From positions 248,001 through 312,000 of the forward strand of contig WIXG01000017.1 of assembly GCA_009869945.1 (NCBI GenBank): 64,000 nucleotides of DNA, given 5' to 3'. This document shows, piece by piece, positions 1 through 64,000 of this stretch. Under the pieces are notes generated by a model. It made no database searches and was not told the origin of the DNA. It saw only the letters and a list, made by a program, of their open reading frames with translations. The position numbers and the translations under genes were made by a program. This stretch comes from Mesaphorura yosii (Eukaryota > Arthropoda > Collembola > Poduromorpha > Tullbergiidae). Each line of letters opens with the position of its first letter. Positions within the stretch are counted from its first letter, which is position 1.

Positions 1-261
1 TCAGAGTGCAGATTGATATTCGTAGAAAGAAACCCGAGAAATGCCAGCGCAGCGTCAATAAATTGAGAACTTTACATTTGCATTTGCATTTGGCTTGCCT
101 TGTCACTCGATTCTCGATTTTCGATTCTCGTGAAGTGAAGAAGCCCTACACAAATTGAATATGCATATGCAACTTTATCAATGAATGAAATGATGTGTCA
201 GACTACTCGGCGTTGGTATACTTGGAAATTGCTTGCGGACTGAGGAGGTTGAAGCTCTTAC

Positions 262-304
262 CTTGATGATTATTGAGCCTTCGTGCGACGGGTTTGTACC
301 TCAT
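262..304 (-). CDS. Candidate first coding exon of a gene leaving the left edge
   Basis: On the minus strand an ATG in good context (purine at -3) opens a 14-codon frame reading MRYKPVARRLNNHQ. It ends at a strong splice donor, GTAAGA, with the exon's last base at 262. No acceptor or second exon is recognisable in the remaining 261 bases, so the gene would continue outside the window. A TATA-like motif lies about 480 bp upstream on the same strand, near 786-792. The peptide matches no family I recognise. This rests only on start context plus donor, and chance remains likely. Confidence 0.25.
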
Positions 305-3300
305 CTTTGCAGTGACGGCAACGAGACGTGTCTTGTCAGTTGGTGAATTTACATTATCGAATCAAGGACGACTGATTAGCTTAGCTAGATTTATGTGTAC
401 AATATGAAGAGCATGCACAATCTCACAAGAGTCAAAAGTGAGTCTCCTTTCGAATTTTACGACTTTATGACGACTGTGAGACAAAAGATAATTAATTTGT
501 ATTTTTTGTATGTAGATCGCTGATCACTGACATCGTGTCTCTCTCAATCTCAACAATACAATGAAGCACCCAAAAACCTCAACTCAAGTCAAGCACGAGT
601 CGAGGCGAAGAAGACTGTCAAGTTGCTAGTAAAGTAACTGGCTAAACTGAGAACCGCACTGCACTGTTGAAGTTTACAACTGACTGAATTGACGACTGAC
701 TGCACTCGCACGACGTCAATTGGCAATTGGCAACTCAAACTCTTTTGACATGATGCGGCAGCGGCAGTCGTCGCAGTCCGTGTTTGTCTTTATAATCTTA
801 AAGGCTCTTGCTCCTGTTGCTGCTCCTTCGTAAAAGGTGTGTGTCTGAGTGGTTCAGATTTTCTTCATAGCAGAAAAACAAGCTGAAGCTCATCATAATC
901 ACTGTGCCGTGCCTCACGAAATACGGAAAGCACGGGCACGGGGCCGAAGAATTCCAGCCCAACTTGCAAGAATAGATTCGGGATTCGCATTATTGTGTGC
1001 ATGCACAGATGAGTCTCGCACTCAGCGAAGCAGCTCAGCAGATTCTGTTTAGGCGAAGGAACAACCGAAGGATGGACAACTGCACGAGGATTTGGGATGA
1101 CATGGAAAGATAGAGTCCGCCTTCATCTCCTCCTCAACACCAATCGCACCGTACCGTTGCTATCCTCGTCTCGTGGCACTGCTGCGCTGGCACAGCTCGG
1201 TAGAGTTTCTGCTGCTATTTTTTACTATCCTTTTATTCTATCTTTTAGAAAAGACAAGCAAAGCCTCCACAAATGCGGAGCAGTCAGAGTACACACAAGC
1301 ACAGGCACAGGCACAGTAAAACTTCAAGGCGAGTTGATATATCTTTCTCTACTCGCGGCTCTCGCTTTCGTACTTCCACGAAGAAACACACAAACTCGCA
1401 ACTTCTCTCGAAAACTCGAAAAGTAAATTCTTTTGAAGTCCTGCTTGATCTGAGGTTCACTCTGAGGCGAAGGCAAGGCAGGGCAGAGATGAACTTTCTC
1501 CTCAACACTGATGCTGCTGCGATGCAGGCGCAGAGAAAATACTTTTCTTCCTTCTTCACGCTACAAAAAACTCAATTACTTTAAATCTCTTTTGGCTGTC
1601 TTTTTTGTAATGTGAACGTGAGTTTGTGAACGCTGCACGGAAAGTTTACCAGGCAGGCAGGCGAAGGCGAAGGAAGATGAAAGCTTTCTCTCTCGCTCGC
1701 TCTCTGGCTTGAGAGTGAATGCTACCGTTTGTCGCTTTCAGCTTTCTCTTCGTTTCTCGTTGAGTTGCGTTTAGAAGTACGATCATGCTTGATGCTTTAG
1801 TCAAGCCACAGTCGAGTCGCAGTCACGGTACATGCATTGTAATCGTAATCGTAGTGCTTCGTATGCGAAAGTTGAAGTTGTGAGCAGTGAGCACAGTGAG
1901 CAAGTGAGAGGAAATGGAAACCTTACAATTTAAAAACTTGCAACTTGTAGCAGGTAGTTTTTGATTGTTGCGATTCATCTTTTGTAATTTCGTCTCTGAG
2001 TTCTTATTCCCAGTAATTCCGACGTCCAAAGTCACAAATGTCGATCAATAACGTGAAAGCAGCGTCAACAGCGCCAATCAGTGCTTTCCTTAATTGATCA
2101 GCTCAGAAGGCTAAAAGCTGAATTTCGAGATTCTGAGCAACATTCAGAGAAGAGAAGGAAAAGACAAGCTGCACTGCCAAAAGTTAGAAAAGGGACGAAA
2201 GATTCCATATTGCATCATAATAGATATTTTATTCCTTTCGATTACATCCGGATGATTTACTTCTCTTGCGCTGTGCAGCCTTGCCTTGCTTTGGTGCAAC
2301 ACAACACAGAGATTCATGTTCATGTTCAAGTTCCATTTTATTACAGTGTAGGAGTCTGGTCGTGGTTTTCGTACAAGACTACTCGAGATTCCAGCATCCT
2401 GCCCGTAAATTTATGAATATGAGCTTGCTCGTGTGCTCTTGCTCTTGCCCGTGCCAGTGCCATTACACGAAATACGAAATGAAATTGAACCTTCTTTCTT
2501 CTTTCTGCTCTTCAGCGATGATGAAATTATTTCGCTAGCAGATGTTGCTTCGGTGTAATGGAACGTAAAAAATCTAGTTTTTATGGCAAATATAAAATCT
2601 GGACGGACGACTCGTGCTTCTTGAGTTCTTGACTGCTTGCTCGTTTCATCGTTTCATCTTCATTTTCAGATTCCCTGATCGCTGGTTGCATTGTTCACGA
2701 CTCGCGAGCGCGCGCGCACGCACGTTGTGTGGCATAGAAATATCAATTTCAGCCTTAAATTGAGAATTTCCATTGTTGTCCGCCTGAAGAATTGCTGCAC
2801 CGCGCCGTTCCGTCGTCGTTTTGCCTGCCTGCCGCCGTGTGGTGATTTCCATCTGTATCAAAAGACAAGATCATTTGAGGCTAAAGTGCTTTGCCAAATG
2901 GAAAGTGAAAGTGGAAGTGGAAAGTCGTCTCGTGAAAGAGATTTCGAAAGACGAAAAGAGAGTACGAAAACCTTCCCTCCGGTCTCTCATTTCGTTTACA
3001 TTGTAATGGAGTGAAATAAAAGTTTTTATGTATTCCTTTCTTCAGATTGCTTTGCTTTCACTGCGGCGAGCAGCCAAGCTGGTTTGGCACTTCTTCGTCG
3101 AGATTCTAGATTGAGGCTCAGCTTCATCCATCTCCACCGATTCTCCTGAAGAAGAAAAGGAAAACGAGAGAACGTCCCAAGAGAAAATCAATAGCTCGCA
3201 GGCAGGCAGTCTTTTCAGTGAAAGATCAAATACATCAGCCAGTACAATAAAAGACAGCAGCAGAAGCAGCGGCGTAAAAGGGACGACATGCAACGACGAC

Positions 3301-6300
3301 GACAGCGCGAAGGCAAAGGCAAAGAGAAAGCACTCGCCTCCAACTCCAACAATTTCTTCTTTTCCTTGTCGTTTCATTGTAACTTGTGAAATGAGATAAG
3401 ATTCTTTTATTCCTTAACGTCTACGTGCGCTCTGCGTTCGTGTCGTATCGTGTTGCAATTTATTACACACACACACGCACAATCGAAATCGCATCTGGAC
3501 TACACAGAATTATAGATTCTCTGAAGCTTGGTTCTTGAAGCAGCAGCGATTTGGATCGTCAGAGCCAAGAACCTGAATTGTCTGAATCAGAATTGTCGTC
3601 CGAATCCTTTTCGTGAATTCCGTTATACAATCCAATTCAACGATTCTGTGATTCAACGATTCAACTCTGCGCTGTGCTGTGTTATGATGCGATTGCCATT
3701 CTCGTTCGTATTGTTGTAGGTTTATTGCAGATTGGCATTGTCCATTGCACGGCTTGGAATTCGATGGAATTCTTGGCAAATGTTTTGCCAAAAGCGACGA
3801 GTTGGATCCAATTTTAGAAGAGCATGCTTTTTAAAAATGAGATCTCGAAGTTCGGCCATGCGTTGTCGAGCATCAAAGCCATAAACATTAACGAGGATAA
3901 CGCAATAAATCTAACAACACTACCAAAAGGTTTTTCTTTGAATATCGCTCATTGATTTGCAGTCTGGGCTGTTCAGGTGAGCAGCAGTTGTGCACATACC
4001 CTTTGGAAATGACTGCCAGCTAACTTCGAGCCTACAGTTCAATCACGGACGGAGCCACAATCGTAATCGTCAGCTGCAGTTCTAAAATCCAACGCTCCCG
4101 TTTTAATGATCAGTCGATTCGGTTCACCGACTCTTCGAGTGCTTTTGCATTTACTTTTGCGTCCGCCGCCGCCGCGGCATCGACAATGACGCTGCCGATC
4201 GACTTGCTTGCCCAAAAATCATAAACCCTGCGTCTGCATTGCGTTCACATTCGCATGTGCATATTAAATATCACATCGCATCTTAAGAACAACAAAACGG
4301 AAGCTTCCCAGCCCAGAGTACACTTGCGGGATGCGAGGAGAGCTAATTTTTTAATCTCGACTCGAGTGCGCGAGGAACGGAGCAACTGCACTCGAGTTCG
4401 AGTACGAGTGCGAGATAGGTGCATGTCATTTTCGCTTCACACTGATTTCCAATATCAGTTTACACGAGAAAAGTACGCTGTGTTCATGAGAATTGTGAAT
4501 CGAGACCAATACCCGAAGCACTCGAACTCGAACCTTGCGGCAGGGATGGAGCTCGAAGCCTTTGCTGACTCAAAGTCTAACGGAACTGCAAGACATAAAA
4601 AATCAATTCGGTATTCAAAATTACAAATCAAAGGGTTGTTAAAGAATCCCGTTCTATATTCGCTTATGCATATTTAAGTTACAGATCACACGAGAATCGA
4701 TTGAGAACCGTGGCCGTGGTTGATTTGCATAATTTTTAATATTCATGCACCTTTTCCTGTGCTTCTTGAGTGCTTCGATCATTCATGAAAGTAGAGCAGA
4801 GCAAAAGATACAAACAGAGCACAGACGCAGACAGCAAAGGTGTGACGATTAAATTTCTTGAATAGAATCGACACTCGATGAATTCTGTTTCTGTTTCTGT
4901 TGCATTGCACTGATCTTCGATGCCTGCGAGCGAGCGTGTCTTTCAATACAAAGAACGTTATGATTTTAATTCATTCGAGTGCGTCTCAGTTGACTCGAGG
5001 CAAAGCGTAAAGCGTAGAATGAGTATCGATTGGAACTGGAATTCCCGTGCAGTGCAACGATGCGGCGTGAGGAGCAGCGTCAAACAATGGGGACATATGC
5101 ATAAATTAGTTATTGATTTAGGTTCGAGTGTTCGAGTTCCTGTGCCTGCGAAGAAAAAGCAAGAGTAGAGCGCACGTTACTATATTTATGCAAGAAGCAA
5201 GATGCAAAATGCGAGATGCAAGATGCAGATTATGAATTGAATCAGACGGTTTGGGATTTCAGTGCTTGTGCTGTACTCGGACGCAGGCGCAGATACTTCT
5301 CGGCGTCCAATGAGACACACCTGCGCTGCACTGTGCTGCACTCCAAAAGTCCAGATTAAATTCGCAACGTTCGATTCGTTCAATCTTGTCTTCGTATTTG
5401 CGACTTGACACGACGACACGTAAAAGCCACACTTGAAAGAGTCGGATTATCGTATCTGTTAAACGTGAATCTTATGTTGATAACTTTTACTTAACTTACT
5501 GGAGTACTTCTTGAATGGACGACTTGGGTTTTTTATGTTAAGATTTCCAAATTAATTTCTGTCGAATTAATTCAAGCGTTAATTTTAAATTGAATTTCCT
5601 TAAACTCTGAATCGGGGGTGGTCCGTCAGATTTCCTTCTTAGACGTTAATTTAACTTCTTTTCACATCGTGTTCAGAAGACTGGAGACTGGCACCTTTCC
5701 CGTTAATCTCAACTTGAAATTAGAATCCTCAATGAAAAGGCATCGTAAACAGGCAAAGAAGGAATATGTGAAATGGGAAGAAAATGAACGAAGATGAATT
5801 CTTTCCGTCAGAAAAGTCAAGATTTTGTAACGCGCATTGTGTATATTTGTGTAATTGAAGATGAGAACCGATTTATAACCTTCATCTCCTTTACGCATTG
5901 TCTAAACACAAAACTTCGCATCAGGATTCATATTCGAATTCTCCAACCATCTCTTAAAAACTTAAAACAATGACGTAGGCTGACACGAGAAAACAGAGCA
6001 CTACAAACGATCCAATTCAATCCCACTGCAACCCAACGCATCGCAGTGCAGTGAAGTGATGTAATGTCACCGATGACATGGATAAAGTTTAGTGCTTCAC
6101 TCAAATCCAACGAGGTTAAAAATACAAACAAGCCGTCCTCTTCAGTTTCAAGCCCTCCACACTCACGCACTCGTTTTCAGCACTACATCCTCACGGTTCG
6201 TGCATTGCGAGTTGGTGTAATTCAAATCTTCCATGACACGACGGCAGGATTACGAGCTCGAGTTTGAGTGGAGTTTGATGGTTTGATCATAGCGTGAAAT

Positions 6301-9300
6301 TTCCACTAAAATATTAAACTCACTTCAGGCAAGTAGAAAGAAATCAGTGCATTGCGCTGCACACTGCATGTCAGCGTTTCAAAGTCGGTTTTGGTGTTTG
6401 GATAGTTGTAAAGTGAAGGGTTTCCTCTTTTTATGCTGGCTGATAAGCGATAAACTTCGACACGGCAAAGAAATAAGACTCAATTCGCTCTGGCATGCCG
6501 GCTTGACGACTTTATTTCGTGCACTGCCTTCACGTCAAGCCAAGTCAAGTAGATTTAGAATCTCTCATTTCGAGCCCTCACGAGGAGACGATGACAAAGA
6601 ACACGTAAACAAGATCGCGGAGATGAAACAAAGGCCGACCGATTATGATCCACATTTACAGCGCAGTGCACCTCTTCTCCTTGCTTGCAGTTTGATCGTA
6701 AAACCGAAAACCGCAGTCACAAAAGAGAAACATGAATTCATATCCTTTTGCATTACACTACATAAAGAGCCTTGCCTTTTGTGTGAATGCTAGTAATTAT
6801 TTTATGATTGCGGCTGCATTGTTGTGTTCTGCTGTGTTCTGAAATTCCCCTTCATCATCATCTTTTCGTCTCGTCCCTCATTTGTCGTTGATGTACCAGC
6901 AGTTTCGTAATTGTAAGTCGTAGCTGCAAAGTAACGCGAGTTAAGCAAGTGAATTCAATGCAGACGTGAACTCATCGGTGTTTTGCAGGAGAAGATCCAG
7001 TGAAAGAAAGCACCAGCCAATGGGAGATAGAAGAAGATGAGCACGGGATGTGTGGGATGAGTCAAAAGATAGTAAAAAAAATTGAAGGAGGGCTAGACAA
7101 CAAAATACGCAGACAAGATGCCCCGCTTCTCGCTTCTTCCTCTGCTTTCTATTCACTTGCTGTACGATATTTCGTGCTTCGTGTGTGCGAGTTTGCGTGC
7201 CTGCGCCCGTACTTGAATTAATTCTCTCATACAATTCTAGTCACAATTCCAACTCACCCCGCGTTACCCGTAGCCTCAAATTAAATGCTCTAAATTGATT
7301 GCCCGGAGATAACCGAAAAGGTTAAGCGTCGTGCTGCGCTGTGTCCATGTCATGTAGTCGCGTTCCAGCTAATTAAGATGATTCATGCAAAGATTAGACT
7401 GCTCAATAAAAGTCCGTCATTCATTCAACCCTTTTCATGTACACGCGTGGCATAATCCGACTAGCTTACTACTTTAATGCGTTAAGTGTATTTTTATGAT
7501 GACTACAATTTTTCCACTTCTCCCTAGTCCACGTCGAGTTGACCCTCTCACTCAATGCATGCTTGAAATGGAAAGTATAACTTTGTAAGGACACAACAAT
7601 ACGACGGTTAATCTGATGAAGAGAAAAGAGGAAAGAACATTTCGGCAGTCGGAAGGAAAGCAGCAGCAGCCGCATTTGAGTTGCTTGATGAGAAGATGCC
7701 GTGATTTGGTTACGACTCGGAATCGGCTTCGCCTCGCTGCAATGTCCAGTCGGAATATGCGTCTTGATATTAAATGAGTTGGCGATAAAAAATAAAAGTC
7801 AGGTCGGTCAGTCACGCGATGCCCTGCCCAGCCGTTGTTTTGTATTCTGAGAACCTATTTAAATAAAACACGAAGATAAAAGCAAAGCAGGGCCGGCAAG
7901 CAGGTTAAGTAGGTCTTACGTGAAAGAGATTTATCATTAGGATAAAAAATATATCCTTTCTCTCCGAAAATTCCATCCAACTCCGGAAGAAGTGATAAGG
8001 CAGTCCGCAGTCCGTAGTCGTTGATGGAACACGCGAGACTTCAACCTAAACATTGAACACTAAAAGATATGAAAGAGATTGAGCACAAGGACTGTTTTTA
8101 TTATACACATTATTACGAATACGAACTGACGACGGACAGACTACTTATTACTCAACCTGGCATGGGAAGGCAAGGCACAACGTTGGCAATGCGCAGTATA
8201 TTAATTATGCCACGAGCCAGCCGAGCGTGAGCCGTCGCCGGAGCCTGGCCTTTTAACAATAAAAGTCTCTTTAAGAGCGCGGAGTCGCTCGATGAGGCTG
8301 AAGCATGCAAACTTTCCATTTGCAGACTCTCAGGGAGTGAAAGTGTACTGATAATTATGACAAATGTCTTCCACGAATAAATAGACGTAGCAGAGCAGAC
8401 CAGAGTGCAGAATAGCAATCCGAAACTTTCCTCTTGTCCATGTCCGACGATTGCCTACCTGTAATTTAGGAGCACTTCAGTAGTGTTCATTATTCAGCTT
8501 CGTCAGCGCCGGCGTCCGGTCCAGCGTCCAACCCCTTCCATGTTCTTTCTTACTTTTGGCTTCTCGTCCTGCTGACTCCAGCAGGGCAAGGCAATAAAGG
8601 CCAAAGACTGCTGCTCGCCGCTCTTATCAGTTACATCCGGTCAAAGGCCGATTGATCGGTTGACGGTCATCAGACCACGACCACGACCCCATGCGGACAT
8701 GGGCAAGGCCCGACACGAACGAACACCACCATGATCGAGCACACGACATCTTCGCATTAGACAAGACTAGATTTCTCCGAAATAAGTACGGCAATGGGCA
8801 ACGCTTTCACCAGACCTCAGAAGATTCCGGAGTGTTCGAATCGGAACTGAAGTTTCTCAACTCTTTGACGAATTAAATTTTCTTCCTACGGCCCTGGAAG
8901 CACAGAGTTGAATTTGAAGCGAGATGCCATTGAAGATTGTACTAATTAGCTACATATGCCGTGTAGTTACATAGGTACTCCATGAGCGAGTGCCCGTTCT
9001 GTATATGCTTCGGGTTCTTGAAATCCGGGTTAAATCTTGCATCTTTAAATCTTAAATCTAAAGTTGCCAGTTTCAATTGACATTCGCGAGTAATTTCAGC
9101 TCGACGGTCCTAGAAAAAAAAGCAATTTTGCATCTGAAATCGCTTCTCAACTCGCAGTAACTGTCGACTGTCGTCAAAGTACCGATTTCAGGAGTTCCCG
9201 CACGGTTGTCTATTAAATTCCATAATTCCAGGCAAGACAGTCTCGCACGACTCCGCGCCCGTCACGTTCGTCCGTTCGTCTCGAATGGCAGAAGATCTGA

Positions 9301-9610
9301 AAGCATTTTCGCGTTTTTCGTGACAAAAAAATAGACACGAGTGCGACTTTTGCTCTTTGTGGTTCTCTTTCAGCGCTGAACATCATCATCTCTGCCTGGC
9401 GTTCGCTTCTCTGCTATCGTTCTATCCTTTCAAGTTTAAACAGCCGATCGAGTCTCTCTTCTCTACAGCGGTGAAAGACATCAATTGAACGAGGACTGAC
9501 TATTAATGACATTGCAGTGCATTACATGGCATTGGTGAAAGCCGTGACTGACTAGTGAAATGGCTAGTTGGGGAAAGGAGATCCATGTAACACAATAATC
9601 ATCCATTACC
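305..9610. other. Long stretch without recognisable genes
   Basis: About 9.3 kb in which I find no gene. Open frames of up to 148 codons exist (for example 4255-4677 and 6347-6793, both +). They lack family resemblance, convincing splice sites or domain motifs, and some owe their length to simple Arg/Glu-type repeats. Low-complexity spots include a CA run near 3466-3480, alternating purine-pyrimidine DNA (GCGCGCGCAC) near 2705-2720, and short tandem words built on GATGCAA near 5198-5230. It could be intergenic regulatory DNA, or a long intron of a gene whose exons lie to the left. Confidence 0.6.
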
Positions 9611-9613
9611 ATC

Positions 9614-9632
9614 ACATCATCATCATCATCAC
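9614..9632. repeat. ATC/CAT trinucleotide microsatellite
   Basis: A short run of ATC/CAT triplets just outside the inverted-repeat element. A second CAT run occurs near 9749-9760. No function is implied. Confidence 0.8.
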
Positions 9633-9779
9633 TACACAGCACAGCATTTGAGAGATGGTAATGGAGACAATCCATTTAAGCAGCAGCAGCAGCGGCGGCA
9701 GTGGCGGGGGTGGCAGCGATGCGTGGCCGCCTGGAGAGAGTAAATTACATCATCATCATCCTCAACTATCAAGTGTCGT

Positions 9780-9820
9780 AGTAGGGAGTAGAGTTCATAA
9801 AAGTGATAGATGGTGGTGGT
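9780..9820 (+). repeat. Left terminal inverted repeat
   Basis: It begins AGTAGGGAGTAGAG and contains CATAAAAGTGAT. It pairs with the inverted copy at 10580-10620. Further in, the words AGTGTGGTGG and AAGTTGTC each occur twice, a sub-terminal repetition common in small DNA elements. Confidence 0.65.
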
Positions 9821-10125
9821 TCCATGGGTCCGAAGTTGTCAGTGTGGTGGATCCGGAGCCAGTGTGGTGGCCCCAAGTTGTCGCTGATGTGATAACTGAT
9901 ATGACTGCCCCCATCTTACCCGGCGGACTACCTCCAATGGGACCATTGATATGACGATGATTAAGTAATTATTTGACTTTAGTTAACCAACTTGTTGGGA
10001 AAAAAGTGAAGGAGGATACATTTGACTCTAAAATACTCATTTCAGAGCCATTGACTCTTTATATGTCATGTACCATTCTCCTTTGTGGCCTCACCAAGTT
10101 TAGTTCTCTCGAAAAATTATTCACC

Positions 10126-10329
10126 ATGATGGCTAATAATAGTGATTGCTCCATTTGCCTTATTCCTCACGTTTACCAAGACCAGAACGTTCTACAACTT
10201 TACTGTGGCCATGAATTTCTTAGTGATTGTGTTCACAAGTGTGTTAAAAATGCTAAATTAAAGTGCTCCGTCTGCCAAAGCCCAGGAATGGAAGAACCCG
10301 CTTGGATTTTATGGAACTATTATCACTAA
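10126..10329 (+). CDS. Short degenerate RING-finger ORF inside the inverted-repeat element
   Basis: A 67-residue frame starts in a good context (CACC before ATG) and reads MMANNSDCSICL. Visible metal ligands follow the RING-H2 order: C-S-I-C, then C-G-H, then C, then C-S-V-C. The second His of the usual C-x-H-x2-H-x2-C core is Leu (CGHEFLSDC), and the usual Trp before the last pair is Cys. The frame continues upstream without an ATG to about 9973. After the stop there is an apparent intron, donor GTAAGT at 10335 and acceptor TTCGCAG ending at 10428. Beyond it the same frame stays open for about 23 codons. This suggests a captured or decaying E3-ligase-like gene piece in which the present stop interrupts a once longer frame. 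Ligase function is doubtful. Confidence 0.4.
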   Translation: MMANNSDCSICLIPHVYQDQNVLQLYCGHEFLSDCVHKCVKNAKLKCSVCQSPGMEEPAWILWNYYH

Positions 10330-10579
10330 AACTGGTAAGTTTTCCTCAAGTGTAATGTAAATCTTTCAAGTTCGTTCGTTCATTTCCACGCAACAAAGTA
10401 ACAAAGTTATTCCAACTTTTTTTCGCAGGACAAACACCTCTTCATACTTCTTTGAACGCTATGCTCAAACTGCAATAAGAATTAATAGCCAGTGTGGGAA
10501 ATGAATACAAAGAGGAAATGGAAGTTTTAGATAGACAAAACAACACGCTCCGAGATATAACCGAGAAAATGCACAAGTC

Positions 10580-10620
10580 ACCATCACCACCCATCACTTT
10601 TATGGGCTCTACTCCCTACT
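10580..10620 (-). repeat. Right terminal inverted repeat
   Basis: Read on the minus strand it starts AGTAGGGAGTAGAG and matches the left copy over about 41 bases with five differences. GTCGT follows directly on the plus strand. Confidence 0.65.
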
Positions 10621-10625
10621 GTCGT

Positions 10626-11558
10626 GCTCGTGCCAAGTGGAGTCGGTGTTGGTCGGAGTGGGTTTCACTGCCTGGCATGCCTGGCACTTAGGCAGTAAAT
10701 AGTAAAAGAAAAGAGAAGAGTGAAGAATAAAGGACGAGACATATATCAAATCACAGTCGCAATCACGATAAAGAGAATTGAGTTGTTGACATCCATACCC
10801 ATTATCTTCACTTCACTCTGCAATTTAAGCCTCATGCATGTATCCAGCAGTTAGTAGAAAGGATGTAATGCAACATGAATCAGTAGAAAGTAAGTTTTCG
10901 CTCGTCTTATAAAGAAAATTAAGGTTTCCCAAGACCATTGTCTTTGATATCTTTGTAAATCCATTGCTATTATGGACGAAAATGAATTGATTCAATGGAA
11001 TGAAGAAGCATCAACACAAAAGAGACAAGAAAATCTTGAGATTTGAATTAAAAGGACTGGATTGGAATTGATTGTACGTTGGATTTTTAGCATTAAGAAA
11101 CGCAGGTGAATTATTTTCCCAGGGTCCAGGCAATGCCCGACCACGGCTGCCGATTCAATCGTGCTCGTGGATCGTGGAAAGTGTGTTTGTGGAGGGGAGA
11201 ACATCGAACCACTTTTATGGTCTCACGTCTCGTGTACGCGTTATTGATTCTCTCATGTTGTGGTCACAAAATCCGATTCTGCAGACAGGCGTAGTCTCAT
11301 CGTCATCATAGTTTTATTTTGTAGTTTGTAGGGGAATACACATACTTCTCTGCTCTTGACGGGACGGCGGCTGGAGAAAAATGATCCGATTCGTGTTGAT
11401 TCAGATTTTCGAATATGATAAGTGCAATTCACTGAGTTCATATATTTTACCCTCACTTGACTTTTCGATTGCTCAGGCCAGATATATGGCAAATGATCAA
11501 TAAACACACGCATTGCAAAGTTCACGTACGTGAAAATCAAGATAAAAACAAGCCATAT
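10626..11558. other. Intergenic DNA, 3' flank of the acetyltransferase gene
   Basis: No gene recognised. Frames here are short and show no motif. The minus-strand AATAAA for the acetyltransferase lies at 11559-11564, so transcription from the right probably ends in this stretch. Confidence 0.6.
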
Positions 11559-11579
11559 TTTATTATTCTAATTCCTACC

Positions 11580-12203
11580 CTAATTATTATTACTAAAGTA
11601 GTCTAGTATACTCTTCGGCATCTTGCTCAAGTCATAATAGTACTGGATCGCATCCACGTATCCGAGCCCCTTCAAATTCCCTGCACGCGGTATGATTCCT
11701 ATGCGTTTGAACCCAAACGAGTCCCACAGGCGGATGCTCGCCGTGTTCGACACGTACACGAGGTTAAAGAAGCTGGCTTGGTACCCCAAATCACGGGCCA
11801 CACGCAGGAACCGAGGGACCATGTACGTGGCTACGCCTTGTCCGCGAGCGGAGTCGTCGACGATGAAACCCGCATTGCAAATGTGAGAGCTGCGACCAGG
11901 AAAGTTTGGTTTGACGTAAAACGCTCCCAACACTTTGCCGTTGTCGGGTCCGGGCTCCGCATCGCGAACGACGAAGGCTTCATGAGTCAAGTAGTAAGAT
12001 TTGAATTCGTCGACTGAGTCCATTGTCTCCTGCGGGTACGTCTGGCCATCGTCCACAATCTTCTTGAAGATGCGATAGAGCTGGTCAACGTCTTCCGGTT
12101 TGTAGTGGTCGAACTCAATGGCTTTGCCCGACTTGAGCTTCCCAGTCTGTGGCAGGTACAGCAGCCGACCTTTCGATCCCGACGATTTTATGTTGTAAGC
12201 CAT
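11580..12203 (-). CDS. GNAT-family N-acetyltransferase, Mpr1-like
   Basis: This encodes 207 residues in one coding exon. The acetyl-CoA-binding core is visible: the motif A loop reads ARGQGVATY (R/Q-x-x-G-x-G/A type) near residues 121-129, followed by a FNLVYVSN strand and ASIRLWDSFGFKRIG, the typical C-terminal helix and strand. The FYVKPNFPGRSSHICN stretch recalls, from memory, the fungal Mpr1 type, which acetylates small cyclic imino acids; the substrate here is unknown. I chose the ATG at 12203 over the one at 12248. A good acceptor (CTTCACAG) ends at 12216, and a donor (GTAATC) starts at 12291, so a 76-bp intron interrupts the 5' UTR and removes the upstream ATG. AATAAA lies 16 bases past the stop. 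Likely soluble and cytosolic. Confidence 0.85.
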   Translation of the reverse strand: MAYNIKSSGSKGRLLYLPQTGKLKSGKAIEFDHYKPEDVDQLYRIFKKIVDDGQTYPQETMDSVDEFKSYYLTHEAFVVRDAEPGPDNGKVLGAFYVKPNFPGRSSHICNAGFIVDDSARGQGVATYMVPRFLRVARDLGYQASFFNLVYVSNTASIRLWDSFGFKRIGIIPRAGNLKGLGYVDAIQYYYDLSKMPKSILDYFSNNN

Positions 12204-12291
12204 TTGTCGTTCGATCTGTGAAGCACATGCATAACTTGAAATTGACACGTCGAGTCGTCAGCTGATTGGCGTAAATGATAAACGTGATTAC

Positions 12292-13094
12292 CTGAGCGCA
12301 GTTCTTCGATCTCCCGTCCGGTCACCGATCGCAATCGAAATCAGCGTCTTCACTTATCACTTGTCACAATTACTTAATTCATCCAAGACGTCGAAGTAAC
12401 GTGCTTCATACTTCCGGACTAAAATTGCACTGGAGACGAGGGAAAAGACAAGACACAAGATAGACAGACCGCAACGACAAGCAAACGTAAGCCAGCAATA
12501 GCAATAGCAATGATAATTTAAATTGCCGAATGCCGACTTGGACTTCAGTTACGTGTGGATTGCATTGCAGCATACAGGCCACAAGTGGGACATGTGATGG
12601 TTATACACGAAGCACGATTAGCTCACTCAACCCACATTCAATTCAATAATGTTTAACATGTTAAATTGTTTAGTCTGTACCGTGCCACGTTAAGCCGTTA
12701 GCTTCAACATTCTGATGCAAAATACGAACCGGCAGCGGCCTTGAAATGAAACTCGTCTGTAATCTCTTGTCTGTCTTTTGTCCGTCTCCCACTGCCACTG
12801 CCGCTTCTGCCCTTCTGGTCGCTTCCCCCAATGACATTGAAATTCTTACGCACGCACTGAACATTACTTAATCCGTACGACCATGGCCTCAAGCAAAGCT
12901 TGCAAATATTTCGTTCTTGACTCGCATTCGCAATTATGAAGAAATCATGCTCATACTTCAGACTCACGCAGGCACGCATGCAATGCAAAATGAAAATGAT
13001 TTTCGACGGCACTTGAAGAATTCATGGGAGCCTGCTCTCCAGCAAGACAAATGACAAATGACGTACACAGTTTTCGAACTCTGAAATTACAATT
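12292..13094. other. Acetyltransferase promoter and 5' leader; 3' flank of the PIAS-like gene
   Basis: The 5' UTR exon of the acetyltransferase ends at 12292, and its promoter must lie just to the right. The PIAS-like gene has a minus-strand AATAAA at 13095-13100. Frames in between (for example 12670-12864, -) are not convincing. Confidence 0.5.
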
Positions 13095-13238
13095 TTTATT
13101 AGATTTTAGTCAGTTAATTAGGAGAGTTTCGTCCTACGTTTAGTTAAGGAACATAAAAGAGAGTCAGAATTAATTTCGCTTGCCACACCGTGAAGAACCT
13201 ATAATCTTAATCACTAAAGTAAAGTACAGTCGTCAAAA

Positions 13239-16200
13239 TCAATTGCCAGTCGCTGGATCACTATATCCTGTCCACGGTCGTCTTTGCTGTGGCTGTGGCA
13301 CGTCAACGCTTGCCCGTTCCCAGGCCTCGGCCACTGGGTTCTGGTTCTGGCCTGGCCAGTGTCCCCATCGTGTTGGCGCTGGCGATGGTGACATCAATGG
13401 TGGCGGCGCCTGACCTTGACCCCAGTTGAATCCACCATTGAAATTTACATTCAGCTGTGACACGATAGTCGTTGATCCTCGCTGATTCCAAGAGTGATGA
13501 GGATTCGGTGCCCATTGTTCGCTGCCATTCATGTTATTATTGAAATTGAAGCCATTGCCATTATCGTGTTGATAGTAGTTGTTGTACTGTAGGTTCGATG
13601 GCGGAGGCGGAGTTCGAAGTCGCAGCTGCCAAGAGCGTTGCTGCTGTTTCCTCAATCTTCTTCTCTCTTTCTTGGACAATTTTATCACGCCAGCTGATGA
13701 ATTTTGTCCTCTTTGTTGCGCCAAATTAGCATTAGTGTTATTCCAGTTATTGGCTGACGCCAATTTCATCTTTTTCTGAAATTCTGCTTGTTTTAAAGCT
13801 GCCTGCCTCTTACGTTGCTTCTTGGTTAATCTAGCTGACACGAGCGCGTGTGCGGATAGTGCCGATGCGGACGGAGCATTCGAAGGCGGTGCCTTGGGAG
13901 GAGGTTGGGGTTGACCTAAATAATGAACGAAACGAACAACGTCCACAAGGAATCATTTAAAGGAAATCATTATCAAGCAACATTTTCGACCTACTGTTTT
14001 GTTTCGATCCTGTTCTTGGAGTTGGAGCAGGAGCTGAGTTATTGTTGCTATCCTTTCGACTGCTGCCGCTTGGTCCTTGAAGCGCTGCTTGTGTGGCATT
14101 TCCAGACTGTCCATTACGAATACGATAGCTTTCCCATCCCGTGCCCCAGTCGTCATCGTTGGCCTCAGCAATTGTAATTAATTCCGGCTGCTGGCTTGCA
14201 GTAACAGCTGAAATGGAATCAGAGGCACTATGAGAAGTTTTTGTCCTTCCTGCACTTTCAAGCGTCTTCGGACGAGGATCCTTCTCCGTCAGCTTGGTGT
14301 TGGCATCTGAACCATTGTCTTTCTCATCCATGTTATCAGTCTCATCAGTATCAGCATCCAAATCTATTACATTTATTGCCTGTGGAGTGAAATAACAATT
14401 TGTACATTCGCTGGACACAATTCATTGCCTGAGGACGACCTGAACTGACATAACTTACTTCAATCGCGACAGTTTTAGATTTCTGGGTGTCCCATTCCCA
14501 CGTCCCATCCTCAAAAATTCTTACAAAACCACACTCTTTGTCCAAAATTCCCTTCTTGTCAGGAGCACGGAGAATGTTCTCGAAAATCTCGTCTCCCATG
14601 AGGTCACTGAAGCGGACTTCTGCCTCGCAAATTGGGCACTTCTCGAAGGAAAATCTTGTGCTGGCTTTCACCATTTGCAGGAATGCATCCAGTTCAAAGC
14701 AATGTATATGAGTGCAGGTTCGAAATCTCACAGGATGAGTCAGTCTTGATGTGGTGATTGGACATTTGATGCCAACTCGTAAGTACGTGAGACCAGTCAT
14801 TTCGCTGTCCTGTTTGATGATCTTCCGAACTAAAACAGTTCACGAACATTAATTATTACAACTTATATAACCGATTTCCGATTTGCAGATGCTCCTCACC
14901 TCGCCATAGTGTGATCTCCTTCTTAATTTTGTCCCTTTGCATAACTTCATTCATTATTTTCTCGTGTGTGCCACGGAGTATGTTTCGTTGAGGCACTTGT
15001 CTCTCCTTACTTGAGTTAACGTGTCCTGGCTGCTGCTGATAAGCAGAATTTCCAGAAGCAGCAGGCCGGCTAGAAGCAGGATTTCTTGTTGACCTTGTAT
15101 GGATTATGTCTGTACTCTTTTCAGCCCATTCCCATTCTCCATTTCCAAACACGCGTACCCAAGGTGCAGCCCGATGTTTAACTCCATTTCTGTCTGCTGA
15201 GTATAAAATGATGATGAACAACTCGTCCAATCTCAGATCTTCAAGTTCCCGAGGTACATGACAAAGTGGGCAATTCGCCCAGAGAGGACAATTAATAAGA
15301 TCAATTGATTCCAAGAATGGACCCAAGTCAAACGTTTGAGAGTGAAGACAAGTCGCAAATCGTGCTGGCCGAAATATTCTCTTTCCAGACACACAACAAA
15401 TGGTCTTCAGCACAAGAAAATTAAGACCATATTTCCTGACCTTTGCAGCAACTAAAATGAAAATTGATAGACGAACATAACATTAGAAGAAAAAAATGAA
15501 GCCAAAATAGTTACTACACGAACAATGGACAAGACAAATTTTACCTGTGCTCAGCGAGTTTTGCTTCGGAATTTTCTGTCTGCGAACAACTTGTTCCAAA
15601 AACTTCTCTTCAACTGTTGAGGCTGAAAGCTTGGCATCTGCAGAACTGTTATCCCAGACCCATCGTCCACTTGGAAATACGACGACAGAAGCTCCAGCTA
15701 CGTTGAAGGTATTGTTTGAGAAGTTTGAGTTGTTTGAGTCAGGAAGTTGCAAGATGGACGAAAGCAGCTCGTCGATCGCCAGATCTTCATATTTGACTGC
15801 TGCATTACAAATCGGGCACTTGTGTTTCTCAATGACGGAGGTTTTTATTGCTCGGAAGTAGGCTTCCAAATCAAAACATTCCACATGCGTACAAGTCTTG
15901 AATTTGGCTGGATAATTGATTCTGTTTCCGCTCAGTTTGCATATGACGCTGACCTTCACATGTCCTGGGAGTCGGCGTTCGACGATGTTATTGTAAACTG
16001 TAATATCAAAGCTATATTGTTTTTCGTGGTCAATTTGAATTTTATAGTATAATTATTGCTAGGCTTCACCAACCGTGGATCAATGTTGTCGTAGTGGTAA
16101 TTGCGGCCCGCTGACGAACTGCATTAACGCCTGGTTCGCTAGACTGTGACCAGTGTGGTACAAAGTTGACACGACTGTTCTTAGCGTTTGAATCCACGAC

Positions 16201-17545
16201 TTCGACGATCTCGCCCTCCTCGCCTCCCACTTGGTTAACATCCTCGACAGCCTCGACTGTATCGACAGGGCTCGAAACTTCATCTGAAGTCTCCGGGTTC
16301 ACATCCTCGACCGCCTCGACAGCATTAGAAACTTCTTCTGCACAGTCCGGAGTATCTTGTTCCCATTCCCAATCTCCATTTAAATGCATTCTAACAAACG
16401 ATGCATTCGGGTTCCGCCTCCCATTTGCATCAGAATTATTTAACAGGCTGTTAAGCACATTGTCGATCTTGAGATCTTCGAATTTGACTTTGGTTTCACA
16501 AAGGGGGCATTTGTCCAGTGAAAATTCCTGAGTAGTTGCTACTAAGTGCAGAAAATGACCCAGCTCGAAACACTCCACGTGTGCACAGGCAGAGTACCTA
16601 ACAGGTTGCACCAGTCGGGTCTTTGTTAATGGACAGATGACAGAAATTTTCATGTAGGTCTTTTTCGTGTTCTGGTAGTCTTCAATGATTGTGTCTTTGA
16701 CTGCAAACATATATTAGCACAATTAACGTAAGGGGCAGCCAGTAAGCGTTAAGACACAAAGCCTGACAAAGCGGAAAAATTACTTTGGCCCATCGTCACT
16801 TCTTTTGGAATGTGAGTTCGATTAATGACTTCCATTTCTGTGGTCGTATCGCCAACTACGTGAGCCTCTTCATTTGCATGATTTACCTCATCGATGATCG
16901 CTACCTTTTCTACCAAGCAAATCGAAACCACAAGGGTGGGAAGCGATTCTGGAATTCCCTCCTCATACGCCATGCAGCATTTGAGCCCAAGCACCACAGA
17001 ATTCCCTTTGAGGCGCTTCAGGACAATCCGCTTTATGTATCTTGGCTTGCCGATGGATTTCTTCATTTCAAGGTCGCACGACTTTCCTTCAATCTTCAGC
17101 ACAGCTTGTCCACTAAACTCTTGAAGGGGCCCGTCAGGAGTGGAGTACTGTATAACTTGAATAGCCATCTGTAAAGAAACAAACGGGGTCATAAAATTTG
17201 AGTCATCGCCACACTCACGTTGAATATCCACTAAGAAACAGGCTACAACGCACATCCCAGTCTGGATTCGACTGTAGAGATTCCACTTCCTCTGGCTCGA
17301 GGTTGAACTTAAATTTCGCCTTATGATTGTCCCACCAAATCTTCGGATCCGCTGAAAAATGAAGGAATAGCATCAGATTGCCGAATTCGAATGTGCTGAT
17401 TCCTTCACTTACTTAGAATTGTCGGAGGCACTAGTTGTCTGATAACTTCGTAAGACGACAGCTCTGGAATCAGCTCCATCTTCTCGAACAGCTTCCCACT
17501 GGAGTCCAACTCCTCTTCAGAACATTCTGAATCTGAATCCCCCAT
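13239..17545 (-). CDS. PIAS-like SUMO E3 ligase with PINIT and four tandem SP-RING domains
   Basis: My model has nine exons: 17413-17545, 17254-17351, 16784-17168, 16074-16700, 15545-15997, 14900-15451, 14459-14829, 13995-14379 and 13239-13915, giving 1226 residues. PIAS proteins transfer SUMO from UBC9. Residues about 30-165 resemble a PINIT domain (SSYEVIRQLVPPTIL, LKIEGKSCDL). Four SP-RING/MIZ modules follow, each with C-x-H, CPxC and a later WxW tail: near residues 222-290 (CAHVEC, KCPLC), 430-500 (CTHVEC, KCPIC), 580-650 (CLHSQT, NCPLC) and 766-840 (CTHIHC, KCPIC). PIAS proteins normally carry one. The third module has Thr for the Cys of C-x-H-x2-C. Residues about 874-885 (INVIDLDADTDE) form a SUMO-interacting motif with an acidic flank. 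The tail is Asn/Gln-rich and basic. No N-terminal SAP domain is seen. Less certain sites: donors GTGCGT at 17253 and GTTGGT at 16073, chosen because they keep the frame. Confidence 0.85.
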
Positions 17546-18212
17546 TCTTTCAAGATAGTAAACTTAGGGAAGACGCGGGCTACTGAATTTATCTTCAATC
17601 TTCCGATCTCGTCAATAATGCAATAGTCTACCCTTTTAGTTTAAGAAAGCAAAAAGCGGCGATTAATTGCAAACATATTACGAATGACTCTTAATTCCTC
17701 GGTGGACATTTTGCATTTGCTTACCATTCCAAATTCCAGTAATTCCAGTTCCAATTCTAGTTCCAAGTAACAATTAAGTGTCAGGCCCAGGCAAGGCGAG
17801 GGCGAGTATTCTGAGGAAGCATGCGTTTTGGTTCACGAAAGACTGCAAAGCTAAATTAACTGCCGAGTAGTTCGTGCAGGACAATTGTGCTGACTGCTGA
17901 TGCTAAACTACCGTCAAAAGTTCCAAATGGCCATCAAACAGGGACAAGATAATGCAATGCGAACAGAATTAACGTGTGAATGTTTTCAAGTCAGGTCAGG
18001 AGTGGAGTGGGACGCTTCTATCTAGTGGATTTTTAACAGCGGCAACGACGGCGTGTTAGCAGAATTTCTTGCAGAAAGCCCCGCCGATTGCTTTTTTGTA
18101 TTAAAGGCGGGTTACACATCCTTTGTTTACAGGTTCCCTTTTTTAAGCTAGCTAAAAGTGAAATGAAAACGATCAATTAGCAAGCAGTCATCTGTAACAT
18201 CCACAATACCAG
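17546..18212. other. Promoter side of the PIAS-like gene and end of the integrin transcript
   Basis: No gene seen. The PIAS-like gene starts at the left edge of this stretch. A minus-strand AATAAA at 18213-18218 is a plausible end for the integrin transcript, leaving roughly 650 bp between the two same-strand genes. Confidence 0.5.
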
Positions 18213-19171
18213 TTTATTAAGTTCCTGACAAAATCAGCGCTAGGCCAGTTTTCATTTTCGGCACTTGCATGATAAAGTTTGCATGGTTGGCTTGGTTGGA
18301 GAAATGCAGTCATTGCGTCAAGGTTTGGCTTGAGGATTGAAGATTGTTGTTAATGATCTGTGTCTGATTCGCTACATTAAAATTAGCGTACAAAACCGTA
18401 GCGGTACATTCCAGCAGGATCTTACAATAAATTAGTGTTGGTACAGTGACTATGACTAAAACTGACTATTACACAAAACCGTACTCATTATTGCAACAGA
18501 ATGCTAAAACTAACGATAAAGCATGCAAGACAATACAAATTAAAGGGTTCCTTGGATTTAGGGTCTTAGCGAGCTAAGTTCATAAATGCGAATAGTTAAA
18601 TGCTTGTCAAGTTAAGTGTATGGCACTTCCAGAGTCTAATTATACGATTGGCTTGTCACAATACATCAAAGGCACACATTTTCTAAGTCACGAAGAAAAT
18701 TCATAGGCAGAGACAGTTAATTTCGTTCACTATCGACCCGATACGTTAAGTACACACTAATTAAGTTCTTAGCTAACGTGCATGTCACACAACTACTATG
18801 TATAATACTTTGGCAGTGTTTCATGGTGTTGTCTGACGATGCGAAGCATCTTTCTCTGAATTTTTAAATGCTAAATAGTAGCAACGGAGTACAGTAAAAG
18901 TAAAGTCATGAAAGTTAGCGTGCCTTCGATTCTACGGTAAAAATTTCTGCCAGAGTGTGCCCGTGTACAAATCAGGGTAATATCTTAGTTTATGGCATTT
19001 TACACACACGATACACAAAAACACATCTTCATAATACTCAAAGTCAAGTCAATTAAGGTATCTTACAGTACAGAAAAATGTTAAGTAGCTTCGCTTGGTT
19101 TGTTGCCTGCGAGGTCAAAGTCAACCTAAATGAACTCCAACGTTAAAGCACCCGCTGCCGCTGCTCTGTAT
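18213..19171 (-). other. Probable integrin 3' UTR
   Basis: AT-rich DNA between the integrin stop codon and the AATAAA at 18213-18218. No open frame or repeat of note. It would be about 950 bases of 3' UTR if that signal is used. Confidence 0.5.
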
Positions 19172-22100
19172 TTATCTACCTGCATACATTGGATTCTTGA
19201 AGGTCGATGTAGCTTGCTTGTAAATTGGATTTTCACCCTGCAACGTAAAGGAAGTGATTGAACTCTCAACGGCTCACATCGTGCGAATTTGATGCGTACC
19301 GCAATCTCTTACCGTATCCCACTTCGCATTCATTCGCTCTTTCTCAAATCTTGCGTACTCAGCACGGTCGTGAATGTGAGTCAGGAGTTTCCAGAGGAGT
19401 AAGAACACGAGACCAACCAGCACGATAGCGCCAACAACTCCAAAGATGATCCACATTATTGGTGGCTTTGGTGGACAGTCCTTCGTCATTTGCGCTCGAA
19501 CGTACAGTTCATTGTTTCGCGAAGTGTTGTATCCGTACACGTAGTAGAAACGGCAGTCATCCGTTTTGTCGGTTGCAGAGCACAAAATTTCCTCTTCAGC
19601 TTCGTCACCTTCAAAGAAAAAAGGTAATGTACAAGAGCACGAGCCACTTCGATTCGAACAGCAGCGGAACAAAATATTCGTCCAGCCACTTACTCGTTGC
19701 AATTCCAACTTTCTCAATTTTGTACTGTGATCTGTTGTCATCATAGACAAGGCCCAGCTCCAAGCATTTTCTGTGGCATTTCTCTTCATTTTCGGCAAAA
19801 TCTCCGGTCCCGTGCACGAAGCATTGAATGCAATCCTTCAAGTAGTCGCATTTGTCTGGGCAGCCCTGCAAAAAAAGAAAACTCGCATCAGCGTCAGAAG
19901 GCGAGTATTCGTATTGTCTCTTCAGTTGCTATCTACTTACTGGGCAACGATTGCAGTATTTGCCAGAGTATCTTTCTGTGCCATTGGTATTGCAAATACA
20001 TCGTCCACATTCGCATTTTCCGTGCCCGTCGCAGATTTGGTTAGAATTTGGCGCTCTGCAAAGCATCTGTTGGGAGTAGAAAAGCAAAGCAAATATGAAA
20101 ACTGAGCGCATGGCTCATGAAGGCAAAGTCGTACTGTAAATGTAAACTGTGGTTTACCGGGTCGACAGGGCATTGACAAGCCAGTCCCGTCCATTCCGGT
20201 TCACAAATGCATTTTCCGCACACACATTTTCCGTGGTCTTCGCCAGAGCACAGCAGCGTATTTTCTCGTTCACAACTGAAGTTGTCACACTGACAGAACG
20301 GTCCACTGATAACCTCTCGGTCGTCATCTCTCCTGTTACAATGGCACTGCCCGCAGATGCATTGACCGCTGTAAAAATGTGATTCATGAATTCGGAGCCT
20401 GCTTTACTGCTTTCGAGATAATATTAACCGCTTGACGTACCGGTTTGAACAAACAATTTCAGTAACGTTATCTGGCCGACATGCCCGATCGTCATCAATT
20501 TGGTTTCCGGATGTCGTGTTGCATTCACATGTTCTTCCGAAATAATTATCGTCGCACTCGCAAATGCCACAGACTTCAGTTCCGTGATACTCGCAATGTT
20601 GGCTGAAGCGAACCTGAAAACCGAGTACAAAAATGCAATTAAAACTACAGGAGTCAAACTGTTTCACGTGGAGGCATTGCATTGGAAGTAGCTTACCACA
20701 GCTTCCGGCCTTTCGCAGTCGCAACGGCACAGCATTTCCAAGTGGACCTCTAACCTTTCCTTCAAGCCAATCGGATAGATCTTGAAGACTTGCTCCCACT
20801 CATTTGGATTGGTTGGGCACTTGACCAACTCAATTTTGACCAAGAATCTGTCGTACCGAATTTGAATTGACTGGGCATTTAGCAGCATTCATTCAATATT
20901 ATTTAGGGAAAATATGGAGCACTTACTCAACAATGCTTCCCACTTTCAGGTCGTTGCATTTGTTTCTTTCTATCATATCGTTGTCCAGACACTTGGAAAA
21001 GTATGAGACCCGGATGTATTCACTCGACGTGTCTTTCAGTTCCACAGTGGACGTGATTTTCTAAGCAGAGCACATAAGTAAAGTTGTTACGCGATTTGTA
21101 ACACGAAATACAGCAACGCTAACGTAACCTTCGTAAACTTACTTCGTATTCTTCTCGCACAAGTTCGACCACATTGGAGGAATTTGCAGCCAATTCGCCG
21201 CATGACGAACCCTGAATGCTCTTTGTGAGTTTCTGGTAAATGTTTACTTGCTCGGCAGTCACAGCGAAGATCATGTGAATGTTCTTCTCTTTAACTTTGG
21301 AATTTATCTGTGCCACCGAAGGATAGTCTTGGAGAGTGGAGTGCGTGTATTCTCCGCGTGTGTCCATGTGGCAGTGTCCGTCATTTGGTTTCACAATTCC
21401 ACCCAACTATAAGAAGGCAACGCAGGTGACTAATTGCTACTACCCATCAAATCAGCAGATCAGATTGCAACTGTTACCTTTCCATCTCCAGCATAATGAA
21501 AAGAAGCGTCCGTGGAGAATACAAGCAGGCGTCTCGCCTCTTCCCTCCAACCTGGACAAAAGCGTTTAGAAATTAAGTTCAAGGGGCGAACTGAAAACTG
21601 TTTCAGCTTTGTCAATAAAAATAAAGTTTGCGAATATTACCAATGGAGTCGCACACAATCGCCTGCATAACAGCGTCAAATCCGCCTTCTGGTGCGTCCA
21701 GATTTCCGGAAACTCTTGCTCTCTCAACTTCACCCTAAATTAAGATGGCGGTTAGCACCAGGAAATGGGAAGGTTGGAGCCAAAAGATTACTAGCTATTA
21801 TTTCAAGAAAATGTTCAAAAAAACTGGTCCAGCTTTTATTTAAGCTATTTTGTGTTGTTGCTTCAAAAAATTTCTCAAAAATTTTAATTCACAAAATCTG
21901 ATTGAAAAGTCCAGTCATCAAAAATCAATCGTTTCTGGATGGTCAGTAATTAAATTGTCCCGTATTCAGCTCATTAGAACTTCCATAGAAGGGAAGACTT
22001 TTGGTTAGTAAAAAATAAAAATGTGTTAGGTCAGATTAAAAATTTAGAAAATGGGAGGAAGGGTGAAAGGTGAAAATGTGCAATCACAAAAATAACAAGA

Positions 22101-24344
22101 TGCACAATCAAAAATACTCACAAATTGCAAGCAAAAACTGCAAAGACAAAAACAACAACACCAAAGAGAAGCAGTGCAAAATGCAGAGCGGATGCACATA
22201 AACAGCAAAAAATTAGCAAATGCAAATGCTAAATGCTCTGTGAGTGTTTGATCTTCAGCGAAAAGTCCGATTGTCCGCAAATACGATGTGAACTTACTGA
22301 GAAGCGTGTGGTATCTTGATCTAACGACATGACATTGTGGTAGCCGTAAGGAGCTGCGCAGCCTGGGCAGGGAGCTAGTAAACTATCGAAGAAAATAAGG
22401 TTGACAACCAAGGCTTACGGAGAAATAAGCAATCGCAATGACAAGGACTGATAGCACGTAGGACAGACTTTAAGTACAAAAATACTTTGGCTGATTGCTT
22501 TTGCCACACAAACCACGTCGCCAGCGCCCGCGCCCGTACCCACGAATTTACCCGACCATTTCCAAGTTCAGACCAGAATATTTCCCGAAATTCGCCACTA
22601 AATTGCGTATAAACTAATGAATAATAATTGAAGCTGAAGAATTAACGTACGTACGACATAAATAAAACCACAGTACAGAATATAGATTCCCAAATACAAT
22701 TACAATACATAAACAAACATCTTCCAATAATTCTGGCAAGCAATTTTTCTCGGTCCTTCATAATAAACTTAACGAGGGTACCAAATATAATCAATACTCA
22801 TTCGTCATCAATACTCGTACTTGCAACCTAGAATTCGACACATAAAATAAAGGGCGAGGGACAGAAATTGTGTGCAGGAAAATATTTAATATGATAATAG
22901 AAAGTCCTATTGAAGTAAGATGTAAGATCTTTGCGAAGTTGCGATATTTAGCAAACCATCCGATTCAGATTTAACGTTATGATTACGACTTTAAACCTAA
23001 GTTGTTGTTGCTGATAAACCCTGGCATAAAAAACTGATCCACGACGAGACGACTTTACCATGTCATTTCACACTTACTTGAAATTTACTACTGTTGTCAT
23101 TTAGCGAAAGGTGATTTTTGAATCCGTACGGTTCCTTGCATCCATCACACGGTTCTGCAAGTCTAATTTGGTCAATTATAATTTGGATAGGTATTTTAAT
23201 AATTTGGTCAACCACCTCCATTTGATTGTGTGTGAAACGCAATTCTCACACTGCTCGAAAAGTCTAATTCGGTCACATACTTATACAATCAGCTCAAAAT
23301 AATTTTTGTGAAATCCTTAAGCAATGGAGAGACATTATTTTGGCGTAGTGCGCAAACATGGAAGGCCATTCTTACTTTTTCTCCACAGTTGATACAAAGG
23401 GCATGACAACTTTATCCACGAAGGATCCGAAACCCAGCTTGAATTTTCTGGTCATTCCTTGCATGGTTTTTGCCAGCTCTCCACCAAGCTTGGAGAGTGT
23501 TTCCTGCAACATTGAAACGAGCTCATAATTGAAGCTTTCGGAAGAAAGATTAGATAATTCTCCAACGGCGCCTGCACACCTTGTCGTCTTCCATGGACTT
23601 TGAGAGATCCATCAAATAGTACAAATCGACCGGGTAGTCTTCTGCTTGTGCGTACTGGACCTTCAGGTCATAGGCTTGTCCGACTCGGAGCTTCAGCGAA
23701 ATCTCTTGTGGTCGAATTTGAACCGCCTGGTGGTATTCATCGCCTTTGGAGATGCCATCGTCTCTGTAGAAAATGACAAGTTCATGAAGATGAACCAAGA
23801 GTCTAACTAGGCTTCGGCGCTGTTGCCTTTTAGCTTAATTCTTCAAATAAATCCGTAACACATAACAATAGGTTAACCGGACAGGGGGGAATTCACTGCT
23901 CACCTCCTCAAATGGAACTCATTCGATGGATTGATTAGGAATTGTTCCCTGCACCGGATATTGGCTGGATGAGCCATGTGAGTCGTTGGTGTATTGCATC
24001 GGTCCAATGGGAGATCCGCGTCATTGTTAAATTGCTGCAAAATGAATTATTAATTAGCTATTGTCTCGCGGTCTAACCGCAGGGTGCGTAACGCACCGCC
24101 ATGCAATTTGACGCCCACCCCTTCATTAATTACTCATTGGACTTACTGGTTGAGCACACCAAACGCATTCCGGGCTCTGGATACACTCTCCACACGTCTT
24201 CTTCGACACACATGTTGAGTTTGAACTCTGGCAATGCACCGGGTCAAGGACACAGGTGAAAGTGAGTATCAGAGCTAGGAAAAGACTACGGGAACCGCTG
24301 CTGGCGAGAGTGCCAGACAACTTCCGGTGAATTGGCAGCCACAT
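19172..24344 (-). CDS. Integrin beta subunit with mutually exclusive exons
   Basis: Exons: 24147-24344, 23904-24034, 23580-23763, 23376-23503, then either 23078-23162 or 22298-22382, then 21641-21734, 21478-21551, 21143-21406, 20927-21060, 20697-20847, 20441-20613, 20158-20368, 19941-20066, 19694-19865, 19313-19608 and 19172-19237. This gives 828 residues, normal for the family. In order: signal peptide (about 1-39), Cys-rich PSI segment, beta-I domain with the MIDAS loop DLSKSMEDD at the end of exon 3, I-EGF repeats (C-rich, from about 480), beta-tail, one membrane span (about 759-781), and a short tail with NPIY and NPMY, the talin/kindlin docking motifs. It pairs with an alpha subunit at the cell surface to bind matrix. 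The ATG at 24344 follows TTCAAA. All joins keep frame. Arthropod orthologues include Drosophila myospheroid. Confidence 0.95.
22298..22382 (-). other. Integrin alternative exon 5B
   Basis: 85 bases with acceptor TTCTTCGATAG and donor GTAAGT. Read after exon 4 it encodes [17 protein letters not shown] and then [12 protein letters not shown], ending in phase 0. It has the same length and phases as exon 5A and the same skeleton (PCxGC, PYG, N-x2-SL). It therefore replaces 5A without disturbing the frame and changes a surface segment of the beta-I domain. Confidence 0.85.
23078..23162 (-). other. Integrin alternative exon 5A
   Basis: 85 bases, acceptor CCAAATTAG, donor GTAAGT. It encodes [16 protein letters not shown] and then [12 protein letters not shown]. 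It joins exon 4 in phase 2 and exon 6 in phase 0, exactly as 5B does. Including both would give 170 bases and a frame shift, so use must be one or the other. Confidence 0.85.
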
Positions 24345-27300
24345 TTTGAACACAGATTGTGCAGGCAGGAGCAGATGCGTTTGAAAACGATTAAAAATAC
24401 AAAATGTATGTCAGACTTGATTTTATTGCAGTGCTACCATGGCCATTGTTGGGCCCAAGTACAAATTATGATACGACGATGAAGAGGAAGGGCCAACTTC
24501 ACAACAATTCACATTCACAGGTCCACAATAGCCTTGTCTCGCACTCACATTCGTACGTACGCGTACTTCACACACTTTTGAATCGAATCAAGCCCAGGCT
24601 GGGCTCTCGAGCTACCAACTACCAAGTATTGTATGATTCAATTCTTTTTTTGACGTGTGGGTGAGTCGTTGAGTCGAGTATTCGCATTCGCTACAGAATT
24701 GTCGATCAAACTCACGTAGTGATCTTGCCAAAGATGACTAACTCTCGCTTGGCGAATGTTTTTGTAGTACGTGGGCCAAAAATGTATGAAATTAGAAAAG
24801 CTCAACAACCTACATACGAGAAATGGAAGTAGAGCCTGTCTCGCACTCGATAATGGCACCTTTTGAGATCCGAATACGAATTCTTCGTCTTCCTCACGCA
24901 GGGCAGGGTGACAAGAACACAGGTCTAGCTCAACTTGACGCTGGAGGTCTTCGTCTTGTGTAATTAATTCTAAATCCTCCTTTTGTGTGTCTCGTCGTTG
25001 TCGTGATTTGGGGTTCTTCGGACTGGCTTACTAAAATGTAAATGCTACACGCACAATGCGCGATAGGCGATAAGGCCAGGCCACAGGGGAAGAAGCTGAA
25101 GCTGATGCACTTTACATTACACACACTTTACAGTAAAAATATGCATGCGTGCATTGCAAATGCAGTGTTACAATCCTTAAGAAATGGCTTGAATTGACGA
25201 AAATGTTTAGGGAACCACACCTACGCCCACACCGTACAAGAAGATGTATAAGGAGAAGAATCTTGCCAGTTAATGTAAGCGCTTAACGCACAAGTCTTGC
25301 CTGCATTGCCTGCGAGGAGCAGCGAAGGCAAAGATTCATTTAGATTCACAATTCAATAATAAGGCTCTGGCTCAGGCGACCAGGCAGTAATAATAATGCA
25401 TTGGAAAATAATCTCTTACGCGTACCCGCACGCATGCATTTCATGTCAAGCAGCACAGCATAGGCATAGCCCGAAGAAGCCACTGCCAAGCCAGGACGGC
25501 TGGGAGGTTCGATCTTATCCAACAAGCTAGCAGTCTCAGCCACCAGCAGTTGGGTTTATTTACTTTTAGTCAGTCCGAGGAGTTAAGAGTTAGAGTCATA
25601 GTCTGACATCATGTGTACAAATAGCTGGATGATGATAACACATAATCTCTAATGCATTCGGTAATAATGGGATAAATGGTAGAGCCAATGCTTATGAGGA
25701 TGCGGACGCGCATAGCGAGTGTATCCATCCAAGTCAACGCACGGCCCATACAAAAATCGAAAGTGTAAGTCAGTCTTGGCTTGAAGCGGGTTGAGGGCTG
25801 CAAAATAACTCTTTTACCAAGCAGAGAATATACGGTTACGGTACTATAATGTTGATACCCTGGCTGCCCGGGTGGGTTAAATCCTTCTTGCGTTAGCCGT
25901 CAGCGCATTTAACTCTACATTTTACTGTCAGACACGAAGTACAGGCAAGACGACACGGCACAAAGCACGGCCGGCTCACCCTCACTCGTAATCGTTGAGT
26001 TGAGAGCACCGGTGAGATGAAGTTGCTGCCTAAAGAGTAAACACTGTTATCGACTCATTGATTTCTGATGTGGCTGGTAAACATGACGAATGATGGAGTT
26101 CCGTTATCTTCCTGGAATTGAATTACCGTCGGAGCGCCACGTCCTTAGACCGGGGAAATATACTACATAACATTATGTTGCACGATTTCCTGGTCTAGCT
26201 GGTAGCATTGACACGTTTTGTCAGGCGTTTGATTTCATAAAGCCTTCTGAAAATATACATTGGCGCCCGTAAAACGGCCAAGCCAATCAAGCGTTTGTAA
26301 TCGAAGGTTATGTAATTGCAATTGTACTTGTAATTTAGTAATTAAAAGAGTTCTAGAAGGACAAGAGATTGAATGAGGTTCATGTCAATTTTGTCCAAAA
26401 ACTGGAATTCTGGCCTTTCTGATGACAGCAAACAGTCAGCATCGTTTAATTAATATGGCAATCTGGTAATCTTCAACTGTCCCAAAGCAGGCTTCCTTCA
26501 TTAAAAATCGTGATGTTACTTATTCCAGTGTTCCGTCCACCGGGAGTTTGGGTTTATTGAGTCCTTTCTGTGTGTCGGTGTTTTTACCATGAACTAATTA
26601 ATAGCGTAAGCGTAAGCAAACATTAAAAGTGAATCCCATGCGTTTCTTGTACAAAAAGGTGAGGATTCTTCCTAAATTGTTGCTTGACTTGTTCCTAGTT
26701 AGTGTGAAATACGCCTGTTTTGTCGTTGGACGTGAGACATGACACCAGGAGCACGAATTACGCGAATGACGTCCGATATGAGATGCATCCCCTAATGACG
26801 TGATGTCACTATCGCATCACATAATGCAAGATGATCGTAAATACATACGAGGAAAATCCAGCAGACTCGTTCCACAACAACACAGCGTAATACCTGCAAA
26901 AAATGCAAGGTAAAGGCCAACTCAGGCTAGACATGCTACACGCATGCGTTCAACCGAATAGGGAAGTCGGTCGAAGGAATTTCCAGCATCTTGATTGTTC
27001 CGATAAAATAAAGCAAGGGAGCAACCCAGCAGCCACGCCACGGCAGACAGGCGTGCAAAGCGCTAAATATTAATTGCTAATGATGACCAAAGCAGTGGCG
27101 ATGACGATGACGGTGGTCGCCGGTCGTCGAGGTCAGAGCAGGCGCCCAATGCAATTAAGGAAGGGTCGCTGCCACAGTCCACACGCGAGCACGTGAGAGT
27201 ATTTATGCCAGTGCAGCGGTGTAATTGAGGCAAAAAATTCAATAATTAAAATAACCAATTGATTGCTTGGGACTCAATTAATTTTAGGTGCATTTAAACT

Positions 27301-28221
27301 CGCGTGACACTTCATTCAGTGCATTCGTAAGTTCAATGGAAATCTAAAGCCAAATTGGCCGATCTCAGCTTTAGATCTCGTGCATGCACTTTATATAACT
27401 CAATTCCATCAATTCTGTGAGCAGAGCATGTGCCGGCGGTTCACGAATGAATGATTGAGACGGAGAAATTAATCATGCTCATTACATGCAGCTATAACTC
27501 ATGTGCTGTGCTGGTGCTGGTGCTGCGTGTGAGCAGGTCTTCCCGGCCTGCCAGCCGTGATCGTACGATGTGTGACGATATGACGAGGCAGTCGTCGAGA
27601 GAAACATCTGATCTGACAAGTGCACGGCACAAATGCATATAGACGACACAGGGCAAGCACATGGCAATGGTCAATGGTTAATGTACGAACAGGCTTCTAC
27701 ATTCTACATTTGATGATTCCTGTATCTTAACGCTTTCGAATTGTCGCGGTCACCTGATGCCATTTTTATGTTCCTCTTCCTGTGTAGCGGAGGAAGAGTA
27801 TCCCGACGTTTTGGCTCCCAAAATATTGCGAAATGACTCAAGATCACGGGTCTCATTCTCATCTTAGGCAAAATGACACGCGGTGCAGCCCGGTACACTC
27901 CAGCAATGACGGTTTCTCGACTTTTCGGTGAAATTCTCATTAAGACACATTTCTTACACATAATCACATGTCTTACTGCAAGTGAATACGAAGATTTCAT
28001 AATATAGTTCAGATTTTCAGATTTTATTCATATTTCTATGCCCGATGCGCATTGCACAACTTGAGAACATGATGATCAGCAGACAGTGAACTGCCAACGC
28101 TGATTCTTCGCTACGCTATCATTACTAAGCCAAAGCCAGTGCAGATGGCTTGATTAGCTTGGCAATTGGCAAAAACTTGGTCTGGTTTGGTTGGCTAGTC
28201 AGCAGTACTGAACACGCTCAG
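24345..28221. other. Intergenic region between divergent integrin and ATP-citrate lyase genes
   Basis: 3.9 kb with no convincing coding exon. It must hold the integrin promoter on the left and that of ATP-citrate lyase on the right, and may contain non-coding first exons of either. Frames of up to 98 codons (27704-28000, -) lack motifs and splice context. Confidence 0.6.
26767..26808. promoter_or_regulatory. Cluster of CRE/ATF-like sites
   Basis: TGACGTCC at 26767-26774 is followed within 30 bases by TGACGT at 26796-26801, overlapping TGATGTCA. These resemble bZIP (CREB/ATF) sites. They sit midway between two divergent promoters, so either gene could be the target. A motif match only. Confidence 0.35.
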
Positions 28222-28229
28222 TATAAAAA
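28222..28229 (+). promoter_or_regulatory. TATA box, probable ATP-citrate lyase promoter
   Basis: TATAAAAA lies 487 bases before the ATP-citrate lyase start. Transcription would begin near 28250 and give a leader of about 460 bases, which may contain small upstream frames. No other plus-strand gene is nearby. Confidence 0.5.
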
Positions 28230-28715
28230 CGGTCAGCCGATGCTGGTCTCCTTCTTTTGTGTAGCGGTAACGGGAACGTGTTCACAGCGAACGAGGGAGC
28301 CCAGAACCAGAACCAACTCCAAGCACAATCACAGAGCAGCCTTAACTGCAGTACGTCTCTCAACTTGAGTTGCCTGAATTCGAAATTGACAGTCGCCTTC
28401 CAACTTTTACTGAATCAACAACAATCCACATTTGCACGAATCCACACATTTTAAAACAAATCACTGATTCTGATTGCAAATTCGCGAATTAACGTTACTT
28501 GAACTTGACCAGCTACTTGAGTGTTTTACTTTGGGCTTGTGTTTGTGTGATACTGCTTACTTTTAACATTCTACTAATTAACCGCCTTTATTTTAACAGA
28601 TTTACTCTTTTTATTCCATTTTTGCGTGTGCAAGTGTGACTTTGCAAGTTTTTAATTTTTAAATTCGCTACGTGGCTACTTTGACCTCACCAACAATCAA
28701 CGAACACTACTCAAC

Positions 28716-31700
28716 ATGTCTGCAAAAGCAATTCGCGAAGCCACTGGCAAAGATATCCTGAACCGATTCCTCGCACCGCGTCTTCCCGACATCTTCACTC
28801 CGGCGCAATTCGCAAGCGTGGATCCAGCCACTCAATGGGGACAGCTGACGAACGACAACGCATGGCTCAACTCCAAGGCTCTGGTCGCCAAGCCGGATCA
28901 ACTGATCAAGCGCCGTGGAAAACTTGGTCTCATCAAGGTTAACGCGAAATTCCCCGAAGCCAAGGCATGGATCGAGGAAAGGATGGACAAGTCGATCAAG
29001 GTAGCTGGCATGTTTAGTTTATAGTTTTAGCTTTAGTTTGGCCGTGATTAATTTGATTAGCTTATCTTTGCCCTGAACTGACGAACTTGAGAATTGGAAA
29101 GCTGCTAAGCGAAACTCCAACTCGATTCTGGCTTTCGTAGCATTAATTCTGTGCGCTGCGCGCCGTCCCACTTATGAATATTTCATACACTTGATTGGGG
29201 AATTCGACGAGAGTGCAGAGTGCATACAACTTCAATTTGTTTACTCGTCCGGTGTGGTGTTCGAAAAAGTTCAGAGGTCACTTCGTGAGAGCACGAAACC
29301 GGATCCCGAATGAAATACACAAAAATCTTACACGCTACTTGGTCAATTGAATGAAGGAACGAAGGAAGGTGCAATTGTGCAATTGCTACGTGGCTAATTT
29401 ACACGTAGACTTAAATCAGCGAGCATTTTAACCTTTTAACGACCATGGCAAGGACGCAAGGACGTTTCACATACAGACGTGCAGCTTGTTATGTCATAGC
29501 CCATCTGATTCGCTTTATCTCTTGGCTATTATATTAAAGAAGGCAGTTAAATCTTTTATAATCACATGTGCCAGGGCTGATTAACGAGTAGGTCAACGTG
29601 TGATATTTGATATTCTGACATTCACAGTGCAGTCGCCATGTGACGTCACCTTGAACTCGCCTGATGATAATTTTACTTTCAAGATCAAGTCACACTAGAA
29701 CTGGAACGAATGTCAAGAGCGAAATGCGAAAGGTTATCATGTTAAATGATAGCTGAATGATTCAGAGTTTGACCATCAGCCAGTTGAAGCCTGTTTTCAG
29801 AATGCAGGAGCAGCTAACCATGTGCTATCATTCAGGATGTCCAGCCCAGACTTTAATTAACTTAGTTTCTTGATTCCCACATTCTCGGAAGTAAAAGATG
29901 GAGTATAATCTTGCGTCATTCTGACTTCTGCACCGGCTTGTCGTAGTCGTCTTGCGAATGCGAGGACATCATGCGTCGAATGAATTGTCGACACCGTGTT
30001 AGCGTGTGGCAGTGGCGAAGCAAAGGCAGTTGAACTATGAGAATCAGAATCAGCAATCGAATAAGTGTAAACTGGATTCATGCATGTATGACGAAAGATC
30101 TTTCAAGGTCTACCGCTTTTTTAGCACTCAGCATTCCCCAACCCAGTAATAAAGCCAGCCTTTGCTGCTTCTGCTAATACTCAATAAACTCATATCAGAC
30201 AACTAAGAAATGGAGATTGTGTGACGTGACGCGTATCTTGCTCGATGCTTGTGTGTTTTCCATGATTTTTGCCTTGCCTTGCTGAAATCCTAAAGCTTTG
30301 TTATTGCTACAGTTTATAAGTGGGAATGTCTCGGCTTCTGACGCATTTGCCAGCAACTCATGAAATAAGAAATCTAAGCTGTATGTAGTTGTCAGAAAAA
30401 TTAGATCCAGGAAATAGCGGAAAGTGTGGTAATAGAGCACTGGTAATGCTATTTGAAAATTGAAGGTTGCTTCAGTCTCGCCTTCGCATTGGCATTTCGC
30501 AATCAGCAGCTGCCAGCCGTTGCTGCCGGCGTGAAAAAAGAAGGATATCTGCACACTTTCCTTACAAATTGTGTTGCGCTGCATCGGACCACACAACACC
30601 AACTGAACTATTGCATTGCCTGAGATTTTCATATTGCCATTCTGAGAATCTAACCGAAAGGATGTTGTGCACTGACATTTACAAAGCAAAATTGCGATCA
30701 CAAAGGCATCTTCAAACCCAAATCGCAAATACAAATGGGTATCTTTATCGTGATCTTTTTCTTTCCATATGAAGAATGAAATGATAGCAATGAAGAATGA
30801 ACAACAGGAAAGGAAATGCGAATAACTAACCTACGGAGATTGCGAAACATGAAGCACGTACATGAAAAGGTTTCTTCGCTGTGGAAAATATTAAGTTTGT
30901 TAAGCATCTTCATTTTCCATGAAAGCAAGGCTTAAGTGTAGCTTTGGACGATGAAACTCAACACGGCACGATGAGCGCTACGATGGAATGGAAATGTCTT
31001 CTACGGTTTTGTCGTCCCACCTTTCACCTTTACAGGCAGCAGAGTTATATGCCTACCTCGCATCGTCTCATCCAACTTTTAAAAGTTTGGGATTTACGGT
31101 TTCAAAACGTGCATAATTGATGTGCGCATTACCTGGCACAAATTATGTACGAGTTCGGTGCATGCGATGACAGGCAGCCACTCTTTTTGACGGATGGTAC
31201 AAAGCCAAGTCTTTCTTTTTGAAGCGAATGCCGATTTTAGACTAGAAAGTAGGTTAAAGTTTTATGGAGAGAAAAGTAGGTCCAGTGGAAAGGTCTTTCG
31301 TCTCTCCGAAACGTGCTTGCTCGTGTGTCGCGCGTCCTTTGATGCATTTGCATTTTGCGCCTGAATTCGAGTGTCGAGTCGAGTGTACAGTTCAATTAGT
31401 TTATAAAACATTCAACTGTTCGTTGTTAAACGTGATTATAATGCTGATGTTTCTGTTTTATTTTTAGATCGGAAAAACTACTGGCAAATTACGGAATTTC
31501 ATCATCGAACCATTCCTTCCACACGCGCAGGTTTGTGTTTACTGTACTTTGCAGCGTTCACTTTTCACGTATTACGTCGTATGAACTAGAAATAAGAATT
31601 GAAGGTCTCAACAACCACTGCCGTCCTGCGGTGCATGCAGCTCTGCGTATGAATGGGAGTCTTTATACGTGAACTGGAACTGGAAATATATTTTTCGCCA

Positions 31701-34700
31701 ATTCCCATTCCCAAATTTCGTGCAACCTTGGACTCCTACTCTATTCTCTTTTATCGATCCCGGTTTCTAGTCTCTAGCACTAGTTTTCTAGCATTCTAGC
31801 CCACGCCAGGGTTCAAGCACTGGCTTAGCAAAGCCAAAGCAATTGGAACAAGGAACTCCTTTTATTAGGCTACAATTTTTATTAATTTTATACTAATATT
31901 AAATCTACAATAAAGAATTTCTTGTGTCATGCACAATCCCAATTTAGAGCTTTAGAGCAGCAATCTCGAATGAATGAGTAAATTCTCAATTTAATTGAGG
32001 TCGCCAATACAATAAATTTCCGCTAGCGAAAACGGCTGAGACTGCCGATAAAGAAATTAATGCGGCTGTTGTATGATTTTATATTTCTTAATTGCAGAAT
32101 GAGGAATCCTACGTTTGCATCTACTCACACCGCTTTGGTGACCGCATTTTGTTCCATCATGAAGGAGGAGTTGACATCGGTGACGTGGATGCTAAAGCCC
32201 TTGTTTTGGAAGTCCCCGTTGATTACACTCCATCCTTGAATGAGATTAAGGACAAATTGCTAACTCATGTCGCGGCGGACAAGAAAGAGTATGTTTACAC
32301 GGCTTCACGGCTTACATGCACGACCTGATTAGCCGCCAATGAATTAACTTAATACTTTATACAGGCTGATTGCGAAATTCATCGACACACTCTACAAAGC
32401 CTACGTCGAACTCTTCTTCACGTACCTGGAAATAAATCCACTTGTCATCACAGGTGGGAAGGTTCATATCCTGGATTTGGCTGCTAAACTCGATGCAACT
32501 GCTGACTTTATCTGCCGCAGCAAGTGGGGCGAGGTCGAGTACCCAAGCCCCTTCGGAAGAGATGCGTACCCCGAAGAGGCGTACATTGCGGATTTGGATG
32601 CTAAATCTGGTGCCAGTCTTAAGGTGCGCTGGCTTCTTAAAATGAAAATCACAATTAGAAAGATTGAAGAGTCGAATTTTGAGAATCTATGCCTGTATTC
32701 GGTTTTAGCTGACTATTTTGAATCCAACTGGCCGTATTTGGACAATGGTCGCCGGTGGAGGCGCGTCTGTCATTTACAGCGATACGATCTGCGAGTTGGG
32801 AGGTGCAAGCGAGTTGGCCAACTACGGTGAATATTCAGGCGCTCCATCTGAACAACAAACTTACGACTACGCCAAGACACTCTTATCGCTCATGACTAAG
32901 GAGAAGCACCCAGACGGCAAAGTCCTGATTATCGGTGGAAGTATTGCTAATTTCACAAACGTCGCGGCTACATTCAAGGGAATCGTCACAGCACTTCGTG
33001 AATTCCAGTCTCGATTGATCGAGTACAAAATCTCAATCTTCGTGCGAAGAGCTGGTCCCAATTACCAGGAAGGTCTGCGCCATATTCGAGAAATTGGCGC
33101 GAGTTTGGGCATTCCACTCCATGTCTTCGGTCCTGAAACTCACATGACTGCAATCGTTGGGATGGCACTTGAGAAGCGGCCCATTTCCTACGCCACTGAC
33201 GGAAGTGCCACAACAGCCAATTTTTTGCTTCCGGGATCGCAAGATAATGCGGTAAGTTAACTTTTTGTGTGGATTTGTCTTTAACACGGTGCTACGGTGT
33301 TGGGCCTTTCTCGTCTTGGCATTGTTGGTTTTTCTGTCTGTCGTTTGTAACGTAGAAAAATAGAGTAATTTGCTTGGGAAAATCGGAAATGTGTCTTTAG
33401 AGCTGTCGCTTGTCTGTAAACTGCAACTTCAACATGTTTCATTTCATTGGCTCTTTCTCTCCGTCAGTTTAACCATTCTCATTTTAACGTCGGGTCTGCG
33501 TTTGAGGTTTCTTACAAGAGAGCCATTCTTCCAACTTGCAGAAAAGTCCAGCAGCGTCAAGAAAAGGCTCAGAATATACTCAAAAGGCCGATGTTGATCA
33601 GGGCGACGGTGGAATAAACGAAGTCGCGAGCAGCACAGTGAAGCCACTTTTCACCCGGCACACCAAAGCCATTGTTTGGGGAATGCAAACCCGTGCAGTG
33701 CAGGGAATGCTGGACTTTGACTTTGTGTGCAGGCGTTCTGAACCATCCGTAAGTCTTGAGACTGAATAACTTCAAAGAATTTGTCAATTCTAATTGTTTT
33801 TTTATCACTTCAGGTGGTTGCACTCGTATATCCTTTCACTGGTGACCACCGTCAAAAGTAATTAATCTTTTTACTTTAGGTTTACTTAATCTTTTTACGT
33901 AATCTTTTTACTTTCTAGGTTTTACTGGGGTCATAAAGAGATTTTGGTTCCAGTGTACAAGAACATGTCCGACGCGTTCAAGAAACATTCCGATGCTGAC
34001 GTGCTGGTGAACTTTGCGTCGTTGAGATCCGCCTACGACTCAACAATGGACGCTCTGGACTGCCCACAAATCCGTACAATTGCAATCATCGCTGAAGGCA
34101 TTCCAGAAAACATGACGCGAAAGATCATCAAGAAGGCTCTGCAGAAGAGTGTTGCCATAATTGGCCCTGCAACTGTCGGTGGTATTAAACCGGGCTGCTT
34201 CAAGATTGGAAACACTGGTAAGTTGTAATTTCTGTTTATTGAAGTTACCTTAGGTGCACTCTTGGCTTAGCAAGGCGATGGCTGAACGTGACCAATAGTC
34301 TGGTTCCGTGTCCCTTTCTGGAAACAGGTAGCGCACTCGAAGTAATCGGTACCAGGAACTCGCCTATAATGCGTGTTAATTGTAGCCACTTTAGGAGACT
34401 TCTCTTCTTCATCTTCTTCAACGTCTTGTGAATCAAATCTTTGTCTAATTTCGGCCAGTGCGTCTAAAATTACATCAGAAGTGATAGTTTCGTTTCAAAA
34501 GATTGGCTGAGAGGATGTGGAAATGCAAATCCCAAAGCCCGCTTCTGGTTTAACTTACCTGATTGCTTCTTTCCACTTTCACTGAAAACATATGAGATTT
34601 TGACAGGTTTTTGGATTTTTTTCTGCGCTTGCACGTCGTGTACTTTTCCCTCCTTATTTTTCGCGAAGTGGAATTTGAATTTAATCATGCCATGTCATTG

Positions 34701-37331
34701 TACCATTTAGGAGGCATGATGGATAACATTTTGTACTCGAAGCTGTACCGCCCAGGAAGTGTCGCCTATGTCTCACGTTCGGGTGGAATGTCAAATGAGT
34801 TGAACAACATCATCTCAAAGTCATCTGATGGAGTGTATGAAGGAGTTGCGATTGGCGGCGACCGTTATCCAGGAACCACGTTCATGGACTTCATAATGCG
34901 CTACCAGGCTGATCCGAACGTAAATAATTAAATAAGCTTTGGGTTATGGTTTTCACATACTTTGTTACTCATCAATATTTTAATTCTGATTCGCGCAGAT
35001 CAAAATGATCGTACTCCTTGGAGAAGTCGGTGGCATTGAAGAATACGATGTCTGCCAGGCTCTCAAGGACAAGAAGATCACAAAACCCCTTGTTGCGTGG
35101 TGCATCGGTAAGTGGAAGTGGACTGAAGACTGAATACGCTGAAAATACTGTTCTCAACCGAATTCCAATTATTTACAGGAACCTGTGCTAGCGCTTTCGC
35201 CACTGACGTTCAATTTGGTCACGCTGGTGCTTGTGCAAACTCAGAACGTGAAACTGCCGTTGAAAAGAACAAAGCCTTACGTGAAGCTGGTGCTTTTGTT
35301 CCTGACAGTAAGTACCAGAATTTATTTAGACCAACCGTATGTATAGTTAACAAATTGTTCCACTTTTTAGGTATTACAGTAACAGTAAATAAGTTAACAG
35401 CAATGAGTAGTAAGTAAGTTGAAAGTGAGCTAAATTAGGTTAGTTTCCAAATTACTCGGCTAGGAAAGTTAATCAAACCCTTCGGCGCCTAAAACAGTAA
35501 AGACAGTTTCAGTAACTGGATAGTAAGGAATTACCTGAAACTTAGGAATCATACTGAACCGTCTTGCGCCGTATTTCAAAATCAAAGTACACAGCCCTTG
35601 CAGAACATTTTGTGTCCATGAATCGAAGACTACGTCGTAGTTTATTAAGGTAAAGGGTGTTTGACGATTCATTCCTTTCATCTTCAGGCCAGTGTGTTGC
35701 AAAAGGTAAAATGCTAGGATGGTGACTTAATTAAGATTGTTGTTAACTGCGCCAGGAAATTTTAATAGAATTGGACACTTCATGTGTCCATGAGGAGTGA
35801 AGAGCAACACTAAAGAGTTGAAAACCAAAACAAAATGTTTATACAGATGTGAAGAGAAAATGTAATGCATGCTGTTCGCGTTACATCTTTGTATCAGGTA
35901 TTTTACAGACATTAGTGGCATTCTTCACAACACAACGAAGACCGTAGTTTCTTACTTACCGTAAAACATCAGTGAAATTTGTAATCCTCATTTTCTCTCG
36001 ATTTAGGTTTTGACGATCTCGGAGAGAAGGTCAAATTGGTGTACGATAATCTGGTTCAAAATGGAGTTATTCAAGTTAAGGAGGAAGTTCCACCACCAAC
36101 AGGTCGGTTGACTACAGCTTATTTGTAATGATCAGTTGCATTTTCTCACTATAAATGGCTCCTTTCAGTTCCAATGGATTTCTCATGGGCTCGTGAGCTC
36201 GGTCTGATTCGTAAACCAGCTTCATTCATGACTTCCATTTGCGATGAGCGTGGACAAGAACTTCTTTACGCTGGAATGCCAATTTCTGACGTAAGTTCAA
36301 GTTAACATTTCAAGTGTTTCAGAAATCAATGAAACAAATTACTGTCTCATTTTAACCCTTACGCTCTGCATTGTATTTCAGGTCTTGAAGCAAGACATGG
36401 GCATTGGTGGCGTCATTTCGCTTTTGTGGTTCCAAAGACCTCTTCCACCCTACGCATGCAAATTCATCGAGATGTGTCTCATGGTTACTGCTGATCATGG
36501 ACCGGCTGTATCCGGTGCTCACAACACGATCGTTTGTGCTCGTGCAGGAAAGGACCTTGTGTCCTCGCTGGTGTCGGGTCTCTTGACTATTGTAAGTGAA
36601 ACCTTGAATTTTACATGCTTTTCAATTGAGTTAATGAAGTATTTATGTTTCTATCTCAGGGCGATCGTTTTGGTGGTGCTTTGAATGGTGCTGCTGTACA
36701 ATTTAGCGAAGCGTATGACGCTGGCCAGATTCCAATGGAATTCGTCAACGCGATGAGAAAGAAGGGAGAACTCATCATGGGTATTGGTCATCGTGTGAAG
36801 TCGATCAACAATCCGGACATGAGAGTGAAAATTATCAAGGAGTACGTAAAGAGCAATTTCCCAAGCACGCCGCTCTTAGATTACGCTCTTGAGGTGAGTA
36901 CTGTTTACTGTCTTGATTTTTGTTGTCTCAGTTTAGGAACAAAGTCCACTAAAATGGGGTCAATGTAAATTGTAGGTTGAGAAGATCACAACTTCCAAGA
37001 AACCAAATCTTATTCTGAATGTTGACGGTTGCATTGCGGTCGCCTTTGTTGACTTCTTGAGAAATTCGGGTTGTTTCACATGGTAAGGTTTAAAACCTAA
37101 ATTCTTTCGGCTCGGTGAGATTGTAGTCAATGATTTCATTCTAACTTTTCTCAAAACAGGGAAGAAGCCAATGACTACGTCCAAATGGGCTCTATCAACG
37201 GGTTGTTCGTTCTTGGCCGTAGTATTGGGTTCATCGGTCATTACATGGACCAGAATCGATTGAAGCAAGGACTCTATCGCCACCCGTGGGATGACATCAG
37301 TTACGTTCTGCCTGAACAATACAATCAGTGA
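28716..37331 (+). CDS. Acly: ATP-citrate lyase (ATP citrate synthase)
   Basis: Exons: 28716-29000, 31468-31530, 32098-32288, 32365-32623, 32709-33251, 33542-33748, 33814-33857, 33919-34217, 34711-34919, 34999-35107, 35179-35307, 36007-36102, 36169-36290, 36382-36591, 36660-36893, 36976-37082 and 37160-37331. This gives 1092 residues (human about 1101). It makes cytosolic acetyl-CoA and oxaloacetate from citrate, CoA and ATP, feeding lipid and acetylation pathways. The N-terminal half is the ATP-grasp/citrate-binding part ([28 protein letters not shown]). Exon 6 is the poorly conserved Ser-rich linker ([11 protein letters not shown]) where mammalian enzymes are phosphorylated. The catalytic His lies in [10 protein letters not shown] near residue 751. 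The C-terminal citrate-synthase-like domain follows, with [14 protein letters not shown]. It is complete, with all joins in frame and AATAAA at 37788-37793. Intron 1 is long (2.5 kb). Confidence 0.97.
29001..31467. other. Long first intron of ATP-citrate lyase
   Basis: 2467 bases between coding exons 1 and 2. It contains a palindromic CRE and, antisense, an uninterrupted 179-codon frame (30195-30734, -) with no recognised family. No repeat or RNA gene is seen. A long first intron often holds control elements. Confidence 0.6.
29640..29649. promoter_or_regulatory. Palindromic CRE in intron 1
   Basis: GTGACGTCAC is a perfect 10-base palindrome with the full CREB site TGACGTCA at 29641-29648. 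Its placement in intron 1 of a nutrient-regulated enzyme gene makes a control role plausible. Motif only. Confidence 0.35.
34267..34688 (-). CDS. Candidate nested antisense gene in ATP-citrate lyase intron 8
   Basis: Two exons, 34559-34688 and 34267-34463, joined by donor GTAAGT and acceptor AATTTTAG across a 95-bp intron, encode 108 residues. An in-frame TGA stands two codons before the ATG, so the start is bounded. A minus-strand AATAAA (34235-34240) lies about 26 bases past the stop, still inside the host intron. The N-terminus ([14 protein letters not shown]) is basic. The middle is acidic ([12 protein letters not shown]), and the C-terminal part has a single C-x2-C ([10 protein letters not shown]). 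I recognise no family. Its promoter would have to overlap host exon 9. Frame, splice sites and poly(A) signal together favour a real gene, but each alone is weak. Confidence 0.45.
35542..35991 (-). CDS. Candidate nested antisense gene in ATP-citrate lyase intron 11
   Basis: Three exons, 35960-35991, 35748-35809 and 35542-35681, encode about 77 residues beginning [18 protein letters not shown]. The ATG has AAA before it, and exon 1 ends at GTAAGT. The second acceptor (CTCTTTAG) is good, but the second donor (GTTAAC) is weak. Introns are 150 and 66 bp. AATAAA on the minus strand lies at 35321-35326, again close to the host exon donor. The product is basic and of unknown family. A different frame through exon 3 (35469-35702) stays open as well, so the exact product is uncertain. 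Confidence 0.3.
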
Positions 37332-38487
37332 ATCATGAGAATGAGTCTCTTAGCAGATTTTAGAATTCTATTTTAGTGACGAAGTAGAAAAATGTAACCA
37401 AAATGGTGTTTTAGCTGAGGAAATGGAAACCGTCAAAGTATAAGCCTAAAGAGAAACTCTAATTGTAAGGATATAAATTATATTTTGTTGTCTGGAATAA
37501 TTACAATTAAGTTACACGATAATTCAGTTGTATTTACTCACTCAAGAAGCGGAGGCTGATTCCTTTATCACTTAAATTCCAATCGTTGTACTTTCTTCCT
37601 TCCAGTCCAGTCGCGTAGCTTATTGTCATTCCGCTGGCAAGCAAAACATATCAAAATACGTCAACTACATATCATTGAAGGGACAAAGATATTTTAGGTT
37701 ATGGTTTTAGTTTTAAACATGATACAAAAGATATTAAGTTCAACGAGATTTTAGAGTGTAATAGAAATGTGTATGAAGATTTTAAGAAATAAACAGTCAT
37801 ATTTACGTGCATTTAGTTTTTATTGCATTTTCTAAGCCTCTTAGCATTGCCGCACATTTGTAGAAATGTTGAACCACCCAATCATGAACGGGAACAATTG
37901 TTTCCAGACAAATGTTCCAAGACAACTGCTCTCGCTCTGAGGATTGTGAATAAAGGCAAAGCTTGTAACTTGCTCCTGTCAGATGCAGAGCATTGACATA
38001 AATTACACACTGTTGAGATTGAGGGCTCAGGATCCTTGAGATCGTTTTATTACGTGACGCAACTCAAAGAGAAAGATGATTTCAAAACCAACACGCTCTC
38101 AAACGCGGGGTTTCTTTCTTGGAATCGCGTATCAACTTTCTTCAACTCCGCATTACGATTACGAAATGCGAGCCACGTAAACAATAATAAACCGCGAATA
38201 ACTGACAACTTCATAATTTTGTGATTAAAATATTTTATCGTTTCAGTCCCAAATTAACGTCTTTTTCACCTGACAGTGAGTGAATAGACGGATGTTTTTT
38301 TAGCCTGCGTAATGAACTGATTGTGATTTACATTTTAGTGTAATCGTGTGATCTCGGAATAATGAGTATTTGAAGAAAAGGGCTGACTCCTACTTGTGAA
38401 GTTGTGATTGCTTACCTGATGAATAACTTCTGTACCTAAGAATCAATTGACGCTTTTATGTGTTTTTGACCGTCTCTCATCTCAATC
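37332..38487. other. ATP-citrate lyase 3' UTR and RFC1 leader
   Basis: AATAAA at 37788-37793 closes the ATP-citrate lyase transcript about 460 bases past the stop. The rest holds the RFC1 promoter and leader. The 62-codon frame at 38036-38224 has no support. Confidence 0.6.
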
Positions 38488-41400
38488 ATGAAGGTAGGTA
38501 TCAGACTGTTGTGGTTTCATTGCATTGTTTCATATTGGTCTTGAAAGAGTATCAATCTTACCATCTTCGTTGCAGGTTCAAGATATCAGGTCATTCTTCA
38601 AATCTCCGAGCAATAGCAAAGACGACACTTCTAGTGGCTCACCTTCGAACGTAGTCCAGGTGCCGAACAAGTTAAGCAGAGGACGAAGACCGCCACCAAC
38701 TGAGGCTTCTACAGGTGCCGGCTCATCTTCCTCGTCTCCTGCAACAGACAAGCCTAACAAAAAGGGGAAGAAAACGTCTCTACCTAATGCTGAAGATGAT
38801 AGCGAGGATCCGGTGCCGAAGACCACGAAGAAATCGAAAACTAATGATGAAGCGCATTCGTCGAAATCAAGCAAGGGAAAATCTGTTGATAAAGATAAAG
38901 AAATGTCAAAGGTAAAGGTGAGAGAAGAAGCAGACGTTGACGATAATGAAAGCCCAATACCAAAAGCTGCAGCAAAGAAAGTAAAATCAGAAAAAGATAA
39001 AAAGCCTGTTGTTGCGAAATTGCCGTCCACACCAGAAAAGAGAGAAAAGAAGCAGGATAAAGATAAAGCCGTTAAGTACGACACTCCTTCACCACGCAGG
39101 TCTTCGAGGCTGCAAACACCTGACTCGTCGCAGAAGCAACACGGTCGGGACCAAGTAACATCGGCATCTGCGAAGCCAGATACCAAGAAGATTGAAAAAG
39201 GTAAACGCAAGCTGAATTTGGATGATGATGACGAAGACCCGATTCCAAAGTCTGCAAAGACGAAAGTACCGATAAAGAAAGCTCGTCCACTGATCGTGTC
39301 GGATTCGGACAGTGATCAAGAAGTCTTACACGCGACTCCGCCACCGAAAAAGAACCCAGGGTCACCAAAGAAAAATGTGAGCTCTTCAGAATTTAAACAA
39401 CCGAAGCCAAGCGAAAAGAAAGTCGAACCGCTGAAGAAGACCGCCCATTCCGAAGCTGCGTCGAAGGCAAGCTCTAGCCACTCAAGCGGCAGCGGCAAGA
39501 AAGGCCGTCCATCCGACTCGAAGCCCTCTGCTAAGAGCTCGCCTGAGAGAAAGTCCAAGCCGCCAGTGGATGTGAAGACTCCTGAAGAGAAGATAGCGGC
39601 ACAGAAGTCTAATTATTTCAAGATGTTATCTCGTGGCGGGCCGAAGCATTTGGGATCCAAGGAGGTGCCGGTCGGGGCCGAAGGCTGCCTGAGTGGTCTG
39701 ACTTTCGTACAGACAGGAGTGCTTGACTCGTTCGAACATGATGATATCAAGAACATTATTGAGAAATATGGCGGCAGAATGACGAGTGCAGTCAGCCGCA
39801 AGACGAACTATTTGCTAATGGGAGACGAGCCTGGCGAAACAAAGAAGAAGAAGGTATTAACAAACAATAATTCATCGTAGACAGATCTTAATTAATCTCG
39901 TGATTGGTTTTTGATTTCTTTTGTGCTGCTTAGGCGAAAGATCTGGGAGTTCCAATCATAGATGAAGATGGTTTCCTAGATATGATCAGAAGATCAAATC
40001 CTGACGGTCAGTCTCAGTCACAAACTGTATTTGGTATTGACGATAACGAGAATGAGGTGGAAGAGGAAGTGAAGATGGAGATTGAGAAGATCCCAAGCCC
40101 AGCCAAGAAGGCAGAATCACCCAAAGAGAAGGCGAAGGAAAGGTAGGTTTTTTTAGTAGTGAAGTTTGGGGTGTCCTTTCACTCTTTCCTCATTTTCTCT
40201 TCCATTCTCATTCTTGTCTCCATTGTATTACAGGGAGGACTCGTCGAAATCTAAAAGCAAGTCGCCGGACAAGAAATTGAGTTCAAAGGTTGAGGTCAAG
40301 CAAGAGATCAAGACCGAGTCTCAGGAATCTTCTTCGTCAAGCCTGGCGACAGCCAGCTCCTCGGTCACAAGCTTTCCTTCGGTATCATCATCGGAGCCGA
40401 AATTCTTTGAGGAGACTTGGGTGGAGAAGTATCGTCCGAAAACTATGAAGAACCTCGTTGGTCAAAGTAGCGACAGGTCTAACGCAAACAAACTGTTGAA
40501 ATGGTTGAAGAACTGGTTTCTGTATCACGGAAAGTCTGATGACAAAACCAAGACAAGCTGGCCCGGTTTAAAGGACCCGGATGGCAAAACATTCAAGGCT
40601 GCCTTACTTTCTGGTCCTCCGGGAATCGGCAAGACTACGATGGCTCACCTCGTGTGCAAGGAAGTCGGTCTTGATTACATCGAACTGAATGCGTCTGATA
40701 CACGTAACAAGAAAGGATTGCACGAGATCCTGTCCGATTTACTTTCGTCGAAATCCCTGAATGATGTGCAGGCAAAAAGCTACGAAATCAGCAGCATGGC
40801 TCGGAGACACGTTTTGATCATGGACGAAGTGGATGGAATGTCGGGCAACGAAGACCGTGGCGGGATACAAGAGCTCATCGCACTCATCAAAACATCCCGA
40901 ATCCCAATCATTTGCATTTGCAACGATCGCAACCACCAAAAAATACGTTCTTTAGCAAACCACTGTTTTGACCTGCGATGCATCAAGCCGACGATTGAAC
41001 AGCTGAAAGGATTCATTCAATCCCTTTGCTTCAAGGAGAAGATGAAGGTTCCCTACGACTCCATCATGAAATTGGTGAAGAGCACGGACTTTGATATCCG
41101 CCAAATCATAAACCAGCTGCAGTTGCTAAAGGAGACTGATCCCGATCATCACACCGTGTACAACCCCAAGAAGGATATTGTCCTAGGCCCTTGGGACGTT
41201 GTTCGTAAAGTATTCTCGGCGTCGGAGCATGTCGGAATGTCTCTGCAGGATAAGAATAACCTCTTCTTCCAGGATTACAGTTTCGGCCCACTGTTTGTCC
41301 AGGAAAACTATACCAAATGGGAGCCAGTCAAAGCTCGGTAAATAAATCATTCATATCATTTGGTTTCTAGCGTCGAATTTCGTATTTCACCTTTGATTAA

Positions 41401-42374
41401 TGCCATTTTCCAGTGGAAACAAGTACAAGACGCTGGATTTGGTTCGTGATGCAGCCGAATCAATTGCTACTGGTGATCTCGTCGATAATTTACTTCGCCG
41501 AACGAACAACTGGTCGCTCCTCCCGACTCAGGCCATATTCGCCAGTGTTATGCCCGGTGAAATCATGGAAGGGCGTCTTTGCGACAGCATTGAGTTCCCG
41601 AGATGGCTGGGTAAAAATTCAAACCGCAACAAAGTAAGCAGGCTACTCCAGCAGCTTCACACCCACGTGCACCTTCGAGTATCTGGCAGCCTCGAAGCAT
41701 TGAACCTTGACTACTTGCCGTACCTCCGTCGTTCGATTTTCAACCCTCTCGTCGCTGGTGACGTCGACGAATCTGCACAAGTGATGCAGGATTACGATTT
41801 GCTGCGGGAAGATTTGGACAACATAAACGAGCTGACACTCTGGCCTGGAATGAGGAACCCGCTGGAGAGAGTCGACACAAAGACTAAGGCTGCGTTCACA
41901 AGACAAGTGAACAAAGAAGTCCTGCCTTATTCTGTTGTGAAAGTTGCAAAGGGCAGGGGAAAAGGAAAAGGCGGTGATGACGAGGAGCTAGAAGGACTGG
42001 AAGGAGAAGACGCTGAAACTGCTGCTGCCGAAGAGGAGGAAGAAGAGACTGTAGAAACTGATGCGATGATAAAAAAGAAATCCAAGAAATCCAAAGCATC
42101 CTCAGCACCAAGTACGAGCAAGTCAAAGGCCACGTCAAGCAAATCCGGCGCATCGGAGAAGAAACCTAAGGCCAAACCATCGAAGAGCAAATCACGCGAC
42201 GAGGACGATGAGGACCTGGACGAGTACGAGTCTGATTTCATCGACGACGACGATGACGACGATGATGATGACCTCAAAGTCTGGAAAAAGTCGTCGTCGA
42301 ACAAAAAGAGAAAGGCGGAAGACAGCCGTAAGCCGTCCAGCAGCAAATCGAAGAAAAGCCGCTTCGTCTCGTAA
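38488..42374 (+). CDS. RFC1: Replication factor C subunit 1 (large clamp-loader subunit)
   Basis: Exons: 38488-38493, 38576-39853, 39934-40142, 40234-41337 and 41414-42374; 1185 residues. The RFC complex opens PCNA and loads it onto primed DNA in the nucleus. The first coding exon is only ATG AAG. Exon 2 opens with QDIRSFF, a PCNA-interacting (PIP) box. A long Lys/Ser/Asp-rich linker follows, then a BRCT domain that binds DNA (GCLSGLTFVQTGVLDSFEH ... NYLLMGDEPGE). Exon 4 carries the AAA+ module: KYRPKTMKNLVGQ, Walker A SGPPGIGKTTM, Walker B VLIMDEVDGM. Exon 5 carries the collar region (LVDNLLRRTNNWSLLPTQA) and ends in an acidic Asp run and a Lys/Ser-rich nuclear tail. AATAAA is at 42501-42506. 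Confidence 0.95.
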
Positions 42375-42743
42375 TTCAGGAACATGTCCAATGATAAACT
42401 GCTTCTATTTTCTTTTTCAATTGTATGCGAATGAGCTCCTCGCAAACCTAAATTTTCATTAAGTAATTTCTAATTAACAATATTTTTTCTGATTCCTGAT
42501 AATAAATTCGTACGAAAATGTATCACGAGTTGGCGCCGAAATTCCTAGCACGGATATAGTATGAAATTTCTGCAATACAAGGTTTATTACGAGAGCTTAC
42601 AAAAATATTTGTAGAGTAGGCAGTCAATTTTGTGCGACACAGGTATTTGACGTATTGGATCAATATTGTTTTTGTTCACAATTGTTACGTTAGAGCATCA
42701 TAAATTGCGTAGAAGTAGAAGCCATGTAGAGCACCAGCCCGAT

Positions 42744-43815
42744 TCATTCCGGTGGAAGACTTCTGACACGAGTTAAGGTAACCACTTCGCTTGCCCGTGG
42801 AATAGAGTCCGGATCCACGGAATGGTCCCGACTCACCTGCCTATTAAGCAGAAATACTGTCGTTTTCTTTTTCATCTCTTTGTCGTACGACCCCAACGAA
42901 GTGGTTGCCGTATTTGGAGCTGATGAAGACGAGGAAATCTGTCTGAGCAAAGCAGTGTCACTTCGACTGCTGCTATCAAACATGTCTTGGCCCACAATTT
43001 CCAAAGGCACAATTAATTGAGTGGCGGGTATCGACTTGCGAATCGCGTCGTAGATATCTTCGATGAATGCAGACACAAGCCATAAGGCGAATGGTTTGAA
43101 TATTAAACTAGGCAACAACCCCAAGAGTATGAGTGGGCTTTTAAGTAGTACGCCAAAGGCGACTGAGAAGAGGGAGAAGGCGATCAGGCTTGTGATTGTG
43201 CAACGATACCAGAAAAGGCATTTATCCAAGTTTACCTGAGAAATCAGACCGTAAATCGTGAATAAAATTTAAGCAGATGCAATTCGCTGCCTTTTGAGAC
43301 TTACTTCCTTAGCAGCTCGAATGAGGAGGAATGAGAGCCCAATATCTATTATGCTGACGATTAATGTAATTGACGTAAATAAGATAAAGCCATTTCCTTC
43401 AAGAATACAGAATAGAAGAAACATAAGCACAACCATTGACGTGACCATAAAGGCAAAGTCCAAGGAAAAATCTAATTAACTTACCGACAAGTATCACCTC
43501 TTGCTTCTGCGTTGAGCTGACCTTGACTGACACGTTGATTATCGTTCCAATACAACTTACAATTATTAAAGCTGACAGCGCCAGGTGCATTTCACCAATG
43601 AATCTTGTCGGTATGCGAAATGTTGACACTTCACGCTTTGACGGACATTCTCTGGAATTGGGTGCTGGGAAACTCATCCTGCCCAGCAGTTTTCGAGATT
43701 GTCGTGATGAACCCAGTGAAGAATACTTTCGGAGGCCAAAGCATGTAAAGAAACTTGAAACGATACGAAACGGATACTTTAGGATTCTTTTTCCTAAAGC
43801 CCATATCCAACACAT
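42744..43815 (-). CDS. Orphan four-span membrane protein
   Basis: Exons 43485-43815, 43305-43396 and 42744-43235 encode 304 residues, complete with ATG (in-frame TAG five codons upstream) and stop. Hydrophobic spans: HLALSALIIVSCIGTIINV; NGFILFTSITLIVSIIDIG; TITSLIAFSLFSVAFGVLL; and a proline-containing span ILLGLLPSLIFKPFALWLV. The Cys- and Ser-rich N-terminus is cytosolic-looking, and the C-terminal 90 residues are polar and Ser-rich. The layout loosely recalls tetraspan lysosomal or insect-specific membrane proteins, but I recognise no family. In intron 1 (88 bp) another frame stays open and hydrophobic, so a longer splice form is possible. Minus-strand AATAAA lies at 42583-42588; the gene ends tail-to-tail with RFC1. 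Confidence 0.75.
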
Positions 43816-44867
43816 TGACTGTTGTGGTCTCTTCTAGGGCAAACGCGTAGTGGAAGGAGTTAGCAGGATATCTCCGCAAACCGTGACCGCAAAAGGAGAT
43901 AACGAAGGTGCACTTGCATGGACCGTGGGTTTGGGTTTGGATGATCGTCGCGTCGCCGTCGCACCTAAGCGAACATAATCTACATACATCAATCATTACT
44001 TAAGGCCTTCGTACCGATATCGTAGACAATTTATAGCGGAGTCAACGAATTGCTTACCAAAGTGGTGATATGTATAGTCCTCAAGTTCAAATTACCGGTA
44101 ACGGTAACCAGGCTAATCCAGCCACTGCTAATTCCGTCATCGTCAGTTTCGCCAGAATCACGTGCTTAATGAATATTGTACGCAATGCGCAACGCAGTTC
44201 TATTAGCGAACTTAATTAAAGTAACTGAACCACAACACTCCACAACCTTCAATGTCAATAAAGTTTTAAACTGGTTTAAGTGATCGCTGACAATGAAAGC
44301 GGAAATGTGGTTGTTTACTACGACGAGCTACGCTACGACTACGAATGAACAGGAGATGACTCACGCGGATTGAGGAGCCAGCCATATTACACGAGACCGC
44401 ATAGACTCAGAGTTCATGAGTGCGTGTGTTTCAAGCACTTTCGCTTTCAGTCCCTTTGACAGGTGGTAAACAAACTTTGTTCGTTTATCCCACTACGCAT
44501 TTGGGCTGAATGCCTCTGAATGGGGCTCGTTTGGCTTGGAAATTCTAACTTGGAATTGATTAAGCATACTCCTTCATTTATTTGGGAGGGATGGTCTTTT
44601 ATTTCGTTGTCAAATGTCAATTACAAGTTTATTGAGGGTGGGATGACTGGTTTTACAAATTAATTGCAATTGCGTTGACATTAGAACTGCTAGGCCGGAA
44701 CTGGGACTCGAACTCCTGCTGCAACTGAACTGGACTAGGGAAGAAGCGAAGGGTAGGCGAAGCGAAGGCTCTAAGGAGCTGGTGTTGTTTAATGATAGCC
44801 GTATCTAACAACATGTTAAGGTTATAGGCTTCATACTTGAGAATTGGTCATGTTTTGCGCTTGTCGC
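43816..44867. other. Intergenic DNA
   Basis: Upstream flank of the four-span gene and downstream flank of the Gly-rich gene. Two minus-strand AATAAA motifs (44577-44582 and 44598-44603) could end the Gly-rich transcript. No gene seen. Confidence 0.6.
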
Positions 44868-45425
44868 TTACCCTCCACCTCCACCACCGCCTCCTCCGTA
44901 CTTTTTGTGTCCGTATCCTCCGCCGCCGCCTCCACCACCGCCATACTTCTTGTGCCCGTATCCTCCGCCACCACCGCCGCCGCCACCACCTCCGTATTTC
45001 TTGTGTCTGTGAATTGCCAACTCAATCACCATGAGACACCTAATTCCCTACCCTTGTGAGCTCAATTCTTACCCGTATCCGCCACCACCACCACCGCCTC
45101 CATACTTTTTGTGTCCGTATCCACCACCGCCGCCGCCTCCACCACCATACTTCTTGTGGCCATATCTTTACGAAAGGGCCAGAAGGCAATTAATGGATTA
45201 AAATTAATGGACCAATTTCGGTGTCAGGTTTAACGACTTACCCGCCACCTCCTCCACCACCGCCATGGCCGTAGCCTCCGGCGACAATCATTTCAATGCA
45301 GTAGCATAGCACAATGCCGAATAGAATCTGTAAAGATGACAGACAAATAGGCAAATGAGTGAGTTAAGTTAAAATCTGACTGAATTTCCAGCTGAAGTTC
45401 TTACCAGTGAGATAATTCCTTTCAT
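44868..45425 (-). CDS. Secreted glycine-rich protein with GYGHKKYGG repeats
   Basis: Exons 45405-45425, 45242-45327, 45073-45165 and 44868-45006 encode about 112 residues. The first about 23 residues (MKGIISLILFGIVLCYCIE) form a signal peptide, interrupted by intron 1. The mature part is a repeat of GYGHKKY followed by six to ten glycines, five copies in all. Introns 2 and 3 both fall in phase 2 inside the Gly runs, and the inner exons begin at the start of a repeat, so the array could grow by exon duplication. The stop is the TAA right after the last Gly run. That site also reads GTAAGC, but using it as a donor would need an intron of only 36 bp. Such Gly-rich secreted proteins serve as cuticle components or antimicrobial peptides in arthropods; which applies here is unknown. 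A TATA-like TATTTAAA lies near 45506-45513. Confidence 0.8.
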
Positions 45426-46981
45426 TTTGGCAACTGTTTATTCCTCGCGGTATCACTTGTGGAACCTCAGATTGCAACTGAATGCCAGCAGAGGCTAAAA
45501 CTCGTCTTTAAATATGAATCAGCCTCAAAAGTAGGACACAGATCAAGAACCTGAAGACAGAGGATCAGTCTTGGGTAGGATAACCTATTAAAGGTTCGTT
45601 ATAAAAATGTCAGGTAGCCGGCCCAGGCAGGCCAAGCCAGCCATCGTCAAGTTAAAAGTGAGAACTCGAGTCGAATTTGTCATGGCTCATTGGGTCGATG
45701 TCTTCGCAACACTCTGCGATTACGATTACGAGGATATGGAGCGGTACAAACCAAGCACACCAGTACGAGTCTGCAGTTTGCGGCTCGATTTGGTGCCATT
45801 GTCAGCAACAATGGGGTTGAAATTGAAAACAGAGCGAAGACCTATTTATTTCCTACAAGATTATTATATCATCATCATCACCATAATCTTGTAACAAAGG
45901 AATCTGTGTACCTGAGCCAAGATCTACCTTTTGCCTTGCCTTCGCTTATCGCATGTGTGCAAGGTGTGAATTGCATGTTTGCAATTTGTATCTGAGCCTG
46001 AACTCTTCAACAATGCAACTATATTGCCACTGCAGCGGCAGTGTTTATTTTTAAGCTTCCGTATTCATCAGCTAGCGCTCAGCCGCGATTCAGTTCAGAT
46101 TCGAGATCGAGTTTATGCTAATCATTCCATTTGCTCCATTTATGCTTTGATGGCCGCATGCCGCATGCAGGCTGCAGGGAATCAACTCAACCCATTTTTG
46201 GTGCTGCAACTCAAATTAATCAAAATTATCCCAGGCTTGGTTCATGTCTTATGTGTCAGGTCGCGACTCGCAATCGTCAAGTGTTCATAATACAATAAGT
46301 GACAACTCCATCCACAGTCCACAACCACTTCAGACTTCAGTCCATTCACGGCACGACGCGGCGCGGAGAATCAAGCGACAAGCGAGTAATTTGCGCAGTT
46401 CGACGCAGGCTGATAGCTCGGCTCGGCTGAGAATTGTGCGTGCTGCAGTTGGCAATTGCATTGCGTGAGCGTGCGTAAAGGAAAATTGCTGGGTTTCGTA
46501 AAATCGTCACCGTCACCGTCGTGGACGCGGCATCCGTCCCTCATTGATCACTTGAAGCGTTGACGCTGTATTGAGATTGAGATGCTTTCGACATCGAAAC
46601 CAAATTAAAATTATATTTATGCACAACCTGCTGTTGCTGCTTTCGTAACTTTTCTGCTGCTGTTTATTGTCAACGAGCAAGGCAATAATGCAAGGCAGGA
46701 CAGTTTCGTAACCAGTTGTCAGTTGTTTTTATTACACCGCGGCGGTCCGGCTGCAAATAAAGTATTATTAAGTGCAGATCCTACAATATTATTGCAATAA
46801 TTGCAATCCTGAATTGTAGTTGAAGTGGTAACGCAATGTATTTTAGTCAGCTCCACGTTCAATCCTTCAGGACATCGCAAATAAGCAAATATCAGTCATG
46901 TCACAATTTCAGCAATTTTCTACAATAATTTAACTATCGACGATTTAAAGCGACCAACCAGACTAATTTTCATTGCACTCG
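45426..46981. other. Intergenic DNA
   Basis: Promoter of the Gly-rich gene on the left. The DHX36 3' flank is on the right, with minus-strand AATAAA at 46729-46734, about 250 bases past its stop. Plus-strand frames of up to 103 codons (45607-46290) lack motifs and splice support. Confidence 0.55.
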
Positions 46982-49900
46982 TTAGAGATCAGGATTGGGT
47001 AGCACGTACTCCTCGTCAGAGTCCCTGTCTGCGTCGCGACTGTTCTGAAACGTCTTGTTGAGCCTTAATCTACTTGAGCCTGGGCCCGCGCCTGCTCCTG
47101 CCCCTCTGCCTATGTCCTGGCCTCTGCTTCTGCCACCATCACGACCATCGTACATGAACTCATCATCAAATTCGCTCAGTAATTCGTCCTCCTCCGTAGA
47201 AATGAGTTCGTTAATCGCTCTATGGGAAACAGGCCAAATAATTTACCATATGTCTGAAGAATTTTAATGAGTCTTACTGTAATAAAATTGCTTCGCGTGA
47301 GACGCCATTCCATTCTGTTGGCCCAGGATGTTGTATTTTGTAGGTCAACAGATTGTCCAATTCTTTTCTCAGTCTCTGTACAGATTAGGCGCGATTTCTT
47401 AAGTAACCGTTAAATTACTGGAATTGTAACGGGGCGCTTACATCGATAATGTTGTAAACAGATCGCTCGCATAGGAATCGAATCGTACCATCCACGCCCA
47501 CGCTTCCGTACCCGAGAGCTTCGATGAAGTCAAGCTGACCACCGAAAAAGATAAGCGGAAAAGGCCCCACCATCGTCGTGTCATGTAGATAGATTGCGGT
47601 GCTTTTCATTTTCATGTGATAAATCAGGAACGGAGACGCAAAAGAGGTTACTCCAGAGTTTACGGATTTCGGATGAATCTTCACTTTTCCGTCGTCCTCG
47701 GTGAAGGCAGCAACTTCAGTAAAGTGCCTTCCGTGGGACTTCACTCTGACTTTGGCCACATTTGGATACAATCCTGTGACGGAAATACAGAATGTGAAAA
47801 TAGTCTCACATTATCAACAACAGTTGTCAGGCAAAACTAACCTGAGCAAATGATTCCTTTGACCAAACCCATGCTTCCTGAATTGACATTGACGGATCGA
47901 TCCTTATAATTTAACGTCCTCAAGAATCCACTTTCCTTGAGATACTCCGCAAATTGAGTCTTCATATTTTCCAACTGAAACAACGTGCCCGTTGAAAGGC
48001 GATTCTCTTGGCAATATGACCGGTGTACATTGGAGTTCCTTGCTTCTTCGTAGCCCTCCATTGCCTTAATCTGCCACAAATTAAAGAAATACATTTTTCA
48101 ACACTTGCCGCCACAAGAAGGTGAAGTCAATGTATCTTACCAGAGCAATGTGATCACTTTTGTATGGTCCAGAAAATTCCTTCCGTATCTCATCTACAAT
48201 CTTTTCTTCTCCGAGTGGAACGTAGAATGGATCCCTGAAGCTTAGCGAAGCAGCAACTGATAAAATTGGGTCGCAGCACGAAAATATTGCGCCCATCAAA
48301 ATCATCCTTCCACTCTGAGGATCCATTGGCAGTTGAGCTGCAAAAACGAAGAGCCGAATCGAGTCAAGGTCCATTTTCAAAGCAAGAGCTAGAATTGAGA
48401 AGGAATCTTACCTAAATGGAATCCCAAAGGAGTTAGGTTCTCGTGCTCATCCAACGCGTGAAGTTGTCGGAGTCTTTTCAGTGCTAATTGGACTGATTCC
48501 GGTCGCGGTGGGTCCATTAGCCGGTTAAAGAATGGCGCGGCTTCCCCCAGCTTCAATACTTTAATGCGCAGAATTTCTTCCTGCAGCCCTTTACGAAGGA
48601 CTTCCGGTTTCTTGTAATCTTCCAGACTGTCTTCTCTGCGTCGTGTGTACAAATGGTAACATACTCCAGGTTGAGTTCGACCAGCACGTCCTCTTCGTTG
48701 TCTCGCGTTTGCAATGCTGACCCACTCTGGTCCCAATGTCTCAATATTGTTCTTAACATCGAAGTTGGTCATCTTTATCTTGCCAGAATCTGTCGAAGAA
48801 ACGAAATGGCATACTGAGTGCCGAATTGTAACCAAACGACATAAGTCACAGTCACTTACCAATGACGTAATAAATATCATCAATTGTGATCGACGTCTCC
48901 GCGATGTTCGTGGCCAAAACTATTTTACGAGTCCCAGGCGGTGGGCGATGGAAAACCTCCTTCTGATTCGCAGTTGGCATCATTGAATGAACTGGGATGA
49001 TTTGGTGGCAATGTGCAGGAAATCTGCCGCTCTCAGTCAGCATTCGATGCAGCTTGGATATTTCGCCCCATCCGGGGAGGAACACAAGAATGGATCTCTC
49101 GGTTGCGCCCCGTTCCGACTTGCAAATGTATTCAATTAAGGCATAGATCAAGTCTAAATTAATTTCTTCCGTTTCCGGAAACGACAGCTGTTGAAGTGTG
49201 TCTTTAGAGTAACGGCTCTTGGAACGGAGTTCTCGAACGTACGGTTGAATAAATCTTTCAAACTCGCGTTGAAGGAACGATGCTGTCGCCTTGTCGGTGC
49301 CAAAGTTGACTTTTCTGCGTTCGTATCGAAAGTTTGTCTTTTCTATTGCGTCTTCCAGGTAAAATTCTTCAACTGGGTGAGTGAATCCAGGAATATGGAA
49401 CACTGGGCAGTCGTTAAAGTAGATCGCAAATTGACGAGCGTTAATCGTTGCACTCATGAGGATGACTTTCATATCGGGCCTGGAGGTAATCAGTTCCTTT
49501 ACAATTGCCAGGAGAAAATCGTTCAGCACGTCTCGTTCGTGAACCTCATCGATGACGAGATGAGAAACACGGTTTAAGTAGGGGTCCGACTTTAAATGTT
49601 GCAGCAAGATCCCAGTCGTGCAGAAGATTATTGTTCCTCCAGATCGTCCTTTCGGTAATTTGTTCTCCAGACGAATACTGTACCCAATCGATTTTCCACC
49701 AGCCACTTCGCCGCGTTCGTCCGCGACTCTCTCGGCTACGCTTATTGCGGATATCCTTCTTGGTTGAGTACATACAATATTGCAAACTGATCCGTTGAGG
49801 TCAGAAATCCATCGATCGAGAATATATTGAGGTATTTGTGTCGTTTTTCCTGAGCCAGTTTCACCCTCAATAACAACGACCTAAGATCAACAACAAAATA

Positions 49901-50766
49901 CGTAGATACTTAAATGTGAACAAATTCTACGTGACTACCTGATTTTGTAGGATTGTATCCATAACATCATCCTGAACATTGTAAGTCGGAAGGTTTTGAC
50001 GGAATTCCATCATCTTACGATCATGCCTGGTGTCTTTACGTAATTGCAATTCTTCCCAAAGGGTTTCATCAAGCCGTTGTTTACGAAAATTCTCAACTGG
50101 GATGGGTCCCTTGTAATTCTTTTCCAAATCGTTGAACGATCCTGGATCAAATAGTAATCCGGAAGGTTCGTGATTCAGATCAGGTGGACTGGGCATGCCA
50201 TCCTCTTCTTTGCACGCAGCAAGCCGATTATCGCGTACATTTCTTAAGTAGTTGGCCTGAAATTTCGTTGACTGAGGATTGTTCAGATTGTCACGCGAGG
50301 CTAAAGATTCAAGTTGGTCAAGTAGTTTCTGGATGTTAGCACGGCGGTGAGGAGTTAAGACGATTCTCATTTTCTAGGATGATATTGTGAAGTTAGAATA
50401 AGCATTGGTTCATGTGAAGGGAATTTAACAAAGCGCTTGACTTACCGTTTGGTTATCAGCAGTAAGAAACATCTCAGTTTTCGACTTCTGAGTCCTTGCC
50501 TTCGCCAAGTTCTTGTTCTTGTACCATATTCCAATGTCTCTCCCCTTCAAGTGGGGTGGAGGACGTTGACAAGGACCTGTACCACCTGGAGACCGCATCA
50601 TGGATGAATGTGTTGCCAATTGTTCTTCTGCTACCCGCTCTGGGTCGTCAGGGGCAAGCTCCGCGTACTTCGGTCGTCTGTCCCTGGTTTGCTGTGACAT
50701 TCTTGACTTTATTATGCTTCCGTGAAGGCGACCGCCGCCACCTTTATGGGAACGACGCGAACTCAT
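46982..50766 (-). CDS. DHX36: DEAH/RHA helicase DHX36 (RHAU)
   Basis: Exons: 50446-50766, 49939-50373, 48860-49880, 48412-48789, 48141-48337, 47842-48070, 47442-47773, 47278-47375 and 46982-47219; 1082 residues (human 1008). It unwinds G-quadruplex DNA and RNA with ATP. The N-terminus has a Gly-rich start and the RHAU-specific motif HLKGRDIGIWYKNKN (about 72-86), the G-quadruplex-binding helix that marks DHX36. Helicase motifs: I GETGSGKT (about 258-265), II DEVH (about 363; DEIH in vertebrates), III SAT, VI QRRGRAGR. Winged-helix/ratchet (LPMDPQSGRMILMGAIFSCC) and OB-fold parts follow, then an acidic, Arg/Gly-rich tail. The ATG at 50766 has A at -3; an upstream in-frame ATG at 50838 has a poor context. 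Confidence 0.93.
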
Positions 50767-53112
50767 TATCAATTTTGTGATAGTGATAAGTAATGTATCT
50801 TGCGAGATATTCACTGGGAATAATTTGGACAATAACATTCAAGTAACCGCAGTCCCTAACTAACTTAAAAACTGCGATTCAGATATGAATTTTGCGAATT
50901 TATCCTAAATATGTTAATAATTCTTGGAACACATAAAATCACCTTGGAAAATTCGAATTCACTGAAAGCAAGCGATACGCGCACACGTTGTGTGGAGTTT
51001 AAAATTACAGTTTTCTTTGTCCAACTAGTCAATAGCTTCCTATTGGGATTTTGGGATTAATGTCGTCCTTCTACAGCCCATCAATGGTAGTTACTCCTTT
51101 CCTAACTTTCCTTTCCGATGTTTGCTGATTTTGCTGTTAATCTTAACGTGTTTGGTGTCCAATTTCGATGTTCAGTTGAGCAGTGACAATGAATATCCAA
51201 TTTCCATTGAGATCGGTTCGGATTCTGAGCACTGAATCGGAAAATTGATGATATTGGAATGGAAACGCAAACTTCCAAAACTGCATGTGCTCTGGCTCTG
51301 GTTCTTACATCCCATAAAAACCGTACTAACTGATCTTAACAGCAGCAGCCAGCTCGTCGTCGTCGAAACTCTGAAATTACATGGGCAAACGTTTTTGCCA
51401 ACGAAAAATGCTTTTGTCACGAGTCATAAGAAGAACGCTTTTTGTGGAGTGCAATTAACGCGACAAAATTGTAACTTCGCTCTTTCATTTCATAATTGAC
51501 CGGGACTCCTTCGCCTCTTCGCTTGTGATACTTCAAAACTTGTCGGAGAATTTCTAAGTGGAGCTGTGGCCTGTAACATGATTAACAGACCGCTCCCGAA
51601 TTCTAAGAATAATTTCAATAAATTCAATTCTGTTCTTTGGGAATAAACGCAATAAAAGGTCAATGAGCGATCATATTTAATTGTAACTATTTTAGCCGCA
51701 GATTTCACAGTAAATGAGATCACCATGCTTTCATCGACTGGAAGATGAAAGCATGCAGCGCGTGGATCTTTCATCATTCTGTAAATAATAAATAACTGAC
51801 GCAACCTAGTCACTGATTGCTGTTTCGCATTTGCAACTGCGTACAGCCTGGCACACGTTTGGGTTTGGGTCCATTTGTCCATGTGACTTGGTGTTGCATC
51901 CCACAACCCGCAATGCCAATGCCAATGCTAGATTGAATGAATTCAAAGTAAACAACTTGTTATCGAAATCACAATTGTTTACTGTCGAAAATTTCCAGCG
52001 GGCGGGCGCGGGTGGCAAAAACAAATTAAAAAATTACACGCTGCTGGTTATGTATTTTCTGAATTCTGAGTTCTTGCAAATGAGTAACAACATATATTGT
52101 TTTATTGTTACAACGAAGAACGAATGGCAAAATCTGATGTACCAGGAAGTCGGATCAGTTAATCATCATGCAATGATGTAATTATACTCCCATGCCATGA
52201 TCAATTTCTAACTGTTGGCAGCTATTTTCGCTCCAAAATCCAAGCACACGGAAAACGTACAGGAAGCCACGTTTCGTCTTTGCATTGACCTTTGCCATTT
52301 ACGTACATCGTACGTCGTACGTTGCCAGTCGTTGGGAAGTTTCACCCTTGACAATGAACTTAAAATTTCTACGTGTATTAACTTAATCTCGAATCCGTGT
52401 GCTTTGTAGCCTGTGCTTTTGTTCCCAAATCGCCAAATCCGTCCGACTTAATTCCGTTACGCGTTTAGCGGATTTGCAATCACGTTTTCAGCTGCCTGGC
52501 TTTGGCTTTAGGTTTTTGCTCCCTGCCAACTGGAAAAGTGGACTCCAATCCCCATAAAGCCATAAATCCATTCAGCCGCTGCGCTGTGTCGATCTACGCT
52601 TCGCATTTGCAGTTGGTAAATTGAATTTCGTCATTGAACTTGAACCCAGTCGCTGCTTGTATGTGAATATGAGTATTAGTAGCAAAGCTCGCAATTGCGG
52701 CAGATGAGAGCGCGTTCATAAATCACTTTTATGGCACTTGAGTCATGAGTCGATCCGTGCGTGCGTAATTGGGGCCGGATCATTTCATTATCCACTCTGA
52801 ATTGGAAATCACATATTGATGAGCTGACTGACAGGCTGAATTCCGGCTGATGAACGTTAATCGGCGATGATTCGGAGAATTCGTGCCATCGCGTCGTACG
52901 CGCAAAAGGCAAAAGCGAAAACACCGCCATCCGCGACACAAAATTAATACTTTAATCACTGGCTGACACAGGAGAAGTGTAAAGCAAACATTTTTCAACG
53001 GGATTAATGACTGATGACGAACGAGATGCGAATAGTGAAATGGCCCCTGCTGCCTAGTTTGATCATGATTCGCCGTCGTCATCGGAATTTGAGCCTGACT
53101 GGCCCGGAGTTC
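50767..53112. other. Intergenic DNA
   Basis: 2.3 kb with no recognisable gene. Frames of up to 138 codons are compositionally ordinary and lack start, splice or domain support. The left end must hold the DHX36 promoter. Confidence 0.55.
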
Positions 53113-53119
53113 TATAAAA
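53113..53119 (+). promoter_or_regulatory. TATA box of the large peritrophin gene
   Basis: TATAAAA lies 90 bases before the ATG, with a plausible start near 53145-53155. This fits a TATA-driven, tissue- or moult-regulated secreted-protein gene. Confidence 0.65.
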
Positions 53120-53202
53120 TCATGGCGACCTGCCCTTTCCAAGCCCAATTCTGAGTTGTCACCTAACCAGAGTAAAAGTAATTGTGAGTACAAATCAGAA
53201 AC

Positions 53203-56038
53203 ATGGAACGTGTAACTAGGCTCTCTTTCTGGCTGTGTTTGGTTACCGTTTTGGTATCACTCACAAATTCAGAACGAGTTATCGAATTCAATACACAAGG
53301 TACGTACGCCTAATCCGCTCCGCACGCGCACGCTGCGAGATTTGAGATTTTGATGGTTTCCTACCGATTTCCTAATCATGACACTTCTTTTCTTTCCCAC
53401 AGATTTCACTTGCCTGGATCGTCCCAATGGCATCTATCCAAATCCGAGCGACTGCTCGACATTCTACAAGTGCGTTTCAGAGCTAGAGTACTTGTACGAT
53501 TGTCCAGTCCCCACATTGTTCGATGGGAAGCTCCTAGTCTGTGTGCACCCAGAAGACGCCCAGTGTTTCACTGGAGGAGATCCCGTTCCAGAGCCCGAGC
53601 CTGAGCCCGAGCCCGAGCCTGAGCCCGAGCCTGAGCCCGAGCCAGAACCTGAACCTGAGCCAGAACCTGAACCTGAGCCAGAACCTGAACCTGAGCCAGA
53701 ACCTGAACCCGAGCCCGAGCCCGAGCCCGAACCAGAACCCGAAAGACCAACTACAACTCGCCGGCCACGACCAACCACAACTCGCAGGCCGAGACCGACA
53801 ACAACTCAACGACCAAGACCAACGACAACCACGACTGAGGCGCCCATCGCCGACTTCAGTTGTGACGGAAGGGAAGAGGGAAAATACCCCAACCCAGTCG
53901 ACTGCGGATCGTTCTACTACTGCGTGGACGGACACCCAGGTCCATACCTGGAGCACTGCGCTGCGGGAGGAATTGTCTACAATCCGGAGACTGAACAGTG
54001 CGACTGGCCAGAAAATGTTCCAGGCTGCGGAGGAGACACAGAACCAGAGCCTGAGCCAGAGCCAGAGCCAGAGCCCGAGCCAGAGCCAGAGCCTGAGCCA
54101 GAACCAGAGCCAGAACCTACAACGACTCGTCGACCAAGACCAACGACAACTCGTCGTCCACGACCAACGACGACTCGCAGACCACGCCCAACAACCACAA
54201 CCGAGGAACCAACAACCACGACGGAAGTTGCAACAACAACTCGCAGACCGCGCCCAACGACGACTCGCAGACCGCGCCCAACAACCACGACGGAAGCACC
54301 AGGTGAGGGTGACTTTGACTGCGGTGGAAAGCCTTCCGGAATTTATCCAAACCCAGTCGACTGCCACACCTTCTACTACTGTGTGGACGGCCATCCAGAT
54401 CCGTATTTGACTGACTGCCCAGACGACCTCGTCTTCAACCCGGAGCTTAGCGTGTGTGACTGGCCAGAAAATGTTCCAGGCTGCGGTGGAACCCCACCAA
54501 CCACGGCAAGACCAACACGCCCACCACGCCCAACAACTACAGCACGCCCAACTCGTCCACCAACCACGGCGAGACCAACTCGTCCTCCAACGACAAGACC
54601 ACCACGTCCAACAAGACCAACTCGTCCACCAACTCGCCCTCCAACCACAGCAAGGCCGACACACCCAACTCGTCCACCAACGACAAGGCCACCGCGTCCA
54701 ACTCGCCCGACAAGACCAACTACTGAAGCTCCCGAAGAGCCAGAGGAGCCAACAACAGAGGCACCAGTAGAGGAGACAGAAGCACCGCCAGAGGAGACTG
54801 AAGCGCCACCAGAGGAAACCGAAGCACCACCAGAGGAGACTGAAGCGCCACCAGAGGAAACCGAAGCACCACCAGAGGAAACCGAAGCACCACCAGAGGA
54901 AACCGAAGCACCACCAGAGGAGACTGAGGCTCCTGAGGAACCAACTGAACGACCAACCACAACTAAACGTCCACGCCCGACACTCCCGACTTTCCCACCA
55001 TGGCCGACTTTCCCGACGTTCCCTCCATGGCCGACTCTCCCAACTCGTCCACCCAAGCCAACGACGACCGAGGCGACCACCACAACTGAAGAGGCAACCA
55101 CGACTAAACGCCCACGACCAACGTTCCCGACTTTCCCACCATGGCCAACTTTCCCGACGTTCCCTCCATGGCCGACTCTCCCAACTCGTCCACCCAGGCC
55201 AACGACGACCGAGGCGACCACCACAACTGAGGAGGCAACAACCACTCGCCGCCCCCGCCCGACAACAACACGTCGTCCACGCCCAAGCACGACCACCACC
55301 ACAACTGAGGCTCCATCAAAACCATTCGACTGCGATGGCAAGCCAGCGGGAGAGTACCCCAACCCAACTGACTGTACCTCCTTCTACTACTGCGTTGATG
55401 GACATCCGGGCCCAATCTTGACTCCTTGCCCAGCCGGTCTCTTCTTCAACCCCGACTTGCTCGTCTGCGATTGGCCACAAAACGTGCCATCCTGCAATAA
55501 CCCGACTACCACACAGGCGCCGACCACCACCACCCAGGCACCACCGCAGAAGTTCAACTGCGACGACAAACCAGAAGGTCTTTACCCGAACCCGCTCAGC
55601 TGCTTCTCGTTCTACTACTGCGTAGATGGACACGAAAACCCGTACTTGTTTGACTGCCCCGCGGACGGAGCCACGGTTTACAACCCTGAGACGCAACAGT
55701 GTGACTGGCCAGAGAATGTTCCAGGCTGCGGCGCCCCAGCACCAAGCACCAGCCGACCAACTCGTCCACCAAGGCCAACTCGTCCACCAAGACCAACTCG
55801 CCCCTCAACCACCACTCAGGCTCCACCAGAGGAGTTCTCTTGCAACGGGCGCCCAGAAGGCCAGTACCCCAACCCGGCCGACTGCACGACGTTCTACTAC
55901 TGCGTGGACGGACACCCCGCCCCCTACCTGGAGAACTGCGCGGCTGAAGGCGCGACCTTCTACAATCCAGACACCTACCGCTGCGACTACCCACAGAACG
56001 TTCCATCCTGCGGCGAGAGCGCCAAAACTCGTCTTTAA
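53203..56038 (+). CDS. Large mucin-like peritrophin with six chitin-binding domains
   Basis: Exons 53203-53299 and 53403-56038 encode 910 residues. Exon 1 is a signal peptide ([17 protein letters not shown]), joined in phase 1. Six type-2 chitin-binding (peritrophin-A) domains, each with the six-Cys pattern and YPNPxDCxxFYYC, lie near residues 34-87, 182-240, 335-393, 672-730, 749-808 and 843-903. The first is the most divergent. Between them are Pro-rich linkers: Glu-Pro dipeptide runs, TTTRRPRP repeats (Thr-rich, likely O-glycosylated), PPEETEA repeats and PTFPPWP modules. Such proteins cross-link chitin in the gut peritrophic matrix or cuticle. The acidic and Thr-rich linkers suggest a hydrated, mucin-like spacer. 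AATAAA is at 56212-56217. Very long antisense frames here are by-products of the repeats. Confidence 0.93.
53591..53740 (+). repeat. Glu-Pro coding hexanucleotide repeat, first block
   Basis: Twenty-five GAR-CCN units (GAGCCC, GAGCCT, GAACCT and so on) encode an uninterrupted (Glu-Pro) run. A second block of 13 units lies at 54041-54118. Third-base variation among units shows it is not a fresh slippage product. Confidence 0.9.
54785..54931 (+). repeat. Seven 21-bp tandem units coding PPEETEA
   Basis: Seven 21-base units encode PPEETEA and differ only at silent positions such as ACT/ACC and GCG/GCA. It is an in-frame minisatellite in the peritrophin linker and probably varies in copy number between individuals. 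Confidence 0.85.
54956..55237 (+). repeat. Tandem duplication of a 141-bp linker module
   Basis: Two adjacent 47-residue modules (54956-55096 and 55097-55237) start TTTKRPRPT, continue with PTFPPWP units and end [10 protein letters not shown]. They differ at a few positions, for example Leu/Phe after PRPT and Lys/Arg near the end. A recent in-frame duplication. Confidence 0.85.
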
Positions 56039-57302
56039 TTCCTGGCAGATTCCTGATTGAGAGCTTCGAAACACCGAAACGGGTGCCATTGATATTGATT
56101 TAATGATTGTGTTGTGATTGTGATTACATGTTCTAATGACATTTCAGATTAAAATCAGAAGATTTGAAAGCATAAGTAAAAGTCGTACCAGACCATCGTT
56201 ACGAGTTTTGTAATAAATAGCCTGATTTTGTATTGATTTCGTAATTCTGATAAAATCCTTTCAATTGTCCTTCTCAAGGATCTTTCCTTCTTCTTTCCGA
56301 TTCTCCTTCGCCAATTCATCAACCTTCATGCCCTGGTTTTTTGTAATCCTCGGCGTGTGGCGCGGCTCCAGAGTCAGGCGCAGCGCAGTCTCTGCCTGGG
56401 ATCTTTTAAGCCCTTGACAAGCCGTGGGGAACTTCCATTCATAATTCGTTCAATCCGCAGCGGACAGGCTTAGCATACTAAGCAAGTAGGATTCAGAATT
56501 TCGGAATTGCGTCATTTCCATTATTTTTTTCGGATTACGGAAAACACCATAAATTAAATTATCACTAAGCTTAAACACAAGGCAAAGGATTTGCCCGATT
56601 TGGGGTTTGATAGGTAACGAAATGCAGGTAGCAGGCCCAGCGAACTTATCTCCGAGTTAATGCACATGATACGCAGATAGACGAATTATTTATTATATCA
56701 CAGTAAAATGTGAAGCACGGTTGATTTAAACTTCAACTCTGATCGGACATGACATAACTGATAAGAGCCGTGTGGCTTGTGTTTTAACTTAACGTCTCCT
56801 CAAAAAAAGACTGTAGGAACACAAAATCCGGTCGGAACAATGAAAAGCATGCTTGACAAATGAATCATGTGCGCCTGTTCCGATGAAAAGGTGCTTAATT
56901 AGTTAATTAATGCCCTAGCCTTTCCGAAATGAAGTCTAAGCAATCAGGAATGAATGCACTGATGCCATAAACTTTGCTCTTTCATTCACCTACCACCGAT
57001 CAAAGCCAAAGCCAAAGCTACTGTGTGTAGTTTCAGAAATACCTTCCTGCAGCACACGACGCGAAAGTTATGTAAAGGACAAGGAGTTAACTGCAATTCA
57101 GCCATTATCAGTTGATATCTGTGAAGATCTCAGGTCAATAAAGACATAAACCCAATCATACCAGTGGCACTACGTAATTTATGTGAAATGCCAAAGGCGG
57201 TGCGATTAAATTAAAATTCTACATGAAAGCGATGCATTTCAATTCAGAGAATTCCTTCGGAGCTCAAACAACGCCAGGCTCCAGCAATTGCTGATCATCA
57301 CG
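56039..57302. other. Intergenic DNA between the two peritrophin genes
   Basis: The large peritrophin 3' UTR ends after AATAAA at 56212-56217. The remainder is AT-rich with no frame, repeat or RNA gene that I can support. No clear TATA box precedes the small gene. Confidence 0.6.
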
Positions 57303-57814
57303 ATGATTTGCAGGTCGGTGCTGTTTGTGGCCATTTTGGTGGTGCAGTCATGGACGATGGAAACCTGCAGCGCAAAAGATCTCGGCCTGAGTCGACTGCT
57401 TGGGACACAAGGTGAGTTTTTAAAAAAATATGAGTGTTAGTTGATAATGGCACCAGCTATCCATCAGGAGTCGGTGAGCCCAAAAGTGATTTTAACTGCT
57501 ACGACCACTACGGACATGGCTACGTAGGTGACATTCCGCATCCGTCCGACTGCAGACACTACTTGTCGTGCTCCCTGAACTTTGATGGTGTCTCGGTTCC
57601 ATCCGTCATGCCCTGCAACGAAAATCTCCAATTCCATCTCGAGACGTGCCGTTGTGAATGGCCGGATGCTTCCAAATGCTTCCAGGCTGGGCATGACTAC
57701 TACGAGAGCAGTAAGTGCTTCAGGAATAGACGCTATTGTTAGAAAACGCAGAAATCCTTATTCATGTCGCCTTTCTTTACAGATCGACTCAGATGTGCAG
57801 AGAAAGCTGACTGA
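57303..57814 (+). CDS. Small secreted protein with one chitin-binding domain
   Basis: Exons 57303-57411, 57441-57710 and 57783-57814 encode 136 residues. A signal peptide (SVLFVAILVVQSW) precedes one divergent peritrophin-A-like domain: FNCYDHYGHGYVGDIPHPSDC, then HYLSCSLNF, PCNENLQFH and CRCEW. The Cys spacing and the HPSDCxxYLSC core match the family. Intron 1 is only 29 bp by this model, below the usual minimum; an alternative is that exon 1 reads further or another acceptor is used. The first exon again joins in phase 1 after a signal peptide, as in the large peritrophin 1.3 kb upstream. AATAAA is at 57931-57936. Likely role: cuticle or gut chitin binding. Confidence 0.65.
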
Positions 57815-58329
57815 TGATGCTGGAATCGTGAACAAATTGGCCCTTCACTAAAATTTGCATGCATTCGTGAAGCGTTTATCGAATTAATTAGGAATTGGCT
57901 CATTTGTTGCAAGTTCTGTACGATTATTCGAATAAATCTGATCTTGTCGCATCTTTCTTTGTACTTGCGTTCGTGTGTTCATACTCTGCTTGTAGATGAA
58001 CTCACGCCATCTCCGCTCGGGTTGACAATCTCCCTGCAAGTACGAATGTACGATATCAGTGGCATTTGAGCATTTATACACAAGAGCTACAAACACAGTC
58101 GGGTTTCAGTTGACTGGAGATTTTTTGAATCCATATTTAATTTTTGACCATTTGCCCAATTAATTTGTGGCTAAAAGTTTTTGGAAGTTAATTGGCACTG
58201 CGCATTAAGGCTGCGAACTGTGTATCAAGAAGCGGTACCAGTTCCATTTCATCAGTGGCATTGAGAGGTTGTGTTGATCTGAGCTTTCGACCGACGATTC
58301 TGACCAGTTTGCTGATTTGACAAGTGGCA
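57815..58329. other. Intergenic DNA, Spt5 promoter side
   Basis: Contains the AATAAA of the small peritrophin gene (57931-57936) and the promoter and leader of Spt5. No TATA box is obvious near the Spt5 start, as expected for a housekeeping gene. Confidence 0.55.
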
Positions 58330-61300
58330 ATGTCTGATAGCGGCGAAGATGAGCGCGCGAGCGATAGGGACGAGGAGGACGAGGTAAGTGGCATAGACTG
58401 GGTTCTGGTGTCTGAAAACCGCCAATCCTAATCCGGCGTTGTTAATGGCAGGAGTACACCTCCGAATCCTCGGAAGAGGAACGTCGTCCAGCCAAGAAGA
58501 AGAAGCGGAGTGGAGTCGGTGATTTCATCTTAGAAGAAGCTGAGGTTGATGATGATATTGAGTCGGAGGAGGAAGAGGAAGAAGGATTTCGAGATTATGT
58601 TGCGCATGATGCCGGAGAAGATGGACCGACTGCCAGAGAAATTGAATCCGGTCTGCGAAGACATACAATGTGGGAGTAAGTTGACTGCAATGAACATTGT
58701 GGCGTTCAAAACCTAGCCCCATTCTTCCAAGATATATATATGTGATTCGTTTTTCTGTCTAGTTCCCAGAAAGAAGAAGAGCTCGAAGAGTACCTTCGCA
58801 AGAAGTACGCAGATGATTCAGTGGCAGCACGGCACTTTGGTGACGGCAATGAAGATATGTCCGATGAAATCACACAGCAGACGCTGCTGCCTGGAATTAA
58901 GTAAATGGCAATAACCCATTTCCCAAACATCGTCAGTTTATCCTCGAATGTTTTTCTCAGAGATCCTTCGCTATGGATGGTCAAGTGTAGACTTGGCGAA
59001 GAAAAATCGACAGTCCTTCAGTTGATGAGAAAATGTATTGCCTTCAGTAATAACAACGATCCTCTACAAATCAAGTCGGTCATCGCACCAGAAGGAATTA
59101 AAGGATACATTTACATTGAGGCGTTTAAACAGACTCACGTGAAGCAGGTTGGTGATGTGATATTCGATCGCGTCAAGTGCCGACGCCCGACCGCGATCTA
59201 ACGCAATAAATTCATGAATCCATGACATGATGCAGGCAATTGAAGGAATTGGAAGCCTAAGAATGGGAGTCTACAAGCAGCAAATGGTTCCCATCACGGA
59301 GATGACCGATGTTTTAAGGGTTGCGAAGGAGCAAACTGGTTTGAAACCTAAGCAGTGGGTCAGATTGAAGAGAGGCATCTTCAAAGATGACATTGCCCAA
59401 GTGGACTACGTCGATTTGGCACAAAACCAATGTCATTTGAAGTTACTGCCACGAATCGATTACACTCGTATGCGTGGAGCACTCAGAGATTCTAAAGCGG
59501 TAAGCACGTACCACGTCAATGAGAAGGAACCGTCAAAGCATCAAACAAGTTGCTAATACCTAGGACGCGGAGAACAAGCGGAAGAAGAAACGCCGACCAC
59601 CAGCAAAGCCCTTCGATCCCGAGGCTATCAAACTCATCGGCGGCGATATTACTTCAGATGGCGACTTTTCGTTGTTCGAGGGAAATCGCTATTCTCACAA
59701 AGGATTTCTCTACAAAACTTTCCCAATCAATGCGCTGTTGACTGACGGAGTAACGCCAACTTTGGCGGAGTTGGAGAAATTCGGAGAAGTGCCGGTTGAA
59801 GGTTTGGAATTGGACGTGCAAGCGAAGGCAGATGAACGCCATAATTTTGCTACTGGAGACAATGTACAAGTGTGTGAAGGAGAGTTGACGAATCTGGAGG
59901 GAAAGGTTCTCGCCATCGACGGAAATAAAATTACTATTCAGCCGAAGCATGAAGATCTCAAGGTGACTGACACTGACTTTAATTTTCGGTTCCAAAATAT
60001 CGCGTGCTAACTTTACTTCTCTCTTGGGCTCGGGCAGGATCCACTGGATTTTCAAGCTTCTGAGCTGCGCAAGGCATTTCGTCAAGGCGATCATGTTCGT
60101 GTCATTGGAGGAAAGTACGAGGGCGATACTGGGCTCATTGTCAGAGTTCAAGAGCATTGTGTGTTTCTGTTTTCTGATTTAACCATGCACGAGTTGAAGG
60201 TCCTGCCCAAGGACTTGCAGCTCTGCTCAGACATGGCAAGTGGGGTTGACTCCATGGGACACTTTCAGTGGGGAGACCTTGTTCAATTAGAGTAAGTACC
60301 CTTTTAGAAAAGTAGCAATTCAGCAGTCAGTAGATGTAGACACATTTGTCATTTCCTTGTTTAGTTCACAGACTGTGGGCGTCATTGTCAGACTAGAGAA
60401 AGAATTATTTCACGTGCTGTCAATGCACGATAAAGTTGTGACCGTGAAGCCCCAAGCAATTCAGCCGAAGAAGGAGTCACGTTACGTTATGGGAATTGAC
60501 TCAAAGGGAAACACAATTCAGAAGAAAGACATTGTATGTATTGTTGATGGTCCTTCGCCTGTCAGACAAGGAGAAGTTCGTCACATTTACAGGAATTTCC
60601 TGTTCCTGTACTCAAGAATGTGTTTGGAAAATGGTGGTATATTCGTGTCAAAGTCCAAGTATGTTGAGTTGGCTGGTGGAAACCTCAACAAGCCTCTCTC
60701 TGCTGGGAACAGCATCACTGCTGGATTTATGAGCCCGAGGCTCGCGTCTCCGATGCACCCAAGTTCTGGCTCCGGTGGCGGTGGAGGCGTAGGAACTCCT
60801 GGCGGAAGTACAGGATGTGAGTTTTATTAAATTTTAAGCGTTCTATCACTTTGATTCTAACGTTAATTTTACTCTGTTCTTCTCCAGCTCAAAATATTCT
60901 CTCAGCGACAAGACAACAGTCTTTCGCGTCACATGGAAGAAATCGCAGCCTGATTGGACAAACGATTAAAATTACGCAAGGCCATTACAAAGGAAGCATT
61001 GGCATCGTCAAAGATGCTACTGAAACAACGGCGAGAGTTGAGCTTCATTCCAGTTGTCAAACCATCAGTGTCGACACGTCGAGAATTCAAGTTATTGGCG
61101 GACCCAGTGGGAAAACTGGAAATATTACAACCTACTCACGAACTCCGAGCTACAACGCCAATGCAACACCAATGTACAGGAACGTTGATGGATCGGGTGG
61201 CAGAACGCCGATGCAAGATGGTAATTCTTTATTTTCTTTTAACTGCCGCTGTACGTTGACTTACCGGTTTGGTTTGTGTTTTCGTTTTCGCCAGGCTCAC

Positions 61301-62316
61301 GCACTCCGCATTATGGTGGATCTCAGACGCCCATGCAAGACGGGTCACGCACTCCAGCCTGGGATCCGTCTGCAACCCAAACGCCGAGGCACGAAGAGGA
61401 CCAGTCGTACTTCGACCAGTCCTATCAACCTGCCACTCCAGGAGGATATTCCGCCGCTCCCTACACTCCACAGGTATTTGAATTAGATCGAGCATTAACG
61501 TTTACATTCACGATTCACACGTGAAGACTTCGTGCTAACAGTTGAAATCTGTACGTGCAGACTCCTGGCGCTGGTTATGGCTCGGATCACACTTTCTCAC
61601 CGTTTCAACCGTCACCATTTAATCATCCAACTCCAAGTCCGCTAGGATACCTTGATCAAAGTCCTGGCATGGGAGGCTACCAAGTTACGCCGAGCCCTGG
61701 ATACAGTCAAAGCCCGATTGTGTATGGCCAGAGTCCTTTGACACCAAGCGGAACTAATTTCAACCCACAGACTCCTGGTGCAGGTAAAAGTAGCAACCCG
61801 CATCCTGTTTTACATGAGGGTTTATCTTTATAAATACTGTACGTTTAACCTTTTGCATTTAGGATTAGAATCCTACACACAAGGACACGAACTCACAACT
61901 GGAATTGTGGTCCGCGTAAAAGAATCGCATCAAGACACAAGTTTCCGAAGACAGATCGGTGTGATTCGGAATGTTGGGGTACGGAATGGCTATCGTAATG
62001 AATCGGAGATGATTGACGGAACACCTTCCTGCGTACTAATTACTAATGAAATGCTCTTCTTTTCTTGCAGCTTGGTTCCTGTGCCGTATTCCTCATGCAA
62101 GAAGAACGTACCGTCAACATTCCAACGGAGTACTTGTCTATCGAATTGCCAGGAAGTGGAGATCGGTGCAAGTTTATTTTCGGAGAGTTCAGGGAGCAGA
62201 CCGGAACTGTCGAGTCGATCGACCGAAACGACGCGGTCGTGCAAATGGACGGTGGCCACGGGACTGACATCAAATTTTGTCCGCTGGGGCATTTGGCGAA
62301 GTTGGCTGACGACTAA
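58330..62316 (+). CDS. SUPT5H: Transcription elongation factor Spt5
   Basis: Exons: 58330-58383, 58452-58675, 58763-58900, 58961-59147, 59236-59499, 59564-59962, 60038-60291, 60365-60816, 60888-61220, 61295-61473, 61561-61783, 61863-61978 and 62071-62316; 1022 residues (human 1087). With Spt4 it forms DSIF, which binds RNA polymerase II and controls pausing and processivity. The first about 150 residues are acidic. The NGN domain ([14 protein letters not shown] ... [13 protein letters not shown]) binds Spt4 and the polymerase clamp. KOW domains follow ([45 protein letters not shown], last one near the C-terminus). Between the last KOWs lies the C-terminal repeat region with SRTPxxxG and TPxxxxSP units, P-TEFb targets. 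Intron 4 uses the unusual donor GTTGGT. The 3' end converges on DPH1 with 154 bases between stops. Confidence 0.96.
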
Positions 62317-62470
62317 GCGTCAGTATTGTAAAATTCATGAAATATGTGTACATTTTAAAATTGCGTACGTCATACATTTGCATTAAGCATTTTAATCAAT
62401 TACATTTTATTCAGGTTCCAGATACAATATTTATTGATCTAACACGTAGCTCCATTAAAGTATTGAAATC

Positions 62471-63902
62471 TTACGTAGTAGAAGCAACATAATTTGGTGT
62501 GTGTGGTCCCAAGCTGTTATACGCGTAGTAATCCATTGGATGTGTGTCATAGTTTTTAATTGTAGGCTTATCACATTTAGTTAGTCCCCAAATAGCTTCG
62601 TACGGTGTTAAGAGTGGCACGTTGAATGCTGATCCCCAATCTATGCTTAGCCTTGGACAAGCAAATTGTACCCACGCGTCGACGTGATTGAATAAATTTA
62701 ACTTTGCTGGTGTTACTTCGGACATGAGCACCACGAAGCAGTTGTATTGCTCGTGCAGCTGGTCGTACATGTACTGAACGGGAATCGGATTTCCTTGGCG
62801 TCCAAGCGTGCCAAGTATCACTCCAATCGTCAGACGGGTTTTGGCGCTGGCTCCTTTATTCTTGAAAATGCTTTCTATCGACTCGTGTCGACATTTTCGC
62901 TGCGCGTCGTGGTCGAATCCTTCTTTCGTCATGATTTTGTTATACGGGTCGTATCTACAACGTGAATCAATAAATAAGTGGACGTGGAGTAAGGAATTGA
63001 ATACACCACTTACTTAAACGCTTCTGTCGAAGGATTTGCCATCATCATCGCCTCCAAATGAAACCTCCCATCGCCTATGTACACGATTAGGTCATCGCGG
63101 ACTTTGGGCGCTGTGCAGCCCAGTATTTCTCCTTGTGACAGCGGCTTCGATCGTGGAATCGTGACTTTAACCGCGTAATCCTTCTCGCTGGATTCCTGTT
63201 CGAGAACTTGCTTTATCCTGTTTAGACTCAGGGCAAACTGAATTGTGGAGACCAGCGATACGTCAATTTCTGGCTTCTCCTGACCTTCAGACTCTTCCTG
63301 TATTTTGATGGACTTCTTCTCTTGTACTTGTGCCTGACATTTTTCATGCAGTAACTGCTGAATTGACTGTATTGAATGTTCGATGTCGAAGCTAATTGTC
63401 ACGAACACATAAATAGTTTCGACTTGATTAGCGACGGATGTCGGGACAAGGCAGGAGTGTCCATAATGCACCAGCAGCTTCGCGTCCAGCATGCTTGCTG
63501 TATAATCGTCCACACAACAAGCTCCGTAGGTCACGTCGCCCATCAGGAGGCAGTCAACGCCCGTCATTTGTCTCAAAACTTCGGCGATCTTGGTCGCAAA
63601 CAGCAATAAGCCTAATAACAATGGTATATATATGGAATTACTTTCATCCAGTGCCAACTTACGGCCCTAGGCGTCACAGGGGAAAACTTTGATGGGTTAC
63701 CTTCAGGCATTTGCAGTGCAACCAGAGAACAGTCAGGGGTCCTTCGTATCCTCCAGATTGTTTTTGGTATCTCGAAGTTGTAGTTGGCTGGCAGCAATTG
63801 CGAACACAATTCCTTCAAAAACGCGTCATTTTCAATCTCTTTGATCTGAGCCAGAGTTGAAGATGCTGAAGGCTTCTTTCGGGGTGCAGAGGCAGGATCC
63901 AT
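62471..63902 (-). CDS. DPH1: Diphthamide biosynthesis protein 1 (radical SAM-like)
   Basis: Exons 63701-63902, 63014-63611 and 62471-62954 encode 427 residues (human 443). With DPH2 it makes the first step of diphthamide: transfer of a 3-amino-3-carboxypropyl group from SAM to a histidine of elongation factor 2. The family signature [14 protein letters not shown], then ALQMPEG, is in exon 1. The three cysteines that hold the 4Fe-4S cluster are visible in [14 protein letters not shown] and [10 protein letters not shown], so the enzyme looks active. [15 protein letters not shown] and GTLGRQG are further conserved blocks. An insert rich in Gln/Glu/Lys (about 195-225) is longer than I recall for vertebrates. 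The minus-strand AATAAA lies at 62430-62435. Confidence 0.95.
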
Positions 63903-64000
63903 GCTTAAGCTGTAGCTGTCAGCGTCGTTAACTTAGTCTGGCGTAATTCAGTTGAACACGGGCACACGTGCACTTTTGAGCTTGAATTCGTGCCGACCTC
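63903..64000. other. DPH1 leader and promoter, window edge
   Basis: Ninety-eight bases upstream of DPH1. No TATA box is seen. The window ends before any further gene. Confidence 0.5.

Follow-up and report, generated by a model that had tools for sequence, protein, structure and literature searches.

The PIAS family includes the metazoan PIAS1-4 and Drosophila Su(var)2-10. It is difficult to test how a SUMO E3 builds chains or modifies many sites per encounter, in part because, to our knowledge, ordinary PIAS and Siz proteins carry a single catalytic core. We also know of no repeated SP-RINGs in PIAL1/2 or ZNF451, which can be compared with the gene described here only in how they work, their repeated or paired elements being SIMs and not SP-RINGs. 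According to PMC8064691, SIMs of the plant proteins PIAL1/2 promote SUMO chain formation, and the SP-CTD surrounds the SP-RING and binds SUMO by its sheet edge. According to PMC12751080, two SIMs on one chain of human ZNF451 hold the donor SUMO and the E2-bound SUMO, and an SP-RING binds SUMO and UBC9 while a second SUMO is likely held by a downstream SIM. Here, we analysed a stretch of 64,000 nucleotides from the collembolan Mesaphorura yosii (the window), in which one gene, judged by its sequence, almost certainly encodes a PIAS-like protein that combines four SP-RINGs with a PINIT-like N-terminus and a SIM-type motif. The best explanation, which we consider probable, is that this gene is a PIAS paralogue whose core was duplicated to four modules and which would act as a multivalent SUMO E3.

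Gene model and the four SP-RING modules

The predicted gene lies on the minus strand (17545-13239, the interval given in the original prediction), with its start ATG at 17545 and the end of its stop codon at 13239, and its nine exons encode 1226 aa. Exons 1 (17545-17413), 2 (17351-17254) and 3 (17168-16784) precede the four ring exons, namely exons 4 (16700-16074), 5 (15997-15545), 6 (15451-14900) and 7 (14829-14459), which are followed by exons 8 (14379-13995) and 9 (13915-13239). All eight introns are GT-AG and 61-93 nt long, the ring exons are stop-free in the assigned frame, and the frame stays open through all nine exons up to the final stop, the single stop in exon 9. For exons 2 and 3, the canonical junction 17254/17168 was the best among the in-frame site pairs scored (summed score 8.0); it replaced a first model (1229 aa), in which the two exons were joined at weak sites, and superseded two further junctions, one of which was bridged by an X. 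A stronger exon 2 donor at 17219 was out of frame with the strong exon 3 acceptor and was dropped. Some scans were run on the first model (once cut to 1004 aa), and the rings are identical in both models. In exons 1, 3, 4, 5 and 7 codon usage favoured the assigned frame, which it did not in exons 2, 6, 8 and 9; this weak test (1175 training codons) was not counted as support.

When the host genome was searched in six frames with PF02891 (zf-MIZ), six places were returned at E ≤ 0.001, four of which were the ring exons of this gene, all above the Pfam cut-off of 33.5 bits. SP-RING 1 (exon 4, 16492..16647, minus strand, as are all features below) scored 48.5 bits and matched Siz2 at 2.1e-10, and SP-RING 2 (exon 5, 15801..15953), with CK for the usual CP, scored 53.3 bits and matched Siz2 at 5.3e-10. 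SP-RING 3 (exon 6, 15255..15407) is the most divergent (35.7 bits; Siz1 at 2.5e-5), with CC for CP and T in place of the second C of C-x-H-x-x-C, and SP-RING 4 (exon 7, 14621..14773) had the top score of the four (57.4 bits; PIAS2 at 1e-11). When the separate open frames were scanned with hmmscan, rings 1-4 scored 45.6, 50.1, 32.9 and 55.6 bits, ring 3 thereby falling 0.6 bit below the cut-off that it passed in the genome search. The best PDB matches of each single ring exon were Siz/PIAS SUMO ligase chains; a profile of the four modules matched PIAS2 at 8.1e-16, and module 4 including its pre-ring helix matched Siz1 at 2.8e-12. Furthermore, C-x-H, CPxC and G-x-W-x-W are invariant in the four modules, the last lying in an SP-CTD-like tail strand that reads GDWEWEQ (16357..16377), GRWVWDN (15648..15668), GEWEWAE (15120..15140) and GTWEWDT (14486..14506) in modules 1 to 4. 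These results bear out the original prediction of a PIAS-like gene with four tandem SP-RINGs that each carry C-x-H, CPxC and a W-x-W tail; fewer than three modules scoring in a profile search was to count against it, and all four scored. For modules 3 and 4, AlphaFold gave poor models (pLDDT 54.0 and 57.7), which had no Foldseek match at E ≤ 0.001 and were uninformative, and a search for relatives of the modules in viral contigs found none.

As the joining of the exons is predicted, they might conceivably belong to four separate genes with one ring each or have been misjoined in the model, both highly improbable. The introns between the ring exons are only 70-93 nt long, which leaves little room for promoters or 3' ends, and they are GT-AG; because such short introns join the ring exons in matching phase 1, separate one-ring genes are very unlikely. 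In addition, the order is that of PIAS, with the sole PINIT-like region found lying ahead of ring 1 and the SIM exon behind ring 4. The misfit between the stronger donor at 17219 and the frame of the strong exon 3 acceptor could be taken to indicate an assembly artefact or a pseudogene, which we consider highly improbable: intron 2 has an in-frame site pair of good score, the reading frame is open throughout, and the modules are just 31-39% identical in protein (highest between rings 1 and 4, 39%) and therefore are not one copy repeated by misassembly.

Relationship to PIAS and other SP-RING genes

The host genome retains an ordinary PIAS (contig C468; SAP, PINIT, one ring and SIM) in addition to the window gene, a probable PIAS paralogue. 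It also has a ZMIZ-like gene (C92, named from its ring and layout) and an NSE2-like zf-Nse gene (C208). Its arthropod character shows in 66 places of Chitin_bind_4, a family linked to arthropod cuticle. Like the PIAS family and the host's own PIAS, the window gene has an SP-RING containing C-x-H and CPxC, ahead of which lies a region that weakly resembles PINIT, and it further shares with the latter an exon with an acidic SIM-type stretch directly behind the ring exon and the intron position and phases around the ring. It differs from the family in its number of catalytic modules (four, provided that splicing follows the model, against one), in its W-x-W tail, and in its N-terminal part, where SAP was not found and PINIT stays below the Pfam cut-off. 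The PINIT-like region (residues 32-116, exons 1-3, 17052..17452) scored 17.5-18.1 bits against a cut-off of 27, its best local alignment with the own PIAS was equalled by one of 2000 shuffles, and an exon-by-exon PINIT search of the genome recovered the canonical PIAS only and not the window gene; the description as PINIT-like in the original prediction fits, but the match is weak. The proposed lack of SAP agrees with a SAP search of the genome at E ≤ 0.1, in which none of nine places fell on the contig of the window (C17) and one lay in the own PIAS. Likewise, the acidic SIM expected after the rings was found by motif scan as NVIDLDAD in the first part of exon 8 (14350..14373), with an acidic stretch after it, the putative SIM with its acidic flank downstream of ring 4 reading NVIDLDADTDETD. 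The same kind of scan gave a SIM-like EIVEVVD in the acidic linker after ring 1 (16192..16212), and the basic cluster KKERRRLRK (13647..13673) is a possible nuclear localisation signal.

The rings themselves also depart from those of PIAS. The spacing from C-x-H to CPxC is 22-23 residues in all four modules, 2-3 more than the 20 found in the five single-ring proteins compared, and where PIAS, ZMIZ and Siz have a Trp two residues ahead of CPxC, rings 1, 2 and 4 have none and ring 3 has it shifted by one place. Yeast Siz1 and Siz2 are among the best PDB sequence matches, also for the pre-ring helix of module 4, but have one module each, and their identity over aligned columns is 28-32% for rings 1-3 and 25-29% for ring 4. 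NSE2/MMS21 belongs to the same SP-RING superfamily; modules 1, 2 and 4 match zf-Nse, module 4 above its cut-off, whereas zf-MIZ outscored zf-Nse in all four ring exons. In a tree, the four modules grouped together (86/100), and by ring sequence their nearest relative was ZMIZ, not PIAS, a weak link (61/80). In the ZMIZ/Tonalli relative of this genome (C92), one intron directly follows CPxC and another, judged by eye, immediately precedes the ring; with this one gene as the yardstick, the window gene lacks both.

The intron before each module occupies the same alignment column, in phase 1, as in the own PIAS, and in both genes the intron between the last ring exon and the SIM exon is in phase 0. 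In every module this intron sits between the pre-ring helix and the ring. The helices of modules 1, 3 and 4 match Siz1 (z of 5.0, 6.0 and 13.0), while that of module 2 is weak, with 35, 458 and 302 of 500 shuffles scoring as well against Siz1, module 3 and the own PIAS, respectively. Against the own PIAS, only the helix of module 1 aligned well (1/500 shuffles as good), those of modules 3 and 4 being weak (294/500 and 41/500). The modules are most alike among themselves: module 4 matched the other three at 1.7e-28, 7.8e-20 and 3.3e-16, compared with 4.2e-11 for PIAS and 5.3e-8 for ZMIZ. The repeated unit of helix, intron, ring and W-x-W tail looks like a tandem duplication of the PIAS catalytic core.

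Reading frame and possible skipping of the ring exons

Exons 4-6 have phase 1 at both ends, and each can be skipped in frame; exon 7, which carries ring 4, cannot. Among the 16 subsets of exons 4-7, the normal stop was reached in frame by the eight with exon 7 and by none of the eight lacking it. This test was run on the first gene model, which has the same exons 4-9 and the same entering phase as the adopted one. A strict, mutually exclusive choice of one ring out of four is excluded, because ring 4 must stay for the frame to be kept. The gene could therefore give isoforms that carry between one and four rings, and exons 4-6 might be alternative cassettes of which zero to three are spliced in, the gene thereby tuning its ligase valency or its choice of modules instead of making four in every case. 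The phases and the in-frame subsets would suit such cassettes, as would the intron between helix and ring, given which skipping leaves whole modules; on the other hand, tandem duplication by itself also gives equal phases, and we regard alternative cassettes as rather unlikely. A more specific proposal, unlikely in our estimate, is that the tandem exons, being frame-neutral, encode the valency: a single chain with four complete SP-RING/SP-CTD cores would bind several Ubc9~SUMO simultaneously, and splicing of exons 4-6 would decide how many cores, between one and four, are active. Among the papers listed by literature searches, no counterpart turned up. If true, the gene would have an inbuilt means of setting its poly-SUMO or multi-site SUMO output, and possibly SUMO condensates.

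A proposed multivalent SUMO E3 and its meaning

Under the PIAS-paralogue explanation, the pre-ring helix, SP-RING and SP-CTD-like W-x-W strand were probably duplicated in tandem into four modules on one chain, placed between a diverged PINIT-like domain and the SIM. Beyond the anatomy, homology, intron positions and phases observed above, we infer how such a protein would work, a mechanism whose chances we judge to be evenly balanced. Each intact module would hold Ubc9~SUMO in the closed state, like the single module of Siz1, and therefore one molecule would engage several charged E2s. The PINIT-like domain would select the substrate and the SIMs would hold the product, or SUMO behind the E2, so that the output would be clustered or poly-SUMO conjugates. 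Ligase activity and the processivity and scaffold roles suggested in the original prediction are likewise inferences. Ring 4 would be catalytic, rings 1 and 2 are probably so, and ring 3 is probably weak or a docking module for SUMO or E2.

It is also conceivable, though we lean against it, that catalysis is confined to one or two modules (ring 4 and perhaps ring 1), whereas the rest serve docking or scaffolding or are decaying. Ring 3 would fit this reading, with its substituted CP and second C, its lowest Pfam score and the longest branch among the four rings, as would the CK of ring 2 and the highest mutual identity and the shortest branches, which belong to rings 1 and 4. However, C-x-H, CPxC and the W-x-W strand are kept in all four modules, whose exons are free of stops in the assigned frame, and an atypical SP-RING can retain E2 binding: according to PMC10830130, Tetrahymena Ema2 has a histidine for the first zinc cysteine and likely misses some stabiliser residues, and its SP-RING still binds Ubc9.

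A multivalent SUMO E3 with four related cores, each comprising a ring and a CTD-like strand, with a recognisable pre-ring helix in at least three of the four, would be a natural chain in which the effect of valency on processivity is testable by adding or removing whole exons. Tandem duplication of a phase-1 exon unit would also be a clean route for a ligase to gain cores.

The gene model and its neighbours

The predicted ligase gene consists of nine exons running from 17545 to 13239 on the minus strand of the window, which covers positions 248001-312000 of contig C17. Its frame is open for 1226 codons up to the stop, and every one of its eight introns (61-93 nt) has GT-AG ends. The exon 2/3 junction, the only doubtful one, was decided by the scores of in-frame site pairs, which rest on approximate consensus frequencies; the top pair sums to 8.0 and the runner-up to 3.8. 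The chosen junction reads ...NPDWD/MAIQVIQY... and gives an intron 2 of 85 nt in the adopted model. The PINIT score shows no preference for this junction (17.5-18.1 bits in the adopted model versus 18.9-19.5 bits in the first model).

A GNAT acetyltransferase open frame (11580-12257, minus strand) lies immediately downstream of the ligase gene, and the end part of an integrin beta subunit, its cytoplasmic domain, lies upstream on the same strand (19277-19837, minus). Pfam also identified ordinary housekeeping genes in the window: ATP-citrate lyase (32348-33257, plus), RFC1 (41397-42371, plus), a DEAD/DEAH helicase (48855-49880, minus), SPT5 (60291-61483, plus) and a diphthamide synthesis protein (62474-63666, minus). 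A single open frame of 894 codons at 53354-56035 (plus) has six peritrophin-A chitin-binding stretches and long Thr/Pro-rich repeats, and its predicted product may be a mucin-like protein, either peritrophic or cuticular. The tRNA-Pro called by ARAGORN in the tandem-repeat part of this gene (53579-53670, minus) is probably false, since Rfam at gathering scores found no RNA family across the window. The Chitin_bind_4 family is typical of arthropod cuticle; its 66 places in the host genome, together with the six peritrophin-A stretches, mark the host as an arthropod by gene content.

Four SP-RING modules

When the host assembly (93,006,257 bases, 1127 contigs) was searched with profiles, the SP-RING profile zf-MIZ was found in six places: four exons of the ligase gene (exons 4-7, rings 1-4), one exon on contig C468 and one on C92. 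The four tandem SP-RINGs of the original prediction were thereby recovered, all four exceeding the Pfam cut-off in the genome search, with ring 3 falling 0.6 bit under it by hmmscan of the open frame. Furthermore, the top PDB matches of each ring exon searched separately were Siz/PIAS-type SUMO ligases (4/4), and a profile built from the four modules matched PIAS2 in the PDB at 8.1e-16.

The single zinc of an SP-RING is held by C-x-H and C-x-x-C residues. Besides the zinc-binding cysteines and histidine, distinct stabiliser residues are described (PMC10830130). Twenty alignment columns are invariant across the modules, including positions of C-x-H, CPxC and G-x-W-x-W. Ring 3 departs from the others at two conserved positions, with CC for CP and the second C of C-x-H-x-x-C replaced by T. 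Ring 2 has K in place of the P of CP, and the top profile score among the modules belongs to ring 4. From C-x-H to CPxC there are 22-23 residues in all four rings, whereas there are 20 in the host's own PIAS and ZMIZ-like proteins, PIAS3, Siz1 and Siz2.

Apart from the NSE2-like gene on C208, the related profile zf-Nse scored above cut-off at C162:115756-115911 and C24:221960-222088; a ring of the ligase contig and the C92 ring likewise exceeded it. The C162 place could be a broken copy or a different RING type, because it contains one internal stop.

No protein with multiple or tandem SP-RING or MIZ domains was found among the open-licence papers listed, where the sole phrase match was an unrelated paper; such proteins may therefore already be known.

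PIAS or ZMIZ origin

The C468 gene is a canonical PIAS, with SAP (24.6 bits), PINIT (89.8 bits), one ring (80.9 bits) and then acidic SIM-type stretches, read from the translation, in that order on one strand. The C92 gene is ZMIZ/Tonalli-like (zf-MIZ ring, 82.1 bits). In the two modules compared, E-values were lower against PIAS than against ZMIZ (module 4, 4.2e-11 versus 5.3e-8; module 2, 1.3e-6 versus 8.3e-5), and the ring tree placed ZMIZ nearest to the four modules (support 61/80). Ring sequence alone does not make the choice, and weight was given to the introns. In the host PIAS, a phase 1 intron precedes the ring, and the ring exon closes in phase 0 and is followed by the SIM exon; in the ligase gene, phase 1 precedes all four ring exons and phase 0 follows the last. 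The pre-ring intron occupies one alignment column in the four modules and the host PIAS (TMGQ/IKD, TLIH/VYN, SLST/VAA, TLWR/VRK and TRGM/IKE; slash placed by hand). In contrast, the ZMIZ-like gene has an intron directly behind CPxC and, by eye, another immediately ahead of the ring. We prefer a PIAS origin because intron positions and phases were weighted over ring sequence.

The N-terminus resembles PINIT, with a Pfam score under cut-off. Its best local alignment with the host PIAS was equalled in 1 of 2000 shuffles (adopted model); the first model gave 2/1000 locally and 0/1000 end-to-end. SAP matched nine genome places at E<=0.1, none of them on the ligase contig, and the gene may have a diverged SAP or an overlooked 5' exon. 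Judged from its sequence, this is a real, PIAS-derived gene model carrying four SP-RING modules.

The repeated unit and its predicted use

The stretch ahead of each ring takes in the last part of the exon before it. In modules 1, 3 and 4 this stretch matches the Siz1 pre-ring helix (z 5.0, 6.0 and 13.0; 0/500 shuffles as good each), and these three match one another (z 4.6-6.1; <=1/500 shuffles). Module 2 is weak, with equally good shuffles in 35/500 (Siz1), 22/500 (module 4), 100/500 (module 1) and 458/500 (module 3) cases. Against the host PIAS, module 1 matches well (1/500) and modules 2, 3 and 4 poorly (302, 294 and 41 of 500). Behind each ring, the W-x-W strand takes the position of the Gly-x-Trp stretch in PIAS3. 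The SP-CTD is described as two regions around the SP-RING, with a sheet edge that binds SUMO (PMC8064691). The repeated unit is thus probably more than the ring by itself and looks like the catalytic core. The modules form a single tree group (86/100, short of passing both tool thresholds), recovered in 88% of 200 bootstrap trees. Their pairwise identity is 31-39%; therefore the duplication is not recent.

Exons 4, 5 and 6 can be removed in any combination with the frame kept, and exon 7 cannot; 8 of the 16 subsets of exons 4-7 are in frame, every one including exon 7. The subsets were tried in the first model, which has the same exons 4-9 and the same entering phase as the adopted one. Variants differing in valency would therefore be possible. 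A one-of-four choice of ring was ruled out, because exon 7 cannot drop out in frame.

Of the four rings, ring 3 is the likeliest to lack activity, yet the atypical SP-RING of Tetrahymena Ema2 does bind Ubc9 (PMC10830130). SP-RINGs are described as keeping UBC9 and donor SUMO closed, while a downstream SIM likely grips a second SUMO behind the E2 (PMC12751080), and a motif scan found SIM-like motifs after rings 1 and 4. By analogy with Siz1 and that review, four cores with SIM-like motifs could allow one molecule to engage several E2s, either on a single substrate or on a growing chain.
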